Assembly (NCBI RefSeq): GCF_022271405.1
Contig: NZ_JAJNAL010000001.1
Span: 310,001-374,000 of the forward strand
From: Rhodopseudomonas infernalis
GTDB lineage: Bacteria; Pseudomonadota; Alphaproteobacteria; Rhizobiales; Xanthobacteraceae
DNA: 64,000 nt
Reading direction: 5' to 3'
Both the position numbers and the translations under genes were made by a program. The notes beneath the pieces are model-generated. The model was given only the letters and a program-made list of their open reading frames with translations. It made no database searches and was not told the origin of the DNA. Below are positions 1 through 64,000 of the stretch, in pieces (position 1 is the first letter of the stretch; each line of letters begins with the position of its first letter).

Positions 1-1
1 G

Positions 2-589
<588 letters not shown>

Positions 590-606
590 GACGCTTCCCC
601 CACGCC

Positions 607-747
607 GTCATTCCGGGGCGCGCGCAGCGCGAACCCGGAATCCATAACCCCTGTGCTCTCGGCGTGAGGACCACGTCCGTGCAAACCCCCGCGCGCTGCA
701 GAGTATGGATTCCGGGTTCACGCGCTGCGCGCGTGCCCCGGAATGAC
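607..747. repeat. palindromic intergenic repeat, family A (GTCATTCCGGGG type)
   Basis: The arms GTCATTCCGGGGCGCG and its complement bracket about 140 bases. An inner AACCCGGAATCCATA/TATGGATTCCGGGTT pair continues the stem. It fills the 314-base gap between pobA and the thioesterase gene and could form a long hairpin in RNA. Similar copies lie at 20990, 23625, 51196 and 59604. Confidence 0.85.
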
Positions 748-903
748 GGGACTGGGGCATCGTGACAGTCGCGCTGGTCGGTTTGCGTCCTCGCAGCCCG
801 TTTCAAACACTCTCTCAAATCGCGCTTCAAACTTTGTCGGCGTTGCGAGTGATGCTGCGCTGCGGTCTATAGGTGGGGGACGCAACGACGCGAGTGCCCT
901 CCG

Positions 904-1347
904 ATGACCGACAACGATCCGAGCGACATCGTCTTTGAAGACATTCCCGCCGGCTTTGCACGGCACACGCGCAGCAGCCCCCTCACCGCGCCGTGGGAGC
1001 CGCTGTATGCGCGGACCACGGCCGATGCAGTGATACTCGGCCTGCGGGTTCGCGAGGCGCATACCAATTCGCGCGGCCTCGCGCATGGCGGGCTGATCAC
1101 CGCGCTCGCCGACAACGCGATGGGCTACAGCTGCGGCCTCAAGCTCGGCGGCGCCGCGCGGCTGCTGACGGCGTCGCTGGCGATCGATTTCATCGGCTCG
1201 GCGAGGATCGGCCAATGGCTGCAGATCGAACCGGAGGTGATCAAAGTCGGCCGGACGCTGTGCGTCACGCAGTGCTTCGTCACCGCCGACGGCGTCCGCT
1301 GCGCCCGCGCCAACGGCACCTTCAGCGTGGTCGAGGCGAAGGCCTGA
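904..1347 (+). CDS. PaaI-like hot-dog thioesterase
   Basis: This 147-residue protein is a single hot-dog domain of the PaaI/YbgC-like acyl-CoA thioesterase superfamily, which hydrolyses CoA thioesters, often aryl- or hydroxyaryl-CoA. The fold's signature is visible: Asn55, then His61-Gly62-Gly63 and Asp70 in the HGGLITALAD stretch at the start of the central helix. The length is typical for a one-domain member. The start is the ATG at 904; the upstream sequence has no strong ribosome-binding site, so the start is only moderately sure. Lying next to pobA and the acyl-CoA genes fits a role in releasing CoA from dead-end aromatic thioesters, but the substrate cannot be read from sequence. Confidence 0.8.
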   Translation: MTDNDPSDIVFEDIPAGFARHTRSSPLTAPWEPLYARTTADAVILGLRVREAHTNSRGLAHGGLITALADNAMGYSCGLKLGGAARLLTASLAIDFIGSARIGQWLQIEPEVIKVGRTLCVTQCFVTADGVRCARANGTFSVVEAKA

Positions 1348-1380
1348 CCACGCTGATGACGATGTGGCGCGCGGCTCGCC

Positions 1381-2730
1381 TCAGCCGCAGACCACCGCTT
1401 CCACGCCGGCCGCCACCTCGAACAGCTCGCGGTCGGCGCCGTTCACGCCCGCCAGCATCAGCCCCACCGGCGCCTCGCCCTTCTGGTGGCAGGGCAGCGA
1501 GATCGCGCAGCCATCGATCATGTTGATCAGCGTGCAGTTGCGCAGGGCCAGCAGATTGGCCTTGGTGAAGGCCTTGTCGTCGGCGAGCTCGGCGATCTTC
1601 GGCGGGGTGATCGCGGCGGTCGGCAGCGCCACCGCGTCGTAGGGTGCGAGCCGCGCCATGGCGCGGGCGATCAGCGATTTGCGGGCACCGACCGTGTCGA
1701 TGTATTCGGCGGCGCTCTGCGTTTCGCCGCGCGCGATGCGCTCGCGCACGCGCGGATCATAGACGTCGCCCTTGGCGACCAGCAGATAGCGATGCCAGGC
1801 GTAGCTCTCCGCCGCAGTGAGCCCGCCCTTGGCGCCGAGCGGCGCGACGTCGTTGAATTCCGGCACCTCGATCTTCTCGATGATCGCGCCGTGGCTCGCC
1901 AGCGTCTTCAGCGCGCGCTCGAACGCGGTACGCACGGTTTCATCCAATTCGTCGAGCGCCACCGTGGTCGGCACCGCGATGCGCAGGCCCTTCACGGGCC
2001 GCGGCGCCAGCGGCACGATCGGCTCGTCGGCCAGCACGGCATCGACCACCGCACAGCAGGCGACGCTGCGCGCCAGCGGCCCGATCGAATCCAGCGAGAA
2101 CGACAGCGGCACCGCGCCGTCGCGTGGCACGCGGCTCTGCGACGGCTTGTAGCCGACGATGCCGTTGAACGCCGCCGGGATCCGGCACGAGCCGCCGGTG
2201 TCGGTGCCGAGCCCGACATGCGCCATGCCGTCGACCACCGACACCGCCGCGCCCGACGACGAGCCGCCGGGGACGTGGCCGACGTCGCGGCCGTAGGCCG
2301 ATTTCGGCGTGCCGTAATGCGGGTTGATGCCGATGCCCGAATAGGCGAACTCGGTCATGTTGGTGCGGCCGATCACCACGAAGCCGGCGCGCCGCAACCG
2401 CGCCACGGCGGGCGCATCGGCCTCGGCCGGCGGATTGTCGTCGAGCGCGCGCGAGCCGGCGCGGCTCACCTGGCCCTTGATGTCGAACAGATCCTTGATC
2501 GAAACCGGAATGCCCGCATAAGGCGACGGCGCCGCCTTGATGGCGCGCAGCGCGTCCATCGCGTCGGCCGCCTTCAGCGCCGCGTCGCGGTCGACATGAA
2601 TGAAGGTCCGTGCGCCCTCGCCCGCCGCGTCGGCGATCCGCGCCAGACATTGTTCGACGAGCTTGCGCGCCGTGGTGCGCCCGGCGTCGAGATCCGCCGC
2701 GAGCGCGGCAAGCGTGGGAAGGTCGGTCAT
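1381..2730 (-). CDS. amidase signature-family amidohydrolase
   Basis: This 449-residue protein belongs to the amidase signature family, which hydrolyses carboxamides through a Ser-cisSer-Lys triad. The triad is complete: Lys79 (SIKDLFD), cis-Ser157 in GGSSSG and nucleophile Ser181 in TDTGGS, with the 24-residue spacing between the serines seen in the family. The reading frame stays open far upstream to 3369, but that extension is antisense to two other genes, so the ATG at 2730 is chosen. It is transcribed divergently from the DUF35 gene. No GatB or GatC partner is present, so it is a catabolic amidase rather than the tRNA amidotransferase; the substrate is unknown. Confidence 0.88.
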   Translation of the reverse strand: MTDLPTLAALAADLDAGRTTARKLVEQCLARIADAAGEGARTFIHVDRDAALKAADAMDALRAIKAAPSPYAGIPVSIKDLFDIKGQVSRAGSRALDDNPPAEADAPAVARLRRAGFVVIGRTNMTEFAYSGIGINPHYGTPKSAYGRDVGHVPGGSSSGAAVSVVDGMAHVGLGTDTGGSCRIPAAFNGIVGYKPSQSRVPRDGAVPLSFSLDSIGPLARSVACCAVVDAVLADEPIVPLAPRPVKGLRIAVPTTVALDELDETVRTAFERALKTLASHGAIIEKIEVPEFNDVAPLGAKGGLTAAESYAWHRYLLVAKGDVYDPRVRERIARGETQSAAEYIDTVGARKSLIARAMARLAPYDAVALPTAAITPPKIAELADDKAFTKANLLALRNCTLINMIDGCAISLPCHQKGEAPVGLMLAGVNGADRELFEVAAGVEAVVCG

Positions 2731-2982
2731 GGCGTTCGTTCCGCTGGAGGGGCGATCGGACGTGCCCGGTCGGAACGCCGCGATCGCCGAATGGACAATC
2801 GGGGACTCCTGTAGCGCGGAGCCCGGCATTTGACCATGCGCACCATGCTGATTGTTCGCGCCCCGGAATACGTTTCCTGCACATCCCCCCGCGCCGGCCG
2901 CGTGTTGACGGTGGCCGGTCGATATCGCATCAAGACGAACAACCAATGGGCCACCGAGCCAGCTCAGGGAGAAAACCAACAC

Positions 2983-3390
2983 ATGGCTGAACGCGCACGT
3001 CCCAAGATCACTCCCGAAACCCAATTTTACTGGGACGGCGCCAAGCAAGGCGAATTGCGGCTGCAGCGCTGCGATTCCTGCGCCCATGCGTATTTCCCGG
3101 CCCGCCCGTTCTGCCCGAAATGCGGCTCGCGCGAGGTCAGCGTGTTCAAGGCCTCCGGCAACGGCACCCTGTATTCCTACGTGATCAATCATCGCCCGCT
3201 GGCCGCCGGCTTCACCGAGCCATACGCGATCGCGGTGGTCGAACTGGAAGAAGGTCCGCGGATGATGAGCAACATTCTGGAGTGCCCGCAGACGCCCGAG
3301 GCGCTCGAGCTCGACATGAAGCTGGAAGTCACCTTCCAGAAGATCGACGACAACCTCACCCTTCCGCAATTCCGTCCGGCGAAGGGGTAA
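2983..3390 (+). CDS. DUF35 zinc-ribbon/OB-fold protein, partner of the adjacent thiolase
   Basis: This 135-residue protein has an N-terminal rubredoxin-like zinc ribbon with Cys30, Cys33, Cys44 and Cys47, followed by an OB-fold half (DUF35 family). Proteins of this family bind SCP2-type thiolases or retro-aldolases as small subunits, for example ChsH2 with Ltp2 in steroid side-chain breakdown. The ATG at 2983 follows an AGGGAGAAA ribosome-binding site at 2966. The frame extends upstream to 2830, but that would use part of the divergent promoter region. The thiolase gene starts 5 bases after the stop, indicating co-translation and a heteromeric complex. Confidence 0.88.
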   Translation: MAERARPKITPETQFYWDGAKQGELRLQRCDSCAHAYFPARPFCPKCGSREVSVFKASGNGTLYSYVINHRPLAAGFTEPYAIAVVELEEGPRMMSNILECPQTPEALELDMKLEVTFQKIDDNLTLPQFRPAKG

Positions 3391-3395
3391 GCAGC

Positions 3396-4535
3396 ATGCG
3401 TCGCAATCAGGTTGCTATCGTCGGTGCCGCCGAGACCACCAAGCTCGGCGTCATTCCCGACATGTCGCAGATCCAGCTCCACGCCGACGCCGCGCTCAAC
3501 GCGATCGCCGACGCCGGGCTGAAGCTGTCGGACATCGACGGCATCGCCACCGCGGTCGAGACGCCGCAGCAGATCGCCCACTATCTCGGCATCACGCCCA
3601 CCTGGGTCGACGGCACCTCGGTCGGCGGCTGCTCGTTCATGCTGCATGTCCGCCACGCCGCCGCGGCGATCGAGGCCGGGCTGTGCAAGACCGTGCTGAT
3701 CACCCACGCCGAGAGCGGCAAGTCGATGATCGGCAAGCTGCCGCGCTCGATCCCCGCCGACAGCCTGCAGGGCCAGTTCGAAGCGCCCTACGGCATCTAC
3801 GGGCCGCCGAGCCAGTTCCCGATTCCGGTGCTGCGCTTCATGAAGACCTACGGCATCACCCACGAGCAGATCGCCTCGGTGGCCGTGGTGCAGCGCGAAT
3901 GGGCGGCGAAGAATCCGCGCGCGATGATGAAGGACCCGATCACCGTCGCCGACGTGCTGAACTCGCGAATGATCGCCTATCCGTTCCGGCTGTTGCAGTG
4001 CTGCCTCGTCACCGACGGCGGCGGCGCGCTGATCATGACCTCGGCCGATCGCGCCAAGGACTTTCCGAACAAGCCGGTCTACGTGCTCGGCACCGGCGAG
4101 AGCGTCGAGACCCCGATGGTCAGCCAGATGGAGAGCTTCAACTCCTCGCGCGCCTTCAAGGTGGCGGGCCCGACCGCGTTCCGCGAGGCTGGTATCAGCC
4201 ACAGCGACGTCGATCATCTGATGATCTACGACGCCTTCGCGCATCTGCCGCTGTTCGGCCTCGGCGACCTCGGCTTCATGCCGTATGAGGAGACCGGCAA
4301 GTTCATCGCCGACGGCAACACCCGCCCCGGCGGCAAGCTGCCGCTCAACACCAATGGCGGCGGGCTCAGCTACATGCACTCCGGCATGTACGGCATGTAC
4401 GCGCTGCAGGAGAGCGTGAGGCAGATGCGCGGCATCGCGCCCGCGCAGGTGCCGAACGCGAAGATCTCGGTCTGCCACGGCGTCGGTGGCATGTTCGCCG
4501 CGTCGGGGACGATCATCTTCACGAACGAGAAGTAG
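3396..4535 (+). CDS. SCP2-type thiolase / putative retro-aldolase large subunit
   Basis: This 379-residue protein is a nondecarboxylating thiolase-like enzyme of the SCP-x/lipid-transfer class. The N-terminal VAIVGAAETTK start, a Cys79 in TSVGGCS where thiolases carry the nucleophile, NGGGLSYMHSG, and a late CHGVGG segment are visible. The usual NxHGG catalytic histidine motif and the C-terminal CxGGG motif are changed, as in the thiolase-like retro-aldolases. It directly follows a DUF35 gene, the arrangement used by the Ltp2-ChsH2 aldolase. It may therefore cleave a beta-hydroxy- or beta-ketoacyl-CoA rather than act as a textbook thiolase. The in-frame extension back to 3120 overlaps the DUF35 gene and is rejected. 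Confidence 0.85.
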   Translation: MRRNQVAIVGAAETTKLGVIPDMSQIQLHADAALNAIADAGLKLSDIDGIATAVETPQQIAHYLGITPTWVDGTSVGGCSFMLHVRHAAAAIEAGLCKTVLITHAESGKSMIGKLPRSIPADSLQGQFEAPYGIYGPPSQFPIPVLRFMKTYGITHEQIASVAVVQREWAAKNPRAMMKDPITVADVLNSRMIAYPFRLLQCCLVTDGGGALIMTSADRAKDFPNKPVYVLGTGESVETPMVSQMESFNSSRAFKVAGPTAFREAGISHSDVDHLMIYDAFAHLPLFGLGDLGFMPYEETGKFIADGNTRPGGKLPLNTNGGGLSYMHSGMYGMYALQESVRQMRGIAPAQVPNAKISVCHGVGGMFAASGTIIFTNEK

Positions 4536-4560
4536 TTCAGCGCAAGCCGCACCAAACCAC

Positions 4561-4632
4561 GTCATCGCCGGGCTCGACCCGGCGATCCATCTCACGAAGA
4601 AGATGGATGCGCGGGTCAAGCCCGCGCATGAC
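4561..4632. repeat. palindromic repeat, family B variant
   Basis: The element runs from GTCATCGCCGGGCTCGACC to a right half ending GGGTCAAGCCCGCGCATGAC. Each half is itself a small hairpin (CGCCGGGCTCGACCCGGCG; GCGCGGGTCAAGCCCGCGC). It lies just after the thiolase gene. Confidence 0.8.
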
Positions 4633-4684
4633 GAATGGAGCCCGGAGGAAGTAACTACAAACCATCAGCGCCGCGAGGCGCACT

Positions 4685-4831
4685 CCCTCTCCCCGCTCGC
4701 GGGGAGAGGGTTGGGGTGAGGGGGCGCCCCCGCAAGGCCGAGAGGCTCGACCGCGTGGATACGCCCCCTCACCCGGCCCAGCATCGCTACGCGACGCCGG
4801 GCCGACCTCTCCCCGCACGCGGGGAGAGGTC
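4685..4831. repeat. palindromic repeat, family F (CCTCTCCCCGC type)
   Basis: The outer arms ACCTCTCCCCGC / GCGGGGAGAGGT appear as a hairpin at each end, with CCCTCACCC-type complementary segments between. Together with the copy at 4561 it fills the 337-base gap before the SDR gene. Shorter copies occur at 5802 and 62121. Confidence 0.75.
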
Positions 4832-4872
4832 ACAGCAACCGCATCAACCAACAAACAAAAAGGAAGACACAC

Positions 4873-5787
4873 ATGGCCAAGGCACTCGACGGCAAAGTCA
4901 TCATCGTCACCGGCGCGGGGCGCGGCATTGGGCGCGAGATCGCGCTGCTGGCGGCGCGTGAAGGCGCCAAGGTCGTCGTCAACGATCCCGGCGTCGCCGC
5001 CGACGGTTCGGGCACCGACGCCTCGCCGGCCGAGCAGGTCGTCGAGGAGATCAAGAAGGAAGGCGGCATCGCGGTCGCGAACTTCGAGAGCGTGGCGGAA
5101 GCCGTGCCTGCCAGCAAGATCGTCAAGCAGGCGGTCGATACCTGGGGCAAGCTCGACGGCGTAGTGAACAACGCCGGCATCCTGCGCGACGCGATCTTCC
5201 ACCGCATGAGCATCGACGCGTTCGAGCAGGTCATCAAGGTGCATCTGATGGGCTCGTTCTACGTGTCGCACGCAGCCGCCCGGCTGTTCCGCGAGCAGGA
5301 GAGCGGCTCGTTCGTGCACTTCACCTCGACCTCGGGCCTGATCGGCAATTTCGGCCAGGCCAACTACGCGGCCGCCAAGCTCGGCATCGTCGGCCTGTCG
5401 AAGTCGATCGCGCTCGACATGCAGCGCTTCAACGTCCGCTCCAACTGCGTGTCGCCGTTCGCCTGGTCGCGGCTGATCGGCACCATCCCGACCGAGACCG
5501 AAGCCGAGAAGGCCCGCGTCGCGCGGATGCAGCAGATGGGCCCGGAGAAGATCGCGCCGCTGTCGGTGTTCCTGCTCGGCGACGCCGCCAAGGACGTCAC
5601 CGGCCAGATCTTCGCCGTGCGCATGAACGAGATCTTCCTGATGGGCCAGTCACGCCCGATCCGCTCGGTGCACCGCGACGGCGGCTGGACCTGCGAGACG
5701 CTGGCCGAGCACGGCATGCCGGCACTGAAGGGCTCGTTCTACAAGCTCGACCGCTCCGCCGACATCTTCAACTGGGACGCGATCTAA
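4873..5787 (+). CDS. short-chain dehydrogenase, 3-hydroxyacyl-CoA dehydrogenase type (17-beta-HSD4-like)
   Basis: This 304-residue SDR oxidises or reduces a hydroxyl group with NAD(P). The cofactor motif TGAGRGIG spans residues 13-20, NNAG is at 99-102, and the catalytic set is Ser152, Tyr165 and Lys169 (NYAAAK). Length and sequence resemble the dehydrogenase part of peroxisomal multifunctional enzyme 2, which handles 3-hydroxyacyl-CoA. The extra ~50 C-terminal residues beyond the classical 250-residue core are typical of that group. ATG 4873 follows an AAGGAAG ribosome-binding site. It follows the DUF35-thiolase pair across two repeats, so the three may form one beta-oxidation-like module. 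Confidence 0.85.
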   Translation: MAKALDGKVIIVTGAGRGIGREIALLAAREGAKVVVNDPGVAADGSGTDASPAEQVVEEIKKEGGIAVANFESVAEAVPASKIVKQAVDTWGKLDGVVNNAGILRDAIFHRMSIDAFEQVIKVHLMGSFYVSHAAARLFREQESGSFVHFTSTSGLIGNFGQANYAAAKLGIVGLSKSIALDMQRFNVRSNCVSPFAWSRLIGTIPTETEAEKARVARMQQMGPEKIAPLSVFLLGDAAKDVTGQIFAVRMNEIFLMGQSRPIRSVHRDGGWTCETLAEHGMPALKGSFYKLDRSADIFNWDAI

Positions 5788-5801
5788 GAGTCACCACCTC
5801 G

Positions 5802-5825
5802 CCTCTCCCCCCCTGCGGGGAGAGG
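5802..5825. repeat. short hairpin, family F fragment
   Basis: CCTCTCCCC facing GGGGAGAGG forms a 9-bp stem 15 bases after the SDR stop. It may work as a terminator, although no T-run follows. Confidence 0.6.
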
Positions 5826-5852
5826 CGCCGATCTGATCGTAAGTCTCTCCAC

Positions 5853-5941
5853 CGTCATGCCCGGGCTCGTCCCGGGCATCCACGTCTTCGGCATCGCGTT
5901 TTGGCAAGGCGTGGATGGCCGGGACGAGCCCGGCCATGACG
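5853..5941. repeat. palindromic repeat, family B (GTCATGCCCGGGCTCGTCCC type)
   Basis: The left half GTCATGCCCGGGCTCGTCC... and the right half ...GGGACGAGCCCGGCCATGAC, with GCATCCACG/CGTGGATG between them, make one long stem carrying two sub-hairpins. It sits between the convergent ends of the SDR and OmpA genes. Copies are at 15259 and 26995. Confidence 0.85.
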
Positions 5942-5962
5942 TGGGGTTGATGCAATGCCGAA

Positions 5963-7306
5963 CTACTTCACCACGAACTCGATGCGCCGGTTCTTCGCAC
6001 GCGCGTCCGCGGTGCCGTTGGCGGCGAGCGGCTTGGACGCGCCGTAGCCGACGGCGGTGAGTTTGGCCGAGCCGATGCCGGCCTTGGTCAGGCTGTCCAC
6101 GACCGCTTCGGCGCGGCGCTTCGACAGCGCCTCGTTGGCGGACTTCTTGCCGGCAGCGTCGGTGTGGCCGGCGACCTCGATGGTCGCTGCCGGGCAATGC
6201 GCGATCACTTCGGCAAGCTGCTTCAGCACCGGCAGCGACGCCTGCGTGATCTCGGCGCTGCCGCGCTCGAAGTTGATCTTCTGCGCCGCCGTCACCGCCG
6301 ACAGCCGGCTCTGGCAGGCTTCCAGCGACGGGATCGACGCCGTGTCGTCGGCATTGGCGGTGCGGGTCGCTGTCGCAGCGGCGGGCGCTGTGGACGGCGC
6401 GACGGCGGCGTGCTTGGCCTCTTCAGCGGTCGCGGCCTTCGCGGCCGCTTCCTTGGCAGCAGCTTCCTTGGCGGCAGCCTCTTTCTCGGCGGCTTCCTTC
6501 GCCGCAACTTCCTTGGCGGCCGCTTCGGCCGCAGCCTTGGCGGCAGCTTCCTTGGCGGCCGCTTCCTTCGCCTCAGCATCGGCCTTCGCCTTGGCGTGCT
6601 TCGCCGCCTTGGCAGTGGCTTCCTTGGCCGCAGCCGCGGTGGCCGCCTGCTCGACCGCCTCTCGCGCCTCGGCTTCGGCTTTTGCCTTGGCTTCAGCCTC
6701 GGCCTTCGCGGTAGCTTCCGCCTGCAGCTTGGCGACGGTCTTGGCCGCCAGCGCCGGACCGCTCAGCTCCTCGACGTCCGACACCAGCCGCACGCCCTTG
6801 ACCTGCAGGATCTGTTCACTCAACGCCGCCCGCTTATCACCGAGATCGTCCGGCAGCAGCACGTCGCGCCCGGCGACGTCGAAATTCAGCGGGTCGGCGC
6901 CTGCCGTCTTCACCACCTCGGCGACACGCTCACGCAGATCCGGCTCGACCTTCGGCAGCGTGGTGATGCCGAACCCCAGCCAGATCAGTCCGATGGCGAA
7001 CAGCCCGACCCACCAGCCCTCGTATCGCACCGGCAGAAGCTGCACGGAGAGCCCGCCGACGATGCCGCCGAGGATGTAAGCCACGACGAGGCCCGCGGCC
7101 GCCTCAAGCATCAGTTCAGGCCTGCCCGACGCCACCCGCATCACGACCAGCAACACCAGCAGGACAAGCACGATGCCGGCCCGCACCAGCCAATAGTTCT
7201 CGAGGTCCGCCGCCCAGCCGGCCTCATTCGCGATCAGCGGCGTCACGATCCCGACCACGCCCGCGGCGATCAGCCAGGGCCAATATTGCATCACCAGATA
7301 GATCAT
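5963..7306 (-). CDS. OmpA-family protein with four membrane helices and Ala-rich coiled region
   Basis: This 447-residue protein has about four N-terminal hydrophobic helices (near residues 8-25, 40-56, 66-88 and 97-115). A BON-like segment follows (about 120-180), then an Ala/Lys/Glu-rich low-complexity stretch (about 185-300) that probably forms a long helix. A C-terminal OmpA peptidoglycan-binding domain (about 335-447) closes it, with GHTDAAG and KNRRIEFVVK marking the diaminopimelate pocket. It is likely an inner-membrane protein reaching peptidoglycan through a helical spacer, unlike classical OmpA, which is an outer-membrane barrel. The role is probably envelope integrity. A long opposite-strand frame here is an artefact of the GC-rich Ala repeat. 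Confidence 0.85.
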   Translation of the reverse strand: MIYLVMQYWPWLIAAGVVGIVTPLIANEAGWAADLENYWLVRAGIVLVLLVLLVVMRVASGRPELMLEAAAGLVVAYILGGIVGGLSVQLLPVRYEGWWVGLFAIGLIWLGFGITTLPKVEPDLRERVAEVVKTAGADPLNFDVAGRDVLLPDDLGDKRAALSEQILQVKGVRLVSDVEELSGPALAAKTVAKLQAEATAKAEAEAKAKAEAEAREAVEQAATAAAAKEATAKAAKHAKAKADAEAKEAAAKEAAAKAAAEAAAKEVAAKEAAEKEAAAKEAAAKEAAAKAATAEEAKHAAVAPSTAPAAATATRTANADDTASIPSLEACQSRLSAVTAAQKINFERGSAEITQASLPVLKQLAEVIAHCPAATIEVAGHTDAAGKKSANEALSKRRAEAVVDSLTKAGIGSAKLTAVGYGASKPLAANGTADARAKNRRIEFVVK

Positions 7307-7650
7307 CGACCACGTCCCCCACGACGGCGACGCGCGCAGATGCGATTCACTCGCGGCGCGCGCAGCGACGGTTACTTCCCGAGGATCAGGCTAACGCGAC
7401 GGAGACGGTGACGACCATCTGACTTAAGTTCAGGCGCGCAGTTGCGAATGATGATGGAACGAGCAGAGCGCATGGCTGCAACGCCCAACATGTTCAGGAC
7501 CAAGACCTATTCACACAGCGTGGGGATTTCGCAAAAACCGCGCAAGGATCTAATATCGTAAAACTTGTTTGAGGCCGGTGTTAGCTCAGAATTCGGCAGC
7601 TCAATAGAACAAACAGAAAACGCGCGATTGACTTGGCAGTAGTTGAATAA
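7307..7650. other. gene-free stretch, left boundary of low-GC segment
   Basis: No palindromic repeat and no convincing ORF is seen here, unlike other gaps of this size. From about 7400 rightwards the base composition becomes clearly more AT-rich. A TTGACT at about 7629 could be a -35 box, but no good -10 is found. The composition change continues through the next gene. Confidence 0.5.
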
Positions 7651-9117
7651 ATGAAAATCAACGCTTTGATGAAAGAGAGCTTATTGATAATTCAATCGAA
7701 GAGCTTCCTTGGTCGATGCTTAGCTACGCAAAATGCGAGCCATGCGCTTGCAATCGGATTTGATATACAGATGCCTCACCCCACACGCAGAACCTCCAAT
7801 CCTAGGCACACCACCACCCTGCCAACGCTGATCGTGGGCTTGGCAATTGGCGGCTGTCTAGGGCCAGCACTCTTTCTGTCGATTGACAAACTTGAACTAT
7901 CCGGGGGTACCTTACTAGCATTTTCCGTTGGAGCCTTTTTGTCTCTGGGACTTTCTCTAGCCGCCGCCGTTGTTGGCCTACATTTGATATTGCCCCGCAT
8001 TCTAGCGAGAACTAGGGGTACCCTCAATGAAATGATCGGCAATCTGACTTCGGCAACTCATTCCATCACCAACGGCGATACGGCACAGGCCATCGACAGC
8101 GTTGGACTCGCTGTGGCGGAAGGCGCCACATGGTATTCAATTTCAGTTACTAGACGCTTTGCAACTCAAGCTGCACTTGGATTACTAATATCATTCGGCA
8201 GCACAATTGGTGCCACACTACTCTTGAACCAAAACACCTTGCTGCATGACCAAAACGATCTACTGAAAGATCAAAACACAAAGATTGATGAACAACTAAC
8301 TCTATTGAAAACGCAAAATGGGAAAATCGATCAACAGACTGCTGTAGCAGACTCACAGAAGCGAGGCGCTTTTGTTACCGAAATGTTCTCAATCTTGCAG
8401 GAAGTCGCCAAAACGGCGGGCCAAGATGGAATTTTGCCGAAAGAGCTTATGAGCCGCATAGCAGTACTATCTACGAGTTCAGTTCCCTACATTTATCTTG
8501 ATTTCTTAGGCGCACATGGAGCGATTGAACCAAAGCCAATTCCACGCCCCCTGAGCCCAGAAAGAGGGCAACTGGTAGTTGCGCTTGCACGAATGAGCGT
8601 CAAATTCGAACCTCTGATGCATGCTGGAGCAATTTTCACTTATTCGGACCTTCGCGGGGTCAATCTACTCCATGCAAATATGGCAGGTATTGACCTACAG
8701 AATTCCGACCTATCTTCTGCAAATCTCAACAACACTGACTTCTTTGCGGCAAACCTCAGTGGCGCAATCCTCACTAATGTTGCGGCATCGTACGCGAACT
8801 TTGATCACGCATCCATCACTAATACCATCATTGAGGATTCCAATTTTAGATCAGCTACCTTCAGGAACGCTCTTTTGCAGAATGTTGACATCAAAAGAGG
8901 CGCTTTTGGCTTCAGCGACTTCCGTGACTGCCGACTGAGCCTCACAATTTCGTTTGAAAACGTAGACACCGAGGGTCGCCTGCCTTTGGGAATTAATTGG
9001 CCAGTCCAGATACAAAAGACTTATGAAGGTGGTGAAAAGCTATTGAATTATATCTTTGTATTTCCATCCAACATAGAACGCGTGGGAAAACTGGCTCCAA
9101 GCATTCTTGGACGATGA
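7651..9117 (+). CDS. membrane-anchored pentapeptide-repeat protein (low GC, function unknown)
   Basis: This 488-residue frame has much lower GC (near 48% by eye) and different codon use from its neighbours, indicating horizontal acquisition. Three hydrophobic helices lie in the N-terminal half (LPTLIVGLAIGG..., LLAFSVGAFLSLGL..., AALGLLISFGSTIG...). A Gln/Asn/Asp-rich heptad stretch (about residues 190-235, repeated DQN/TQN blocks) looks like a coiled coil. The C-terminal part (about 325-430) contains pentapeptide repeats of the A(N/D)LXX kind, such as SDLSSANLNNTDFFAANLSG, which build a right-handed beta-helix. Neither start has a clear ribosome-binding site; ATG 7771 (MPHPTRR) would remove an odd 40-residue leader and is a good alternative. 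I do not recognise a function; no partner gene lies beside it. Confidence 0.8.
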   Translation: MKINALMKESLLIIQSKSFLGRCLATQNASHALAIGFDIQMPHPTRRTSNPRHTTTLPTLIVGLAIGGCLGPALFLSIDKLELSGGTLLAFSVGAFLSLGLSLAAAVVGLHLILPRILARTRGTLNEMIGNLTSATHSITNGDTAQAIDSVGLAVAEGATWYSISVTRRFATQAALGLLISFGSTIGATLLLNQNTLLHDQNDLLKDQNTKIDEQLTLLKTQNGKIDQQTAVADSQKRGAFVTEMFSILQEVAKTAGQDGILPKELMSRIAVLSTSSVPYIYLDFLGAHGAIEPKPIPRPLSPERGQLVVALARMSVKFEPLMHAGAIFTYSDLRGVNLLHANMAGIDLQNSDLSSANLNNTDFFAANLSGAILTNVAASYANFDHASITNTIIEDSNFRSATFRNALLQNVDIKRGAFGFSDFRDCRLSLTISFENVDTEGRLPLGINWPVQIQKTYEGGEKLLNYIFVFPSNIERVGKLAPSILGR

Positions 9118-9181
9118 GCACACTGATGCTTAGTTCCACGCCCCGAGAGAACCCGGCAATTACATGTCTCGCTTCGCCCCC

Positions 9182-11974
9182 TCACCCGCTATTCCGCAGT
9201 CCCGCCGAGATCCCGTTGATCGTCAGCTGAATCCCGCGCAGCACCTGTTCGTCGGGATCGTGGGTGCGGTGCTCGCGAAGGAGCTGGACCTGGACGTGGT
9301 TGAGCGGGTCGAGATACGGGAAGCGGTGGCGGATCGAGCGTTCGAGCAGGGGGTTGCCTTGCAGCAGGCGGTCGTGGCCCATGATGGCCAGCAGGCTGTC
9401 GGTCGAGGCGTGCCATTCGGCGCGGATGCGGCCGAAGATGTTTTCCCGCAGCGCTTCGTCTGGGACCAGCTCGGCGTAGCGCGAGGCGATGCCGAGCGCG
9501 CTCTTCGACAGCACCATGTCCATGTTCGACAGCAGCGTGCGGAAGAACGGCCACTCCTGATACATCGCGCGCAGGAAGGCGACGCCCTTGTCGGGATGTT
9601 CGGCGATCCAGGCTTCGACCGCGCTGCCGAAGCCGTACCAGCCCGGCAGCATCAGCCGGCACTGCGCCCATGAGAACACCCAGGGGATCGCGCGCAGATC
9701 CTCGATCGCGCGGGTCTTCTTGCGCGACGCCGGGCGGCTGCCGATGTTCAGCGTGGCGATCTCGTTGATCACCGTCGAGGCCCAGAAGTAATCGACGAAG
9801 CCCTCGGTCTCGTAGACGAGGCCGCGATACGCCTTGAACGCCAGCGCCGAGAGCTGCTCCATCGCTTCGAGATAGTCCGCGTGCGGCGCGACGCGCCTGG
9901 GCTGCAGCAGGCTCGCTTCCAGCGTCGCGGCGGCGAGGATCTCCAGATTGTTGCGGCCGACTTCGCGATTCGAGTACTTGCTGGTGATGATCTCGCCCTG
10001 CTCGGTGATGCGGATCTGGCCGTTCACCGCGCCGCCCGGCTGCGCCACGATGGCGTCGTAGCTCGGGCCGCCGCCACGGCCAACGGAGCCGCCACGGCCG
10101 TGGAACAGCCGAAGCCGCACGCCGTGATGCTCGAACACCTCGATCAGGCCGATCTCGGCCTTGTACAGCTCCCAGCCGGAGGTGACGAAGCCGCCATCCT
10201 TGTTGCTGTCGGAGTAGCCGAGCATCACTTCCTGCACGCCGCCGCGGCTGTCGACCAGCCGGCGATATTCCGGAATGCCGAGCAGCTGGTCCATGATCTT
10301 GGCGCAGGCCTGCAGATCCTCGATGGTCTCGAACAGCGGCACGATGTTGATGGCGCTGCGGCCGGTCGGCCCGAGCAGCCCCGCCTCCTTCAGCAGCACC
10401 GCGGCCTCGAGCAGATCGGAAACGCCCTTGGTCATCGAGATGATGCATTGGGGGATCGACCGCGCACCGTAAGTGGCGTGCGCCACCGCAGCCTGGCGAA
10501 ACACCGCGAGTTCGCCGACGGCCTCGTCGCTGTATTTGACGAACATCGACGTCAGCGGCCGGGCGCTGCGGAGTTCGGCGGTGAGCAGCGCGATGCGCTG
10601 GTCCTCGCTCATCGCCGCGTAGGACTTGCCGGGCTGCGCCGCGTCGATCAGCTCGGCCATGGTGCGCTCGTGCACGGCGGAATTCTGCCGCATGTCGAGG
10701 CTGGCGAGGTGGAAGCCGAAACAGTCGATCGCCCGGCGCAGCCGTCGCAGCCGGCCGCGCGCGATCACCGCCGCATTGGTGCTGACCAGCGACGCATGGA
10801 TGGCGTCGAGATCGGCCTTGAAGGCGTGGACGCTGTCATACGGCTCGGCCTCGCCGACCGGCGCGCGCACGCTGTCGATCTTCAGCCGTGTCGCCGTCGC
10901 CGCGAGCCGCGCATAGATGCCGGACACCGCAAGCCGATACGGCTCGTAGCGGCGATGCGGCGAGTGGTCCGGCGAACGCTCCGCCAGGGTGCGCACCTCG
11001 TCGCTGATCGGCGCCAGATGCGATGCCAGCGACAGCTCGGAGCCGAGTTCGTGCAGCTCGTCGAGATAATAGCGCAGCACCCGCGCGCTGTGCAGCTGCA
11101 ACGTGCCCTGCAACACGTCGGCGGTCACGAACGGGTTGCCGTCGCGGTCGCCGCCGATCCAGCTGCCCATCCGCAGAAAGCTCGCCAGCTCCTCGCTGCT
11201 GCCGTCCTCGGCGGCGAGCTGGTCCTCGAGCGCACCGTACAGCCGCGGCACTTCGCTCAGAAACGTGTAGTCGTAGAACGACAGGCCGTTGGTGACCTCG
11301 TCGAGCACGTTGAGCTTGGTCCGTCGCAGCAGATTGGTCTTCCACAGCGTCAGCACGGCGCGGCGCAGCTGCTCCTCATTCTGCGCCCATTCGTCGGCGG
11401 TGAGTTTGACGCGGTCGCGCTGATCGAGCAGCGCGGCGATCTCCATCTCGCGGTCCATCGTGCTCTTGCGCCGCACCTCGGTCGGGTGCGCGGTCAGCAC
11501 CGGGCTCACCAGCGCGGTCTTGAAGAAGTCGCGCAGCTCGCGCGCGCCGATCCCCTCCTCGCGCGCATGCTGCAGCGTCTTCGCCAGCATGCCGGCCCGC
11601 GGCGCGGAGCCGGCGGTCGAGCCGGCGCGCATCTGACGGATGTTGTTCTGGTCCTCGGCGATGTTGGCGAGGTGGGAGAAATAGCTGAAGGCGCGGACGA
11701 TCTTGACCGTGTCGGATGCCGACATCCCATCGAGGATGGCTTCGAGCTCGCGCCGGGCGGTCTTGTCCTCGTCGCGGTGGAAGCGAATCGAGGTCTGGCG
11801 GATCAGTTCGACCAGATCGAACGCCGCGGCGCCCTCCTGGTCGCGCACGGTGTCGCCGAGAATCCGGCCGAGCAGCCGGATATCGTTGCGTAGCCGGATT
11901 TCCTCGTCGGTCAGCGCGCCGTCGTCGGCGCGGTTCGGCAACGTTTCAGGCTCCGTCGGCATAGTGATGGACAT
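9182..11974 (-). CDS. ppc: phosphoenolpyruvate carboxylase
   Basis: The enzyme adds bicarbonate to PEP, giving oxaloacetate, and refills the TCA cycle in the cytoplasm. The 930-residue protein shows the two active-site regions: [13 protein letters not shown] with the catalytic His near residue 164, and the glycine-rich [14 protein letters not shown] loop, plus [10 protein letters not shown]. It ends [13 protein letters not shown], the conserved PEPC C-terminus. The ATG at 11974 (MSITMP) has a GGAG ribosome-binding site 8 bases upstream; an earlier ATG at 12001 would add nine residues but lacks such a site. Both the site and start lie in a perfect hairpin (see 11966-12002). The long opposite-strand frames in this gene are shadows. 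Confidence 0.97.
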
Positions 11975-12002
11975 CGCGCACTCCAGGCTGGCGATGTCCA
12001 TC
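11966..12002 (-). promoter_or_regulatory. 12-bp perfect hairpin over ppc start codon and ribosome-binding site
   Basis: GATGGACATCGC (11966-11977) and its exact complement GCGATGTCCATC (11991-12002) flank a 13-base loop. On the ppc strand the start ATG (11974-11972) is inside the stem and the GGAG site (complement of 11981-11984) is in the loop. Such a stem would hinder initiation unless opened, suggesting translational control or an upstream start. Confidence 0.6.
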
Positions 12003-12060
12003 CTGACGGATTGTGCGCCGCACGCAAGGTCAACCGGCGGGCGGCGCGATCACGGCGAGG

Positions 12061-12987
12061 TCAGCGCCCGCCGAACAGCGGGCGGATGTTGTTGTCGGGG
12101 CGCGACTCGTCGTCACCCTGCGGGTCGGCCGAATCGCGCGGCGCGGTCGTGTCCGCCGGGTCGGCCGGCAGCACAGGCGGGATCGTCGGGCCGGGGTCGG
12201 CGGTGCCGACCGGCGGCGGCGCGGCGGGGCGCGGCAGCACCGGATCGTGCAGTGACGCACGCGGCGCAGGCGTCGTCTCCGGCGGCCCGAACAGCGGCGG
12301 TTCGAACAAGGTGGTCTGTGCGACCGGCGCGGCCGGCGTCGCGGTCATCGCCGTGGCGGTCGCGGGCGCCGAAGGTATCGGCGCATCGGCGGCCGGGGCA
12401 GCGGCGGCGTGCGTCCGCGTCTCGTACAGCGGATGCTCCGGCCCGACCGGCGAACGCAGGCGGGCCCACACGAACGGCACTGCGATCGCAATCAGCACCG
12501 CGACCACAAGCAGGATCAGCAGCGCCGACTGCTGCAGCAACGCCGCCGACGGCACGCTGAGCGCCAGCAGCACGCCGACCACGCTGACCTTCCACGAGCG
12601 GATGTGCAGACCGGCGCTGAAGGTGCCGAGCGCCAGCAGAGTCAACACACTCAGGGCCGAGGCGATGCCGGTCACGTTTCGCAGCACCTGCAGCGACATC
12701 AGTTGCATCGTCAGCAGGACGGCTGCCCAATGCAGCGCCTGAGAGATCACCAGATGGATGTGCTCGTCGCGGCCGACCACATTGGGCCAGCGGGCGATCA
12801 CACAGATCAACCCGAACAGCGGCGTGATCAGGACCCAATACAGCCCGGTCGGATTGAAGCTGGTGTAGGCGACGCCGCCGAGCGACAGCAGCAGCATCAA
12901 CACATAGGGCCAGTCCCGCAGCAGAAAGCCGCCGAATCCGGAATGCCATTTGCTTGCGGAGGGTTGTTCGTAATCCACGGCAGTCAT
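12061..12987 (-). CDS. hypothetical multi-pass membrane protein with Pro/Ala-rich tail
   Basis: I do not recognise this 308-residue protein. Residues 1-200 hold about six to seven hydrophobic segments (DWPYVLMLLLSLGG, LYWVLITPLFGLIC, alternating short loops). Residues about 205-308 are a Pro/Ala/Thr-rich, probably disordered tail with acidic patches, ending NNIRPLFGGR. ATG 12987 follows AGGAGCTTC, a good ribosome-binding site; the open frame beyond it to 13599 is antisense to the YeiH gene and rejected. It is divergent from the YeiH-LysR pair and upstream of ppc on the same strand, with 86 bases between its stop and the ppc start. A transcript running into ppc is possible. Confidence 0.7.
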   Translation of the reverse strand: MTAVDYEQPSASKWHSGFGGFLLRDWPYVLMLLLSLGGVAYTSFNPTGLYWVLITPLFGLICVIARWPNVVGRDEHIHLVISQALHWAAVLLTMQLMSLQVLRNVTGIASALSVLTLLALGTFSAGLHIRSWKVSVVGVLLALSVPSAALLQQSALLILLVVAVLIAIAVPFVWARLRSPVGPEHPLYETRTHAAAAPAADAPIPSAPATATAMTATPAAPVAQTTLFEPPLFGPPETTPAPRASLHDPVLPRPAAPPPVGTADPGPTIPPVLPADPADTTAPRDSADPQGDDESRPDNNIRPLFGGR

Positions 12988-13212
12988 GATCGAAGCTCCT
13001 GAAGCTGGTCTCACGGCTCGCGGTCGACGGACGATCGATGCGGCGCCGATCTTATCACGCCTGAGCCCCGACGCGGAGGTTGCTCGATCCGGCGGCAACT
13101 TATCTGCCTGAAGCCGTAAAATTCTGGCAGCGGCGAGCCCTTGCGGGGCCAACCGCGTCCGGCGGCTCTGGTTCCAGCGCCGATGGTCGCGGCGTAAATA
13201 ATCGATTTTTAT

Positions 13213-13245
13213 GATTGAAATGACAAAATCAATCCGTTTGATTGA
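13213..13245. promoter_or_regulatory. GATTGA/TCAATC half-site cluster, possible LysR operator
   Basis: In an AT-rich patch of the 309-base divergent region, GATTGA (13213), TCAATC (13229) and GATTGA (13240) make one inverted and one direct pair with 10- and 5-base spacers. It lies about 50 bases upstream of the YeiH-like gene, where a LysR-type regulator would bind. The rest of 12988-13296 shows nothing else. Confidence 0.4.
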
Positions 13246-13296
13246 TGTTTCGAATGGCCCGACATGGTGGGGACGCCAGCCGTTCAGGAGCCGCAC

Positions 13297-14355
13297 ATGC
13301 CCGCACCCGCCAACGTCCATGCCGATCGTCCCGACCGCCCTGCTCACTTCGCCCGGCACATCAGAGCCGTAGCGCCGGGCCTGCTGCTGACCGGCACGAT
13401 CGCGGCGGCTGCAACAGCACTGCATGGGCTGCCGGGCGCGGCCGATCTCAGCCCGATGCTGCTGGCGATCGTGATCGGCATCGCCGGACACAATCTCGTC
13501 GGCACGCCGGCTTGGGCGGTGCCGGGCGTCAAGGTGAGCCTGCGCCGGGTGCTGCGCTTCGCCATCATCCTGCTCGGCTTGCAACTCACCACAGCGCAAC
13601 TGATCGAGGTCGGCGGCGAAGGGCTGGCGATCATCGCGGCGACGTTGCTCGCCACCTTCAGCTTCACGGTGTGGCTCGGCCGCCGGCTCGGCGTCGACCG
13701 CAAGCTCGCCGAACTGATCGCCGCCGGCACCTCGATCTGCGGCGCCTCGGCGATCATCGCCACCAACACCGTGACCCGCGCCGACGACGAGGACGTCGCC
13801 TATGGCATCGCCTGCGTCACCGTGTTCGGCTCCGCCGCGATGATCGCGCTGCCACTGCTCGCCGGGCCGCTCGGGCTCGATGCGCGGACATTCGGCCTAT
13901 GGACCGGTGCCTCGATCCACGAGATCGCCCAGGTCGTCGCCGCCAGCTTCCAGGCCGGGCACGACGCCGGCGAGTTCGGCACCATTGCCAAGCTGTCGCG
14001 CGTCGCGATGCTGGCGCCGCTGGTGATCGGCCTCGGCCTACTGGCCCGCGCCCGCCTTCGCCACGCGCCGGGCAGCGCCGGCCATGCCGCGCCGCCGATG
14101 CCGTGGTTCGTGCTCGGCTTCCTGGCGATGATCGGGGTCAACCACGTCGTGGCGATCCCGAGCGGGGTGAAGAGCCAGATCGTGGCGCTCACCACCTTCC
14201 TGCTGGCGATGGCGCTGGCCGCGATGGGACTGGAAACCGACCTGCGCAAGCTCGCGGCGCGCGGCCTGCGGCCGGCCCTGCTCGGCCTCGCCGCGGCCCT
14301 TTTCGTCGCCAGCTTCTCGCTGACGCTGATCAAGCTCACAGGATGGCATGGATGA
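13297..14355 (+). CDS. YeiH/UPF0324 family membrane transporter (putative sulfate/sulfite or anion exporter)
   Basis: This 352-residue protein has about ten hydrophobic segments and the YeiH family pattern, including [16 protein letters not shown] (about residues 138-153) and the [13 protein letters not shown] segment (about 205-217). Family members are inner-membrane proteins proposed to export anions such as sulfite or sulfate. ATG 13297 follows CAGGAG at 13285; the upstream ATG at 13264 has none. Its last bases overlap the LysR gene by four (ATGA), so the two are translationally coupled. The same pairing of a yeiH-like gene with a LysR gene (yeiE) occurs in E. coli, which supports both calls. 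Confidence 0.85.
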
Positions 14356-15233
14356 CACTGGAGCAACTGCGCATCTTCATCGCGGTCGCCGAACAGCAGC
14401 ATGTGACGCGCGCCGCCGCCGACCTGAACCTCACCCAATCGGCCACCAGCGCGGCGATCGCCGCGCTGGAAGCGCGTTACGACGTCAAGCTGTTCGACCG
14501 CGTCGGCCGCGGCATCGTGCTGACGCAGCCCGGACGTGACTTTCTCGGCGAGGCCCGCGCCGTGGTGAGCCGCGCAAAGGCTGCCGCCCAGGCGCTGGAC
14601 GATCTCGCCGGGCTCAAGCGTGGCGCGCTGGCGCTGGCCGCAAGCCAGACTGTCGGCAATTACTGGCTGCCGCCGCGCCTGCTGGCGTTTCAGCAGAGCT
14701 ATCCGGGCATCGCGCTGCAGGTGTCGATCGCCAACACCGAGCAGGTCGCGGAGGCCGTGCACCATGGCCGCGCCGATCTCGGCGTGGTGGAGGGCGAGGT
14801 CGACGATCCGGCGCTGAGCGCGACGCGCATCGCCGGCGACACGCTGGCGATCGTGGTCGGACGACAACATCCGTGGGCGACCCAATCCCGGGTCGCGGTC
14901 AGCAAGCTCACCGCCACAGGCTGGGTGCTGCGCGAGCGCGGCTCAGGGACGCGCGCGCTGTTCGAGGCCGCGCTGCACCGGGCCGGCATCGCGCTGGCCG
15001 ACCTCGACGTCCGGCTCGAACTGCCCTCGAACGAAGCGCTGCGCGCTGCGGTCGAGCAATCGGACTGCGCCACCGCGATCTCCGACCTCGTCGCCGCGCC
15101 CTCCCTTGCCGCCGGCACGCTGCACCGCGTCCGCTTCGATCTCCCCGGCCGCTCGTTCTATTTGCTCCGCCACAAGGAGCACACGGCCAGCAAAGCCGTC
15201 ACCGCAATGATCGACGCGCTACGGGAGGAGTGA
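14352..15233 (+). CDS. LysR-type regulator coupled to the YeiH-like gene
   Basis: This 293-residue protein has an N-terminal winged helix (residues 1-60; [15 protein letters not shown], then a [13 protein letters not shown] recognition helix) and a C-terminal substrate-binding domain of the CysB/CbbR type. It is likely an activator of the YeiH-like gene in response to an anion or sulfur metabolite. ATG 14352 overlaps the preceding stop as ATGA; an in-frame ATG 9 bases earlier is an alternative. The long open frame back to 13242 runs antisense-free but out of frame through the transporter gene and is not coding. The candidate operator is the GATTGA cluster at 13213. Confidence 0.88.
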
Positions 15234-15258
15234 CTTGAATGACTTCGGACGATCTGCC

Positions 15259-15347
15259 GTCATGCCCGGGCTCGTCCCGGGCATCCACGCCTTCACTGCG
15301 GATCGACGTCCAAGGGCGTGGATGGCCGGGACAAGCCCGGCCATGAC
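15259..15347. repeat. palindromic repeat, family B
   Basis: It runs from GTCATGCCCGGGCTCGTCCC to GGGACAAGCCCGGCCATGAC, with GCATCCACGCC/GGCGTGGATGG in the stem. It lies just after the LysR stop. Confidence 0.85.
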
Positions 15348-15369
15348 GCGGTGCTAAGTAACAGTCTCC

Positions 15370-15483
15370 GTCATTGCGAGGAGCACTCGGATCGGCGCGT
15401 TGCGCCGTCCGAGCACAGGCTCCGCGACGAAGCAATCCAGCTCCGTGTACTGAGCTGGATTGCTTCGCTTCGCTCGCAATGAC
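15370..15483. repeat. palindromic repeat, family C (GTCATTGCGAG...GAAGCAATCCAG type)
   Basis: The left half contains GTCATTGCGAGGAGC and CGAAGCAATCCAGCT; the right half is AGCTGGATTGCTTCG...GCTCGCAATGAC. Copies occur at 23474, 30551 and 41897. Confidence 0.85.
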
Positions 15484-15509
15484 GGAGAGGCATGATTGAC
15501 GAGCGAGGC

Positions 15510-17051
15510 TCAGATCGTCCGCCCCGCTTGCGCCCAATACGGATCGCGCAAACGACGTTTGAAGATCTTGCCGGAATCTTCGCGCGGCAGTTCGGTCATG
15601 ATCTGGATGTGCTTGGGCACCTTGTAGCCGGCCAGCGCGTGCTTGAGCTGGTCGCGGATGAAGGCCTCGTCCAGCGTCACGCCGGGCTGCGGCTCGAGCA
15701 TCGCCATCAGCGACTCGCCGAACTCCGCGTCCGGGATGCCGAACACCGCGCAGTCGTGCACGCCGGGGATGGCGTGGATCGCGGCCTCGATCTCGGCCGG
15801 ATAGATGTTGACGCCGCCGGAGATCACCATGTCGCGCTTGCGGTCGCAAATGAAGACATAGCCGTCGGCGTCGATGTAGCCGACGTCGCCCGAGGTGATG
15901 AAGCCGTCGCGGTCGATCTCGGCGCGCTTCTCCGGCTTGTTGTGATAGGTGAAGTCCGGATTGCCGGCGATCCGCGAAAAGATCTCGCCGATCTCGCCCT
16001 GCGGCAACTCCTTGCCGTCGTCATCGATGAACTTGATCTCGGCGCCGGGCGCGATCTTGCCGACGGTGCCGGGCTTGTTCAGCGCGTCCTCGGAGCTGGC
16101 GAAGGTCACGGCGCCGGATTCGGTCGAGCCGTAGAACTCGTAAATCACCGGCCCCCACCACTCGATCATCGCGCGCTTGACGTCGGCCGGGCACGGCGCC
16201 GCGGCGTGGATGACGTGGCGGAGCGACGACACATCGTACTTGCTACGCACCTCCGCCGGGAGCTTCATCAGCCGGATGAACATCGTCGGCACCATGAACA
16301 CGGTGTCGATACGGTGGCGTTCGATCAGTTGCAGCAAAGTCTCCGGCTCGAACCGCGGCATCAGCACCAGCACGCCGCCGAGCCGGCCGGCCCGGATGCC
16401 GAACGCGTTCGGCGCGGAGTGATACAGCGGACCCGGGCACACCACGCGGGCGCCGGGCTTCAGCCCATAGATCAGCGCGCGCATCGCCTCGCTGTTCCTG
16501 GCCTGCTCCGGCGTCGGCGAGAACCGCTTGACGCCCTTGGGATGGCCGGTGGTGCCCGAGGTGTAGATCATGTTCTGCGGCTGCGGCAGCGCCGGGCCGT
16601 CATACGGCTTCTGCTGCGTCAGCCAGCCGTCGAGATCGATGGCGCCGGCCGGCGCGGCGCGATGCTCCGGCGCGACCTTGTAGTTGGCCAGAATTTCCGC
16701 CGGCGTCTCCACGCTCAACATCGTCACGCCGGCCGGCAGCACCGAGGCCGCCTCATGCAGCAGGTCGGCATGGCCGATCAGCACCCGCGTGCCGGTGTCG
16801 CCCAGCACATAAGCGAGCTCGTCCTGTTTGAAGTGCCAGTTCACCGGCACCATGTAGGCGCCGACCGTCATCACCGCATAGGCGGCTTCGAGAAACGCGA
16901 TGTCGTTGCGCATCAGCACGCAGACGCAATCACCCGGCGCGACGCCGAGCGCCTGCAGCCCGCCCGCCACCCGCGCCGCCCGCGCATTGACCTCGTCGAA
17001 ACTGCGATGCCGTTCGCCGGACAGGATGCCGTGGAGGAGTTGGTTGGTCAT
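15510..17051 (-). CDS. AMP-forming acyl-CoA ligase (first copy)
   Basis: This 513-residue ANL-family ligase activates a carboxylic acid to its CoA thioester through an acyl-adenylate. Visible motifs are the P-loop MIYTSGTTGHPKGVK, the FYGSTESG region, YHNKPEKRAEID, TSGDVGYIDADGYVF, and the C-terminal catalytic lysine in GKIFKRRLRDPYW. Length is normal. ATG 17051 follows AAGAAGA; the frame upstream to 17174 crosses a repeat and is not used. The order of genes (crotonase upstream on the same strand, separated by a repeat) suggests a fatty- or aryl-acid catabolic role. It is one of two ligases in the block; either could serve as the lva-type ligase. Confidence 0.9.
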   Translation of the reverse strand: MTNQLLHGILSGERHRSFDEVNARAARVAGGLQALGVAPGDCVCVLMRNDIAFLEAAYAVMTVGAYMVPVNWHFKQDELAYVLGDTGTRVLIGHADLLHEAASVLPAGVTMLSVETPAEILANYKVAPEHRAAPAGAIDLDGWLTQQKPYDGPALPQPQNMIYTSGTTGHPKGVKRFSPTPEQARNSEAMRALIYGLKPGARVVCPGPLYHSAPNAFGIRAGRLGGVLVLMPRFEPETLLQLIERHRIDTVFMVPTMFIRLMKLPAEVRSKYDVSSLRHVIHAAAPCPADVKRAMIEWWGPVIYEFYGSTESGAVTFASSEDALNKPGTVGKIAPGAEIKFIDDDGKELPQGEIGEIFSRIAGNPDFTYHNKPEKRAEIDRDGFITSGDVGYIDADGYVFICDRKRDMVISGGVNIYPAEIEAAIHAIPGVHDCAVFGIPDAEFGESLMAMLEPQPGVTLDEAFIRDQLKHALAGYKVPKHIQIMTELPREDSGKIFKRRLRDPYWAQAGRTI

Positions 17052-17075
17052 GGTCTTCTTCTTGTTCGAGGTGTC

Positions 17076-17185
17076 GTCATCCTGAGGCGCCGTCGCGAAG
17101 CGACGGCCTCGAAGGATGTGGCTGCAAGCACGCGTGTCGGTCATCCTTCGAGGCTCGCCCTCGCGGGCGAGCACCTCAGGATGAC
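17076..17185. repeat. palindromic repeat, family D (GTCATCCTGAGG type)
   Basis: The arms GTCATCCTGAGG...CCTCGAAGGATG and CATCCTTCGAGG...CCTCAGGATGAC form a long stem. It lies inside the crotonase-ligase transcription unit. Remains of another copy are at 37107-37233. Confidence 0.85.
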
Positions 17186-17197
17186 GGCGAGGCTGAA

Positions 17198-18010
17198 CTA
17201 CCCGTCGGCGAAATTCGGCGCGCGCTTTTCCATGTTGGCGCGGACGGCTTCGGTCTGGTTGGGCGAGCCGATCAGCTTCTGCTGCTCGACGCTTTCGGCC
17301 AGCAGCGCCGGGCCGGGATCGACCGTGAGATTGTTCATCATCCGCTTGGCGGCGCGGATCGCATCCGGGCTCTTGCCGGCGATCTCACGCGCCATCTCCA
17401 GCGCCGCCGCGCGCGGGTCGTCGACGACCCGAGTGGCAAGGCCGAGGCTCACGGCCTCCTGCGCACCAACGATGCGGCCAGTGTAAGTGAGTTCGCGCAG
17501 CACGTCGTCGCGCAGCAGCGACGCCAGGATCGGCGTGCCGGCCATATCGGGCACCAGGCCCCATTTGATTTCCATGATCGACATCCTGGCATCCGGCGCC
17601 ATCAGCCGGATATCGGCGCCGAGCGCGAGCTGGCAGCCGCCGCCGAACGCGACGCCGTGCACCGCAGCAATCACCGGCACCGGCAGCATCCGCCAGCCCC
17701 ACACCGCCTGCTGCGCCGCGTTGGCCTGGCCATGCGTCCGCTTGGTGAGATCGCGAAATTCGCCTCCCGGAATTCCGTTGCCGCCGCTCTCCTTCATCGC
17801 GGCGAAACGTCCCATATCGAGGCCGGCGCAAAACGCCTTACCCTCGCCGGACAGCACCACGACGCGGACGCTCTTGTCGCTGGCGAGGCGCTCGGTCGTC
17901 GCCACCAGCGCCTCGAACATCGCCGCATCGAGCGCATTCATCTTGTCCGCCCGCACCAGCCGGACGTCGGCAACGCCGTCAGTCAGCGACACCGAAACGC
18001 GATCATTCAT
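17198..18010 (-). CDS. crotonase-superfamily protein with one catalytic Glu replaced
   Basis: This 270-residue crotonase fold protein binds acyl-CoA in the AFCAGLDM (about residues 60-67) and GVAFGGGC (oxyanion hole) segments. In enoyl-CoA hydratases two Glu residues act on water: one in GGxxE after the oxyanion glycines and one in the xPE(I/V)xxG motif. Here the first is Gln (GGGCQLALGAD), the second is Glu (MEIKWGLVPD). An isomerase or other crotonase reaction is thus more likely than simple hydration. The gene is divergent from the dienoyl-reductase-like gene, with a putative operator between them, and sits upstream of the ligase. Confidence 0.85.
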   Translation of the reverse strand: MNDRVSVSLTDGVADVRLVRADKMNALDAAMFEALVATTERLASDKSVRVVVLSGEGKAFCAGLDMGRFAAMKESGGNGIPGGEFRDLTKRTHGQANAAQQAVWGWRMLPVPVIAAVHGVAFGGGCQLALGADIRLMAPDARMSIMEIKWGLVPDMAGTPILASLLRDDVLRELTYTGRIVGAQEAVSLGLATRVVDDPRAAALEMAREIAGKSPDAIRAAKRMMNNLTVDPGPALLAESVEQQKLIGSPNQTEAVRANMEKRAPNFADG

Positions 18011-18071
18011 GGGGCGGTTTCCTCTGTTGTGATTGTCAGCAAGTGCGCCGTACAGAAAAGCGTTGTCGGAA

Positions 18072-18089
18072 TTTAGTCAATCGCTTAAT
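18072..18089. promoter_or_regulatory. putative operator shared with 22583-22600
   Basis: TTTAGTCAATCGCTTAAT in the 113-base divergent region matches 14 of 18 positions of the imperfect palindrome at 22583-22600 read on its opposite strand. Both sites lie just upstream of acyl-CoA genes, as a TetR-type operator would. Confidence 0.45.
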
Positions 18090-18123
18090 CAACAGAGACC
18101 TTCCACTTTTCCGGGCACCAGAC

Positions 18124-18996
18124 ATGTTCACCGATCAGCTTCTCGCAGGCCGCCGCATCCTCGTCACCGGCGGAGGCACCGGCCTCGGCAAGGCGATGGC
18201 GGCGCGTTTCCTCCAGCTCGGCGCCGAAGTGCATATCTGCGGCCGCCGCAAAGGCGTGTGCGACGAGACCGCCACCGAGCTGATGGATCAGTACGGCGGC
18301 AAGGTGATGACTTACGGCGTCGACATCCGCGACTCCGCCGCGGTCGACCACATGATCGAAACGATCTGGGCGAACGGCCCGCTCACCGACCTGATCAACA
18401 ACGCGGCCGGAAATTTCATCTCACGGACGGAAGACCTGTCGCCGCGCGGCTTCGACGCGGTCGCCAACATCGTGATGCACGGCACCTTCTACGTGACGCA
18501 TGCGGTCGGCCGGCGCTGGGTCGAAGGCGGCCACCGCGGCAACGTAGTGTCGATCACCACCACCTGGGTGCGCAACGGCAGCCCCTATGTGGTTCCCTCG
18601 GCGATGAGCAAGTCGGCGATCCACGCGATGACGATGTCGCTCGCCACCGAATGGGGCCGCTACGGCATCCGCCTCAACACCATCGCGCCGGGCGAAATTC
18701 CGACCGAGGGCATGAGCAAGCGGATCAAGCCCGGCGACGAAGCCGGCGCCCGCACCATCAAGATGAACCCGATGGGCCGCGTCGGCACCATGGAAGAGCT
18801 GCAGAACGTCGCAGTGTTCCTGATCTCCGGCGGCTGCGATTGGATCAACGGCGAAACCATCGCGATGGACGGCGCCCAGGGCCTGGCGATGGGCGGCAAC
18901 TTCTATCAGCTCCGCGACTGGAGCAACGACGACTGGGAAACCGCAAAGGCCTCGATCAAGGCACAAAACGAAAAGGACCGCGCCAAGCGCGGCTAA
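18124..18996 (+). CDS. SDR, 2,4-dienoyl-CoA reductase type
   Basis: This 290-residue SDR has the NADP site TGGGTGLGKAMA (about residues 15-26) and NNAAGNF. The usual YxxxK pair is replaced by SAMSK (in VVPSAMSKSAIHAM), with the Tyr changed to Ser, as in peroxisomal and mitochondrial 2,4-dienoyl-CoA reductases, which use a different Tyr. It therefore probably reduces a dienoyl-CoA during breakdown of unsaturated acids. ATG 18124 is chosen because the protein alignment starts there; the frame extends to 18043, into the operator region. It is divergent from the crotonase at 17198. Confidence 0.85.
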   Translation: MFTDQLLAGRRILVTGGGTGLGKAMAARFLQLGAEVHICGRRKGVCDETATELMDQYGGKVMTYGVDIRDSAAVDHMIETIWANGPLTDLINNAAGNFISRTEDLSPRGFDAVANIVMHGTFYVTHAVGRRWVEGGHRGNVVSITTTWVRNGSPYVVPSAMSKSAIHAMTMSLATEWGRYGIRLNTIAPGEIPTEGMSKRIKPGDEAGARTIKMNPMGRVGTMEELQNVAVFLISGGCDWINGETIAMDGAQGLAMGGNFYQLRDWSNDDWETAKASIKAQNEKDRAKRG

Positions 18997-19045
18997 CACG
19001 CAACGCGTGCGCTATCTTGAGGCGCGCAAAGCAACTAACGACGAC

Positions 19046-19146
19046 GTCATCCCCCGCGCATGCGGGGGATCCAGTATTGCAGGGCGTCAGCGGCTAACCA
19101 CGAACGCCCTGGAATACTGGGTCGCCCGGACAAGCCGGGCGATGAC
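19046..19146. repeat. palindromic repeat, family E (GTCATCCCCCGC...GGATCCAGTATT type)
   Basis: The element combines a GTCATCCCCCGCGCATGCGG hairpin, the AGGGCGT/ACGCCCT and CAGTATT/AATACTG stem segments, and a terminal GCCCGG/CCGGGC hairpin ending GATGAC. It is the only feature in the gap 18997-19313 before the second ligase. Copies are at 61006 and 61298. Confidence 0.8.
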
Positions 19147-19313
19147 CCCTTTCCTCTGCGTGGCGATTGTGCTCTGCCCACGGCGCCACTGGCCACGACG
19201 GCCTGCACCTCCTCCCCTTCCCGCGACACTCCCTCCCGCTTGTGTTTGCCTGCGAAGCGCGGCAGACTTCCGGCCAAGCAACAACTAACAAAAAACACAT
19301 CCAGGGAGTTACA

Positions 19314-20927
19314 ATGTCCGACCTTCAGGAGAAGGCCCGCGCAGCCGCGCCGGCAGCTTCGTCCGAGCCGGCCACGCTGGCCGACGTCATCCGCGCGCAG
19401 GCCAAGGCCCGCGGCGACGAGGTGGTCTACGAATTCGAAGGCCGCATCAGCAGTTTCGCGCAGTTCGATGCGCACACCAACCAGATCGCCCGCGCGCTCA
19501 AAGCCTCCGGCGTCAAGCCGAACGAGCGCATCGCTTATCTCGGCAAGAACAGCGATATCTATTTCGAGATCTGGGGCGGCGCCATCAAGGCCAAGGTGGT
19601 GATGGCGCCGGTGAACTGGCGGCTCGCAGGGCCCGAGATCGCCTACATCGTCGAGGACTGCAAAGCCGCGATCCTGTTCGTCGGTCCGGAATTCGTCGAT
19701 CAGGTGCGCGGCCTCAAGGACCAGATCCCGAGCGTCCGCCATATCATCACCACCGAAGGCGGCGCGCCGGAGTGGCAGGACTTCACGAAATGGCGCGATG
19801 CGCAGCCGAGTGACGACCCGCAAGTCGCCGTCGCGCCGTCCGACATCGCCATCCAGCTCTACACCTCGGGTACCACCGGCAAGCCCAAGGGCGCGATGCT
19901 GAGCCACGCCAACTTCCTGTCGCTGGTTCGCGCGGGCCAGGACAACAAGCCGGACTGGAACAAGTGGTCGACCGAGGATGTCTCGCTGGTGGCGATGCCG
20001 GTGTTCCACATCGGCGGCTCGGGCTGGGGCATGATGGGCGTGTATCACGGCGCCAAGGGCGTGATCGCGCGCGAGTTCGATCCCACCAAGGTGCTCGATT
20101 TCTTCGAGCAGTCCGGCATCACCAAGCTGTTCATGGTGCCGGCCGCGATGCAGTTCGTGGTGCGTCAGCCGCGCGCCCGTGAGGTCGATTTCTCGCGGCT
20201 GAAATACATGCTGTACGGCGCCTCGCCGATCCCCGCGGCGCTGCTGAAGGAATGCATCGACGTTTTCAAATGCGGCTTCGTGCAGATGTACGGCATGACC
20301 GAGACCACCGGCACCATCGTGGCGCTGCCGCCCGAGGATCACGTCGAAGGGCTGGAGCGGATGCGCTCCGCCGGCAAGGCGCTGCCCGGCGTCGAGATCG
20401 CGATCCTCGATCCCGATGGCAAGCCGCTGCCGCCGCGCCAAGTCGGCGAGATCGCCACCCGCTCCGGGTCGAACATGGCCGGCTACTGGAATCTGCCGGA
20501 GGCGACCAAGAAGACCATCGACAGCAACAACTGGCTGCGCACCGGCGACGCCGGCTACATGGACGAAGACGGCTACGTCTACATCCACGACCGCATCAAG
20601 GACATGATCATCTCCGGCGGCGAGAACATCTACCCGGCCGAAGTCGAGAGCGCGATCTGCGACCATCCCGACGTCGCCGAAGTCGCGGTCGTGGGCGTGC
20701 CCGACGATCAGTGGGGCGAAGCGGTGAAAGCCGTGGTGGTGATGAAGCCCGGCAAGGACGCCACCGCGCAGGACATCATCAGCTTCACCCGCAGCCGCAT
20801 CGCCGGCTACAAGACCCCGAAGTCGATCGACTTCATTCCCGCCCTGCCCCGCAACGCGTCGGGCAAGATCCTGCGCCGCCACCTCCGCGATCCGTATTGG
20901 GCGGGGAAGGATCGGCAGGTGAACTGA
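19314..20927 (+). CDS. long/medium-chain AMP-forming acyl-CoA ligase (second copy)
   Basis: This 537-residue ANL ligase activates fatty-type acids to acyl-CoA. Motifs include LYTSGTTGKPKGAMLSH, QMYGMTETTG, WLRTGDAGYMDEDGYVY, the hinge DRIKDMIISGGENIYPAEVE and the catalytic lysine in GKILRRHLRDPYW. ATG 19314 is preceded by CAGGGAG at 19302; an in-frame extension to 19167 crosses the repeat and is not used. It is downstream of the dienoyl-CoA reductase-like gene on the same strand. The pair could be one unit interrupted by the repeat. It differs enough from the ligase at 15510 that different chain lengths or substrates are likely. Confidence 0.92.
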   Translation: MSDLQEKARAAAPAASSEPATLADVIRAQAKARGDEVVYEFEGRISSFAQFDAHTNQIARALKASGVKPNERIAYLGKNSDIYFEIWGGAIKAKVVMAPVNWRLAGPEIAYIVEDCKAAILFVGPEFVDQVRGLKDQIPSVRHIITTEGGAPEWQDFTKWRDAQPSDDPQVAVAPSDIAIQLYTSGTTGKPKGAMLSHANFLSLVRAGQDNKPDWNKWSTEDVSLVAMPVFHIGGSGWGMMGVYHGAKGVIAREFDPTKVLDFFEQSGITKLFMVPAAMQFVVRQPRAREVDFSRLKYMLYGASPIPAALLKECIDVFKCGFVQMYGMTETTGTIVALPPEDHVEGLERMRSAGKALPGVEIAILDPDGKPLPPRQVGEIATRSGSNMAGYWNLPEATKKTIDSNNWLRTGDAGYMDEDGYVYIHDRIKDMIISGGENIYPAEVESAICDHPDVAEVAVVGVPDDQWGEAVKAVVVMKPGKDATAQDIISFTRSRIAGYKTPKSIDFIPALPRNASGKILRRHLRDPYWAGKDRQVN

Positions 20928-20989
20928 GCGGCGTCTACACCGGACGGCGACGCTGCGCCGCCAAGCCGCGGCGCACATCCCTCACGTTT

Positions 20990-21136
20990 GTCATTCCGGG
21001 GCGCGAGCGTAGCTCGCGAACCCGGAATCCATAATCACGGTGGTCGCGTTAAGGCGCCACGTGGCAAGCATCTGCCAGCACAGCAAAGTCAGGGGATATG
21101 GATTCCGGGTTCGCGCTTCGCGCGCGCCGGAATGAC
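20990..21136. repeat. palindromic repeat, family A
   Basis: It starts GTCATTCCGGGGCGCGAGC and ends GCGCGCCGGAATGAC, with GAACCCGGAATCCATA/TATGGATTCCGGGTTC in the stem. It lies between the convergent ligase and acyl-CoA dehydrogenase genes. Confidence 0.85.
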
Positions 21137-21162
21137 GACGGAGAGGTTGTGCGTGTAGCACC

Positions 21163-21263
21163 GTAGGGTGGGCAAAGCGAAGCGTGCCCACGCGGTGCGT
21201 GGACACGGACTACGCATCGCGTGGGCGCGTGGGCACGGCGCTGCGCGCCTTTGCCCACCCTAC
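21163..21263. repeat. palindromic repeat, family G (GTAGGGTGGGCAAAG type)
   Basis: GTAGGGTGGGCAAAG faces CTTTGCCCACCCTAC almost perfectly, with CGTGCCCACGCG and CGCGTGGGCACG forming the inner stem. It ends eight bases before the acyl-CoA dehydrogenase stop codon, so it may serve as the bidirectional terminator of both convergent genes. Confidence 0.85.
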
Positions 21264-21270
21264 TGATCAC

Positions 21271-22545
21271 TCACCTCTTGTTCGCGCCCATGTAGCCGAA
21301 CAGGAATCCCGCGACCTTGCGCATCTGGATTTCCTCGCTGCCTTCGGTGATACGATAGCGGCGGTGGTGGCGGTAGATGTGCTCGAACGGCTTGTGGCGC
21401 GAATAGCCGATGCCGCCGTGGACCTGGATCGCCCGATCGGCAGCCTGACCGCACAGCCGGTTCGCCCAGTAGTTGCACATCGACACCTTGTCGGACAGCG
21501 TGTGCTCGACCTGCGCCTGGGTCATCTGATCCATCTCCCACGCGGTCTTGCGGATCAAGAGGCGCAGCATCTCGGCCTGGGTGGCGAGTTCGACCAACGG
21601 AAACTGGATCGCCTGGTTGCGCGCCAGTTCCTCGCCGAACGGTTTTCGCTCACGCGCGTATTTGACGCTCTCGTTGATGCAGAACACCGCGGCGCCGAGC
21701 GACGATGCCGCCTGCCGGATGCGATTCTCGTGCACGAAGCACTGCGCCAGCGACAGGCCGCGCCCGACCTCGCCGAACAGCGCCTCTTCGGTCACGAACA
21801 CATCCTTGAACGACACCCGCGGATGGTCGGTCGGCATGTTGAAGGTCCACAGATATTCCTCGACCTTCACGCCCGGCGCATCGGACGGCACCAGGAAGCA
21901 GGTGATGCCGCGCGCGTCGCCGTCGTTGCCCGAGGTGCGGACGAACAGCGCGCAATGTGTGGCGACGTGCATGCCCGTCGTCCACATCTTCTCGCCGTTG
22001 ATCACCCAGCCCTTCTTGCCGTCGCGCGTCGCGGGTTCGGCGCGCGTCTCCATGTGGGTCGCGTCGGAACCGTGATCGGGCTCCGTCAGTCCGAACGTGA
22101 TGCGATACTTGCCCTTGATCGAACCGTCGATCATCGCCTTCTGATCGTCGCGGCCGTAAAGATCCAGCATCTTCACGATCGGGAAGTTGCCGACGATCGA
22201 ATGTTCGTTCTGCAGATCGTTGTGCAGGCCGAGGCCTTTCGCGGCGAAGTGCTCGCGGATCACCGCCATCCACAAATTCGTGCCGTCCTGGCCGCCGTAA
22301 CGCTTCGGAATCGCGAAGCGCAAATGCCCGGCATCATCGGCGAGATTCTTCGCCTTGCGCAGCAGCTCTTCCCATTCATGACGCGGCAGCCCGCCGCCTT
22401 CGAAATCGGTGCGCGCCCATTCGCGGCGATGATCGAAGAAGCGGATGTTGTCGTCCGCCTGTTCCAGCGGCTTGATCGTGGCATCGATGAAGCGATCGAG
22501 TTCGGCCAGATAGGCGACCAGATCCTGCGGCAGAGAAAAATCCAA
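21271..22545 (-). CDS. acyl-CoA dehydrogenase, ACAD10/11 / LvaC-like
   Basis: This 424-residue flavoprotein has the ACAD fold: ITFGLTEPDHGSDATHM and WTTGMHVATHCALFVR (FAD and substrate region), then GGIGYSRHKPFEHIYR and ITEGSEEIQMRK near the C-terminus, where the glutamate of TEG serves as base in many members. The sequence is of the ACAD10/11 type rather than short-chain dehydrogenases. The TTG at 22545 is preferred: it has GGGAG six bases upstream, whereas the ATG at 22602 would lie on the operator-like palindrome. In this neighbourhood, with a kinase-like protein and a DUF6285 protein, it may eliminate phosphate from a 4-phosphoacyl-CoA instead of, or besides, normal dehydrogenation. Confidence 0.88.
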   Translation of the reverse strand: MDFSLPQDLVAYLAELDRFIDATIKPLEQADDNIRFFDHRREWARTDFEGGGLPRHEWEELLRKAKNLADDAGHLRFAIPKRYGGQDGTNLWMAVIREHFAAKGLGLHNDLQNEHSIVGNFPIVKMLDLYGRDDQKAMIDGSIKGKYRITFGLTEPDHGSDATHMETRAEPATRDGKKGWVINGEKMWTTGMHVATHCALFVRTSGNDGDARGITCFLVPSDAPGVKVEEYLWTFNMPTDHPRVSFKDVFVTEEALFGEVGRGLSLAQCFVHENRIRQAASSLGAAVFCINESVKYARERKPFGEELARNQAIQFPLVELATQAEMLRLLIRKTAWEMDQMTQAQVEHTLSDKVSMCNYWANRLCGQAADRAIQVHGGIGYSRHKPFEHIYRHHRRYRITEGSEEIQMRKVAGFLFGYMGANKR

Positions 22546-22582
22546 GGCGTGCTCCCACGGTTTTCGTGTTGTTGTTGATCTT

Positions 22583-22600
22583 GTTAAGCGAGTGATTAAC
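22583..22600. promoter_or_regulatory. imperfect palindrome, putative operator (GTTAA...TTAAC)
   Basis: GTTAAGCGAGTGATTAAC has matching GTTAA/TTAAC ends and sits in the 126-base divergent region between the acyl-CoA dehydrogenase and the crotonase. Its opposite strand matches 14 of 18 bases at 18072-18089. No matching regulator gene is seen in the window. Confidence 0.45.
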
Positions 22601-22671
22601 ATGCGCCGCGCACGACAAGTCAAGCGCGCTTCAGCCGCATCAATTCTGCTCAACGAAAAAAGGAAACGCCG

Positions 22672-23451
22672 ATGGCGCTGCAATTCTCCACCGTGACCCG
22701 CAAGGGCCCGATCACCATCGTCACGCTGTCGCGGCCCGAGGTCTACAACGCGCTGCACACCGATGCGCATTACGAGCTCGAAGGCGTGTTCAACGAATTC
22801 GCTGCGGATCCGGAGCAATGGGTGGCGATCGTCACCGGCGCCGGTGACAAGGCGTTTTGCGCCGGCAACGATCTGAAGTGGCAGGCCGCCGGCGGCAAGC
22901 GCGGCTGGGGCGAGAGCGGCTTCGGCGGGCTCACCTCGCGGTTCGATTGCGACAAGCCGATCATCGCCGCCGTCAACGGCGTGGCGATGGGCGGCGGCTT
23001 CGAGATCGCGCTCGCCTGCGACCTGATCATCGCGTCGGAGAACGCAACCTTCGCGTTGCCCGAGCCGCGCGTCGGCCTCGCCGCGCTCGCCGGCGGCCTG
23101 CACCGCCTGCCCCGCCAGATCGGCCTGAAGCGCGCGATGGGCATGATCCTCACCGCGCGCCACGTCAAGGCGCAGGAAGGCTACGAACTCGGCTTCGTCA
23201 ACGAAGTCGTCCCGCAAGGCGAAGCGCTCGCCGCGGCGGAGCGCTGGGCCGAAACCATCTGCACCGTCTCGCCGATGTCGATCCGCGCCTCCAAGCAGAC
23301 GCTGAGCCGCGGCCTCGAAGTGTCGCTGCCGCAAGCAATCACCGAGCAGCGCGACTACCCGGCAGTGAAAGCCATGGTCGCCTCGCAGGACTACATCGAG
23401 GGCCCGAAAGCGTTCTCCGAGAAACGCAAGCCGAACTGGACGGGGAAGTAG
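22672..23451 (+). CDS. enoyl-CoA hydratase (crotonase family, CaiD-like)
   Basis: This 259-residue crotonase has both catalytic glutamates: one in GGGFEIALACDL and one in FALPEPRVGL. The oxyanion sites are AFCAGNDLK and GVAMGGGF. It therefore probably hydrates an enoyl-CoA to a 3-hydroxyacyl-CoA. ATG 22672 follows AAAGGAAACGCC, a clear ribosome-binding site. It is divergent from the acyl-CoA dehydrogenase, whose product it could use, and both share the operator-like palindrome at 22583. The C-terminus KRKPNWTGK is typical of the family. Similarity to carnitinyl-CoA dehydratases is high, but no carnitine genes are near. Confidence 0.9.
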   Translation: MALQFSTVTRKGPITIVTLSRPEVYNALHTDAHYELEGVFNEFAADPEQWVAIVTGAGDKAFCAGNDLKWQAAGGKRGWGESGFGGLTSRFDCDKPIIAAVNGVAMGGGFEIALACDLIIASENATFALPEPRVGLAALAGGLHRLPRQIGLKRAMGMILTARHVKAQEGYELGFVNEVVPQGEALAAAERWAETICTVSPMSIRASKQTLSRGLEVSLPQAITEQRDYPAVKAMVASQDYIEGPKAFSEKRKPNWTGK

Positions 23452-23473
23452 TTCGTCAGCGCGACATCCCCCC

Positions 23474-23590
23474 GTCATTGCGAGCGAAGCGAAGCAATCC
23501 AGAAGCTCCGAGCACGACGCTGGATTGCTTCGTCGCGGAGCCTGTGCTCGGACGGCGCGAAGCGCCGATCCGGGTGCTCCTCGCAATGAC
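23474..23590. repeat. palindromic repeat, family C
   Basis: GTCATTGCGAGCGAAGCGAAG at the left and CTCCTCGCAATGAC at the right enclose the AAGCAATCCAG/CTGGATTGCTT stem. It fills the first part of the gap after the crotonase. Confidence 0.85.
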
Positions 23591-23624
23591 GGCAGACAAC
23601 AATGGCGCGCAAGGCCTCTCGTTC

Positions 23625-23721
23625 GTCATTGCGGGGCGCGAGCGCAGCTCGCGAACCCGAAATCCGGACGTGCTGAACTCATCGAGATTCCGGGTTCGCG
23701 CTGCGCGCGCCCCGGAATGAC
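23625..23721. repeat. palindromic repeat, family A
   Basis: GTCATTGCGGGGCGCGAGCG faces CGCGCGCCCCGGAATGAC, with CGAACCCGAAATC/GATTCCGGGTTCG inside. It lies between convergent crotonase and DUF6285 genes. Its left arm begins GTCATTGC like family C, so it may have recombined with the neighbouring copy. Confidence 0.8.
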
Positions 23722-23776
23722 GAACGATAGGTGTCGGACGTGGCGACGGCGAGCCGATCACGGCTCAGCGGACCAA

Positions 23777-24151
23777 CTACTTCTGTTCCAGCTCCCGCCG
23801 GTAGCTCGCGTAGTTTGGTTGGTCGACTGCGAGCTTGGCGAGCGTCGTGCGCCACAAATGGTCCTGCAGGCCGGGCGTCGACAGATCCATTGTGCCGGCG
23901 GCGATGCGCTCGGACAGCACACCGTTGAGTTCCAGCAGCGAACCATCGGCGCCGAGCAGGCCCTGCAGGCTCGCGAGTTCGGCCGCATCGCTTGGATCGG
24001 CCAGCGTCAACTGTCGCGTCACCAGATCAAGCGCGTTGATGCCGACGCGCAGCTTGAAGGCGGCGTGGCCGCTGATCTGCGGCGCGATCTGGTCACGCAG
24101 GAAGTCGGCGACCGCCTTGATCAGTTCGTCGGGCCTCGGTTCGTCCTGCAT
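23777..24151 (-). CDS. DUF6285-type small protein (LvaB-like)
   Basis: This 124-residue protein is mostly helical, with no membrane segment and no cysteine. It resembles DUF6285 proteins, which often lie next to an APH-like phosphotransferase. In the levulinate pathway of Pseudomonas putida the small protein LvaB is needed by the kinase LvaA to phosphorylate 4-hydroxyvaleryl-CoA; size, gene order and neighbour suggest an equivalent job here. The link from DUF6285 to LvaB is my recollection, not a search. The gene begins 18 bases after the phosphotransferase stop, so both are in one transcript, following the crotonase at 25172. Confidence 0.75.
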   Translation of the reverse strand: MQDEPRPDELIKAVADFLRDQIAPQISGHAAFKLRVGINALDLVTRQLTLADPSDAAELASLQGLLGADGSLLELNGVLSERIAAGTMDLSTPGLQDHLWRTTLAKLAVDQPNYASYRRELEQK

Positions 24152-24169
24152 CGGCGTCGCCTTTCCTAC

Positions 24170-25165
24170 CTAACCGCGCGGCGCCAGCAGCCGCAGCAGA
24201 TCGATCTCGGTTTCGGACGAGCGACGGCCAATCATCGCGCGCTCCATCGAATGATCGGGACCCTGGCGGAACCGCTGCATCATGCCGCAACACATGATGC
24301 CCCAGCGCAGCGTGCCCATCACTTCCCAAAATTTGACGCGATCGGGATCGACGTGGCCGCCTGCGGCTTCGTAACCCGCGAACATTTCCTCGCGCGAGCC
24401 GAGGCCGCCGACCGGCTTGTCGATCTCGCCGAACCGCCACGAGTTGACGCACACCCAGCCGAGATCCTCCATCGGGTCACCGCAATGCGCCAGCTCCCAG
24501 TCGAGCACGGCGCGCACGCCGTCAGCACCAATGATCAGATTGCCGTGGCGGAAATCGCCATGTACCAGCGCGATCACTTTCGACGCGCCGGGGTCGTGGT
24601 CGGTGAGCCAGCGTAGCGCCAGCTCGAACACCGGGCGCGGCCACTGCATGCCACGATAATCGGCGCGCAGCAGCTCGATCTCTTCGGTCGAACTGATCGT
24701 CCGCAGCGCAGGCAGCGCGGCGCGATCGATGCCGTGCAGGCCGGCGAGGATACTGCCGATCTGCCGCGCCAGCTTCGGGCGCGCGGCGGCGAACTCAGCG
24801 TCGCGCAAAATCTTGCGCGGGATAGTTTCGCCCTCGACCTTCTCCATGATGAAGCCGGCGCCGAGCTGATCGTCGTCGGTCAATACATGCAGCACGCGCG
24901 GCGACGGCACGCCGGCCTGATAAGCGAGCCGCATCAGTTCGGCTTCAGCGTCGAGCCCCGCCGCACGGCCCGACACGCTGCCGTAGCCGGGCGGCGAGCG
25001 GCGCAGGATCGCGGCGACATCGCCATCCGGCCGCTCGATCACGAACGACCACGTCTCCTGGCTCGCGCCGCCGGACAGCTGCGCGGCGGCGCGGATTCCC
25101 GTGGCGCCCGCGCACCAGCGCCTGACGCTGTGCGCGAGCGCGTCCGCAATCGCGGCCTTGGTCAT
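24170..25165 (-). CDS. APH-fold phosphotransferase (LvaA / ACAD10-11 kinase-domain type)
   Basis: This 331-residue protein has the aminoglycoside phosphotransferase/choline kinase fold. The catalytic loop VALVHGDFRHGNLII and the metal-binding VLDWELAHCGDPMEDLGW are intact, so activity is likely. Homologues of this subgroup phosphorylate the 4-hydroxyl of hydroxyacyl-CoA (LvaA; the N-terminal domain of human ACAD11). Its neighbours, a small DUF6285 protein downstream and a crotonase 6 bases upstream, plus the ACAD10/11-like dehydrogenase at 21271, fit that chemistry rather than antibiotic resistance. ATG 25165 starts eight bases or fewer after the crotonase stop codon, indicating an operon. 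Confidence 0.85.
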   Translation of the reverse strand: MTKAAIADALAHSVRRWCAGATGIRAAAQLSGGASQETWSFVIERPDGDVAAILRRSPPGYGSVSGRAAGLDAEAELMRLAYQAGVPSPRVLHVLTDDDQLGAGFIMEKVEGETIPRKILRDAEFAAARPKLARQIGSILAGLHGIDRAALPALRTISSTEEIELLRADYRGMQWPRPVFELALRWLTDHDPGASKVIALVHGDFRHGNLIIGADGVRAVLDWELAHCGDPMEDLGWVCVNSWRFGEIDKPVGGLGSREEMFAGYEAAGGHVDPDRVKFWEVMGTLRWGIMCCGMMQRFRQGPDHSMERAMIGRRSSETEIDLLRLLAPRG

Positions 25166-25171
25166 TCGCGG

Positions 25172-25972
25172 TTACTTGCCCTGGAATTTCGCCGGACGCT
25201 TCTCGAGAAACGCGCCGACGCCTTCCTTGAAGTCGTCGGTCGAGCCGGCGATGCGCTGCGATTCGAATTCGAGGTTGAGCTGTTCCTCGAACGAGTTCTC
25301 CGGGGAGTCCCAATACAGCTTGCGGATCAGCGACAGCGCGATGGTCGGGCCGTTGGCGAGTTCCTGCGCGAGCTTCATGGTCTCGGCCCACAGCTCGGCA
25401 TCGTCATAGACGCGATTGACCAGACCCCATTCCAGCGCCTTCTCGGCCGGCAGCTTCTCGCCGAGCAGCGACAGCTCCACGGATCGCGCCTTGCCGACGA
25501 GGCGCGGCAGCAGCCAGGTCGAGCCGCAATCCGGCACCAGACCGATGCGACGGAACGCCTGCAGGAAGTAGGACGACTTGGCGCACAGGATCATGTCGCC
25601 CATCAGGGCGAAACTCATGCCGGCGCCGGCGGCCGGCCCGTTGACCGACGTGACGATCGGGCAGTGCAGCTTGCGCAGCCGGCGCAGGAACGGATGGAAG
25701 GCGGTCTCGAGCGCGGCGCCCGCGCCCTTGCCGCTCTGGCTCATGTTGTTGCCGGAGCTGCGGCCCTGCAGATTAGCACCCGTGCAGAACGCACGGCCGG
25801 CGCCGGTGATCACCAGGCAGCGCACTTCGGCGCGCTTCTCCTCGATCGCATCGAGCGCGTCGCCGAGGCCGCCCAGCATGTCGATCGACACCGCGTTCAT
25901 CACTTCCTGATGGTCGAGCTTCAGGACGGCGACCGGCCCGTCGAATTCGAGCGTGACGTGTTTGAACTGCAT
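25172..25972 (-). CDS. crotonase-superfamily isomerase (PaaG-like)
   Basis: This 266-residue crotonase lacks both hydratase glutamates: the first position is Ser (GAGMSFALMGD) and the second is changed (FLQAFRRIGLVPD). It keeps the Asp of VPDCGSTWLLPR, which is the catalytic residue in PaaG-type isomerases that shift double bonds or rearrange epoxide CoA esters. An enoyl-CoA isomerase is therefore more likely than a hydratase. It is the first gene of the three-gene unit with the phosphotransferase and DUF6285 protein, and is divergent from the SDR at 26134 across an inverted repeat. Confidence 0.88.
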   Translation of the reverse strand: MQFKHVTLEFDGPVAVLKLDHQEVMNAVSIDMLGGLGDALDAIEEKRAEVRCLVITGAGRAFCTGANLQGRSSGNNMSQSGKGAGAALETAFHPFLRRLRKLHCPIVTSVNGPAAGAGMSFALMGDMILCAKSSYFLQAFRRIGLVPDCGSTWLLPRLVGKARSVELSLLGEKLPAEKALEWGLVNRVYDDAELWAETMKLAQELANGPTIALSLIRKLYWDSPENSFEEQLNLEFESQRIAGSTDDFKEGVGAFLEKRPAKFQGK

Positions 25973-26085
25973 AGTTTCCTCGCTGGGTCCGCGTTATTCC
26001 GCGATGTGGAAGGGCCTCGTTCTCCGAAGCCATATTTGATTTTTGCGGCGCGCTTGTCCATGGTCGAGCCACGAACGCAGCGCGC

Positions 26086-26102
26086 AACCGTGGTGCACGG
26101 TT
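26086..26102. promoter_or_regulatory. inverted repeat AACCGTG-N3-CACGGTT in divergent region
   Basis: Perfect 7-bp arms with a 3-base spacer lie 32 bases before the SDR start, between divergent genes. It could be an operator for both. It is unlike the GTTAA palindromes at 18072 and 22583, so a different regulator is implied. Confidence 0.35.
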
Positions 26103-26133
26103 TAGCGCCCAACAACAAAAATGGAAACGCTGT

Positions 26134-26913
26134 ATGAGCATTTTCGATCTGAGCGGCCGCGTCGCGGTCATCACCGGCGGCAACGGCGGCATTGGTCTCG
26201 GCATGGCGCAGGCGCTCGCCGCCGCGGGCTGCAACGTCTCGATCTGGGGCCGCAATCCGGACAAGAACAAGGCCGCGGTCGAAAGCCTCTCCAGCTTGAG
26301 TGGCAAGGCCGAGGCGCAGGTCTGCGACGTCACCGATCCGGCGTCGGTGAAAGCCGCCATGGAGTCGACACTGAAGTCATTCGGTCGCGTCGACGGCTGC
26401 TTCGCCAATGCGGGCATCGGCGGCGGCGGTCGGCAGGCCTTCATCGACCGTACCGAAGAGCAGTGGCGCACGATGTTCGCCACCAATCTCGACGGCGTCT
26501 TCCACGCCTTCCAGGCCGCGGCGCGGCACATGACCGAACGCGCCGCCAATGGTGATGGCTTCGGCCGGCTGGTCGCGACCTCGAGCCTCGCGTCGATCTT
26601 CGGCACCGCGCGCAACGAGCACTACGCGGCCACCAAGGCGGCGATCAACGCGCTGGTACGGGCCCTCGCGGTCGAACTCGCCCGCCACAACATCACAGCG
26701 AATGCGATCCTGCCCGGCTGGATCAAGAGCGACATGACCGCCGGCATCATGGGCAACGACAAATTCGTCGCCAACGTGATGCCGCGTATTCCGGTGCGCC
26801 GCTTCGGCGAGCCTGAAGATTTCGGCGGCATCGCCGTGTACCTGATGAGCAAGGCCTCGTCGTATCACACCGCCGACACGTTCGTGATCGACGGCGGCTA
26901 CACGGCGTTCTGA
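26134..26913 (+). CDS. short-chain dehydrogenase/reductase (FabG/LvaD-like)
   Basis: This 259-residue classical SDR carries TGGNGGIG (about residues 13-20), a Ser in VATSSLASIFG, and the HYAATK active-site Tyr-Lys. It oxidises or reduces a hydroxyl/keto group with NAD(P). ATG 26134 is followed by a clean domain start, but the ribosome-binding site is weak (GGAAACGCTGT). It is divergent from the crotonase-kinase unit and could be the keto/hydroxy interconverting step of the same pathway. Nothing in the motif set fixes the substrate. Confidence 0.85.
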   Translation: MSIFDLSGRVAVITGGNGGIGLGMAQALAAAGCNVSIWGRNPDKNKAAVESLSSLSGKAEAQVCDVTDPASVKAAMESTLKSFGRVDGCFANAGIGGGGRQAFIDRTEEQWRTMFATNLDGVFHAFQAAARHMTERAANGDGFGRLVATSSLASIFGTARNEHYAATKAAINALVRALAVELARHNITANAILPGWIKSDMTAGIMGNDKFVANVMPRIPVRRFGEPEDFGGIAVYLMSKASSYHTADTFVIDGGYTAF

Positions 26914-26994
26914 GGCTCACGGGCGACGACCGCTGCGTCGTCGTCATCGCGCTTGACGCTCGCCCTCCTGGTCTGCGTCTCGCTCATCCTCTCC

Positions 26995-27082
26995 GTCATG
27001 GCCGGGCTCGTCCCGGCCATCCACGCCTTTTCTACCGCGGCTGCCGCAAGGCGTGGATGCCCGGGACAAGCCCGGGCACGAC
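26995..27082. repeat. palindromic repeat, family B
   Basis: GTCATGGCCGGGCTCGTCCC faces GGGACAAGCCCGGGCACGAC, with CCATCCACGCC/GGCGTGGATGC in the stem. It lies between the convergent SDR and monooxygenase genes; the last arm has drifted (CACGAC for CATGAC). Confidence 0.8.
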
Positions 27083-27111
27083 GTGGTGAGAGGCTCTGCG
27101 CAATCTGATCA

Positions 27112-28794
27112 TCAGTTTGCCACGGCGCGTTCGGACTCCGCAGTTCGGCGCTCGGCAGTGAGACTGCCGCTCATCACAAACCCCTCGTAGCCTTTCGCCG
27201 CGACGTCGTTGCAGATCTGGCGATAGACGCCGACGCCGCCGATATAGGGCATGAACACGCGCGGCTTGCCGGGCACGTTGGCGCCCATGTACCAGGAATT
27301 CGCCTGCGGATAGAGCGTCCCCGCCGCGACTTCGTTGACGTGCGCGACCCAATTGTCTTCCGCCTGCCTGGTCGCCTCGATGCAAGCCGCGCCGCGATCC
27401 CGCATCGCCACCAGGCAATCGGTGATCCAGTCGACATGCTGTTCGATCGACAGGATCATGTTGCTCAGCACCGACGGACTGCCCGGACCGGTGACGACGA
27501 ACAGATTCGGAAAACCCTCGGTCATCAGTCCGAGATAGGTGCGCGGGCCTTCGGCCCATTTGTCGTTGAGAGTGCGGCCCGCCCTGCCACGGATGGCGAT
27601 CTTCGCGACCGATCCCGTCATCGCATCGAAGCCGGTGGCGAAGACGATCGCGTCGAGCGGATAGTGCCGCACACCGGCGCGCAGCCCGTCCGGCACGATC
27701 CGGTCGATCGGATCGGCGCGCAGGTCGACCAGCTCGACATTGGGGCGGTTGAACGTCGCGTAGTAATCGGTGTCGACACAGATGCGTTTGGAGCCGACCG
27801 GATGATTGGTCGGCTGCAGCTTGCCGGCGACCACCGGATCCTTGACGATCTCGGCGATCTTGCCCCGGATGAAGTCCGCAGCGGTGTCGTTGGCGGCTTT
27901 CTCCAACGCCAGATTGTTGTAGGCCGCCATGAAGGTCAGCCCGCCGCTTGTCCACCGGCCTTCGTAATTCTGCCGGCGCACCTCGTCGGGATCGTCGAAC
28001 GCGCCCTTCTGCGGGGGCTCGGTGAAGATGCCGTTGCGCATCTCCTCGCGCGCCTTGCGGCGGATCTCGGGATAGTTGTCGCGAAACCACTGTCGCTCCT
28101 CGGCAGTGAGCGGCGCGTTGCGGGCCGGGACAGAGAAATTGGCGGTGCGCTGAAACACGGTCAGCCGCTCGGCCTGCTCGGCGATCAGCGGGATCGATTG
28201 AATCGCCGACGAGCCGGTGCCGATCACGCCGACCCGCAGGCCGGTGAAATCGACCGGCCGATGCGGCCAATGCGCCGTGTGATAGATCGCGCCCTTGTAG
28301 TCGGCCGCGCCGGCGATGTCCGGCATGCGGGCGTTGGACAGGCACCCGGTCGCGAGCACGACGAATTGCGCCGACGCCGTCGCCCCGTCCGAGGTCGTCA
28401 CCGTCCAGCGCTGCTCGTGTTCGTCAAACAGCGCGGCCTCGACCCGCGTGTCGAACTGAATGTCGCGGCGCAGATCGAAACGGTCGGCGACGTGGTCGGC
28501 GTAAGCGAGAATTTCCGGCTGCGGCGCGTAGCGTTCGCTCCAGTCCCATTCCTGCTGCAGCTCTTCGGAAAACGAGTAGGAGTACTGCATGCTCTCGACG
28601 TCGCAGCGCGCGCCGGGATAGCGATTCCAGTACCACGTGCCGCCGACGCCCGATCCCTGCTCGAACACGCGGACCGTAAAGCCCTGCCCGCGCAGCCGGT
28701 GCAGCAAGTACATGCCGGCGAAGCCGGCTCCGACCACGATGACATCGTAATGCGCTTGCGGGACGTTGCCCGGTCGACCTTCGCCTGCGGTCAT
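27112..28794 (-). CDS. Baeyer-Villiger flavin monooxygenase (class B)
   Basis: This 560-residue FAD- and NADPH-dependent monooxygenase inserts oxygen next to a ketone, giving an ester or lactone. Two Rossmann motifs are present: GAGFAG near residues 22-27 and GTGSSA near 192-197. Between them is the Baeyer-Villiger fingerprint FxGxxxHxxxWP, here starting with Tyr instead of Phe (Tyr166, His172, Trp176-Pro177). Length matches cyclohexanone- and phenylacetone-monooxygenase relatives. ATG 28794 follows GGGAG; the 19-codon extension to 28851 lacks a site. It is divergent from a thiolase-like gene. Lactones from its products could give the hydroxy acids handled by the kinase-dehydrogenase set. Confidence 0.9.
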   Translation of the reverse strand: MTAGEGRPGNVPQAHYDVIVVGAGFAGMYLLHRLRGQGFTVRVFEQGSGVGGTWYWNRYPGARCDVESMQYSYSFSEELQQEWDWSERYAPQPEILAYADHVADRFDLRRDIQFDTRVEAALFDEHEQRWTVTTSDGATASAQFVVLATGCLSNARMPDIAGAADYKGAIYHTAHWPHRPVDFTGLRVGVIGTGSSAIQSIPLIAEQAERLTVFQRTANFSVPARNAPLTAEERQWFRDNYPEIRRKAREEMRNGIFTEPPQKGAFDDPDEVRRQNYEGRWTSGGLTFMAAYNNLALEKAANDTAADFIRGKIAEIVKDPVVAGKLQPTNHPVGSKRICVDTDYYATFNRPNVELVDLRADPIDRIVPDGLRAGVRHYPLDAIVFATGFDAMTGSVAKIAIRGRAGRTLNDKWAEGPRTYLGLMTEGFPNLFVVTGPGSPSVLSNMILSIEQHVDWITDCLVAMRDRGAACIEATRQAEDNWVAHVNEVAAGTLYPQANSWYMGANVPGKPRVFMPYIGGVGVYRQICNDVAAKGYEGFVMSGSLTAERRTAESERAVAN

Positions 28795-28988
28795 GGTTCC
28801 ACTCCCAGATTTTGTTGTTTGTTGACCCCAGCATTTCCTTCGCCGGCGCAAAGCGCAAGAGCACTATATTCTGTAGGGCGGAAACGGAGGCCAGCCACCG
28901 CGACCCGGCCGCGACAAATGCCATCGAGCCGGCTAAGAATGGGCTCGAACCAGCCGACCAACGACAACAAGAAACGAGCCGCAGCATC

Positions 28989-30503
28989 ATGAAAGCCGAG
29001 CTTCCGCCAGACCGCATTCCCGTCATCGCCGGTGTCGGCGAGATCGCCGATCACCCCAAGGACATCGCACAGGGGCTGGAGCCGTTGGCGCTGCTGGAAG
29101 CCGCGGTGCGACGCGCCGGCGACGACAGCGCGGCGACCCTGACACGCGAGATCGACTCGCTCGATATCGTCAACTTCCTGAGCTGGCGCTATCACGATCC
29201 GGAACAGCAGCTCGCCACAAGGCTCGGCGTGACGCCGCGGCATTGTTACTACGGGCCGGTCGGCGGCGAGAGCCCGATCCGGTTCATTCACGAGGCAGCG
29301 CTCCGGATCGCGCGCGGCGAATCCCAGGTCGCGGTGGTCTGCGGCGCCGAGGCGCAATCGACCGCCACCAAGGCGGCGCGCGCCAAACTCGAGCTGCCGT
29401 GGACGCCGTTCGCCAGCGATGCGCCCGAGCCGAAGCGCGGCGCGGCGTTCCAGAAGCCGCTCGCCACCCAGCTCGGCGTGGCGCGGCCGATCACCGTGTA
29501 TCCGCTGTACGAGGCCGCGACCGCGGCGCATTGGGGGCAGACGCCGCGTCAGGCGCTCGATGAGTCCGGGGTTCTGTGGTCGCGCTACGCAGAGGCCGCT
29601 GCGGCCAATCCGAACGCCTGGATCAAGCGCGGCTTCACGCCCGACGAGATCACCACGCCGTCCGCCGACAACCGGCTGATCGCGTGGCCCTACACCAAGC
29701 TGATGGTGGCGAATCCCAGCGTCAATTTGGGCGCCGCGGTGCTGCTGACGTCGCTGGCGAAAGCGCGCGAGGCCGGCATTGCCGACGACAAGCTGATCTA
29801 CATTCACGGCGGCGCTTCGGCCGAAGAGCCGCGCGATTTTCTGGCGCGCGATCAGTTCGTTCAGAGTCACGCCCAGAACGCCGTGCTGGACACGATCAAG
29901 TCTCTGGTCGGAGGCGACGGCCGCGCCTTCGATGCGATCGAGCTGTATTCCTGCTTCCCGGTGGTGCCGAAGATGGCGCGGCGGACGCTGGGTCTCGGCG
30001 ACGACGTGCAGCCCACCGTGACCGGCGGACTGACGTTCTTCGGCGCGCCGCTCAACACCTACATGACCCACGCCGCCTGCGCGATGGTGCGCAAGCTGCG
30101 CGGCGGCGGCAAGCTCGGCCTGCTTTACGGGCAAGGCGGCTTCGTCACCAAGCACCACGCCCTGGTGGTGTCGCGCACGCCGCAATGCGAGGCGCTGAGC
30201 GAGAGCGTCAGCGTCCAGGCCAGGGCCGACGCGGCTTACGGCGAGGTGCCGCCGTTCATCACCGACGCAACAGGCGACGGCACGGTCGAGAGCTTCACGG
30301 TGATCTACACCGGCCGCGGCGAGGTCGAGCATGGCGTCGTGGTGCTGCGGACGTCCGGGGGCGCGCGAACCCTGGCGCGGGTTCCGGCACAGGATCAGGC
30401 GACGCTGGCGTTCCTGACGAACATGGACCGCAGCCCGATCGGCACGCGCGGCGAGATCACGATCGGCGCCGATGGCGTGCCGGAGTTGCGAGCGGCTAGC
30501 TAA
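28989..30503 (+). CDS. thiolase-like / acetyl-CoA acetyltransferase family protein, long form
   Basis: This 504-residue protein is a thiolase-fold member of the long type with a C-terminal extension (about residues 420-504, mostly beta, containing FTVIYTGRGEVEHGVV), which resembles an OB-like domain. The region around GGESPIRFIHEAA replaces the normal nucleophile site, and I see no Cys there. A late ELYSCFPVV and MTHAACAMV are seen instead. Catalysis by the classical thiolase mechanism is therefore doubtful. ATG 28989 is used since the upstream frame is in the divergent promoter region. Divergence from the Baeyer-Villiger enzyme suggests joint control. The C-terminal extension could play the part that the DUF35 partner plays for the thiolase at 3396. 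Confidence 0.75.
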   Translation: MKAELPPDRIPVIAGVGEIADHPKDIAQGLEPLALLEAAVRRAGDDSAATLTREIDSLDIVNFLSWRYHDPEQQLATRLGVTPRHCYYGPVGGESPIRFIHEAALRIARGESQVAVVCGAEAQSTATKAARAKLELPWTPFASDAPEPKRGAAFQKPLATQLGVARPITVYPLYEAATAAHWGQTPRQALDESGVLWSRYAEAAAANPNAWIKRGFTPDEITTPSADNRLIAWPYTKLMVANPSVNLGAAVLLTSLAKAREAGIADDKLIYIHGGASAEEPRDFLARDQFVQSHAQNAVLDTIKSLVGGDGRAFDAIELYSCFPVVPKMARRTLGLGDDVQPTVTGGLTFFGAPLNTYMTHAACAMVRKLRGGGKLGLLYGQGGFVTKHHALVVSRTPQCEALSESVSVQARADAAYGEVPPFITDATGDGTVESFTVIYTGRGEVEHGVVVLRTSGGARTLARVPAQDQATLAFLTNMDRSPIGTRGEITIGADGVPELRAAS

Positions 30504-30550
30504 CACGAGCCTCTCGAGGAATCCGGCAGAGCGCTGCAAAGCTGCGATCC

Positions 30551-30629
30551 GTCATTGCGAGGAGCGAAGCGACGAAGCAATCCACGCCGCACGCGTGGCG
30601 CTGGATTGCTTCGCCGCGCTCGCAATGAC
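30551..30629. repeat. palindromic repeat, family C
   Basis: GTCATTGCGAGGAGCGAAGCG and GCCGCGCTCGCAATGAC bracket CGAAGCAATCCA/TGGATTGCTTCG. It occupies the gap between the convergent thiolase-like and efflux adaptor genes, ending seven bases before the adaptor's stop. Confidence 0.85.
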
Positions 30630-30635
30630 GACGAA

Positions 30636-31835
30636 CTATCCCTTCACGTCCTGCTTCTCCGACGCCGTCGGCTTTCCGCTGGCGCCGTCGCCGCCGACGA
30701 CGCGGACTTTCTCGCCGCTGGACAGGCCGTCGGGCGGCGCGATGATGATGCGGTCGTCGGGCGACAGGCCCGAGGCGAGTTCGATTTCGCGGCCGAGGTC
30801 GCGGGCGATCTTGACGTCCTTGAACTGCACGCGGTCATCGGGGCCGACGGTCGCGACACGCAGCCCGGCGCGATTGAACATCAACGCACTCGCCGGAATG
30901 TAAAGCGACACCTGATCGCTCAACAGGCTGAGCTTCACATTGGCATAGCCGCCGGGCATCAGTTCGCCCTTCGGATTGTCGAGCGCGAGCTGCATCCGCG
31001 TGGTGCCGGTGGTGGAGTCGACGGACTGCGACGAGGCCTCGACCGTCGCCGGGAAGGTCCGGTTCGGATATTCCGGCAGCGTGATCACCGCCTTGGCGCC
31101 GATCCGGATCATCGGCACGTAGGTCTGCGGCACGTTGACGTAGACGCGCAGCTTGGCGATGTCGGAGACAATGAACATCGCCGGCCCGGCGTTGGAGCCG
31201 GCGCTGATCAGCGCGCCGACGTCGGTGTTGCGCTCGGTGACGACGCCGTCGAACGGCACGGTGATCTTCTTGTAGCCGGCCAGCGCTTCGAGCCGCTCGA
31301 CATTGGCCTCGCCGGACTTCACCGAGGCCTTCTTGTTCGACAGATCCGCGGTGCGTTCGTCGATCTCCTGCGCGGACACGAAGTTCGACGCCACCAGCGT
31401 CTTGCGGCGGTTGAGCGTCGCTTCCGACAGCCGCGCGCTGGCCTGCTGGCTGAGAAGATCGGCGCGAGCCTGCAGCAATTGCTGATCGAGATCCGGCGCC
31501 TCGACTTCGGCGATCACCTGGCCGGCCTTGACCTTCGCGCCGATGTCCGCGCTCCAGCTCTTCACGTAGCCGGAGACGCGCGCGTAGATCGGCGCGCGGG
31601 AATAGGCCTCGAGCCGGCCCGGCAGATCGAGCGTGGCGGCGCGCGCCTTGCCGTCCGGCTTGGCGACCGCGACGCTCGATATCGCCTGCTCATCGGTCCA
31701 GGCGCGCAGTTCCGCGCTGCTCTTCTGCCGCGCGCTGATGCCGGTGACGACGACCGCGACCGCGCCGCAGGCGAGCAGCAGGCCGGCGATGCCGAGACCG
31801 CGACGGGACTTGCGCGGTGGCGCCTCAGTGGACAT
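30636..31835 (-). CDS. RND efflux periplasmic adaptor (HlyD/MFP family)
   Basis: This 399-residue protein links an inner-membrane RND pump to an outer-membrane channel. It has an N-terminal membrane anchor (about residues 12-32), a lipoyl half-motif (LPGRLEAYSRAPIYARVSGY), a long helical hairpin (about 105-165), the second lipoyl half (ITVPFDGVVTERNTDVGA) and a beta-barrel domain (about 200-330). It starts 11 bases inside the end of the permease gene, so it is translated second. The order permease then adaptor is the reverse of the most common one. No outer-membrane channel gene is present, so a shared TolC-type channel is needed. Drug or solvent export is likely; the substrate is unknown. 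Confidence 0.92.
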   Translation of the reverse strand: MSTEAPPRKSRRGLGIAGLLLACGAVAVVVTGISARQKSSAELRAWTDEQAISSVAVAKPDGKARAATLDLPGRLEAYSRAPIYARVSGYVKSWSADIGAKVKAGQVIAEVEAPDLDQQLLQARADLLSQQASARLSEATLNRRKTLVASNFVSAQEIDERTADLSNKKASVKSGEANVERLEALAGYKKITVPFDGVVTERNTDVGALISAGSNAGPAMFIVSDIAKLRVYVNVPQTYVPMIRIGAKAVITLPEYPNRTFPATVEASSQSVDSTTGTTRMQLALDNPKGELMPGGYANVKLSLLSDQVSLYIPASALMFNRAGLRVATVGPDDRVQFKDVKIARDLGREIELASGLSPDDRIIIAPPDGLSSGEKVRVVGGDGASGKPTASEKQDVKG

Positions 31836-34800
31836 GCGACATCTCCGGAGCCGGCGCTGCGTCTTGCGGCGGCTGCTTCTTGTGAACCATGCTGAACACC
31901 ACGGGCACGAACATCAGGGTGGCGACGGTGGCGAATATCAGGCCGCCGATCACGGCGCGGCCGAGCGGCGCGTTCTGCTCGCCGCCCTCGCCGAGCCCGA
32001 GCGCCATCGGCGCCATGCCGATGATCATCGCCAGCGCCGTCATCAGCACCGGGCGGAAACGAACGAAGCCGGACTCCAGCGCAGCCTGCACCGGATCGCC
32101 CAGCACCGCATAACGCTCGCGCGCGAACGAGATCACCAGCACGCTGTTGGCGGTGGCGACGCCCATGCACATGATCGCGCCGGTCAGCGCCGGCACCGAC
32201 ATGGTGGTGCCGGTGGCGAACAGCATCCAGACAATGCCGGCGAGCGCGGCCGGCAGCGCCGTGATGATCACGAACGGATCGGCCCAGGACTGGAAGTTCA
32301 CCACGATCAGCAAATAGATCAGCACGATCGCGCCGAGCAGACCGAACAGCAGGCCCGAGAATGCGCTGTTCATGGTCTCCACCTGGCCGAGCAGCACCAC
32401 CGACGAGCCCTTCGGCACCTCGGCCTTGGTCTCGTCGATCACCTTGCGAATGTCGGCCGACACCGCGCCGAGATCGCGGCCCTGCGTGGTGGCGAAGATC
32501 TGCACCATAGACTGAATGTCGTATTGCGAGATCACCGCGTTGCCGGCGGAGCGCGTGACGTCGGCGATGCCGCCGAGGATCGGCGCGCTGGCGCCGGCGG
32601 TGCCGGTCGCGGAGATCGGGATGGTCTCGAGCTTGCCCAGCGAGTCGATCTGATATTGCGGCGTCTGCATCACGATCGAATAGGACACGCCGTTGTCGGG
32701 GTTGAGATAATAGGTCGGCGCGACCTGCGACGAGCCGGCGAGGTTCACCACCAGGCTGTTGGTGATGTCCCGCGTCGTCAGGCCAACATACTGTGCGCGG
32801 GTGCGGTCGACATCGATATTGAAGGTCGGGTTGTTGGGCGACTGCTGCAGCCGCGCGTCGGCGACGCCGGGAATGCGCTTGATCTTGGCCAGCAGCTTGC
32901 CGGCATATTCGAAATTGGCGGCGAGATTGGCGCCGCGCACCTGCAGATCGATCGGCGCAGGTGCGCCGAAGTTGAGGATCTGGCTGACGATGTCGGCCGG
33001 CAGGAAGGCGAAGCTCATGCCGGGGAACTGCCGTGGCAACTGCTCGCGCAGCAGCCTGACGTAGTCCTCGGTCGGCCGATGCTCGCCCTTCAGCTTGATC
33101 TGGATATCGCCGTCCTGCGTGCCGATCACGCCCGTGTTGTTGTAGGTCAGGTTGATGCCCGAGATCGGCATGCCGATGTTGTCGGTCATGGTCTCGATCT
33201 GGTCCGGAGGAATGATCGCGCGGATCGCCTTCTGCACGTCGGCGAGCTGATTGGCCGTTTCCTCGACGCGGGTGCCGACCTGGGTGCGAACGTGCATCAG
33301 GATCTGGCCGGCATCGACCGACGGGAAGAAGTTGCGGCCGAGGAACGGCACCAGCGTGAACGACACCGCGACGACGGCGAGGAAGCCGGCGACGAACAGC
33401 CTGCGATGCCCCATCGCCAGCGTCAGCAGATCGCCGTAGCCGTGGCGGAAGCGCGCGAACAGCCCCTCGAACCCCTGCTGGAAGCGGACCAGCGGATTGC
33501 GCGAGCGCTGCTTGCCGTCGAGGCTGCCGTGATGCACATGCGGCTTCAGCAGATACTTGGCCATCGTCGGCACCAGCGTGCGCGACAGGATGAACGACCA
33601 CAGCATCGCGAACATCACCGCTTCGGCCATCGGCACGAACAGGAAGCGCGCGACGCCCTGCAGGAAGAACATCGGCACGAATACGATGCAGATGCACAGC
33701 AGCGACACGAAGGCCGGCGTCACGATCTGATGAGCGCCGTCGAGAATCGAGGTCTCGACGTCCTTGCCCTGTTCCAGATGCCAGTTGATGTTCTCGATCG
33801 TCACCGTGGCGTCGTCGACCAGAATGCCGACCGCGAGCGCGAGGCCGCCCAGCGTCATGATGTTCAGCGTCTCGCCGATCGCCGCCAGACAGACGATGGC
33901 GCCCAGCACCGACAGCGGGATCGACACGGCGATGATGATGGTCGAGCGCCAGCTGCCGAGAAACAGCAGGATCATGACGCTGGTGAGCAGCGCCGCGATC
34001 ACGCCCTCGACCGCGACGCCGGCGATGGCGCCGCGCACGAACACCGACTGATCGCCGATGAAGGCGATCTTGAGCGACTCCGGCATCGCATCCTTGACCT
34101 CGGCGACCTTGCGCTTGATGCCGTCGATGATGTCGAGCGTCGAGACGGCGCCGGCTTTCAGCACCATCATCAGCACCGAGCGGTTGCCGTCGACATGGAC
34201 GATGTTGGTCTGCGGCGGGTTGCCGTCGCGCACCGAGGCGACGTCGCGGATGTAGACCATCGCGCCGTTCACCGCCTTGATCGGCAGATTGCCGAGATCG
34301 GCGATCTGCCGCGGCGAGTTGTTGAGCTGGATGACGTACTCGAACTCGCCGATCTTCTGGGTACCGACCGGGGTGATCAGGTTCTGCGCCGCCAGCGCGT
34401 TGGCGACGTCCTGCCCGGACAGACCGCGGGCCTGCAGCGCGCCGGGATTGAGGTCGATCTGCACCTGCCGCTGCTTGCCGCCGAACGGCCACGGAATCGC
34501 GGCGCCGGGGACGGTGACCAGCGGCGTGCGGAGCTGATTGATCGCGAGGTCGGCGAGGCTCTGCTCGGTCATGCCGTCGCCGGACAGCGCGAGCTGGATG
34601 ATCGGGACGGTCGAGGCCGAGTAGTTCAGGATCAGCGGCGGCGTCGCGCCCGGCGGCATCTGTTTCAGCAGCGTCTGCGAGATAGCCGTCACCTGCGCAT
34701 TGGCGGTGCGGATATCGACGTTGGGCTGGAAGAAGATCTTGACGATGCCGAAGCCGTTATACGAGTTCGCGACGATATGCTCGATATCGTTGACCGTGGT

Positions 34801-35019
34801 GGTCAGCGCGCGCTGGAACGGCGTGGTGATGCGGCCGGCCATCTGATCGGGCGGCAGGCCGGTGTACTGCCAGACCACGCCGATCACCGGAATGCGGATC
34901 TCGGGGAAGATATCGGTGGGCGTGCGCATCGCGGCGAGCGGCCCGACGATCAGCAGGAGCAGCGCGAGCACCACGAAGGTGTAGGGCCGGCTCAGTGCGA
35001 TGCGGACCAGCGATATCAT
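31825..35019 (-). CDS. RND-family efflux permease
   Basis: This 1064-residue inner-membrane pump uses the proton gradient to export compounds. It shows the RND layout: TM1, large periplasmic loop, TM2-6, TM7, second large loop, TM8-12. The proton-relay Asp pair is in GILVDDATVTIEN (near residue 410). The APINLQV-like porter segments (APAPIDLQVRG) are seen. ATG 35019 (MISLVRIALS) has GGGGAAC upstream and matches the usual RND start; the frame continues to 35139 without support. The coupled adaptor follows with an 11-base overlap. A large opposite-strand open frame across this gene is a shadow. HAE-1 type multidrug efflux is the best guess. Confidence 0.93.
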   Translation of the reverse strand: MISLVRIALSRPYTFVVLALLLLIVGPLAAMRTPTDIFPEIRIPVIGVVWQYTGLPPDQMAGRITTPFQRALTTTVNDIEHIVANSYNGFGIVKIFFQPNVDIRTANAQVTAISQTLLKQMPPGATPPLILNYSASTVPIIQLALSGDGMTEQSLADLAINQLRTPLVTVPGAAIPWPFGGKQRQVQIDLNPGALQARGLSGQDVANALAAQNLITPVGTQKIGEFEYVIQLNNSPRQIADLGNLPIKAVNGAMVYIRDVASVRDGNPPQTNIVHVDGNRSVLMMVLKAGAVSTLDIIDGIKRKVAEVKDAMPESLKIAFIGDQSVFVRGAIAGVAVEGVIAALLTSVMILLFLGSWRSTIIIAVSIPLSVLGAIVCLAAIGETLNIMTLGGLALAVGILVDDATVTIENINWHLEQGKDVETSILDGAHQIVTPAFVSLLCICIVFVPMFFLQGVARFLFVPMAEAVMFAMLWSFILSRTLVPTMAKYLLKPHVHHGSLDGKQRSRNPLVRFQQGFEGLFARFRHGYGDLLTLAMGHRRLFVAGFLAVVAVSFTLVPFLGRNFFPSVDAGQILMHVRTQVGTRVEETANQLADVQKAIRAIIPPDQIETMTDNIGMPISGINLTYNNTGVIGTQDGDIQIKLKGEHRPTEDYVRLLREQLPRQFPGMSFAFLPADIVSQILNFGAPAPIDLQVRGANLAANFEYAGKLLAKIKRIPGVADARLQQSPNNPTFNIDVDRTRAQYVGLTTRDITNSLVVNLAGSSQVAPTYYLNPDNGVSYSIVMQTPQYQIDSLGKLETIPISATGTAGASAPILGGIADVTRSAGNAVISQYDIQSMVQIFATTQGRDLGAVSADIRKVIDETKAEVPKGSSVVLLGQVETMNSAFSGLLFGLLGAIVLIYLLIVVNFQSWADPFVIITALPAALAGIVWMLFATGTTMSVPALTGAIMCMGVATANSVLVISFARERYAVLGDPVQAALESGFVRFRPVLMTALAMIIGMAPMALGLGEGGEQNAPLGRAVIGGLIFATVATLMFVPVVFSMVHKKQPPQDAAPAPEMSHVH

Positions 35020-35216
35020 CCGTCGGCGTTCCCCGATCATTGGAGGTGGCCGCGCTGCCACACGGCCCTCAGCAGACTTACCCAACCACCGCCCAATAGC
35101 CAAGCGGCAGGGCGCGCATGGCGCCCTGCCGCATCGCACAATCTCGCGAGGTGATCAGTGCACAGAGCTATGCAGCCGAGCCGCCGAAAGCGGTCCGGCG
35201 GCGCAATCTCTCTGCA

Positions 35217-36908
35217 TCAGGCCGCGCGCACCGATTCCAGAAACTGGCCAACCTCGGATTTCAGCCGGTTGCTCTCGACGGAAAGCGACTGGGCGGCGGA
35301 CAGCACCTGGGTCGAAGCGGCGGTCGCTTCGGTGGCACCACGCTGGACGTCGACGATATTCGCAGACACCTGCTGGGTTCCGAGCGCAGCCTGCTGAACG
35401 TTGCGGGCAATCTCCTGGGTGGCGGCGCCCTGCTCTTCCACCGCCGAGGCGATGGTCGAAGCGATCTCGGACATATGGCCGATGATATCGCCGATATCCT
35501 TGATGGCTCCGACGGATTCCTGCGTGGCCGCCTGAATGCCGGTGATCTGCTGGCTGATCTCGCCGGTTGCCTTGGCGGTTTGCTCGGCCAGCGCCTTGAC
35601 CTCGCTGGCGACGACGGCGAAGCCGCGGCCGGCCTCGCCAGCGCGCGCCGCTTCGATTGTGGCATTGAGCGCGAGCAGATTGGTCTGACCAGCGATGGTG
35701 TTGATCAGCTCGACGACATCGCCGATCCGGGTCGCAGCCTGCGCCAATTCGCCGACGCGGGCATTTGTGCGGCGAGCCTGCTCGACCGCCTCGTGGGCGA
35801 TCCGAGCCGAATCCTGCACCTGCCGGCTGATCTCGTTGACGGACGAGGCCATCTCTTCGGTCGCGGAAGCGACCGAAGAGACGTTGTTGGATGCTTCTTC
35901 GGACGCCGAGGCGACCACGGTGGTGACTTCCTGAGAGCGGCCGGCTGTCGCCGACAACGACCCGGCAGACGCTTCGAGCTGGGTCGAGGCGGACGACACG
36001 GTCTGAACGATCTCGCCGATCATCAATTCGAACGAGTGGGTGATCGCGTCGACGCGCTGCCCGCGCGCGATCTTGGCATCAGCCTCGACGGCGGCGGCTT
36101 CGTCCGCGGCCTTCTTCTCGATCAGCGCCAGCTTGAACACCTGGAGCACGTCGGCCATCGAGCCGATCTCGGTCTTCTCGCCCTGGTGAGGCACCATTGC
36201 GGTCAGATCACCGCGGCCGAGCGCCTGCATGGGTTGAATGATCGAGGCAATCCCGCGAGATACGTCGCGGACCAGAAAGAAGCCGAGTCCGATTGCAGCG
36301 AGCGTCGCGATGGCAAGGATGCCGACGACCAAGTACAGGGCGGAGCGGTAGCTGTCAGCCGCGGACTTGCTGGCCTGATCACCGCCCTTTTTGTTGAAGT
36401 CGATGCCTCGTTCAAGCACGTCGTCGGCCTTGAGGCCAATCGGATTCACCTGCTTGGCGTTGTAGTCGTGGGTCTCTTCGGACACTCGGCCGACGTCCCG
36501 ACGCGACCGCGCCAGCACCTGTTCGCTGCCGCGAACATACTCGTCCCAGAGCTGGGACCATTCACGATAGATTGCCCGCTCCTCGGCCGAGGTGATCAAC
36601 TGCTCGTAGGCATTGCGAGCTGTGTCGATGCGCGCCTTCACGGTCTCGACGGTCTTGTCCACCGCCTGCTTGTCCTCCGCGGAGAACGCGAGGAGATGCT
36701 GACGAATGACGGTCCGATAGGTGATTCCGGCTGCTCGCAAATCCCCGAGCGCCCTGACGCTGGGCAACCAGTTGGTCGCGACGTCTTCTGTATTCGCATT
36801 GATGGACTGCATTTTCAGGATAGCTACGCCACCCAGCCCCATCATCAGGATCAAAAGCAACGCCAGCACTGTGGTGATTTTTGCGCGGATCGAAAGCCGG
36901 TCGAACAT
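35217..36908 (-). CDS. methyl-accepting chemotaxis protein
   Basis: This 563-residue chemoreceptor has TM1 (about residues 11-31), a helical periplasmic sensor of about 150 residues (four-helix-bundle type, with KxxYxxSK-like charge pattern), TM2 (about 188-210), a HAMP domain ([18 protein letters not shown]) and a cytoplasmic signalling hairpin with the conserved tip [22 protein letters not shown]. It binds CheA/CheW and controls motility or another Che pathway. ATG 36908 has AAGGA at a proper distance; ATG 36914 is too close to it. No pentapeptide tether for CheR is at the C-terminus (ends FLESVRAA). The ligand is unknown; it stands alone without che genes. Confidence 0.95.
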
Positions 36909-37051
36909 CGTCATTTCCTTGTAGTTGCTGAAGACGCGCCGCCCCGTGGCCCCACGGCTGAATCCGCGCGTAGCGGCTTCTGCCGCCACTACTCGAATAA
37001 TGGACTAATCCTAACGCAGACCTTAAGATTGGAACCCGGCGAGCGGTGTCT

Positions 37052-37233
37052 TTCGAAGGTGCGCGCGTCGCGCGCTTCGAAGGAAGCGGCCAAGTCGGTT
37101 GCGGCTCATCCTTTGAAGCCTGGCCATCCACGTCTTTCATGCGTTTCCGTCAGCAAGGCGTGGATGCCCGGCACAAGGCCGGGCATGACGGGTGGAAACG
37201 AAACGGCCCGATTTCAAAGGCTCTCAGGATGAC
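37052..37233. repeat. composite repeat: family B half-copy inside a decayed family D copy
   Basis: TTCGAAG...CTTCGAA (37052-37081) forms a hairpin. TCATCCTTTGAAGCCT (37106-37121) and AAAGGCTCTCAGGATGAC (37216-37233) look like family D parts. Between them is a family B right half, GGCGTGGATGCCCGGC to GGGCATGAC (about 37157-37190). It looks like a nested insertion. It occupies most of the 355-base gap 36909-37263; nothing else is visible there. Confidence 0.6.
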
Positions 37234-37263
37234 GGCGATGCTTCGATAAGAAGCAAGACTTCT

Positions 37264-38046
37264 CTAGGCTTCGATATTTCTGTAGGGCGCGAACCAGCCA
37301 AGTCCGTCGGTGGTGGCGCCGCGCGGCCGATACTCGGCGCCGACGAAGCCGGCATAGCCGAGCCGGTCGAGTTCCGCGAACAGGAAGGCCGAGTTCAACT
37401 CCTCGCTATCAGGCTCCTGGCGCGAGGGCACGCTGGCGATCTGGATGTGGCCGATGACGGGCATCATCTCACGCAGTCGCATCACCACATCGCCGTGCAG
37501 GATCTGGCAGTGATAGATGTCGAACTGCAATTTGAGGTTCGGAATGCCGAGTTCGCGGATCAGGTCGCGCGCCATAGCGAAATCATCGAGGAAATAGCCC
37601 GGCACGTCTCGCCCGTTGAGCGGCTCGATCATCACCTCGATGCCATGCGGAGCGAAAAAATGAGCCGCCACCGTCAGCGAGCGACGGAACGCCAAAGCGG
37701 CAGCGCCGTCGTGGCGATCGGCCAGCCCGGCCAACAGATGCACCCGCTTGGCGCCAGTCGCCAGCGCATAAGGCAGCGCCGTGTGCAGGCTCTGCTGCAG
37801 CTCCTCGAACTTGTCGGGCCGCGCCGCGAAACCGCGCTCGCCGGCCGTCCAGTCCCCCGGCGGCAGGTTGAACAGCGCCAGCGTCAGATCATGGCGCTTC
37901 AGCCGCTCGGCGATGTCGTCCGGTGCGTAGTCGTAGGGAAACAGAAACTCGACCGCCCGAAACCCCGACGCAGCCGCCGCCTCGAACCGGTCGAGGAACG
38001 GCACTTCGGTGAATAGAAACGAGAGATTGGCGGCGAAGCGCGGCAT
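37264..38046 (-). CDS. hyi: hydroxypyruvate isomerase family TIM-barrel protein
   Basis: This 260-residue xylose-isomerase-like TIM barrel belongs to the Hyi/OtnI group, which interconverts hydroxypyruvate and tartronate semialdehyde or 2-oxo-tetronate sugars. Metal-ligand Glu residues are in IEPLNGRDVPGYFL (near 142) and VGAEYRPRG (near 240), and the N-terminus MPRFAANLSFLFTEVPFLDRF is typical. ATG 38046 has AGGA upstream. Partners such as glyoxylate carboligase or tartronate semialdehyde reductase are not adjacent, so the Hyi versus OtnI choice is open; the gene name is given for family only. It stands alone between the chemoreceptor and a toxin-antitoxin pair. Confidence 0.85.
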   Translation of the reverse strand: MPRFAANLSFLFTEVPFLDRFEAAAASGFRAVEFLFPYDYAPDDIAERLKRHDLTLALFNLPPGDWTAGERGFAARPDKFEELQQSLHTALPYALATGAKRVHLLAGLADRHDGAAALAFRRSLTVAAHFFAPHGIEVMIEPLNGRDVPGYFLDDFAMARDLIRELGIPNLKLQFDIYHCQILHGDVVMRLREMMPVIGHIQIASVPSRQEPDSEELNSAFLFAELDRLGYAGFVGAEYRPRGATTDGLGWFAPYRNIEA

Positions 38047-38109
38047 GGGCGTGATCCTGGACGAAGCATCACCCTAGCAACCTGGACGGATCTGCGCAGC
38101 AGTCACTTG

Positions 38110-38364
38110 CTAACGCAGCATCGCATCGTAGTCGGCATGAGACCCGATCCAGAACCACAGCAGACCGTCCTCGACCGGCACGGCAAGTGCACGATAGCCG
38201 AGGCCAACCCTGACCGAGAACAGTTCGCCGACTTTCTTGAAGTGCAGTGATGGATGATGCGGGTCGGCTTTGAGGAGCCCGAAATTCTTGTCGGCGAGAT
38301 CACGAACAGCGGGTGGCAGCGCCCTGTAGGCAGTCCAAAATTTGGAGCTGGCAAAATGCTTCAC
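38110..38364 (-). CDS. RelE/ParE-fold toxin-like protein
   Basis: This 84-residue protein has the short RelE/ParE fold pattern: an N-terminal helix pair (KFWTAYRALPPAVRDLADKNF), the LHFKKVGELFSVRVGLGYRALAVP beta hairpin and a terminal WIGSHADYDAML strand-helix. Members cleave ribosome-bound mRNA or poison gyrase. It starts inside the preceding small gene by four bases (ATGA), the usual toxin-after-antitoxin order. His63-like residues of some RelE toxins are not obvious, so it could also be a solitary host-factor version. The function call rests on fold pattern and gene pairing. Confidence 0.7.
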   Translation of the reverse strand: MKHFASSKFWTAYRALPPAVRDLADKNFGLLKADPHHPSLHFKKVGELFSVRVGLGYRALAVPVEDGLLWFWIGSHADYDAMLR

Positions 38365-38558
38365 AGCTCGCCGGAGCTGCCGCGCCGATACTCCGCGAGG
38401 GCCTCGTTGGCGAGTTCGTTCAATCTTCCCGCGGCGGCATCGCGGGCGATGCGATCGTCAAAACGCGCAGCATCGAAGGCCGCGAACCAGGCACGAAACC
38501 GCGCCAGCTGGTCCTCGGGAAGCTGCTCGACCGCCTTTTCGATGTCCTCGACGCTCAT
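38361..38558 (-). CDS. small antitoxin-like protein
   Basis: This 65-residue acidic, helical protein (MSVEDIEKAVEQLPEDQLARFRAWFAAF... in character) resembles the antitoxin partner class of RelE/ParE toxins that begins with a helix containing an LPxxQLxxF motif. No DNA-binding ribbon-helix-helix is clear. No good ribosome-binding site precedes ATG 38558. It is followed by the toxin gene with a four-base overlap, and no other gene joins the pair, typical of a chromosomal type II module. Confidence 0.65.
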   Translation of the reverse strand: MSVEDIEKAVEQLPEDQLARFRAWFAAFDAARFDDRIARDAAAGRLNELANEALAEYRRGSSGEL

Positions 38559-38600
38559 GCGGTCATTCTAGCATGATAGCCAAGGCATGAGAACGGGCCG

Positions 38601-39305
38601 TCACAACCCTAAATACGCCTTCCTGACGTCCGGGTTGTCCATCAGCTCGGCCGACTTGCCCTGCATCAGAACGCGGCCGGTCTGCAGGATGTAGGCGCGG
38701 TCGGCGATTTCGAGGCATTCGGCCATGCGCTGCTCGACGATCAGCACCGTCATGCCGGCGTCGCGGATCTTCTTCACCGACTGGAAGATCTCGCTGACCA
38801 GTTTCGGCATGATGCCCTGCGACGGCTCATCGAGCATCAGCAGCCGCGGCCGGGTCATCAGCGCGCGGCCGATCGCCAGCATCTGCTGCTCTCCGCCCGA
38901 CAGCGTTTCGGCGCGCTGCTCGAGCCGCTCCTTCAGGCGCGGAAACAGGCTGAACACCAGTTCCAGCGGCTGCTCTCGATCCGCCTTGCCGCGGAACAGA
39001 TAGCTGCCGAGCCGCAGATTGTCCTGCACCGACAGCCGCGGAAACAGCCGGCGGTTTTCCGGCACATAGGCGATGCCACGCGCGGTGATCAGATGCTGAG
39101 CGGTGCCGTCGACGCGCTCGCCGTCGAACGACACCTCGCCGGAGCGGATCCGCTCGGCCCCGGCGATCGATTTCAGCAGCGTCGACTTACCCGCGCCATT
39201 GGCACCAGCCACGCAGACGATCTCGCCCTTTTCGACCTCGATCGACACCGACGAGATGGCCACCAACCCTTTATAGGCGGTGGTGACGTCACGCACCGAC
39301 AGCAT
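38601..39305 (-). CDS. Liv-type ABC transporter ATPase, LivF position (first operon)
   Basis: This 234-residue ATPase powers a branched-chain-amino-acid-type importer. Walker A is GANGAGKS (near residues 34-41), the signature LSGGEQQMLAIGRAL is intact, Walker B is LLMLDEPSQG, and the switch His is in VLIVEQR as Gln-Arg, common in LivF. ATG 39305 overlaps the LivG-type stop by 17 bases; the in-frame TTG at 39317 is an alternative. It is last in the order DUF1445, binding protein, LivH, LivM, LivG, LivF. Confidence 0.93.
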   Translation of the reverse strand: MLSVRDVTTAYKGLVAISSVSIEVEKGEIVCVAGANGAGKSTLLKSIAGAERIRSGEVSFDGERVDGTAQHLITARGIAYVPENRRLFPRLSVQDNLRLGSYLFRGKADREQPLELVFSLFPRLKERLEQRAETLSGGEQQMLAIGRALMTRPRLLMLDEPSQGIMPKLVSEIFQSVKKIRDAGMTVLIVEQRMAECLEIADRAYILQTGRVLMQGKSAELMDNPDVRKAYLGL

Positions 39306-40023
39306 GGCGATCCCCAAGGTAGGCAGTGATGACTTTCGGATCGCGGACGACGTCGGCCGGCTTGCCCTCGACCAGCACCTTGCCGAGATCGAGCACGATG
39401 GCGCGATCGACCAACGGCATCACGATCTCCATGACGTGCTCGACCATCAGCACGGTCACTCCGGTGTCCCGGACGCGGCGGACCAGTTCGACGCCGGTCT
39501 GCGCTTCGGTCGGCGTGAGGCCCGTCAGCACCTCGTCGAGCAGCAGCAGCTTCGGTTCGGTCGCGAGCGCGCGCGCTACTTCGAGGCGGCGCTTCTCCGA
39601 GGGGATCAACTGGTTGGCGAGCACATCGGCGCGCGCGTCGAGGCCGCAGAATTTGAGCACTTCGTCCGCCTTGCGGCGCGCTTCGCGCATCACCGTCGTG
39701 CGGATCAGCGCGCCGACGATGACGTTGTCAATCACCGTCATCGACTCGAAGCTCTTCACCACCTGAAAGGTGCGGCCGATTCCGCGCGCGCAGCGCGCGG
39801 TCGCCGGCAGTTTGGTGACGTCTTCGCCGTCGAAGATGATCGAGCCCTGGGTCGGCGGCAGCACGCCGGCGATCAGGTTGAACAGCGTCGACTTGCCGGC
39901 GCCGTTCGGGCCGATCAGGCCGACGATCTCGCCGCGGCCGACCGAGATCGAGACATCGGAATTGGCGATCAGACCGCCGAAGCGTTGCCAGACGCCGCGG
40001 GTTTCCAGCAAGGGCGTCGTCAT
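39289..40023 (-). CDS. Liv-type ABC transporter ATPase, LivG position (first operon)
   Basis: This 244-residue ATPase has Walker A (GPNGAGKS near residue 39) and Walker B (LLLLDEVLTGL). Its signature is unusual: where LSGGQ or LPYGxQRRLE is expected it reads LIPSEKRRLEVARAL, with the key glycines missing. The D-loop also shows DEVL in place of DEPx. LivG-type halves tolerate some change, and the LivF half carries a good signature, so the pair may use one active composite site. It overlaps the LivM stop by ATGA and the LivF start by 17 bases, showing tight coupling. The frame extends to 40212 but antisense-free upstream codons lie in LivM. Confidence 0.9.
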   Translation of the reverse strand: MTTPLLETRGVWQRFGGLIANSDVSISVGRGEIVGLIGPNGAGKSTLFNLIAGVLPPTQGSIIFDGEDVTKLPATARCARGIGRTFQVVKSFESMTVIDNVIVGALIRTTVMREARRKADEVLKFCGLDARADVLANQLIPSEKRRLEVARALATEPKLLLLDEVLTGLTPTEAQTGVELVRRVRDTGVTVLMVEHVMEIVMPLVDRAIVLDLGKVLVEGKPADVVRDPKVITAYLGDRHAVGA

Positions 40024-41006
40024 TGCGGCACTCCCTTCGAGGCCGGCCGGCGCGAGAACAGACCGATCAGGCCTTCGGGCCGGGCCAAAGCGATCACCAC
40101 GATCACGGCGCCGTAGAGAATGAGATCGACGCCGCGGCCGGAGCCGCCGATAAACGATCGCGTCACTTCGGTGAGCGGGATCAGGATCGCCGCCCCGAGC
40201 ACCGGCCCCCACAGCGTGCCGATGCCACCCAGCACGGCCGGGAGCGCCATCAGCAGCGAGAACTGGAAGGTCATCACGCTTTCAGGATCGATGTAGGACA
40301 CGAACATCGCGTAGAACGCGCCGCCAATCGCTGTGAGGAAAGCCGAGACGGCGGCGGCGCCCATCTTGGAATTGAACACCACGACGCCCAGGCTCTCGGC
40401 GGCTTCGGGATTGTCCTTCACCGCGCGCCACCAGTAGCCCCATTTGGAATTCTCCAGCCACCACGTCACCAGCCAGGCAACGCAGCAGAAAACCAGGGCG
40501 AAGTAGAAGTAAGGCAGCTTGCTGCGGGTGAACTGGAATTTCGCCCAGCTGTCGCCGCGGACCGGGATATCGATGCCGAGCGCCGCTCCGGCCCAGTCCC
40601 AATTATGGAACAACAGAAGGCCGATCTCGGCGATCACGATGGTGGCGATGACGAAATAGTGCCCGCGCAGCCGGAAGGTCGGATAGCCGAGCGCCAGCGC
40701 GATGGCCGCGGAGATCACACCGCCGCCGAGCATGCCGAACCACGGCAGCACGCCGAACTTCGTGAACAGCAAGGCGGTGGTGTAAGCGCCGAGCCCGAAA
40801 TACAGCGCGTGCCCGAGCGAGATCTGGCCACAATAGCCGCCGAGGATGTTCCAGGCCTGCGACAGCGCCGCGTACATCAGGGTCAGCACCATGATGTTCT
40901 GGACGTAGACATCCTTGACGAACAGCGGCGCACAGGCGGCCGCGCCGGCGAGCATGGCGGCGACGATGAGGTCGCGGCGGCGACGGTTGGTGTGAGCCTG
41001 GTCCAT
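40020..41006 (-). CDS. Liv-type ABC transporter permease, LivM (first operon)
   Basis: This 328-residue inner-membrane permease has about nine hydrophobic segments and the LivM pattern GYCGQISLGHALYFGLGAY (near residues 57-75) and the AVKDNPEAAESLG EAA-type loop (about 210-222) that contacts the ATPases. With LivH it forms the channel for a solute captured by the binding protein. It starts one base inside the LivH stop (TGATG) and ends with an ATGA overlap to LivG. The fast spacing indicates an operon. Confidence 0.93.
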   Translation of the reverse strand: MDQAHTNRRRRDLIVAAMLAGAAACAPLFVKDVYVQNIMVLTLMYAALSQAWNILGGYCGQISLGHALYFGLGAYTTALLFTKFGVLPWFGMLGGGVISAAIALALGYPTFRLRGHYFVIATIVIAEIGLLLFHNWDWAGAALGIDIPVRGDSWAKFQFTRSKLPYFYFALVFCCVAWLVTWWLENSKWGYWWRAVKDNPEAAESLGVVVFNSKMGAAAVSAFLTAIGGAFYAMFVSYIDPESVMTFQFSLLMALPAVLGGIGTLWGPVLGAAILIPLTEVTRSFIGGSGRGVDLILYGAVIVVIALARPEGLIGLFSRRPASKGVPQ

Positions 41007-41884
41007 CAGATCGATCCGAACAGGCCACGCGGCCGAATGAAGACAACCAGCAGATACACGGCGTAGATGCCGATCGACTTCAGCGACGGCGGCAGGATCA
41101 TCGCGGTGGTCGCCTCGACCAGGCCGACGATGATGCCGCCCGCAAAGGCGCCGAACACGCTGCCGAAGCCGCCGAGCGCCACCGTGACGTAGGCGATCAG
41201 CGCGAACGAGGCGCCGACGTCAGGATAGATATAGAAGAACATCGCCATCACGGCGCCGGCGAGCCCGATCAGCGCGGAGCCGAGGCCCCAGCCGAGTGCA
41301 AACACCTTGTTCTTGTCGATGCCGACCAGCGCCACCGCGCCGGCGTCCTCTCGCGTCGCCTCGAGCGCCCGACCGAAGTCGGTCTTCTTCATGAAGAAGA
41401 AGAGCGCGCCGAACGCAGCCAGTGACACCAGGGCGCCGACCAATTGCGGCACCGGCAGGAATACGCCGCCGATCTCGATCGTCTTACCGCCCAGCCAGGA
41501 GACGTTGATGCTGCGATAGTCGGGCGTGAAGAAGTACTGCGCCAGGCCGCGCATCAGGATGGCGAGGCCGAAGGTGGTGAAGATCTGCACCATGCCGATA
41601 TTGGCTTTGGCCCGCATCGCAAAGCGCACGACCAATAGATAGGCCAGAGCCCCGAACACGAACATCGCGGCGCCGACCAGCGGCGCCGATAGTAATGGGT
41701 CGATCGCGAAGAAGGCGAACAGGAAGAAGGTGATGTACATCGCCAACATCAGGAATTCGCCGTGGGCGAAGTTGGTGACGTCCATCAGCCCGAAGATCAG
41801 AGCCAGGCCGACCGCGACCAGCCCATAAAGAAGTCCCATCAGCAGGCCGCTGGCCAGGGACTGGATGATCGTGGCTGTGGTCAA
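41006..41884 (-). CDS. Liv-type ABC transporter permease, LivH (first operon)
   Basis: This 292-residue permease has about eight hydrophobic segments, the LivH start ALIFGLMDVTNFAHGEFLML and the ATREDAGAVALVGIDKNKV cytoplasmic loop. The TTG at 41884 is chosen: GGAGAGAGGG stands just upstream and the protein then starts at the place usual for LivH. A longer frame to 42088 would read through a palindromic repeat. The repeat (41897-41975) separates it from the binding-protein gene, which can lower read-through and set the protein ratio. Confidence 0.9.
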   Translation of the reverse strand: MTTATIIQSLASGLLMGLLYGLVAVGLALIFGLMDVTNFAHGEFLMLAMYITFFLFAFFAIDPLLSAPLVGAAMFVFGALAYLLVVRFAMRAKANIGMVQIFTTFGLAILMRGLAQYFFTPDYRSINVSWLGGKTIEIGGVFLPVPQLVGALVSLAAFGALFFFMKKTDFGRALEATREDAGAVALVGIDKNKVFALGWGLGSALIGLAGAVMAMFFYIYPDVGASFALIAYVTVALGGFGSVFGAFAGGIIVGLVEATTAMILPPSLKSIGIYAVYLLVVFIRPRGLFGSI

Positions 41885-41896
41885 AACCCTCTCTCC

Positions 41897-41975
41897 GTCA
41901 TTGCGAGCGAAGCGAAGCAATCCATGACGATGGCGGAGCGCTGGATTGCTTCGTCGCTGCGCTCCTCGCAATGAC
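41897..41975. repeat. palindromic repeat, family C, inside a transporter operon
   Basis: GTCATTGCGAGCGAAGCGAAGC and GCTCCTCGCAATGAC bracket AAGCAATCCA/TGGATTGCTT. It lies between the binding-protein stop (42015) and the LivH ribosome-binding site on the same transcript, and would form a stable mRNA hairpin. Confidence 0.85.
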
Positions 41976-42014
41976 GGCGACGCCGAAGCGCCCCCGTCCC
42001 TCTCGCGAGTTCGA

Positions 42015-43265
42015 CTACGGCATCGGCCAGATCGCCTCGGCCACCTTGGCCTGTTCGGGAAAGATGGTGACGAACTTGCCGTCGACATATTGCAGCAGCA
42101 CCGGGTCGGCGAAGGTGTTCTGTCCCATCTCGTCGAATTTGACCCGAGCCCACGGCATGATGGTCTGCTCGCCCGGCATGTCGGTGGCGACCAACGCTTC
42201 GCGGATCTTCTCGCCGTCGGTCGACTTGGCGCGATTGATGGCGTCCGCCATCACGATCAGGCCCATGAATTGCCGCGACGAGTAATCGTTGAAGTCCTTG
42301 CCGGACTTCTCCTTGTACATGTCGTTGATCTTGCCGACCATCGGCCGCTTCTTGGCCAGATCAATCGAGAACGAGCCGCGCGAGATGACGCCCGGGATCT
42401 TGTCGCCGACCGCGTCGTACAGCGCCTTCTCGGAGAAGCCGGCGTCCTGAGCGACGATATTCTTGGCCTTGTAGCCGAGCTCGCCCATAGTACGAATCAG
42501 CAGGATGCCGTCGGTGGTGTAGCTCGACGGCATCAGCACGTCGGCATTGGCAGCCTTGAGCTGCTGGACCTCCGCGGTGAGCGACGGCGAGTTGGCGCGA
42601 TACTTGATGTCGGCGGCGACCTTGTAGCCGCGTTCCTGCGCCAGCTTGAGCTGGGCGTTCGACGAGTCGGTGCCGAAGATGGTGTCCTCGTGGAACAGCG
42701 CCAGCGTCTCGATCTTCTGGCCCTTCTTCTTCAGCGCGTCGAAGAAGTCGAACATCGCCTGCGAAAACATCTCGTCGTGCGGCGCAGCGCGGAAATAGTA
42801 CTTGAGACCGCGGCGATGCAGGCTGGGCGAAGAATTGTCGGCCGACAGGAACGGAACCTGATAACGCTCGCAGATCTGACTGACCGTGACGGCGACGGCA
42901 CTCTGATAGGTGCCGACGATGGCAGAGACCTTTTCCTGCGTGATCAGTCGCTCGGCCTCGGCGCGCCCCTTCTGCGGATCCGCCTGATGGTCGGCAAATA
43001 CCAGCCGTATCTTGGCGCCGTCGAGCCCGGGCAGGCCTTCGCCGCGCGCCAGCGGCAAGTCGTAGTCATACTTGTTATTGATCAGTTCGGCCGCGGTCTG
43101 GAACGCCTTCTGGGCATCGACGCCGATCTGGGCGCTGGCGCCGGACAGCGGATAAATCACGCCGATCACGACTTCCTTGGCCTGCGCACGGGCGGTGGTG
43201 GCGAATGGCAACACGGCAGCGGTTGCGGCGCCACCCAGCAGGAGATTACGGCGATCGATCTTCAT
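42015..43265 (-). CDS. Liv-type ABC substrate-binding protein (first operon)
   Basis: This 416-residue periplasmic protein has a likely twin-arginine signal peptide (Arg5-Arg6 in DRRNLLLGG, hydrophobic core, cleavage after ATTARAQA), then the LivJ/LivK two-lobed fold (VIGVIYPLSGASAQIGVDA, VSAIVGTYQSAVAVTVSQI). Relatives in Rhodopseudomonas bind aromatic or aliphatic acids as often as amino acids; the ligand cannot be told here. ATG 43265 has AAGGA upstream. It follows the DUF1445 gene by 69 bases, so the operon likely runs from 44153 to 38601. Confidence 0.92.
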   Translation of the reverse strand: MKIDRRNLLLGGAATAAVLPFATTARAQAKEVVIGVIYPLSGASAQIGVDAQKAFQTAAELINNKYDYDLPLARGEGLPGLDGAKIRLVFADHQADPQKGRAEAERLITQEKVSAIVGTYQSAVAVTVSQICERYQVPFLSADNSSPSLHRRGLKYYFRAAPHDEMFSQAMFDFFDALKKKGQKIETLALFHEDTIFGTDSSNAQLKLAQERGYKVAADIKYRANSPSLTAEVQQLKAANADVLMPSSYTTDGILLIRTMGELGYKAKNIVAQDAGFSEKALYDAVGDKIPGVISRGSFSIDLAKKRPMVGKINDMYKEKSGKDFNDYSSRQFMGLIVMADAINRAKSTDGEKIREALVATDMPGEQTIMPWARVKFDEMGQNTFADPVLLQYVDGKFVTIFPEQAKVAEAIWPMP

Positions 43266-43334
43266 GTCATATTCCTTTGCTACCAGCGCTGTCGGTCAAG
43301 GATCGAAGGTTTGGGATCGAAGGGTCGGTCGGCC

Positions 43335-44153
43335 TCACAGCACCGCAAGGTGCTTGTTCTTCAGGTCGGTGACAAGCATCAATCCGGGGGCATGCGTAAT
43401 TGCGAACGGCACTTTCGCAGCGGCAATCACTGCCTGCGGAGTGACACCGCATGCCCAGAACACCGGCAACTCGTCGGGCGCGATCGTCACCGCGTCTCCG
43501 TAATCCGGCTTGGAAATGTCGGCGATGCCGATCGACTGCGGCAGGCCGATATGCACAGGCGCGCCGTGAACCGAGGGGAAACGCGACGTGATCTGCACGG
43601 CGCGGATCGCATCCCTGGGCCGCAGCGGCCGCATCGATACCACCATGGGCCCGGCGAACGGTCCCGCCGGCGTGCACTGAATGTTCGTGCGATACATCGG
43701 CACGCGGACCTTCTCGTCGATGTGCCGGATCGGAATGTCGTCGGCGAGCAGCGCCTCTTCGAACGAGAACGAGCAGCCGATCACGAACGCGACCAGATCG
43801 TCCCGCCAATGCGCCAACACATCGGCCGGCTCGTCGATCACCTCGCCGTCGCGCCACACCCGATAGGCCGGCACGTCGGTGCGGATGTCGAGATCGACGC
43901 CGAGCGACGGGATCATCGGATTGCCGACATCGGACATGCCGATGATCGGACACGGCTTGGGATTGAGCTGGCAGAAGCGATGGAAGGCGGCGGCGTACTT
44001 TTCAGGAAGGATCGCCAGATTGCCCTGGACGAAGCCGGGGGCAACGCCGGCGGTCGAGTCGGCCAGGCCAGCCCGATAAGCGAGCCTCGCCTGGTGAGAT
44101 GGACTCATCGAACCATCGGACTGGAGCTGCTCACTTGCCGCAAAAACAGTCAT
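43335..44153 (-). CDS. DUF1445 / UPF0317 putative hydro-lyase
   Basis: This 272-residue protein belongs to the UPF0317/DUF1445 family; one mammalian relative is D-glutamate cyclase, which makes 5-oxo-D-proline from D-glutamate. Conserved blocks visible are [14 protein letters not shown] (about residues 37-50), [31 protein letters not shown] and the late [11 protein letters not shown] and APGLMLVTD. No membrane segment is seen. ATG 44153 has an AGGA 8 bases upstream. As the first gene of the transporter operon, divergent from a LysR gene, it may act on the imported solute, perhaps a dicarboxylic acid or amide. Function is inferred only by family. Confidence 0.85.
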
Positions 44154-44217
44154 TCGTCCGTCCTGCCTAGTCTCTCGACAGCACTGGAGCGCAAGCCTAC
44201 TATAATGTCTAATCTTT

Positions 44218-44233
44218 GTTTCTGATCAGAAAC
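44218..44233. promoter_or_regulatory. perfect 16-bp palindrome in the divergent LysR region
   Basis: GTTTCTGATCAGAAAC is self-complementary and contains the T-N11-A core expected for LysR binding. It lies 36 bases before the LysR start and 65 bases from the DUF1445 start. A TATAAT at 44201-44206 on the plus strand may be the -10 box of the LysR gene, so the palindrome would also sit near its start of transcription (autorepression). Confidence 0.55.
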
Positions 44234-44268
44234 GATAAAAGTTCTTTATCCAGATAGGAGCCACCCCC

Positions 44269-45228
44269 ATGGTGGACTTCAAGGCGCTCGAGACGTTCCT
44301 CTGGGTCGTGACACTCGGCAGCTTTCGGGGAGCCGCGCAAAAACTCAACACGACCCAGCCCGCGATCTCCCAACGGATCGCACAACTCGAACGCGAACTC
44401 GGCGTCCGCCTCCTCCAGCGCGATCATCGCATGGCGTCGCCGACGCCGAGCGGGCGTCAGCTGATGCTGTACGCGGAAAAGCTGATCGGGCTGCGGACCG
44501 AGATGCTCGCGGTCGTCAGCGATCAATCCAGCATGCGCGGCGTGCTGCGCCTCGGGGTCGCCGAGACTATCGTCCATACGTGGCTGCCGCGCCTGATCGA
44601 GCGGGTCAATCGACTGTATCCGAACTTGTCGCTCGAAATCGAAGTCGACATCACGCCGAACCTGCGGGCGCGGCTGCTGGCCCAGGAGATCGAGCTCGCC
44701 TTCCTGCTCGGGCCGATGACCGCATCGACGGTCCGCAGCCGGGTGCTGTGCGACTACGCGATCGGCTTTCTGGCGAGCCCTTCGCTCGGGCTCGGCGACG
44801 GCGAGCTCGCGGTCGAAGATCTCGCCAAATTTCCGATCATCACTTTCCCGCGCAAGACCCAGCCCTACGAGATCGTCCGCTCGTTGTTCAACAAGCCGGA
44901 GCTGCCGCCGATCCGGCTGCACGCGTCGGCATCGCTCGGCACCGTGATTCACATGGCGATCGAGGGACTTGGCGTCGCCGTGATCCCGACCGCGATCGTC
45001 GAGAACGAACTCACAGATGGGCGGCTGAAGTTGCTGCACACCAACCTCAAGATCCCACCCTTGCGCTTCACGGCGAGCTGGCTCGCCTCACCCGACACGG
45101 TCGCGATCGAACGCGTCGCCGAGCTCGCCGTCGACATCGCGCACAGCGGCGGATTCATGCCGGAGACTGCGCCGGCTGCAGCGCAGCTCCGCGAACATCT
45201 GCCGGCGAGCGAGCCGGTGATCGGTTGA
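44269..45228 (+). CDS. LysR-type regulator of the DUF1445-transporter operon
   Basis: This 319-residue regulator has an N-terminal winged helix (residues 1-60; FKALETFLWVVTLGSFRGAA, TQPAISQRIAQLERELG) and a C-terminal effector domain. It is divergent from the DUF1445-transporter operon and the palindrome at 44218 between them is its likely target. It probably activates that operon in response to the imported compound or its breakdown product. ATG 44269 lies after GATAGGAGCCA, a good ribosome-binding site. The two genes after it on the same strand (M20 hydrolase and D-2-hydroxyacid dehydrogenase) could be co-transcribed, though 72 bases separate them. Confidence 0.93.
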   Translation: MVDFKALETFLWVVTLGSFRGAAQKLNTTQPAISQRIAQLERELGVRLLQRDHRMASPTPSGRQLMLYAEKLIGLRTEMLAVVSDQSSMRGVLRLGVAETIVHTWLPRLIERVNRLYPNLSLEIEVDITPNLRARLLAQEIELAFLLGPMTASTVRSRVLCDYAIGFLASPSLGLGDGELAVEDLAKFPIITFPRKTQPYEIVRSLFNKPELPPIRLHASASLGTVIHMAIEGLGVAVIPTAIVENELTDGRLKLLHTNLKIPPLRFTASWLASPDTVAIERVAELAVDIAHSGGFMPETAPAAAQLREHLPASEPVIG

Positions 45229-45300
45229 CGCGCGGCGCAGCGCGTTGAAATCTTTGACACCTGCCGCGCCGCCCGGCGCCCAACGATATCCGGAGACCCC

Positions 45301-46548
45301 ATGACCAAGCCTGCCTCGAACCTGCAGATCGATTCCGCACGCCTGTGGGACACCATCCACGCCACGGCCAAGTTCGGCGCGACGCCGAAAGGCGGTGTGC
45401 GGCGGCTCACGCTCGGGCCGGAGGACAAGCAGGTCCGCGACTGGTTTCGTAACGCCTGCGAACAGGCCGGGCTCGAGGTGCATGTCGATGCGCTCGGCAA
45501 CATGTTCGCGCTGCGCAAGGGCCGCGACATGTCGAAACCGCCGATCGGGCTCGGCTCGCATCTCGACACCCAGCCGACCGGCGGCAAGTTCGATGGCATT
45601 CTCGGCACACTCGGCGCGCTCGAAGTAATCCGCACGCTGAACGACGCCGGCATCGAGACCGAGCTGCCGCTCTGCGTCACCAACTGGACCAATGAAGAAG
45701 GCTCACGCTACGCCCCGGCGATGATGGGATCGGCCGCTTTCGTCGGCGACTTCACGGTCGAGGACATTCTCGGCCGCAAGGACGCCGCGGGCATCAGCGT
45801 CGCCGAGGCGCTCGACAGCATCGGCTATCGCGGCGATCAGGCGGTCGGGGCCCAGCCGTTCAGCGGCTTCATCGAACTGCATATCGAACAGGGCCCGATC
45901 CTCGAAGCCGAGGGCAAAACTATCGGCGTCGTCGAAGATGGCCAGGGCGTGCTGTGGTACGACGGCAAGATCACCGGCTTCGAGAGCCATGCCGGCTCCA
46001 CGCCGATGAATCTGCGACGCGACGCGTTGGCGACGCTGTCGGAGATCGTGCTGGCGGTCGAGCGGATCGCGACCGAACTCGGCAACGCCGTCGGCACCGT
46101 CGGCGAAGCGGTGATCGCGGCACCGTCGCGCAACGTCATCCCCGGCGAGATCGCCTTCACCATCGATGCCCGCAGTGCGGATTCGGCCATTCTCGCGCAG
46201 CTCGACACCCGCATCCGCGCCGCGGCTACCGAGATCGCCGCCAAGCGCAAGGTCGAGGTGACGCTCGACCTGGTCTGGCGCAAGGAGCCGACGCATTTCG
46301 ACAAGACGCTGGTCGGCGCGGTCGCGTCCGCCGCGGAGACGCTCGGCTACGCCAACCGCCGCATCACCTCGGGCGCCGGCCACGACGCCTGCAACCTCAA
46401 CGCCAAGGTGCCGACCGCGATGATCTTCGTGCCGTGCAAGGACGGCATCAGCCACAACGAGCTGGAGGATGCGACCCAGGCCGATTGCGCGGCCGGCGCC
46501 AATGTGCTGCTGCACACCGTGCTGTCGCTCGCCGGCGTCGCGAAGTAA
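45301..46548 (+). CDS. M20 hydantoinase/carbamoylase-family zinc amidohydrolase
   Basis: This 415-residue metallopeptidase-fold enzyme belongs to the N-carbamoyl-L-amino acid hydrolase / allantoate amidohydrolase / beta-ureidopropionase group. Metal ligands are visible: GSHLDTQ (His near 86), NEEGSRY (Glu near 136), ELHIEQG (His near 201), and GISHNE (His near 385). A central dimerisation lid domain (about 215-330) contains the substrate-binding ITGFESHAGSTPM. The reaction removes ammonia and carbon dioxide, or an amide, from a carbamoyl- or ureido acid. ATG 45301 follows CGGAGACCCC. The next gene starts 75 bases downstream. Confidence 0.9.
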   Translation: MTKPASNLQIDSARLWDTIHATAKFGATPKGGVRRLTLGPEDKQVRDWFRNACEQAGLEVHVDALGNMFALRKGRDMSKPPIGLGSHLDTQPTGGKFDGILGTLGALEVIRTLNDAGIETELPLCVTNWTNEEGSRYAPAMMGSAAFVGDFTVEDILGRKDAAGISVAEALDSIGYRGDQAVGAQPFSGFIELHIEQGPILEAEGKTIGVVEDGQGVLWYDGKITGFESHAGSTPMNLRRDALATLSEIVLAVERIATELGNAVGTVGEAVIAAPSRNVIPGEIAFTIDARSADSAILAQLDTRIRAAATEIAAKRKVEVTLDLVWRKEPTHFDKTLVGAVASAAETLGYANRRITSGAGHDACNLNAKVPTAMIFVPCKDGISHNELEDATQADCAAGANVLLHTVLSLAGVAK

Positions 46549-46623
46549 CACAAATCCGATCATCATCAGGTGGCGCGGCTCGGCCACGCCGCCTGCCAGC
46601 AAGGCTGCAACGGGGAATCCAAC

Positions 46624-47538
46624 ATGCACGCGGTGTTCGTCGATGCCAGCGACACGCTGGCGCTGATCATGGAGCAGCAGGCCAAGCCCGGCGATCCGCC
46701 GATGGTGATCCATCGCGATCCCGACGTGAAGCCGGGCGACCTGCCGGGCGTCCTCGCCGGCGCCGCCATCGCCGTCATCGATCACACCTATCTGCCGACT
46801 CCGATCGCGACGCAGTGCACCGGGCTGAAGCACGTGGTGTTTCTCGGCACAGGCGCGCGCAGCTACATGAACATCGAGGAGCTCGCCGAGCTCGGCATCA
46901 CCGTGCATCTGATCCGCGGCTATGGCGACACGGCCGTGGCCGAAGCCACCATCGCGTTGATGTGGGCAGCCGCGCGCAACCTCGCACTGATGGACCGTGA
47001 GATGCGCGCCGGGCAATGGCTGCGCGAGGACGGCATGCAGCTCACCGGCAAGACGCTCGGCCTGATCGGCTTCGGCGGCATCGGCGCCGAAGTCGCGCGG
47101 ATCGCGCATGGCTCCGGCATGAAGGTGCTGGCCTGGAATCGCTCGCCAAAGACCGCCGCCGGCGTGACGTTCGTCGACGTCGACACGCTGCTCCGCGACA
47201 GCCACGTCGTCTCGCTCCATTTGCTGCTCGACGACGACACCCGCGGCTTTCTCTCGCGCGAACGCATCGCCGCGATGCGGCCAGGTGCGATCCTGATCAA
47301 CACCGCACGCGCCGGACTCACCGACGAGGCGGCCATGATCGATGCGCTGCGCTCCGGCCACCTGCGCCACGCCGCGCTCGACGTATTCGACATCGAGCCG
47401 CTGCCGCAGGACCATCCGCTGACGATGCTGCCGAACGTCACCCTCTCGGCGCACTCCGCCTTCCGGACTCCGGAAGCCAGCGTCAATCTGATCGAGGCAT
47501 CGCTCGCGCATTGCCGCCGGATCGCGACCGCAGGTTAG
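46624..47538 (+). CDS. D-2-hydroxyacid dehydrogenase (NAD-dependent)
   Basis: This 304-residue oxidoreductase has the NAD-binding GLIGFGGIG motif (near residues 142-150) and the D-2-hydroxyacid catalytic set: Arg in NTARAGL, Glu in FDIEPLP, His in LSAHSAF. It interconverts a 2-hydroxy acid and a 2-oxo acid. ATG 46624 has GGGGA upstream; the in-frame ATG at 46570 is without one. It follows the M20 hydrolase and may act on the same substrate. Glyoxylate/hydroxypyruvate reductase-like activity is possible, in line with the Hyi-like gene at 37264. Confidence 0.88.
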   Translation: MHAVFVDASDTLALIMEQQAKPGDPPMVIHRDPDVKPGDLPGVLAGAAIAVIDHTYLPTPIATQCTGLKHVVFLGTGARSYMNIEELAELGITVHLIRGYGDTAVAEATIALMWAAARNLALMDREMRAGQWLREDGMQLTGKTLGLIGFGGIGAEVARIAHGSGMKVLAWNRSPKTAAGVTFVDVDTLLRDSHVVSLHLLLDDDTRGFLSRERIAAMRPGAILINTARAGLTDEAAMIDALRSGHLRHAALDVFDIEPLPQDHPLTMLPNVTLSAHSAFRTPEASVNLIEASLAHCRRIATAG

Positions 47539-47666
47539 TCAGTAACCGTAGAAAACCGGCAGCGGACTACCAATCCGCCTCGCCGAACCATCATCGCTGC
47601 TGATCCCGATCAACGATACGGGTCCAGTCTTCGTGCAACATTGCTGCAACTGCAGGGAGTGTGGGC

Positions 47667-48533
47667 ATGAGGGACTGGTTTGCGGCTCTCGCCGTTGGAC
47701 TTGTGATCGTGGTCGGCTGCGCTGCCGGCCTGGGCGGCATGCTGGCGTTCCTGCTGGCCTTCGGCATCGCCTGGTATCTGTTCGCCGCCCGCGATCTCGG
47801 CTTCGCCCAAGCGCGCGACAGACTTGGGATCAGGCTGCTGCCGCCGATCTGGCGACGCAGCAACTGGATCTGGATCGACACGCTGTTCGAGGACGGCGAG
47901 CGGCTGCTCAAGGCCGCGACCGCGGCGCTGCTCGTAACGGGGCTGGCGCTGATGTTCTGGCCGGACATCGTGTACGGCGCCGCGCTGCTGATCGCGGCGT
48001 TCTACGTCTCGGAGATTCTGCGCGGACATTTCGGACCACGTCCGCGTCTCGTCCGCATTCCCGATGCTGCTCACCGCCCGAGCCAGGGCCCGCAGATGAT
48101 CACGGCAGCCGCTCCGGCTCCGCCGTCGTTAAGCCGGGCCATGCTTATCACCCACGCCGATCTCACCAGTGCGCAGGCGCCCGCTTTGTCGGTCCAGTCC
48201 GCGATCCGCTTGAAGACCTTCGATCAACCGCATCCGAAGGCTACGCCGCTGCACCAGCCGCGCAAGCGCCGGGCGCTCCGTCGGCGCCGTGAGGCGGTCC
48301 GCAATCGGGCCGCGAAGCGCTCGGCCCCGGCCATGCGGGCGCGGCTCGAGAAGGCCAAGCGCCCGCTCCGCGCCCTGCCCGCACTGCCGAGCCGCAAGCC
48401 GGACTATCCGATCGCGCTACGGGCAACCAAACCGCGGCCGCAACGTCCGCCAATGCGGCGGCGGACGATGCGCAAATTGGTCGTGCAGACCGGACGCGGC
48501 ACGCCGAAGCCCGCCGCGCCCGCCAGTCGCTGA
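47667..48533 (+). CDS. hypothetical membrane protein with very basic C-terminus
   Basis: I do not recognise this 288-residue protein. The first half has about four hydrophobic segments (AALAVGLVIVVGCAAGLGGM, LAFLLAFGIAWYLFAARDL, AATAALLVTGLALMFWPDI, GAALLIAAFYVSEIL). The second half (about 155-288) is rich in Arg, Lys, Pro and Ala, with blocks such as RKRRALRRRREAVRNRAAKR, so it carries a strong positive charge and may be disordered and bind nucleic acid, lipid head groups or ribosomes. ATG 47667 follows AGGGAG; a GTG two codons earlier is possible. It is not clearly part of an operon. Confidence 0.65.
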   Translation: MRDWFAALAVGLVIVVGCAAGLGGMLAFLLAFGIAWYLFAARDLGFAQARDRLGIRLLPPIWRRSNWIWIDTLFEDGERLLKAATAALLVTGLALMFWPDIVYGAALLIAAFYVSEILRGHFGPRPRLVRIPDAAHRPSQGPQMITAAAPAPPSLSRAMLITHADLTSAQAPALSVQSAIRLKTFDQPHPKATPLHQPRKRRALRRRREAVRNRAAKRSAPAMRARLEKAKRPLRALPALPSRKPDYPIALRATKPRPQRPPMRRRTMRKLVVQTGRGTPKPAAPASR

Positions 48534-48547
48534 ACGCCGGCGCGGCG

Positions 48548-49636
48548 CTACTCCACCATCTCGGCAACCGCCTTGCCGCACGCAGTCGTGTCAGCTTGGC
48601 CGCCAAGATCGCGGGTGCGCAGCGTGCGCTCGCCGAGCGTCCGCTCGATCGCCTTGACGATCGAATCGGCTGCCTGCTTCTCGCCGAGGTGCTCCAGCAT
48701 CATCGCGCCCGACCAGATCATTCCGATCGGATTGGCGATGCCCTGCCCTGCAATGTCCGGCGCCGAGCCGTGCACGGGCTCGAACACGCTGGGATAATCG
48801 CCCTCCGGATTAATGTTGCCCGACGGCGCGATGCCGATCGTGCCGGTGCAGGCCGGGCCGAGATCCGACAGGATGTCACCGAACAGATTGGAGCCGACCA
48901 CAACATCGAACCAGTCCGGATGCAGCACGAAATGCGCTGTCAGGATATCGATGTGATACTTGTCCCACTTCACATCGGGATAGGCCTTCGCCATCGCTTC
49001 GACGCGCTCGTCCCAATACGGCATGGTGATCGAGATGCCATTCGACTTGGTTGCCGAGGTCAGATGTCGCTTCGGCCGCGACTGCGCCAGATCGAACGCG
49101 AACTTCAGAATGCGATCGACGCCGGTCCGGGTCATCACCGTCTGCTGGGTAACGAACTCGCGCTCGGTGTCCGGGAACATCCGGCCGCCGACCGATGAAT
49201 ACTCACCCTCGGTGTTTTCACGCACCACCCAGAAATCGATATCTCCCGGTTTGCGGCCCGCGAGCGGCGACGGCACGCCGGGCATCAGCCGAACCGGGCG
49301 CAGGTTGACGTACTGATCGAATTCGCGGCGGAACTTGATCAGCGAGCCCCACAGCGAGATATGGTCCGGGATCTTCGCAGGCCAGCCGACAGCGCCGAAG
49401 AAGATGGCGTCGTGCTTGCCGATCTGTTCCTTCCAGTCGTCCGGCATCATCTGGCCGTTATTGGCGTAGTAGTCGTAACTGGCGAAGTCGAAATGATCGA
49501 ACTTCACGGCGACGCGATGCTTCTTGGCCGCGGCTTCGAGCGCCCGAAGCCCCTCCGGCATCACTTCTTTGCCGATGCCGTCTCCCGGGATGACCGCAAT
49601 CCGATATTCGTTCTTGGTTGTCTTCGTGTTGTCCAA
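48548..49636 (-). CDS. tartrate dehydrogenase / isopropylmalate-dehydrogenase-family enzyme
   Basis: This 362-residue enzyme is a beta-decarboxylating dehydrogenase of the IPMDH/TtuC/D-malate dehydrogenase group. Seen are IAVIPGDGIGKEVMPEG (NAD region), VRENTEGEYSS, the Lys in ATKSNG, the metal Asp cluster FGDILSDLG, and the NAD motif PVHGSAPDIAGQGIANP. The TTG at 49636 is preferred, with AGGAA 7 bases upstream; an in-frame ATG at 49723 lacks support. The group oxidises tartrate, D-malate or isopropylmalate. Leucine genes are absent here, so a tartrate- or D-malate-like role is favoured. It is divergent from the second transporter operon. Confidence 0.88.
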   Translation of the reverse strand: MDNTKTTKNEYRIAVIPGDGIGKEVMPEGLRALEAAAKKHRVAVKFDHFDFASYDYYANNGQMMPDDWKEQIGKHDAIFFGAVGWPAKIPDHISLWGSLIKFRREFDQYVNLRPVRLMPGVPSPLAGRKPGDIDFWVVRENTEGEYSSVGGRMFPDTEREFVTQQTVMTRTGVDRILKFAFDLAQSRPKRHLTSATKSNGISITMPYWDERVEAMAKAYPDVKWDKYHIDILTAHFVLHPDWFDVVVGSNLFGDILSDLGPACTGTIGIAPSGNINPEGDYPSVFEPVHGSAPDIAGQGIANPIGMIWSGAMMLEHLGEKQAADSIVKAIERTLGERTLRTRDLGGQADTTACGKAVAEMVE

Positions 49637-49756
49637 GGAAAGTTCCTCGATGCATGAGCTGCACAGAATGTCAGCACGGTTGATGTGGACCATTCTGCGT
49701 ACGCGATCAACGTTGCAGCGCACACATTAACAACTACCAGCAACCTGCCATTGTGC

Positions 49757-49784
49757 TTGCCTGCGTCAAAACGCGCGTTACACT
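49757..49784 (+). promoter_or_regulatory. possible sigma70-type promoter of the second transporter operon
   Basis: TTGCCT (49757) and TACACT (49779) are spaced by 16 bases, 91 bases before the binding-protein start. The match is moderate. Confidence 0.35.
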
Positions 49785-49874
49785 CTGCCGCGGCTGATCA
49801 ACAAGGCCAAGGGCCAACGAGCCCACAAGAACGGAGCCAATGCGCCCGCTCAATAAGAACAACGAGGAAACGTC

Positions 49875-51125
49875 ATGACAGCAGCTCCCCTTTCATCGCA
49901 TTCGTGGTCGATGCGCGCCGTCGTGATGGCGACGGCATTGGGCTTTGGCATATCATCCGCCTGGGCGGCCGATCCAATCAAGATCGGCGTCATCGCCGAA
50001 GCCCAGGCGATCGCCGGAGCCTCGATTCCGCAGGCTGCGCAGCTCGCCGCCGAGGAAATCAACGCCAAGGGCGGCATCGACGGCCGCAAGATCGAGATCG
50101 TCACCTACGATAATCACTCCTCCTCGGCCGATTCCGTGCGTGCGTTTCAGCGCGCCGTCAATGAGGACAAGGTCCATGCGGTGATCGCGAGCTACATTTC
50201 CGAAGTGGTGTTGGCGCTGATGCCATGGGCGTCGCGCCTGAAGACGCCTCTCGTGACGCCGGGCGCGGCCTCGAATGAAATCGCCAAGGCCGTGAACAAG
50301 GATTACGACAAGAACAAGTACACCTTCCACGGCTATCTCACATCCGGAGAACTCGCGCAGTCGGTCTGCGACGCAGCGAAGGACCTGCTGGTCGACGCCC
50401 GCAAAATGAAGAGCGCGGTGATCATGAGCGAGGATGCCGCCTGGACCAAGCCGCTCGACGTTGGCTACAAGGAGTGCCTGCCGAAGGTGGGCCTGAAAGT
50501 GCTGGACCACATCCGTTTCTCGCCGGACACCACCGACTTCACCCCAATTTTCAACAAGATCGAATCCTCCAAGCCGGACGTGATCATCACCGGCATTTCG
50601 CATGTCGGCGTGCAGCCGACCGTGCAGTGGAAGAACCAGCAGGTGCCGATCCCGATGTTCGGCATCGCCTCGCAGGCCACAAACTCGACCTTCGGCAAGG
50701 ACACCAACAACGCCTCGGACGGCGTGCTGTATCAGGGGGTGTCCGGTCCCGGCGTCGCGGTGACGCCGAAGTCGGTGCCGTTCGCCGACGCCTTCAAGGC
50801 CAAATTTGGCAACTATCCGTCCTACGCGGGCTACACCGCCTATGACGAAGTCTACTACATCGCCGAAGCGGTGAAGCGCGCCGGTTCGAGCGACGGCGAC
50901 AAGCTGGTCGAGGCGCTTGAGAAGACCGACTACGAGGGCACGATCGGCCGCGTCCAGTTCTACGGCAAGGACGAGCCGTTCACCCACGGCCTGAAATACG
51001 GCAAGGGCCTGATCACCGGCCTGATGCTGCAATGGCAGGACGGCCAGCAGGTCGCGGTGTGGCCGCCGGAAGTCGCCAAGGCGAAGATCAAGTTCCCGGC
51101 CTTCATCAAGGTGACGGCGAACTGA
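49875..51125 (+). CDS. Liv-type ABC substrate-binding protein (second operon)
   Basis: This 416-residue periplasmic protein has a signal peptide (about residues 1-31, VVMATALGFGISSAWA cut) and a LivK-type fold (IKIGVIAEAQAIAGASIPQAA, VHAVIASYISEVVLALMPW). It differs from the binding protein at 42015 in length of loops and signal type, so the two operons serve different ligands. ATG 49875 follows AGGAAACGTC. The terminator-like hairpin at 51139 sits between it and LivH. The ligand is unknown; neighbouring genes include a tartrate-type dehydrogenase and a GH1 glycosidase. Confidence 0.92.
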   Translation: MTAAPLSSHSWSMRAVVMATALGFGISSAWAADPIKIGVIAEAQAIAGASIPQAAQLAAEEINAKGGIDGRKIEIVTYDNHSSSADSVRAFQRAVNEDKVHAVIASYISEVVLALMPWASRLKTPLVTPGAASNEIAKAVNKDYDKNKYTFHGYLTSGELAQSVCDAAKDLLVDARKMKSAVIMSEDAAWTKPLDVGYKECLPKVGLKVLDHIRFSPDTTDFTPIFNKIESSKPDVIITGISHVGVQPTVQWKNQQVPIPMFGIASQATNSTFGKDTNNASDGVLYQGVSGPGVAVTPKSVPFADAFKAKFGNYPSYAGYTAYDEVYYIAEAVKRAGSSDGDKLVEALEKTDYEGTIGRVQFYGKDEPFTHGLKYGKGLITGLMLQWQDGQQVAVWPPEVAKAKIKFPAFIKVTAN

Positions 51126-51138
51126 GCGCCGGAAGACA

Positions 51139-51164
51139 AGAGCTCTCGGTTCGCCGAGAGCTCT
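51139..51164 (+). terminator. 11-bp hairpin with TTCG loop after the binding-protein gene
   Basis: AGAGCTCTCGG and CCGAGAGCTCT pair perfectly around TTCG, 13 bases after the stop. No T-run follows, so it more likely protects the upstream message or causes partial attenuation than full termination. Confidence 0.6.
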
Positions 51165-51195
51165 CTTCGCATCCACACATCGCAACCTCTCGTTC

Positions 51196-51291
51196 GTCAT
51201 TCCGGGGCGCGGGCACAGCCCGCGAACCCGGAATCTCAGAACATCTCGGGATTCCGGGTCTGCACGCCTGCGGCGCGCATCCCGGAATGAC
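51196..51291. repeat. palindromic repeat, family A, inside a transporter operon
   Basis: GTCATTCCGGGGCGCGGGC and ATCCCGGAATGAC bracket ACCCGGAATCTC-type stem parts. Its arms are more diverged than other copies. It lies between binding protein and LivH, like the family C copy at 41897 in the first operon. Confidence 0.75.
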
Positions 51292-51317
51292 TCCCCCGGT
51301 TTGCACAGAAGGCCCGC

Positions 51318-52193
51318 ATGCTCGCCCTTCAAATCCTGATCGACGGCTTCGCTATCAGCGCGCTGTATGCGCTCGGGGCGACCGGGTTCACGCTGATCTT
51401 CGGCGTCTCCGGCGTGCTCAATCTCTCACACGGCGCCATCATGGTGGCGGCAGCCGTGGCGGCCTGGGCCGCGTCGAGCACCTTCGGCCTCGGCAACTAT
51501 CTTGGCGCGCTGGTCGGTGTCGCGACGGCACTGATCGCCGCACTGCTGACCTACTTCGCGGTGGTTCAGCCGATCCAGCGCTCGCGGCGGATCGCCAATG
51601 AGGAGAAGGAGATTTTCGTCCTCACCGGCACGCTGCTGTGGGGCATCATGATCCAGGAGGCGATCGCCTACTTCTTCACCAACAACGCCAAGACGGTGCT
51701 GCCGATCGTCCAGGGCGTGGTCGAGATCTTTGGGGTGCGGACGCCGCGCAATCAGATCTTCACTGCGCTGGTGTGCTGTCTGGTGATCGCCCTGCTCTGG
51801 CTGCTCGTGAACCGCACCAAGATGGGCAAGGCGGTGCTGGCGGCGTCGATGAATCCGCGCGGCGTCACGCTACTCGGGCTGGAGCTCACCAGCATCTATG
51901 TCGTTGTGTGGGCGATCTACGGCGTGCTGGCCGGCATCGCCGGCGTGTTGCTCGGGATGTTTCTCGGCGTGTCGTCCTACAGCGTCGGGCCGCTCACCGC
52001 GAGCGCGTTCTCGATTGTGGTGCTGGGCGGCCTCGGAAGCGTGTCCGGCTCGCTGATCGCCGCCTTCGTGGTCGGCTATCTCGAAACCTTCACGGCCTAC
52101 ATGATCTCCCCGGCCTATCGGACCATTCCGGCGCTGCTGCTCCTGGTGATCGTGATGTATCTGCGGCCGCAGGGCCTGCTCGGGAGGCGCTGA
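51318..52193 (+). CDS. Liv-type ABC transporter permease, LivH (second operon)
   Basis: This 291-residue permease has about eight hydrophobic segments, the FTLIFGVSGVLNLSHGAIM motif and the cytoplasmic loop AASMNPRGVTLLGLELTSI. ATG 51318 follows a GAAGG site. The next gene starts 1 base after its stop codon, so they are co-translated. It forms the channel with LivM at 52195. Confidence 0.93.
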   Translation: MLALQILIDGFAISALYALGATGFTLIFGVSGVLNLSHGAIMVAAAVAAWAASSTFGLGNYLGALVGVATALIAALLTYFAVVQPIQRSRRIANEEKEIFVLTGTLLWGIMIQEAIAYFFTNNAKTVLPIVQGVVEIFGVRTPRNQIFTALVCCLVIALLWLLVNRTKMGKAVLAASMNPRGVTLLGLELTSIYVVVWAIYGVLAGIAGVLLGMFLGVSSYSVGPLTASAFSIVVLGGLGSVSGSLIAAFVVGYLETFTAYMISPAYRTIPALLLLVIVMYLRPQGLLGRR

Positions 52194-52194
52194 G

Positions 52195-53133
52195 ATGGGG
52201 TTCTTCAAGACGCGGCTGTTCTGGATTTCGCTGGTGATGGTCGTCGTCGCCTCGACGCTGCCGCTGTATGTCTCAGGTTATATCCTCGGCCTACTGACCG
52301 TGGCGTATTATTTCGGCGTGTTCGCGATGTCCTGGGACCTGCTGTTCGGCTTCGCCGGCGAGGTCAATTTCGGCCCGACCTTTCTGATCGGCGTCGGCGC
52401 CTACACGGCCGGCATCATCAACAACCAATATGGCATCTCGCCCTACTTCTGCATCTTCATCGGCGCCGGCGCCTCGGTGATCGCCGGCTTTGTACTGGCG
52501 CTGCCGGCGCTGCGGGTGCGCGGGCCGTATTTCGGCCTGACCACGCTGGTCGCGGTGCTGATGCTGCAGAACTTCATCGTGGTGTTCGCCGACCTCACCG
52601 GCGGCGAGATCGGCCTCACCATTCCGGATGTCATCACCATCAGCGCCAGCGCCAATTACTGGATCGCGCTCGGCTTCATGACCGTCAGCGCGGCGATCCT
52701 TTACGGCCTGTCGCAATCGCCGATCGGGCTCGTGCTGCAGGCTTCGGGACAGGACCCGGCGCAGGCCGGCGCGCTCGGCTTCAACATCGTCAAGCACAAG
52801 CTGTTCGCCTTCGTGGTCAGCGCCTTCTTCTCCGGCCTCGCCGGCGCCCTGCTGGTGTTCTACTTCGGCACCGCCTCGGTCGGCACGGTGGTCGACATCG
52901 CGGTCGGTGTGAACGTGATCGTCGCAGCCGTGCTCGGCGGCCGGCGAACCGTGCTGGGTGCCGCGCTTGGGGCGATCTTCCTGATCGTCGCCGGCGAATT
53001 CCTGCGGCCGACCGGCGAGCTCGCCACCTTCATCGTCTCGGGGATCGCGCTGCTCGTCGTGCTGTTCTTCCCCGGCGGTTTCCTTGGAGCGGCCATGTCT
53101 CGAGAAACAGTGTCGCCAGAGGCCCGAACCTGA
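52195..53133 (+). CDS. Liv-type ABC transporter permease, LivM (second operon)
   Basis: This 312-residue permease has about nine hydrophobic segments; the motifs GFAGEVNFGPTFLIGVGAY (near residues 49-67) and ASGQDPAQAGALGFNIVKHK (cytoplasmic loop) are visible. ATG 52195 follows GGGAGGCGCTG in the previous gene's end. Its stop TGA overlaps the fused ATPase start by one base (TGATG). Confidence 0.93.
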   Translation: MGFFKTRLFWISLVMVVVASTLPLYVSGYILGLLTVAYYFGVFAMSWDLLFGFAGEVNFGPTFLIGVGAYTAGIINNQYGISPYFCIFIGAGASVIAGFVLALPALRVRGPYFGLTTLVAVLMLQNFIVVFADLTGGEIGLTIPDVITISASANYWIALGFMTVSAAILYGLSQSPIGLVLQASGQDPAQAGALGFNIVKHKLFAFVVSAFFSGLAGALLVFYFGTASVGTVVDIAVGVNVIVAAVLGGRRTVLGAALGAIFLIVAGEFLRPTGELATFIVSGIALLVVLFFPGGFLGAAMSRETVSPEART

Positions 53134-54611
53134 TGGACGCCAGCAACTTCGCACCTGTGCTCGAGGCGCGCGGCCTCACCAAGAAATTCGGCGGCCTCAC
53201 CGCGGTCAAAAACCTGTCGTTCGAGCTGCGCGCCGGCGAGATCTTCGGGCTGATCGGCCCGAACGGCTCCGGCAAATCCACCGCGATGAAATCGCTGATG
53301 GGGATCGAGCGGCCAACCTCCGGGGAGGTCGTGTTCGAAGGCGAGAACATCGCCGGCTTGCCCGCCCACAAGATCGCCCGCAAGGGCTTTGGCATGGTGT
53401 TCCAGCATTCGCGGCCGCTGAATCGGCAGACTGTGCTGGAAAACATCATGGTGGCGCTGCTGCCCGACAGCCTGCTGGCGCTGTTTCACGACAAGGCGCT
53501 GGCCGAACGCGCCGAGGCGATTGCGGAGCGTGTCGGCCTCGGCTCCGTGATGCGGCGCAAGCCGCCGACGCTGCCGTTCGCCGATCTGCGCCGGCTGGAG
53601 CTGGCGAAAGCCATCGCGCGTGATCCAAAAGTGGTGCTGGTCGACGAACCGTTCGCCGGGCTGACGCTGGCCGAGGTCGGCGTGTTCTCCGAACTGATCG
53701 CGAGCTTCCGCGACGAGGGCCGCGCGGTGCTGCTTGTCGACCACAACGTCAAGAGCGTCGCCGCGCTGGTCGATCGTGTGCTGGCGATGTATCTCGGCGA
53801 GGAGATCTGCACCGGCGCCGCTGCCGACGTGATGAAGAACGAGACGGTGCGCAAGGTGTATCTCGGCGGCAAGATCGAGACATCGTCGCGGCCGGAAACC
53901 AGCTTCAAGGACAAGGTGCCGCTGCTGCAGGTCGAGAACGTCAGCGTGTTCTACGGCAAGGCGCAGGCGCTGGAGAACGTCTCGATCCACATTCACGAGG
54001 GCGAGTTCGTTTCCGTGGTCGGCCTCAACGGCGCCGGCAAGACCACGCTGTTCAACACCATCTCCGGCTTTCTGCCCTACACCGGCGAGATCGTGCGCGG
54101 CGGCGACAGACTGCGCGGCATCTCTCCGGCGAAGATCGCGCGCAGCGGCATCGTGCAATGCCCGGAGTCGCGCGAATTGTTCGGCGAGATGAGCGTGCGC
54201 GAAAATCTCGACCTCGGCGGACAGGCGTTGCCGGACGCCGAGCGCGAGGCGCAGCTCGCCTGGCTGTTCGAGCTGTTTCCGATCCTCAAAGACCGCCAGG
54301 GCCAGATGGCGCAGACGCTGTCGGGCGGCGAACAGCAGATGCTGGCGATCGGCCGTGCGCTGATGATGAAGCCGAAGATCCTGATCCTCGACGAGCCGAC
54401 GCTCGGTCTCGCGCCGGTGATCCTCGAACAGCTCTCGAAGGCGCTGGAGAGACTGCGGCAGACCACACCGATCACCGTGCTGCTCGGCGAGCAGAACGTC
54501 ACCTTCGCGCTGCCCCACGCCGACCGCGTCTACGTGCTCGAGCATGCGCGGATCGTGTGGGAAGGCGATCCGGCACGCTTCGCGGCCGAAGCCGGGGAAG
54601 GATATCTCTGA
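53133..54611 (+). CDS. fused LivG-LivF double ATPase (second operon)
   Basis: This 492-residue protein carries two ABC ATPase domains in one chain. The first (about residues 8-250) has Walker A GPNGSGKS (42-49), Walker B VVLVDEP (167-173), and a signature changed to LPFADLRRLE (147-156), lacking the glycines. The second (about 265-492) has Walker A GLNGAGKT (about 297-304), an intact signature LSGGEQQM and Walker B ILILDEP. So like the separate LivG at 39289, the LivG half here has a degenerate signature. It couples to LivM by a one-base overlap. Fusion gives a fixed 1:1 stoichiometry of both ATPases. Confidence 0.92.
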   Translation: MDASNFAPVLEARGLTKKFGGLTAVKNLSFELRAGEIFGLIGPNGSGKSTAMKSLMGIERPTSGEVVFEGENIAGLPAHKIARKGFGMVFQHSRPLNRQTVLENIMVALLPDSLLALFHDKALAERAEAIAERVGLGSVMRRKPPTLPFADLRRLELAKAIARDPKVVLVDEPFAGLTLAEVGVFSELIASFRDEGRAVLLVDHNVKSVAALVDRVLAMYLGEEICTGAAADVMKNETVRKVYLGGKIETSSRPETSFKDKVPLLQVENVSVFYGKAQALENVSIHIHEGEFVSVVGLNGAGKTTLFNTISGFLPYTGEIVRGGDRLRGISPAKIARSGIVQCPESRELFGEMSVRENLDLGGQALPDAEREAQLAWLFELFPILKDRQGQMAQTLSGGEQQMLAIGRALMMKPKILILDEPTLGLAPVILEQLSKALERLRQTTPITVLLGEQNVTFALPHADRVYVLEHARIVWEGDPARFAAEAGEGYL

Positions 54612-54814
54612 TCCGTCGCAGCCGTCCCACTCTCTCACCGATGCGATGCGGTCATCACGAGCTATCAACCGCGATGCGCAGCGTCGGCCGCTGAGCCCCA
54701 CGTGCCACACCGGCGCGAGCCGGGGCGGCACAACGCCGCGGTTTGATCCAGCGCAAGCGCCGCGGGCTTTCGCGGGGCGTATCACAACGCAAAGCAACAA
54801 TCCGGAGATAGGCC

Positions 54815-56191
54815 ATGGACAAGCTCGCACCTCAAACCAACGAGCCGATGCCGGGTCTTCCGTCGCTGTCCCACGTCAAGCCCGGCTTCATCTGGGGCGT
54901 TTCGACCGCGAGCTTCCAGATCGAAGGCGCGGCCAACGAAGACGGCCGTGGCCTCAGCATCTGGGACACTTATTGCCGCACCGGACAGGTCGCGAACAAC
55001 GACACCGGCGATATCGCCTGCGATCACTATCACCGCTATAAGGAAGACGTCGCGCTGATGAAGGCGCTTGGCCTGCAGGCGTATCGTTTCTCGATCGCCT
55101 GGCCACGCGTGCTGCCGAACGGCACGGGCGCGGTGAACGAACCGGGCCTCGCCTTCTATGACCGCCTGATCGACGAACTCCTGGCCGCCGGCATCGAGCC
55201 GTGGATCTGCTTGTATCACTGGGATCTGCCGCAGGCGCTGGAGGATCGCGGCGGCTGGATGAACCGCGAGATCGTCGGCTGGTTCGCCGACTATGCGCGT
55301 CTGGTCGGCCGGCGCTACGGTCATCGCGTGAAGCACTTCGCGACGTTCAACGAGCCCGGCATCTTCAGCCTGTTCGCCCGCTCGTTCGGCGCCCGCGACC
55401 GCACCGCCGACGACAAGCTGCATCGCTGGATCCATCACGTGAACCTCGCCCACGGCGCTGCCGTCGATGCGCTGCGCGAGACCGTCAAGGATGCGAAGAT
55501 CGGGCTGGTCAGCAACTATCAGCCGATCTATCCATCGAGCGATAAGTCCGAGGACGTCGCCGAGGCCGCGCTTATCAGCGATTACTGGAATCGCGCGTTC
55601 ACCGATCCGCAATATCTCGGCGAATATCCCGCCCTGATACGCGACGCGATCGCGCCGCACGTTCGGCCCGGCGATCTGCAGGCGATTATCCGGCCGCTCG
55701 ACTGGATCGGCGTCAATCATTACAGCCCGGTCTACATCAACTCCGATCCGAACGCGATCATCGGCCTCGGCTGGGGCCCGAAACCCGAAAGCATCCCGCG
55801 CACGCCGATCGACTGGACGATCGAGCCGGAGGCATTCCGCGACACGCTGATCGAGGTCAGCCGCCGCTACGGCAAGCCGGTCTACGTTACGGAGAACGGC
55901 TACGGCTCGACGTTGGAGAAGCTGGATGACGACGGCAAGCTGATCGATCCGGGCCGCATCGCCTTCCTGCGTGACTACATTTCCGGCCTCGATGCTGCGC
56001 TCGCTGCCGGCGCCGACATCCGCGGCTATTTCGTCTGGTCGCTGCTCGACAATTTCGAATGGGAGTCGGGCTACGGCGTACGCTTCGGGCTCGTCTACAT
56101 GGACTATCCGACGTTGAGACGGATTCCGAAGGCGTCGTTCGCGTGGTACGCCGACGTTATCCGGCACGCTCGGGGTATCACATCGGCATAG
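54815..56191 (+). CDS. GH1 beta-glucosidase-type glycoside hydrolase
   Basis: This 458-residue TIM barrel is a retaining beta-glycosidase of family GH1. The acid/base Glu180 is in TFNEPG (usual NEPW or NEPx), and the nucleophile Glu360 is in VTENGYGS. WGVSTASFQIEGA and RFSIAWPRVLPNG are standard GH1 blocks. There is no signal peptide, so it acts in the cytoplasm. ATG 54815 is 203 bases after the ATPase stop, with GGAG in front. It may cleave aryl beta-glucosides entering the cell, which would supply aromatic aglycones, but this is inference. Its 3' end overlaps the convergent membrane gene by 14 bases. Confidence 0.93.
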   Translation: MDKLAPQTNEPMPGLPSLSHVKPGFIWGVSTASFQIEGAANEDGRGLSIWDTYCRTGQVANNDTGDIACDHYHRYKEDVALMKALGLQAYRFSIAWPRVLPNGTGAVNEPGLAFYDRLIDELLAAGIEPWICLYHWDLPQALEDRGGWMNREIVGWFADYARLVGRRYGHRVKHFATFNEPGIFSLFARSFGARDRTADDKLHRWIHHVNLAHGAAVDALRETVKDAKIGLVSNYQPIYPSSDKSEDVAEAALISDYWNRAFTDPQYLGEYPALIRDAIAPHVRPGDLQAIIRPLDWIGVNHYSPVYINSDPNAIIGLGWGPKPESIPRTPIDWTIEPEAFRDTLIEVSRRYGKPVYVTENGYGSTLEKLDDDGKLIDPGRIAFLRDYISGLDAALAAGADIRGYFVWSLLDNFEWESGYGVRFGLVYMDYPTLRRIPKASFAWYADVIRHARGITSA

Positions 56192-57272
56192 CGGCCGGGC
56201 TGTTGTTCGCCTCCGGCATCCGGTCGATCGCGGCGATCAGTGCCGCGACCCTGTTCGCCGACGAACGCCAGTCGGCGATACGCTGATAGTTGTCGACCAG
56301 CCAATTGACGGCTCCCTGCACGGTCACGAATGCGGCGGCGCTCTGCGTCACCTCGCCGAGCGACATCGCGCCGCTCAGATATTTCGGGAAACAGAGGAAA
56401 TACGCCGCCACCGGTGCGAGCAGGAAGTTGGCGTGCGACACCAGCGTCATGTCGACCAGTTGCCAGCACAGATCGCGCCAGGACCGCAGCACTTCCCGCA
56501 GCCGGCGATCGAGCTGCGCCATCCATTTGGTCTCGCGGCCCTCGCCGCCCGGATCGCAACCGCGCAGCACCTCGGCGGCGGCGCGGAATTCGGCTTCGTT
56601 CTGGTTGCGCTGCTCGCTGATACTGGTCATGCGCCGGCCGAACCACAGCATCAGCGCGGTCATGATGCTCGAATAGCCGATCACGCCGAGCACCAGATAG
56701 CCGGGAATGTCGATGCGGCTGCCGAAGACCGTGAGGCCGATACTGCCGCCGACGCTCCACAGCACACCGAAGAAGGTGCCTGCGGTGAGCACTGAGGACA
56801 GCAGCGCCATCAGCAGATCGACCGGCGAGTCGGTGGCGACCCGGACGTCCTCGGCGAGGCGATATTCCGGATTGTCGGCGTTGTGGTCGTGGCCGTTCAT
56901 CGGCGCCGAGTGGCTCTTCGCCGACCATCGCTCCAGGATCGCCCGCGTCATCGACTCGCGCCATTTGCGCTGCCCGGTCATCCGCGCCCAGACCGAGGTG
57001 GCGGCCATCACGATGCTGGCGCAGGCCAAGACCAGAAACACGAATGTTTGAGTCCAGAGTTCGCCGCCGTCGCGCCGCTCGAGCGCGTCGAAAAAGTGCC
57101 GATTCCATTGGTTTAGATAGAACTGAACCGCCAGTTGGGCCAGCACGACGCCGATCATCACGACGATCAGGCCGGTCACGCGGGGCTTGCCGCTGAGCCA
57201 GAAGCGCTGCGACAATTGCCAGAACTCGGACAGGTTGTGGCCGTTCGCGTCGTTATGTGAGAAGAGACCCAT
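56178..57272 (-). CDS. SbmA/BacA-like transmembrane protein without ATPase domain
   Basis: This 364-residue protein resembles the transmembrane part of the SbmA/BacA and YddA group: FNHxxFxAL-like NQWNRHFFDALERRDG (about residues 53-68), a WRESMTRAILERWSAKSH segment (about 102-118), NPEYRLAEDVR (about 133-143) and the QSAAAFVTVQGAVNWLVDNYQRIADWRSSANRV coupling-like helix (about 305-335). YddA-type proteins continue into an ABC ATPase domain of ~200 residues; here the chain stops after LIAAIDRMPEA. No ATPase follows. SbmA and BacA import peptides with the proton gradient and lack an ATPase too. So it may be such a transporter or a truncated YddA. No good ribosome-binding site precedes ATG 57272. 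Confidence 0.75.
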   Translation of the reverse strand: MGLFSHNDANGHNLSEFWQLSQRFWLSGKPRVTGLIVVMIGVVLAQLAVQFYLNQWNRHFFDALERRDGGELWTQTFVFLVLACASIVMAATSVWARMTGQRKWRESMTRAILERWSAKSHSAPMNGHDHNADNPEYRLAEDVRVATDSPVDLLMALLSSVLTAGTFFGVLWSVGGSIGLTVFGSRIDIPGYLVLGVIGYSSIMTALMLWFGRRMTSISEQRNQNEAEFRAAAEVLRGCDPGGEGRETKWMAQLDRRLREVLRSWRDLCWQLVDMTLVSHANFLLAPVAAYFLCFPKYLSGAMSLGEVTQSAAAFVTVQGAVNWLVDNYQRIADWRSSANRVAALIAAIDRMPEANNSPAAMPM

Positions 57273-57395
57273 GGCGCGATATAAAGCCCGAAACGGCGGC
57301 TTGGGAAGCGACCCGGGCTACCCAATGCGTCTAGTCTCGCAGTCCGATTCATGTAGCCGCTCGGTCGCTACAATCAACTCAGGGGAGTTCACAGG

Positions 57396-58829
57396 GTGAG
57401 TGCAGATCCGGCTCTGGTGCGGGAAACCGCGTGCGCGATCGTCGACAAGCTGAAGGCCGGCGAGGTCACGCCGCTCGACCTGCTCGATACGCTGGAGCAG
57501 CGGATCGCCGAGGTCGATGGCGCTGTCAACGCGCTGCCGACGCTGTGCTTCGATCGCGCCCGCAGCCGCGCCGCCGAGCTGATGCGCAAGCCTGCCGCCG
57601 AGCGCGGCGTGCTCGCCGGCATGCCGCTGCCGATCAAGGATCTCACCGCGGTCGAGGGCGTGCTGACCACGCAGGGCTCGCCGATCTACAAGGACCACAT
57701 CCCAGCCCGCTCCGACCTGATGGTCGAGCACCTCGAGCGCAATGGCGCGCTGGTCTACGCCAAGTCCAACACGCCGGAGTTCGGTGCCGGCGCCAACACC
57801 TTCAACGAAGTGTTCGGCGCCACGCGTAACCCGTGGGACCTGTCGCGCTCCGCGGCGGGCTCGTCGGGCGGCGCGGCAGCGGCGCTCGCCTCGGGCACCG
57901 CGTGGCTCGCGCACGGCTCCGACATGGGCGGCTCGCTGCGCAATCCGGCGAGCTTCTGCGGCATCGTCGGCCTGCGCCCGAGCTTCGGCCGTGTCGCGCA
58001 TACGCCGGCGGCGAAGATCGACCGCAACCTCGGCGTCCAGGGCCCGATGGCGCGCAATGTCGAGGACGTAGCCCTGCTGCTCGACGCGATGAGCGGTGAG
58101 TACGCGGCCGACCCGCTATCGCTGCCTGCGCCGGCCTCCTCCTTCCTCGCCGCCGCGCGGGCGCGCACCAAGCCGCTGCGCGTCGCGTTTTCGCCCGATC
58201 TCGGCATCACCCCGGTCGATCCGGACGTCGCGGCGATCACCCGCAAGGCGGCCGAGCGCTTCGCCGAAGCCGGGGTCGTCGTCGAACAGGCGCAACCCGA
58301 TCTATCCGAAGCGCACGAATGTTTCCACGTGCTGCGCGCTTTCGATTTCGCAATCAGCAAGGCCGACCTGTTGCGCACCAAGCGCGACCTGCTGAAGCCC
58401 GAGGTGATCTGGAATATCGAGCAGGGCCTGGCGCTCAGCGTCGACGATCTGGCGAAGGCCGAAGCGCAGCGCGTGGCGATGGCAGCGCGCACCATCGCGT
58501 TCTTCGAGAGCTACGATTTGCTGCTGTGCCCGGCGACCATCACCGCGCCGTTCCCGGTCGAGCAGCGCTATCTTGCCGAGTGCAACGGCCACACCTTCGA
58601 CAACTACGTCCAGTGGCTCGGCATCGTCTATGCGATCACGCTGGTGTGCTGCCCGGCGCTGTCGCTGCCCTGCGGCTTCACCGCCTCCGGGCTGCCGGTC
58701 GGCCTGCAGATGATCGCACGGCCGCGCAACGAAGCCGGCCTGCTCGCCGGCGCCGCCGTGCTCGAAGACATCCTCGGCCTGCGCGGCTCGACGCCGATCG
58801 ATCCGCGCCCGGCTCCGGCCAGCCTCTGA
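57396..58829 (+). CDS. amidase signature-family enzyme (second)
   Basis: This 477-residue amidase has the full triad: Lys81 (LPIKDLT), cis-Ser156 in AAGSSGG and nucleophile Ser180 in GSDMGGS, with the family's 24-residue serine spacing. The start is a GTG at 57396 after AGGGGAG at 57381. The frame is closed by TGA at 58829. It is not a close copy of the amidase at 1381. The short divergent region 57273-57395 to the SbmA-like gene shows no clear operator. Substrate unknown; amide or nitrile-derived carboxamide is likely. Confidence 0.9.
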   Translation: MSADPALVRETACAIVDKLKAGEVTPLDLLDTLEQRIAEVDGAVNALPTLCFDRARSRAAELMRKPAAERGVLAGMPLPIKDLTAVEGVLTTQGSPIYKDHIPARSDLMVEHLERNGALVYAKSNTPEFGAGANTFNEVFGATRNPWDLSRSAAGSSGGAAAALASGTAWLAHGSDMGGSLRNPASFCGIVGLRPSFGRVAHTPAAKIDRNLGVQGPMARNVEDVALLLDAMSGEYAADPLSLPAPASSFLAAARARTKPLRVAFSPDLGITPVDPDVAAITRKAAERFAEAGVVVEQAQPDLSEAHECFHVLRAFDFAISKADLLRTKRDLLKPEVIWNIEQGLALSVDDLAKAEAQRVAMAARTIAFFESYDLLLCPATITAPFPVEQRYLAECNGHTFDNYVQWLGIVYAITLVCCPALSLPCGFTASGLPVGLQMIARPRNEAGLLAGAAVLEDILGLRGSTPIDPRPAPASL

Positions 58830-58933
58830 GCGCGCCTGCTTTTGAGCGTACTGCCGGTGGTGATGCGTCGTACTAGCCTTGGCGTATCATCACAATTCAA
58901 AGCTGACGCGTGCAGCGGATCAGGAGGAGCGCC

Positions 58934-59596
58934 ATGTCCGACGATCCCGAATTGCCGGACTCCAAGCTCACCCGCAGCAAGCAGCGCTGGGCTGCCGAGG
59001 GCAAGTTTCTCACCGGGCGCCACGCGCGCCCGGACGAGCAGCGTCTGCCGCCAGGCCAACATCTGACGCAGGACTGGCCGGTGCTCGATCTCGGCGTGTT
59101 GCCGCCGGTCAACCGCGAGCGCTGGCGGCTCGATGTCTACGGCGCGGTGGCGCAGCCGCTGTTCTGGGATTGGGCGCAGTTCATGGCGCAGCCGCAGTCG
59201 GACTTCGTCTCGGACATCCACTGCGTCACCACCTGGTCGCGCTACGACAACCGCTGGCAGGGCGTCGCGACGCGCGATCTGCTGGAGGCCTGCCAGCCGC
59301 ACGATCAGGCGCGCTACGTCGTGCTGCATAGCTCTGACGGCTACACCACCAACCTTGCGCTCGCGGACTTCGCCGCTGCGGACGCGCTGATCGCGCATGC
59401 GTGGTCCGGCGAGCCGCTGGAGCTGGAGCACGGCGGGCCGGCGCGCCTGGTCGTGCCGCATCTCTACTTCTGGAAGAGCGCCAAGTGGCTGCAGGCGATC
59501 GAATTCCGCACCGACGACGCCCCCGGTTTCTGGGAAGTCCGCGGCTATCACAACCGCGGCGATCCGTGGCACGAGCAGCGCTACTCGGACGATTGA
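58934..59596 (+). CDS. sulfite oxidase-type molybdopterin oxidoreductase (YedY/MsrP-like)
   Basis: This 220-residue protein has the sulfite oxidase fold core with the molybdenum-ligand Cys97 in SDIHCVTTWSRYD. Blocks LDVYGAVAQP, SSDGYTTNLAL, LVVPHLYFWKSAKW and DEAPGFWEVRGYHN-like (here DDAPGFWEVRGYHNRGDP) match the family. No signal or twin-arginine peptide is present, unlike secreted MsrP, so it probably works in the cytoplasm. ATG 58934 follows GGAGGAGCGCC; the in-frame extension to 58910 is not needed. No heme partner (MsrQ) gene is near. The substrate is unknown. Confidence 0.88.
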   Translation: MSDDPELPDSKLTRSKQRWAAEGKFLTGRHARPDEQRLPPGQHLTQDWPVLDLGVLPPVNRERWRLDVYGAVAQPLFWDWAQFMAQPQSDFVSDIHCVTTWSRYDNRWQGVATRDLLEACQPHDQARYVVLHSSDGYTTNLALADFAAADALIAHAWSGEPLELEHGGPARLVVPHLYFWKSAKWLQAIEFRTDDAPGFWEVRGYHNRGDPWHEQRYSDD

Positions 59597-59603
59597 ACGT
59601 TTT

Positions 59604-59751
59604 GTCATTCCGGGCGCGCGTAGCGCGAGCCCGGAATCCATAACCCCTGCCCGCGGAAAATTGATCCCGGCGCTGCCCCGCTGTGCCTTAACTGGGACAC
59701 CAGGGGTTATGGATTCCGGACTTGCTCGCTTCGCTCGCAATCCGGAATGAC
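59604..59751. repeat. palindromic repeat, family A
   Basis: GTCATTCCGGGCGCGCGTAG and GCTCGCAATCCGGAATGAC bracket CCGGAATCCATAACCCCTG/CAGGGGTTATGGATTCCGG, a 19-bp perfect inner stem. It ends 19 bases before the next start codon. Confidence 0.85.
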
Positions 59752-59770
59752 GCGGAAAAGGGAGTCCACC

Positions 59771-60997
59771 ATGCCGACCGAACGTTTCCAATTCACCGGC
59801 AGCGGCGGCCATCAGCTCGCGGCGGCGCTCGATCTGCCGGAGGGGGCGCCGGTGGCGTTCGCGCTGTTCGCGCATTGCTTCACCTGCAGCAAGGACAATC
59901 TCGCGGCGCGGCGGATCGCGGCGGCGCTGGCGGCGCGGAACATCGCGGTGCTGCGGTTCGACTTCACCGGCCTCGGCGCCAGCGAGGGTGAATTCGCCAA
60001 CGCGACATTCTCGTCCAACGTCGCCGACCTGGTGCGCGCCGCCGATCATCTGCGCGACACTTATCAGGCGCCGGCGCTGCTGATCGGGCACAGCCTCGGC
60101 GGCGCCGCGGTGCTGGCGGCCGCCGCGCAGATCCCCGAGGCGAAGGCGGTCGCGACCATCGCGGCGCCGTCGGATCCGTCGCATGTGGCGCATCTGTTCG
60201 CCGACCAGATCGACGCCATCCGCACCGAGGGCAGCGTCGAGGTGACGCTGGCCGGCCGGCCGTTCACCATCAAGCGCGAGTTTCTCGACGACATCGCCGA
60301 GCACAATCTGCTGGCGCAGATCGGCAAGCTGCACAAGGCGCTGCTGATCATGCACGCGCCCGGCGACGACACCGTGGGCATCGACAATGCGACGAAGATC
60401 TTCCTCGCCGCCAAACACCCGAAGAGCTTCGTCTCGCTCGACCACGCCGATCATCTTCTCAGTGATCGCCGCGACGCCAGCTACGCGGCCGATGTGATCG
60501 CCGCCTGGGCCGAGCGCTATCTCGAAACGCCGGCGCGCGTCGCGACGCCGGCCGGCGCGCCCGAAGTGCCGCGCAGCGTCGTGGTGCAGGAGACCGGCGG
60601 CGGCAAGTTCCAGAACACGATCAGCGTCGGGCCGCATCGGCTGAGCGCCGACGAGCCGGTCGCGGTCGGCGGCGCCGATTCCGGTCCGGGGCCTTATGAT
60701 CTGTTGCTGTCGGCGCTCGGCGCCTGCACGTCGATGACGGTGCGGCTCTATGCCGACCGCAAGCAGCTGCCGCTGGAGCGCACCACCGTGACGCTCAGCC
60801 ACGCCAAGATCCACGCGGAGGACTGCGCCGAGTGCGAAACCAAAGTCGGCCTGCTCGACCGCATCGAACGCGTCATCGCCTTCGAAGGCAACCTCGACGC
60901 CGAGCAACGCGCCAAGCTGATCGAGATCGCCGACAAATGCCCGGTGCATCGGACGCTGACCTCGGAAGTCAGGATCGTGACGCGGATGGCGGAGTAA
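59771..60997 (+). CDS. alpha/beta hydrolase fused to OsmC-type peroxidase domain
   Basis: This 408-residue chain joins two domains. Residues 1-255 form an alpha/beta hydrolase with nucleophile Ser108 in GHSLGG, a candidate acid Asp200 and His227 in SLDHADH. Residues 268-408 form an OsmC/Ohr-like domain with Cys319 in ALGACTSM and Cys390 in DKCPVH, the thiols that reduce organic hydroperoxides. A second pair, Cys352 and Cys355 (DCAEC), is nearby. A joint action on an ester hydroperoxide (hydrolysis plus reduction) is possible. ATG 59771 lies after GGGAGTCCACC. The fusion is known from database entries in general; its function is not. Confidence 0.88.
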   Translation: MPTERFQFTGSGGHQLAAALDLPEGAPVAFALFAHCFTCSKDNLAARRIAAALAARNIAVLRFDFTGLGASEGEFANATFSSNVADLVRAADHLRDTYQAPALLIGHSLGGAAVLAAAAQIPEAKAVATIAAPSDPSHVAHLFADQIDAIRTEGSVEVTLAGRPFTIKREFLDDIAEHNLLAQIGKLHKALLIMHAPGDDTVGIDNATKIFLAAKHPKSFVSLDHADHLLSDRRDASYAADVIAAWAERYLETPARVATPAGAPEVPRSVVVQETGGGKFQNTISVGPHRLSADEPVAVGGADSGPGPYDLLLSALGACTSMTVRLYADRKQLPLERTTVTLSHAKIHAEDCAECETKVGLLDRIERVIAFEGNLDAEQRAKLIEIADKCPVHRTLTSEVRIVTRMAE

Positions 60998-61005
60998 CGG
61001 AGATT

Positions 61006-61138
61006 GTCATCACCCGCGAATGCGGGTGATCCAGTATCCCAGAGCGCTCGCGATGCTACGAGGCCGTACAGCCCGCGATTGTCATCGCCATCGCTGGCTC
61101 TCTGCGATACTGGGTCGCCCGCCTGCGCGGGCGATGAC
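61006..61138. repeat. palindromic repeat, family E
   Basis: A GTCATCACCCGCGAATGCGG hairpin at the left and GCCCGCCTGCGCGGGCGATGAC at the right bracket CAGTATCCCAGAG/CTCTGCGATACTG-like stem parts, with a CAGCCCGCGATTGTCATCG insertion in the middle. It begins eight bases after the fusion gene. Confidence 0.75.
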
Positions 61139-61177
61139 GGCGGTGGGTGGGGCAAGGCGCCTGAACTAACAACACCC

Positions 61178-61259
61178 GTCATTGCAGGGGTGGATGCGCG
61201 GGCCGTCGCCGCGCCGAAGGGGCTCTGGCCCCGCACGCGGGTCAAGCCCCGCGCATGAC
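61178..61259. repeat. palindromic repeat, family B variant
   Basis: GTCATTGCAGGGGTGGATGCG at the left and GCGGGTCAAGCCCCGCGCATGAC at the right end, with GGGGCTCTGGCCCC as a central hairpin. It lies between two family E copies. Confidence 0.6.
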
Positions 61260-61297
61260 GGCGGAGGGTGGGGCATGGCCGTGCTCCCAAGTAAGCT

Positions 61298-61408
61298 GTC
61301 ATCACCCGCGAATGCGGGTGATCCAGTATTGCAGAGCGCTCGGCAATGTTGGTGCCGACCAACGAAATGCTCTGGGATACTGGGTCGCCCGCTTTCGCGG
61401 GCGATGAC
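61298..61408. repeat. palindromic repeat, family E
   Basis: GTCATCACCCGCGAATGCGG and CCCGCTTTCGCGGGCGATGAC bracket CAGTATTGCAGAGC/GCTCTGGGATACTG. It lies downstream of the candidate ncRNA on its strand and may help end its transcript. Confidence 0.8.
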
Positions 61409-61439
61409 GTAGGAGGATGGGGTGCCCCTCGTCCGTGAC

Positions 61440-61963
61440 GTCGAACCGATTCAAGTATCAAACAGCCACGTCTTCGCGATCTCGCGGCGCGATGCGCCCG
61501 AGGTTTGCCGCGGTCCCTTCGCCCTCCTTGGAAGAGGGCGCGCGGAACGCCGGGTGCCCGATGCACCCGCGGCCTCGTGTGCATAAGTAAAAAGCACACG
61601 AGTTAGAAACCACGGTCACACCGGAGAACATCCGGCGTTCCGCGCGCGATGGTGTTAACGGCTTATGTCGTGCTCTCCCCGGCGCCCGACCCGGTTTTTG
61701 GTCGCCGTCGCGTCCGACATGAGGTTGGGCTTCGGTGGAAGCCGGACCTCCGTCGGGGCTTGATGCCACGCGGGACATCAGGACCACACGCCTTCGCCGT
61801 CCGCAGCAGCGTGGTCGTCAGCGCTTCGGTGTCGGCTCACGGGACCTTTCAATGAAAGGGAGCCCGCCCTGCCTTCACGTCCCCGCCTGACGCTGCCGCG
61901 TCCATCGCCCCCCGCCCCGCGAACCGTGACGATCGCGTGTCGCCCCTCTCCTTGGGACGGGAT
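61440..61963 (-). ncRNA. candidate structured RNA gene with its own promoter
   Basis: On the minus strand a strong promoter (61970-61997) points into a region rich in perfect stems: CCTTTC/GAAAGG (61845/61854), GGCTTC/GAAGCC (61728/61738), a 16-bp perfect stem GCGCGCGGAACGCCGG (61538-61553) with its complement (61632-61647), inside it CTCGTGTGC/GCACACGAG (61574/61594) and GGGTGC/GCACCC (61552/61563), then CCCTC/GAGGG (61522/61534) and a hairpin at 61481-61502. A CCGGA/TCCGG hairpin at 61621-61635 competes with the 16-bp stem, so two folds are possible. The ORF of 109 residues within it looks like a by-product. The 3' end is uncertain. No match to tmRNA or RNase P motifs is seen. Confidence 0.5.
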
Positions 61964-61969
61964 GAGGAG

Positions 61970-61997
61970 ACTATAGTCCTTGTAGGAATATTGTCAA
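61970..61997 (-). promoter_or_regulatory. sigma70-type promoter reading leftward
   Basis: On the minus strand TTGACA (61997-61992) and TATAGT (61975-61970) are separated by 16 bases, the strongest consensus promoter I found in the window. Transcription would start near 61963. The nearest protein gene on that strand downstream is far away, which is why an RNA product is proposed. Confidence 0.6.
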
Positions 61998-62016
61998 GGG
62001 AGGCTGTCGATAGTCT

Positions 62017-62096
62017 GTAGCCCGGATGGAGCGAAGCGTAATCCGGGGAGCGTTGTCGATGCCGTCCCGGATTTCGCTTCGCTTCATCCGGGCTAC
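62017..62096. repeat. palindromic repeat, family H (GTAGCCCGGATGGAGCGAAGC type)
   Basis: GTAGCCCGGATGGAGCGAAGC faces GCTTCGCTTCATCCGGGCTAC nearly perfectly; AATCCGGG/CCCGGAT follow inward. It is 20 bases upstream of the ncRNA promoter. Confidence 0.85.
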
Positions 62097-62120
62097 TGAC
62101 GGAGTCAGTGCTCGCGTCGC

Positions 62121-62157
62121 CCTCACCCCAACCCTCTCCCGCAGGCGGGAGAGGGGG
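62121..62157. repeat. short hairpin repeat, family F
   Basis: CCCTCTCCCGC and GCGGGAGAGGG pair around AG, preceded by CCTCACCCCAAC, the same leader as the copy at 4685. It lies downstream of the coiled-coil gene's stop on that gene's strand and may act as its terminator. Confidence 0.7.
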
Positions 62158-62248
62158 CGCGCTGCGATGCGGGGGTGACTGATTGAGCTACACGTTCGCC
62201 AAGTCATCGCGGTGCGCAGCGGGCGAGGGGCCCGCCGCGCTTGTTACC

Positions 62249-64000
62249 TCATCCCAGTCGTCCGGCCGCGTGGGCCAGCAGCGTGTACACCAGGCCGGTT
62301 TCCGAGCTCAGGTGCGTGCGCAGGGCTTGTGGGCCGCGTTCGTCGCGGGCGACTTCGTCGAGCAGGCGCTCGAACTCGGTAATGTAGCGGTCGACGGTCT
62401 GCTTGAAGGCGCGGTCGGCGCGATATTTGCGGGCGACCTCGTCGAACGCCTTCTGGCCGGCCGGGGTGTAGAGCCGCTTGGTGAAGGCCTTGGCCTCACC
62501 GCGCTGATAGCGGTCCCACATCTCCAGCACCAGGTTGCGATCCATCAGCCGGCCGATGTCGAGCGACAGCGACTCCAGCGGATTGCCGCTCACGGCCTGC
62601 TGGGCCGTCCGGCCGCGCGGAGCTTCGCGCTCCGGCGTGGTCTCGGCGCGGTTGAGCAGGTCGGACAGCCAGCCGTCGCGGTCCTGATCGGCGGCCGGCG
62701 CGACCGGCGGCGCTTCGGTGCGGCGCGGGGCCGGACCGTGCAGGCCGAGATCGGGCGGCGGCAACGTCGCGGCGCTGGTCTCGCGGCGCGGCGCCGGGCG
62801 CGGTTCTGGCCGGGGCTCGGAGACGCGCGCGACGGCTTCGCCGCGGCCGCCGCCGGCGGTGACCAGCATCGGCTCCTCCTCACGCACAGTGCTGGCGCGC
62901 GAGGTCGGGACCACGTCCATGCCGCGGCCGTGACGGGCCACGATACGGTTGAGTTCGGCCAGCGCCTCGATCTGGTCGACGATCACCTTGCGCATCTGCG
63001 CAGTGCTCTCGGCGGCCTCCTGGGGGATTTCGAGGACGCCGCGGCGTAGCTCCTCGCGGGTCGATTCCAGCTCGGTGTGCATCTCCGAGGCCATCTGCTT
63101 GATGCCCTGGACGATGGCGGCGAAGCGGTCGGCAGACTGCTTGAACAGCGCGTCGGCCTGCTGGGTGCCCTGCTGATAGACCTGCTTCATCGCCTCGGTG
63201 GTGAGCACGCGTTCGTTCTCGGCCGCGGCACGCACCGCCTCGAACTGCTGGGTGATGGTGGTGGAACCAGCTCCGGCGGTTTCGGCAACGACCCGCGCGA
63301 TGTCGCGGGCGCGTTCTTCGGCAGCCGCCAGCGATTCGTCGAGCAGGCTGGTGAAGCGGGTCAGGCGCTGATCGAGATCGGTGGTGCGCAGGTCGATGGT
63401 CGTGACCAGCGACTCCAGCGCCTCCTTGCGCTCGCTGACCGAGGTCGAGGCGCTGCGGTTGCTCTGCTGCACAAGCTCGGCGGCCTGGGCCAGGGCGCGA
63501 CCATGGGCATCGAACTGCGCCGACAGCGCGCTGAGATCGGCGAGCGCCTGCGAGGTCTTGCCGTGGAAGCCGCCGAGCTGGTCTTCCAGACCCTGCGTCG
63601 CCGCCGTGCTGCGTGCGTTGACGTCGTTCATGGTGGCGACGAAGTCGGCGACCCGGGTGACCAGCGCGCGTTCCAGCGAGTTGAGATTCTCGTGGGCGCC
63701 GGTGAGCACTTCCTGCAGCAGGATGTTGCCTTCGCGCAGCCGTTCGAACAGCGCGACGGTGTCGCTGCGCAGGATCTTGCTGGTCTCCTGCATTTCGGTG
63801 ACGGCCGCGACCGACACCTGACGCGACTGATCGATCGCGGAGCGCGACGCCAGTTCGAGGTCCTTGAGCGACTTGTTGATCGCGCCGGTGGCGAGATCGC
63901 CGGCGCCGTTGATCGAGCGCGCGACATCGTTGCCGTTTGCGACGATCGCGTTCGAGAACGACTTGCCGCGGGTCTCGATCGCATTGAGCGCGTCGGTGGT
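62249..64000 (-). CDS. very long coiled-coil protein, C-terminal part (5' end outside window)
   Basis: The frame is open from base 64000 inward and ends at 62249, giving 583 visible residues. Most of it is a long helical, Ala/Glu/Gln/Ser-rich region with heptads (LTTIDLRTTDLDQRLTRFTS..., apolipoprotein A1/A4/E-like). A Pro/Arg/Ala-rich linker follows (about residues 390-470), then a compact helical C-terminal domain (LESLSLDIGRLMDRNLVLEMWDRYQ to AAGRLG). The GTG at 63817 is inside the frame and is not needed as a start. Proteins of this kind in related genomes are large (well over 1000 residues) and annotated as apolipoprotein- or kinesin-like; a role in cell-envelope or pole organisation is a guess. 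Confidence 0.75.
   Translation of the reverse strand, partial: TTDALNAIETRGKSFSNAIVANGNDVARSINGAGDLATGAINKSLKDLELASRSAIDQSRQVSVAAVTEMQETSKILRSDTVALFERLREGNILLQEVLTGAHENLNSLERALVTRVADFVATMNDVNARSTAATQGLEDQLGGFHGKTSQALADLSALSAQFDAHGRALAQAAELVQQSNRSASTSVSERKEALESLVTTIDLRTTDLDQRLTRFTSLLDESLAAAEERARDIARVVAETAGAGSTTITQQFEAVRAAAENERVLTTEAMKQVYQQGTQQADALFKQSADRFAAIVQGIKQMASEMHTELESTREELRRGVLEIPQEAAESTAQMRKVIVDQIEALAELNRIVARHGRGMDVVPTSRASTVREEEPMLVTAGGGRGEAVARVSEPRPEPRPAPRRETSAATLPPPDLGLHGPAPRRTEAPPVAPAADQDRDGWLSDLLNRAETTPEREAPRGRTAQQAVSGNPLESLSLDIGRLMDRNLVLEMWDRYQRGEAKAFTKRLYTPAGQKAFDEVARKYRADRAFKQTVDRYITEFERLLDEVARDERGPQALRTHLSSETGLVYTLLAHAAGRLG

Follow-up and report, generated by a model that had tools for sequence, protein, structure and literature searches.

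A kinase module of a soil bacterium hints at a second version of the phosphate-driven hydroxy-acid route

The acyl-CoA dehydrogenases ACAD10 and ACAD11 and the LvaABC proteins are described, in the parts of the papers drawn on here, as removing hydroxyls via an acyl phosphate-ester intermediate, a route stated there to have been demonstrated in mammals only in 2024-2025 (PMC11342911, PMC12440821). For ACAD10/11 the same kind of partial account gives loss of the three phosphate-binding residues as the most disruptive change, and LvaB is reported, in the section of the paper cited, as binding LvaA (PMC6692424).

We compared these systems with a block of genes (Table 1) in the window, meaning the whole analysed stretch of 64,000 nucleotides of Rhodopseudomonas infernalis DNA. 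The initial annotation had read the block as a scattered lva pathway fed by a Baeyer-Villiger monooxygenase (BVMO), and half of this stands: the kinase pair is of LvaAB type, while the assignments to LvaC, LvaD and LvaE have fallen and the BVMO route lacks support. The genes themselves (APH-fold kinase, DUF6285 protein, SDR, crotonases, two acyl-CoA ligases and BVMO) are real as judged by profile matches and open reading frames. A second SDR, SDR1, also lies in the block.

Table 1. Genes of the block, in window coordinates
Feature	Position	Strand	Evidence
Acyl-CoA ligase A, AMP-ligase	15510..17051	-	NF009071
Crotonase ech1	17198..18010	-	NF005699, 377 bits (cut-off 249)
SDR1	18124..18996	+	2,4-dienoyl-CoA reductase is the nearest NCBIfam model, at 241 bits (cut-off of 318 not reached)
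Acyl-CoA ligase B, AMP-ligase	19314..20927	+	
Glu-type acyl-CoA dehydrogenase gACAD, 424 aa from TTG	21271..22545	-	
Crotonase ech2	22672..23451	+	PF00378; retained in syntenic loci
LvaB-type small subunit DUF6285, 124 aa	23777..24151	-	PF19802, 2.1e-30
APH-fold kinase, LvaA-like, 331 aa	24170..25165	-	PF01636, 1.2e-35
Crotonase ech3	25172..25972	-	NF004635, 510 bits (cut-off 351)
SDR2	26134..26913	+	
Type I Baeyer-Villiger monooxygenase (BVMO)	27112..28794	-	
Thiolase-like protein, type 1 additional C-terminal domain	28989..30503	+	Syntenic neighbour in relatives

The dehydrogenase gene starts at the TTG at 22545, and the listed ORF, which ran up to 23586, was over-long. DUF6285 lies downstream of the kinase gene after a gap of 18 bp, ech3 lies 6 bp upstream of it, and ech2 is divergent from gACAD and convergent with DUF6285; with this convergent crotonase between them, gACAD and the kinase do not form one transcription unit in the window. 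The second-best NCBIfam model for ech3 is a PaaG-like isomerase, and the protein is 47% identical to a member of a Sulfitobacter operon. Ligase A is 51% identical to the ligase of a Variovorax kinase-DUF6285 operon and ligase B 49% to the one at the head of the Sulfitobacter kinase operon.

Alignment showed the HGDFRHGN and DWE motifs of the kinase to be intact, and its best PDB matches were 3dxp (3.4e-15) and the ACAD11 kinase domain (1.6e-12). The DUF6285 protein matched PF19802 with 105.7 bits against a cut-off of 28.1. The protein annotated as LvaB on a P. aeruginosa plasmid hits the same family (4.8e-24, 85.3 bits), which confirms at family level the equation of DUF6285 with LvaB made in the initial annotation; DUF6285 as a literature search word retrieved no papers. 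In the other 38 Pseudomonadota genomes sampled, DUF6285 was found at 40 places, and at every one of them a kinase of this type was adjacent or fused; the fused kinase-DUF6285 ORFs that exist in gACAD loci give indirect support for the predicted binding of DUF6285 to the kinase. Judged by sequence, 24170 and 23777 encode a genuine LvaA/LvaB-type pair, and the proposal that an acyl-CoA kinase pair of this type is accompanied by ligases, crotonases and an acyl-CoA dehydrogenase is supported. In a quick tree the window kinase fell in a group of 12 rows, all gACAD-linked (support 96), and apart from the LvaC-linked kinases, all 13 of which lay within another group, of 15 rows (support 84); as exceptions, the kinase L147, which comes from a gACAD genome, and a long-branched Nocardia kinase adjoin the LvaC-linked group.

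The dehydrogenase 21271 had been taken as ACAD10/11-type, a reading we reject on residues, tree and identity. All 86 clade members, the window protein included, have Glu at the position of the catalytic Asp (D753 in mouse ACAD11), and the positions of R626, H634 and R637 hold F or V, Q, and S or G in the same 86 (F, Q and S in the window). The protein is 28.5% identical to LvaC; in the dehydrogenase tree the 23 gACAD rows form one clade (support 100) and the 26 LvaC/ACAD11 rows fall in a separate group of 27 (support 99). The earlier concern that the enzyme might sit in a normal fatty-acid clade is thus borne out for its catalytic base, which is the normal one, and not for its placement, as the clade is its own. 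Since the phosphate-binding residues are absent in 86/86, gACAD could simply carry out oxidation as ordinary dehydrogenases do. Members occur in Alpha-, Beta- and Gammaproteobacteria, Nocardia and haloarchaea, and no paper on the Glu-type partner was found among the literature matches listed.

The gACAD clade almost never occurs without the DUF6285 partner of the kinase. Thirty of 398 Pseudomonadota genomes carry gACAD, and all of these except G359 (29 of 30) also carry DUF6285, found in only 10 of the 368 genomes without gACAD; this is far beyond expectation (Fisher 1.9e-34 over the 398 genomes), but it should be noted that the statistic ignores kinship and that the counts, not corrected for it, come from overlapping sample sets of largely related Alphaproteobacteria. 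Among 61 relatives 16 have gACAD, every one of them with DUF6285, and the two congeners without gACAD also lack DUF6285. Where DUF6285 occurs without gACAD (10 genomes), the neighbour of the kinase is in 8 cases an LvaC of the Asp/HCMR type.

Gene order follows the same pattern. The kinase and DUF6285 lie within 5 kb of gACAD in 64 of 80 gACAD loci, nine times as one fused ORF beside gACAD, and a fused kinase-DUF6285 followed directly by gACAD is found in more than one neighbourhood. Sulfitobacter has kinase, DUF6285 and gACAD in a row, and in all 11 gACAD genomes where the genes are unlinked one DUF6285 is encoded elsewhere, with a kinase beside or fused to it. In Nocardia and on two haloarchaeal plasmids gACAD adjoins such a kinase, the small archaeal proteins at those loci being putative DUF6285 at most. 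One locus (L066) had no kinase in the 10 kb upstream of gACAD, and gACAD of a plasmid locus (L029) had none nearby. From co-occurrence, gene order and fusions we consider a functional coupling of the kinase pair and gACAD very likely. The gACAD-DUF6285 association and the split from LvaC point to LvaAB-kinase modules of a second class, in which the dehydrogenase is a different one.

A true ACAD10/11-type enzyme is encoded on another contig of the same genome, C5 (ACAD11 match 394 bits, HCMR and Asp motifs), with no kinase of the 24170 kind within about 8 kb of its gene. Its relatives lie inside the cluster, beyond SDR2, in 30 of 80 related loci, with the HCMR and Asp motifs in 30/30, and do so in many Bradyrhizobium; in the window this gene is missing. 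In Sulfitobacter, G436 and G205 the kinase pair has an LvaC/ACAD11-type gene at a distance of about 7, 13 and 16 kb, respectively. With a threshold of at least 70% identity, the C5-type enzyme is present in 20 of the 398 genomes, of which 18 also carry gACAD and DUF6285, and in 13 of 16 gACAD relatives as against 0 of 45 others. C5-like dehydrogenases, classed by similarity with residues checked in a few genomes only, occur in 30/30 gACAD genomes at E <= 1e-100 (99 of the other 368) and in 30/30 of a second set at E <= 1e-60, so that a gACAD genome lacking ACAD10/11-like dehydrogenases altogether, which would have forced direct action by gACAD, was found in neither set; the sets share one genome (L086/G407), and G471 has only a partial best match. 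As every gACAD genome checked has such a dehydrogenase, the kinase may serve an ACAD10/11-type enzyme; as 12 of 30 gACAD genomes lack the C5-type enzyme at the 70% level, the kinase is tied more tightly to gACAD. A further contig, C14, holds a kinase of a distant group without DUF6285, paired with an Asp/HCMR ACAD10/11-type enzyme.

Identity to LvaD is 33.7% and 29.7% for the SDRs, and identity to LvaE 32.0% and 28.7% for the ligases. These values lie far below those of the lva-type loci compared here (48-92% and 51-90%, respectively), hence the proposed orthology to LvaD and LvaE is rejected. The closest solved relatives of the BVMO are steroid monooxygenase (677 bits) and phenylacetone monooxygenase (647 bits), and it carries GxGxxG-type motifs and the type I fingerprint, YKGAIYHTAHWP, the pattern of which we take to be [FY]xGxxxHxxxW[PD]. 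It is an optional neighbour of the kinase module: near full-length in at least 9 of 52 syntenic loci (with short flanks the count is a minimum), absent at the same place in six congeners, 4.3 kb from the SDR in a Rhodopseudomonas sp. (L085), and present in 12 of 97 gACAD-clade loci and 0 of 14 lva loci. Because the BVMO is optional, the suggested route from ketone through lactone to hydroxyacid comes down to adjacency, and with such weak synteny we rejected a BVMO-to-kinase route as unsupported.

Neighbour clustering and gene calls showed crotonases and ABC-transporter parts recurring near gACAD. Proteins resembling, in our own reading of the sequences, alpha-methylacyl-CoA racemase or CoA-transferase recur too, as does a member of the nitronate-monooxygenase family, so named in the Sulfitobacter record; these neighbours give at most a hint of branched-acid catabolism. 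ETF genes were near gACAD in 4 of 97 loci, all in one shared neighbourhood.

Taken as a whole, the block is probably a catabolic cluster around an acyl-CoA kinase of the LvaA/LvaB kind with gACAD as partner. One of the ligases would form a hydroxyacyl-CoA, whose hydroxyl the kinase and DUF6285 would most likely phosphorylate, a role that their family makes rather probable. A resistance or small-metabolite kinase (aminoglycoside, macrolide or thiamine), placed in a catabolic region by chance, would share the APH fold and explain weak model matches such as that to APH(3'), yet the aminoglycoside phosphotransferase model reaches 33 bits against a cut-off of 205, the resistance and thiamine-kinase models in general score far under their NCBIfam cut-offs, the nearest solved relatives are ACAD-linked, and a kinase accompanies DUF6285 at 40/40 places; we therefore reject this identity, and the reading built on it is extremely unlikely. 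A complete scattered lva pathway supplied by the BVMO, in which 21271, 26134 and a ligase would be LvaC, LvaD and LvaE, agrees with the fold families present and with the LvaAB-type pair, but is very improbable given that 21271 lacks all four diagnostic residues at 28.5% identity to LvaC, that SDRs and ligases reach only 28.7-33.7%, and that the BVMO is optional.

The dedicated partner would then be gACAD, with its ordinary glutamate base, and not LvaC; it would act on the kinase product or on the compound directly next to it in the route, with crotonases and thiolase presumably feeding beta-oxidation afterwards. Phosphate could be eliminated by gACAD, in a manner unlike LvaC, or by the ACAD10/11-type enzyme of C5. 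That gACAD acts directly on phosphoacyl-CoA is possible at somewhat less than even chances, and that it does so by a reaction unlike that of LvaC and ACAD10/11 we consider rather unlikely; one example would be an electron-acceptor-linked alpha,beta-oxidation with phosphate loss to a dienoyl-CoA, followed by dienoyl-CoA reductase and isomerase, and another that gACAD handles a different hydroxyl position or stereoisomer. The alternative that the pair makes 4-phosphoacyl-CoA, which the unlinked C5 enzyme dephosphorylates in the manner of ACAD10/11, leaving gACAD as a conventional dehydrogenase for another step in the breakdown of the same substrate, is a real contender that falls a little short of an even chance. 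The HCMR and Asp motifs of C5, its relatives inside the cluster, its distribution (18/20 genomes; 13/16 against 0/45) and the LvaC/ACAD11-type genes some 7-16 kb from the pair speak for it, but the 12 gACAD genomes without a C5-type enzyme and the fusions that run directly into gACAD speak for gACAD as the partner.

Should gACAD indeed act directly on the phosphoacyl-CoA by such an unlike reaction, this would amount to a second phosphorylation-driven entry into beta-oxidation with a chemistry of its own. A widespread sister class, in which the kinase and LvaB-type pair is tied to a dehydrogenase without any of the known phosphate-handling residues, would test how essential those residues are, would assign DUF6285 a function as kinase subunit and would predict phosphoacyl-CoA metabolism in bacteria, perhaps archaea. 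With a two-part kinase related to the one priming levulinic-acid-like hydroxy acids for degradation, but another kind of dehydrogenase gene travelling with it, the window hints at a second version of the phosphate-driven hydroxy-acid route.

Among known systems, the window BVMO matches the steroid and phenylacetone monooxygenases, type I BVMOs with which it shares the fingerprint motif, and unlike them is an optional neighbour of a kinase module. The C14 pair resembles the window in having a kinase next to an acyl-CoA dehydrogenase, and differs in its distant kinase group, its Asp/HCMR dehydrogenase and the absence of a small subunit. With the Pseudomonas lvaABCDE levulinate operon the window shares an LvaA-like kinase and LvaB/DUF6285 near an acyl-CoA dehydrogenase and ligases, whereas its dehydrogenase is Glu-type without R626/H634/R637, its kinase lies outside the LvaC-linked group, and LvaD and LvaE orthologues are lacking. 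In mammalian ACAD10/ACAD11, for which the portions of the descriptions used mention no DUF6285 part, a related kinase domain is coupled, there by fusion, to an acyl-CoA dehydrogenase as in the window, but the catalytic and phosphate-binding residues of the dehydrogenase differ.

Besides the APH-fold kinase and the DUF6285 protein, the block encodes an acyl-CoA dehydrogenase, two SDRs, three crotonases and two AMP-ligases; a Baeyer-Villiger monooxygenase (BVMO) and a thiolase-like protein follow. The dehydrogenase gene starts with TTG at 22545, not at 23586, and its closest named relative is from Rhodopseudomonas pentothenatexigens (97% identity). Short dispersed repeats lie in the spacers (window 15257-15353, 20980-21147, 23615-23732, 26993-27088 and 30600-30630), with pairs 89-95% alike and one family having a third copy at 67%.

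Coordinates of the kinase row, its surroundings and the haloarchaeal small proteins
Feature	Position	Context	Gap
Crotonase	25172-25972	first of tight row with kinase and DUF6285	6 bp to kinase
APH-fold kinase	24170-25165	middle of tight row	18 bp to DUF6285 gene
DUF6285 protein	23777-24151	end of tight crotonase-kinase-DUF6285 row	
Convergent crotonase	22672-23451	between dehydrogenase gene and kinase row	
Haloarchaeal small proteins, ~158 aa	L027:9388-9867, L028:9268-9741	beside kinase and dehydrogenase	

The initial annotation read the block as an lva-like pathway, of which the LvaA/LvaB-type kinase pair stands while the dehydrogenase is not LvaC. The small protein matches DUF6285 (PF19802) at 2.1e-30. 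Our lva reference was an operon annotated as such in a plasmid of P. aeruginosa; its LvaB matches the same family at 4.8e-24, which confirms the equation of DUF6285 with LvaB at family level. Interaction of LvaB (12 kDa) with LvaA was shown by pulldown, according to PMC6692424. The top solved-structure relatives of the kinase are the ACAD11 kinase domain and 3dxp, deposited as a putative acyl-CoA dehydrogenase; resistance and thiamine-kinase models score far below their cut-offs, and a resistance kinase is very unlikely. PF19802 is present in 39 of 398 sampled Pseudomonadota genomes. With the window's genome set aside, 40 places in 38 genomes were fetched, and at all 40 an LvaA-like kinase adjoins DUF6285 or is fused to it. 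An additional place (L171) sits where its contig stops and retains the truncated end of a kinase.

According to PMC12440821, ACAD10/11 and LvaC have in common a catalytic Asp (D753) and R626, H634 and R637; the latter three are modelled as phosphate holders in ACAD10/11, and their nonconservative changes were the most disruptive to activity. We anchored these positions through an ACAD11 alignment in 86 members of the Glu-type dehydrogenase clade (gACAD), namely 80 loci, the best of at least 591 relatives, and six further, the window included. Glu replaces the Asp, and Q replaces H634, in all 86. In place of R626 there is F in 85 members and V in one, and in place of R637 there is S in 83 and G in three. 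In a quick tree the gACAD clade (support 100) is separate from the LvaC/ACAD11 rows (99), and the window enzyme shares 70% identity with a relative from Sulfitobacter, against 28.5% with LvaC. These features rule it out as LvaC, and its earlier assignment as ACAD10/11-type is withdrawn. Among the 25 matches listed of 1749 plasmid records, those from halophilic archaea and a single Rhodobacteraceae reach 56-59% identity, after which the values drop to 36%.

The gACAD clade is not LvaC, yet it goes with the LvaA-like kinase. Across the 398 genomes, taken as the same in both draws because count and handles agree, gACAD occurs in 30, DUF6285 in 39 and both in 29 (Fisher p 1.9e-34, kinship ignored), G359 being the sole gACAD genome without DUF6285. 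Apart from the window's genome, 28 carry both; gACAD shares a 12-kb stretch with kinase-DUF6285 in 18 of them and is located elsewhere in 10. Ten genomes have DUF6285 without gACAD: eight carry an Asp/HCMR LvaC adjoining the kinase, a ninth shows relatives of LvaD and LvaE with no LvaC seen, and the tenth has neither. Among 61 relatives, gACAD is found in 16, all with DUF6285, and DUF6285 in 19; two of the three DUF6285-only relatives have LvaC-type neighbours, and both families are jointly missing from two congeners with smaller genomes.

In 64 of the same 80 gACAD loci (best of at least 591, mostly Bradyrhizobium and sphingomonads) the kinase and DUF6285 genes lie no more than 5 kb away; among the 68 loci flanked by 4 kb on either side, the figure is 59. 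One of the 80 has DUF6285 at a contig end and 15 have neither gene; three of these (L049, L061, L071) have too little upstream sequence. At L066, another of the 15, the kinase is absent from the 10 kb upstream of gACAD, the stretch covered. Genome-wide searches for the remaining 11 found one DUF6285 elsewhere in each, with a kinase beside or fused in all 11. Further afield, the Sulfitobacter order is ligase-kinase-DUF6285-gACAD-crotonases-thiolase, and Nocardia has a row of DUF6285-like gene (matched by BLAST only), kinase and gACAD. On two haloarchaeal plasmids gACAD adjoins a kinase and a small protein. One of these small proteins was run against Pfam and gave no match; both hit a custom DUF6285 profile weakly (0.01-0.03) and are possibly unrelated or very diverged small subunits. 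No kinase was seen near gACAD at the plasmid locus L029.

Kinase and DUF6285 form a single ORF in nine of the 80 best loci, eight of them aligned, all in sphingomonads (L080, L089, L093, L094, L101, L102, L104, L105, L106), mostly ending at or beside the gACAD start. Such fusions are also seen in lva-type loci with LvaD/LvaE relatives (L161, L162, L164), so each of the two classes seems to have acquired the fusion. In Thermus and Azospirillum (L021:7321-7962, L023:7364-7687) the ACAD-kinase-DUF6285 genes are followed by one for a histidine phosphatase family member, and according to PMC6692424 such a gene also lies beside the P. citronellolis lvaA homologue. Cupriavidus and Variovorax (L022, L024) have kinase-DUF6285 operons with ligase A relatives and other dehydrogenases, and both gACAD and LvaC are absent from the 2.5 kb on either side of the kinase; these are possibly a third module class.

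We built a quick tree from 65 kinases, omitting six Bradyrhizobium loci that were almost identical. In it the DUF6285-linked and two archaeal kinases split from five DUF6285-less ones (98). Thirteen LvaC-linked kinases fall inside one group of 15 rows (support 84), or 16 rows (97) with that of L147, from a gACAD genome. The gACAD-linked kinases form a grade surrounding this group, the Nocardia kinase, on a long branch, comes out close to it, and the window kinase sits in a group of 12 rows (96), all gACAD-linked.

The gACAD itself may act on a phosphorylated intermediate; a true ACAD10/11-type enzyme is encoded elsewhere in the genome. The window's genome has one DUF6285 copy. Four of its dehydrogenases carry both the HCMR and the Asp motif, and their genes are on contigs C5, C14, C12 and C6. 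That on C14 has its own DUF6285-less kinase; no such kinase lies within ~8 kb of that on C5. A C5-kind enzyme is absent from the cluster in the window, and is within it, beyond SDR2 (26134-26913), in 30 of the 80 best loci of at least 591, all 30 with both motifs. At 70% or more, C5-type enzymes occur in 20 of the 398 genomes, 18 of them with gACAD and DUF6285, and in 13 of 16 gACAD relatives versus 0 of 45 others. LvaC/ACAD11-type genes lie near the kinase module in Sulfitobacter and two sampled genomes (G436, G205). C5-similar dehydrogenases are found in 30 of 30 gACAD genomes versus 99 of 368 others, and in 30 of 30 of a second set. As every gACAD genome checked has such an enzyme, action of gACAD itself on the phosphorylated intermediate is a possibility.

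The BVMO, proposed earlier as part of the kinase route, belongs to type I, resembles steroid and phenylacetone monooxygenases and carries the type I fingerprint motif. It is near full-length in at least 9 of 52 syntenic loci (short flanks, some genomes counted twice) and missing at the syntenic place in six congeners (L030, L031, L175-L178), but locus L085, from a Rhodopseudomonas sp., has it at a distance of 4.3 kb from the SDR. BVMOs occur in 12 of 97 gACAD loci versus 0 of 14 lva loci. So patchy a presence does not tie the BVMO to the kinase, and that part of the proposal is dropped as unsupported.

Among the matches listed in a literature mostly without subscription journals, no paper described such a module. 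We infer hydroxyacyl-CoA phosphorylation, step order and substrate. Judged by family membership, diagnostic residues, gene order, fusions and co-occurrence, the block is a second class of the LvaAB-kinase module, having the same kind of kinase and small subunit as the levulinate operon and a different dehydrogenase.
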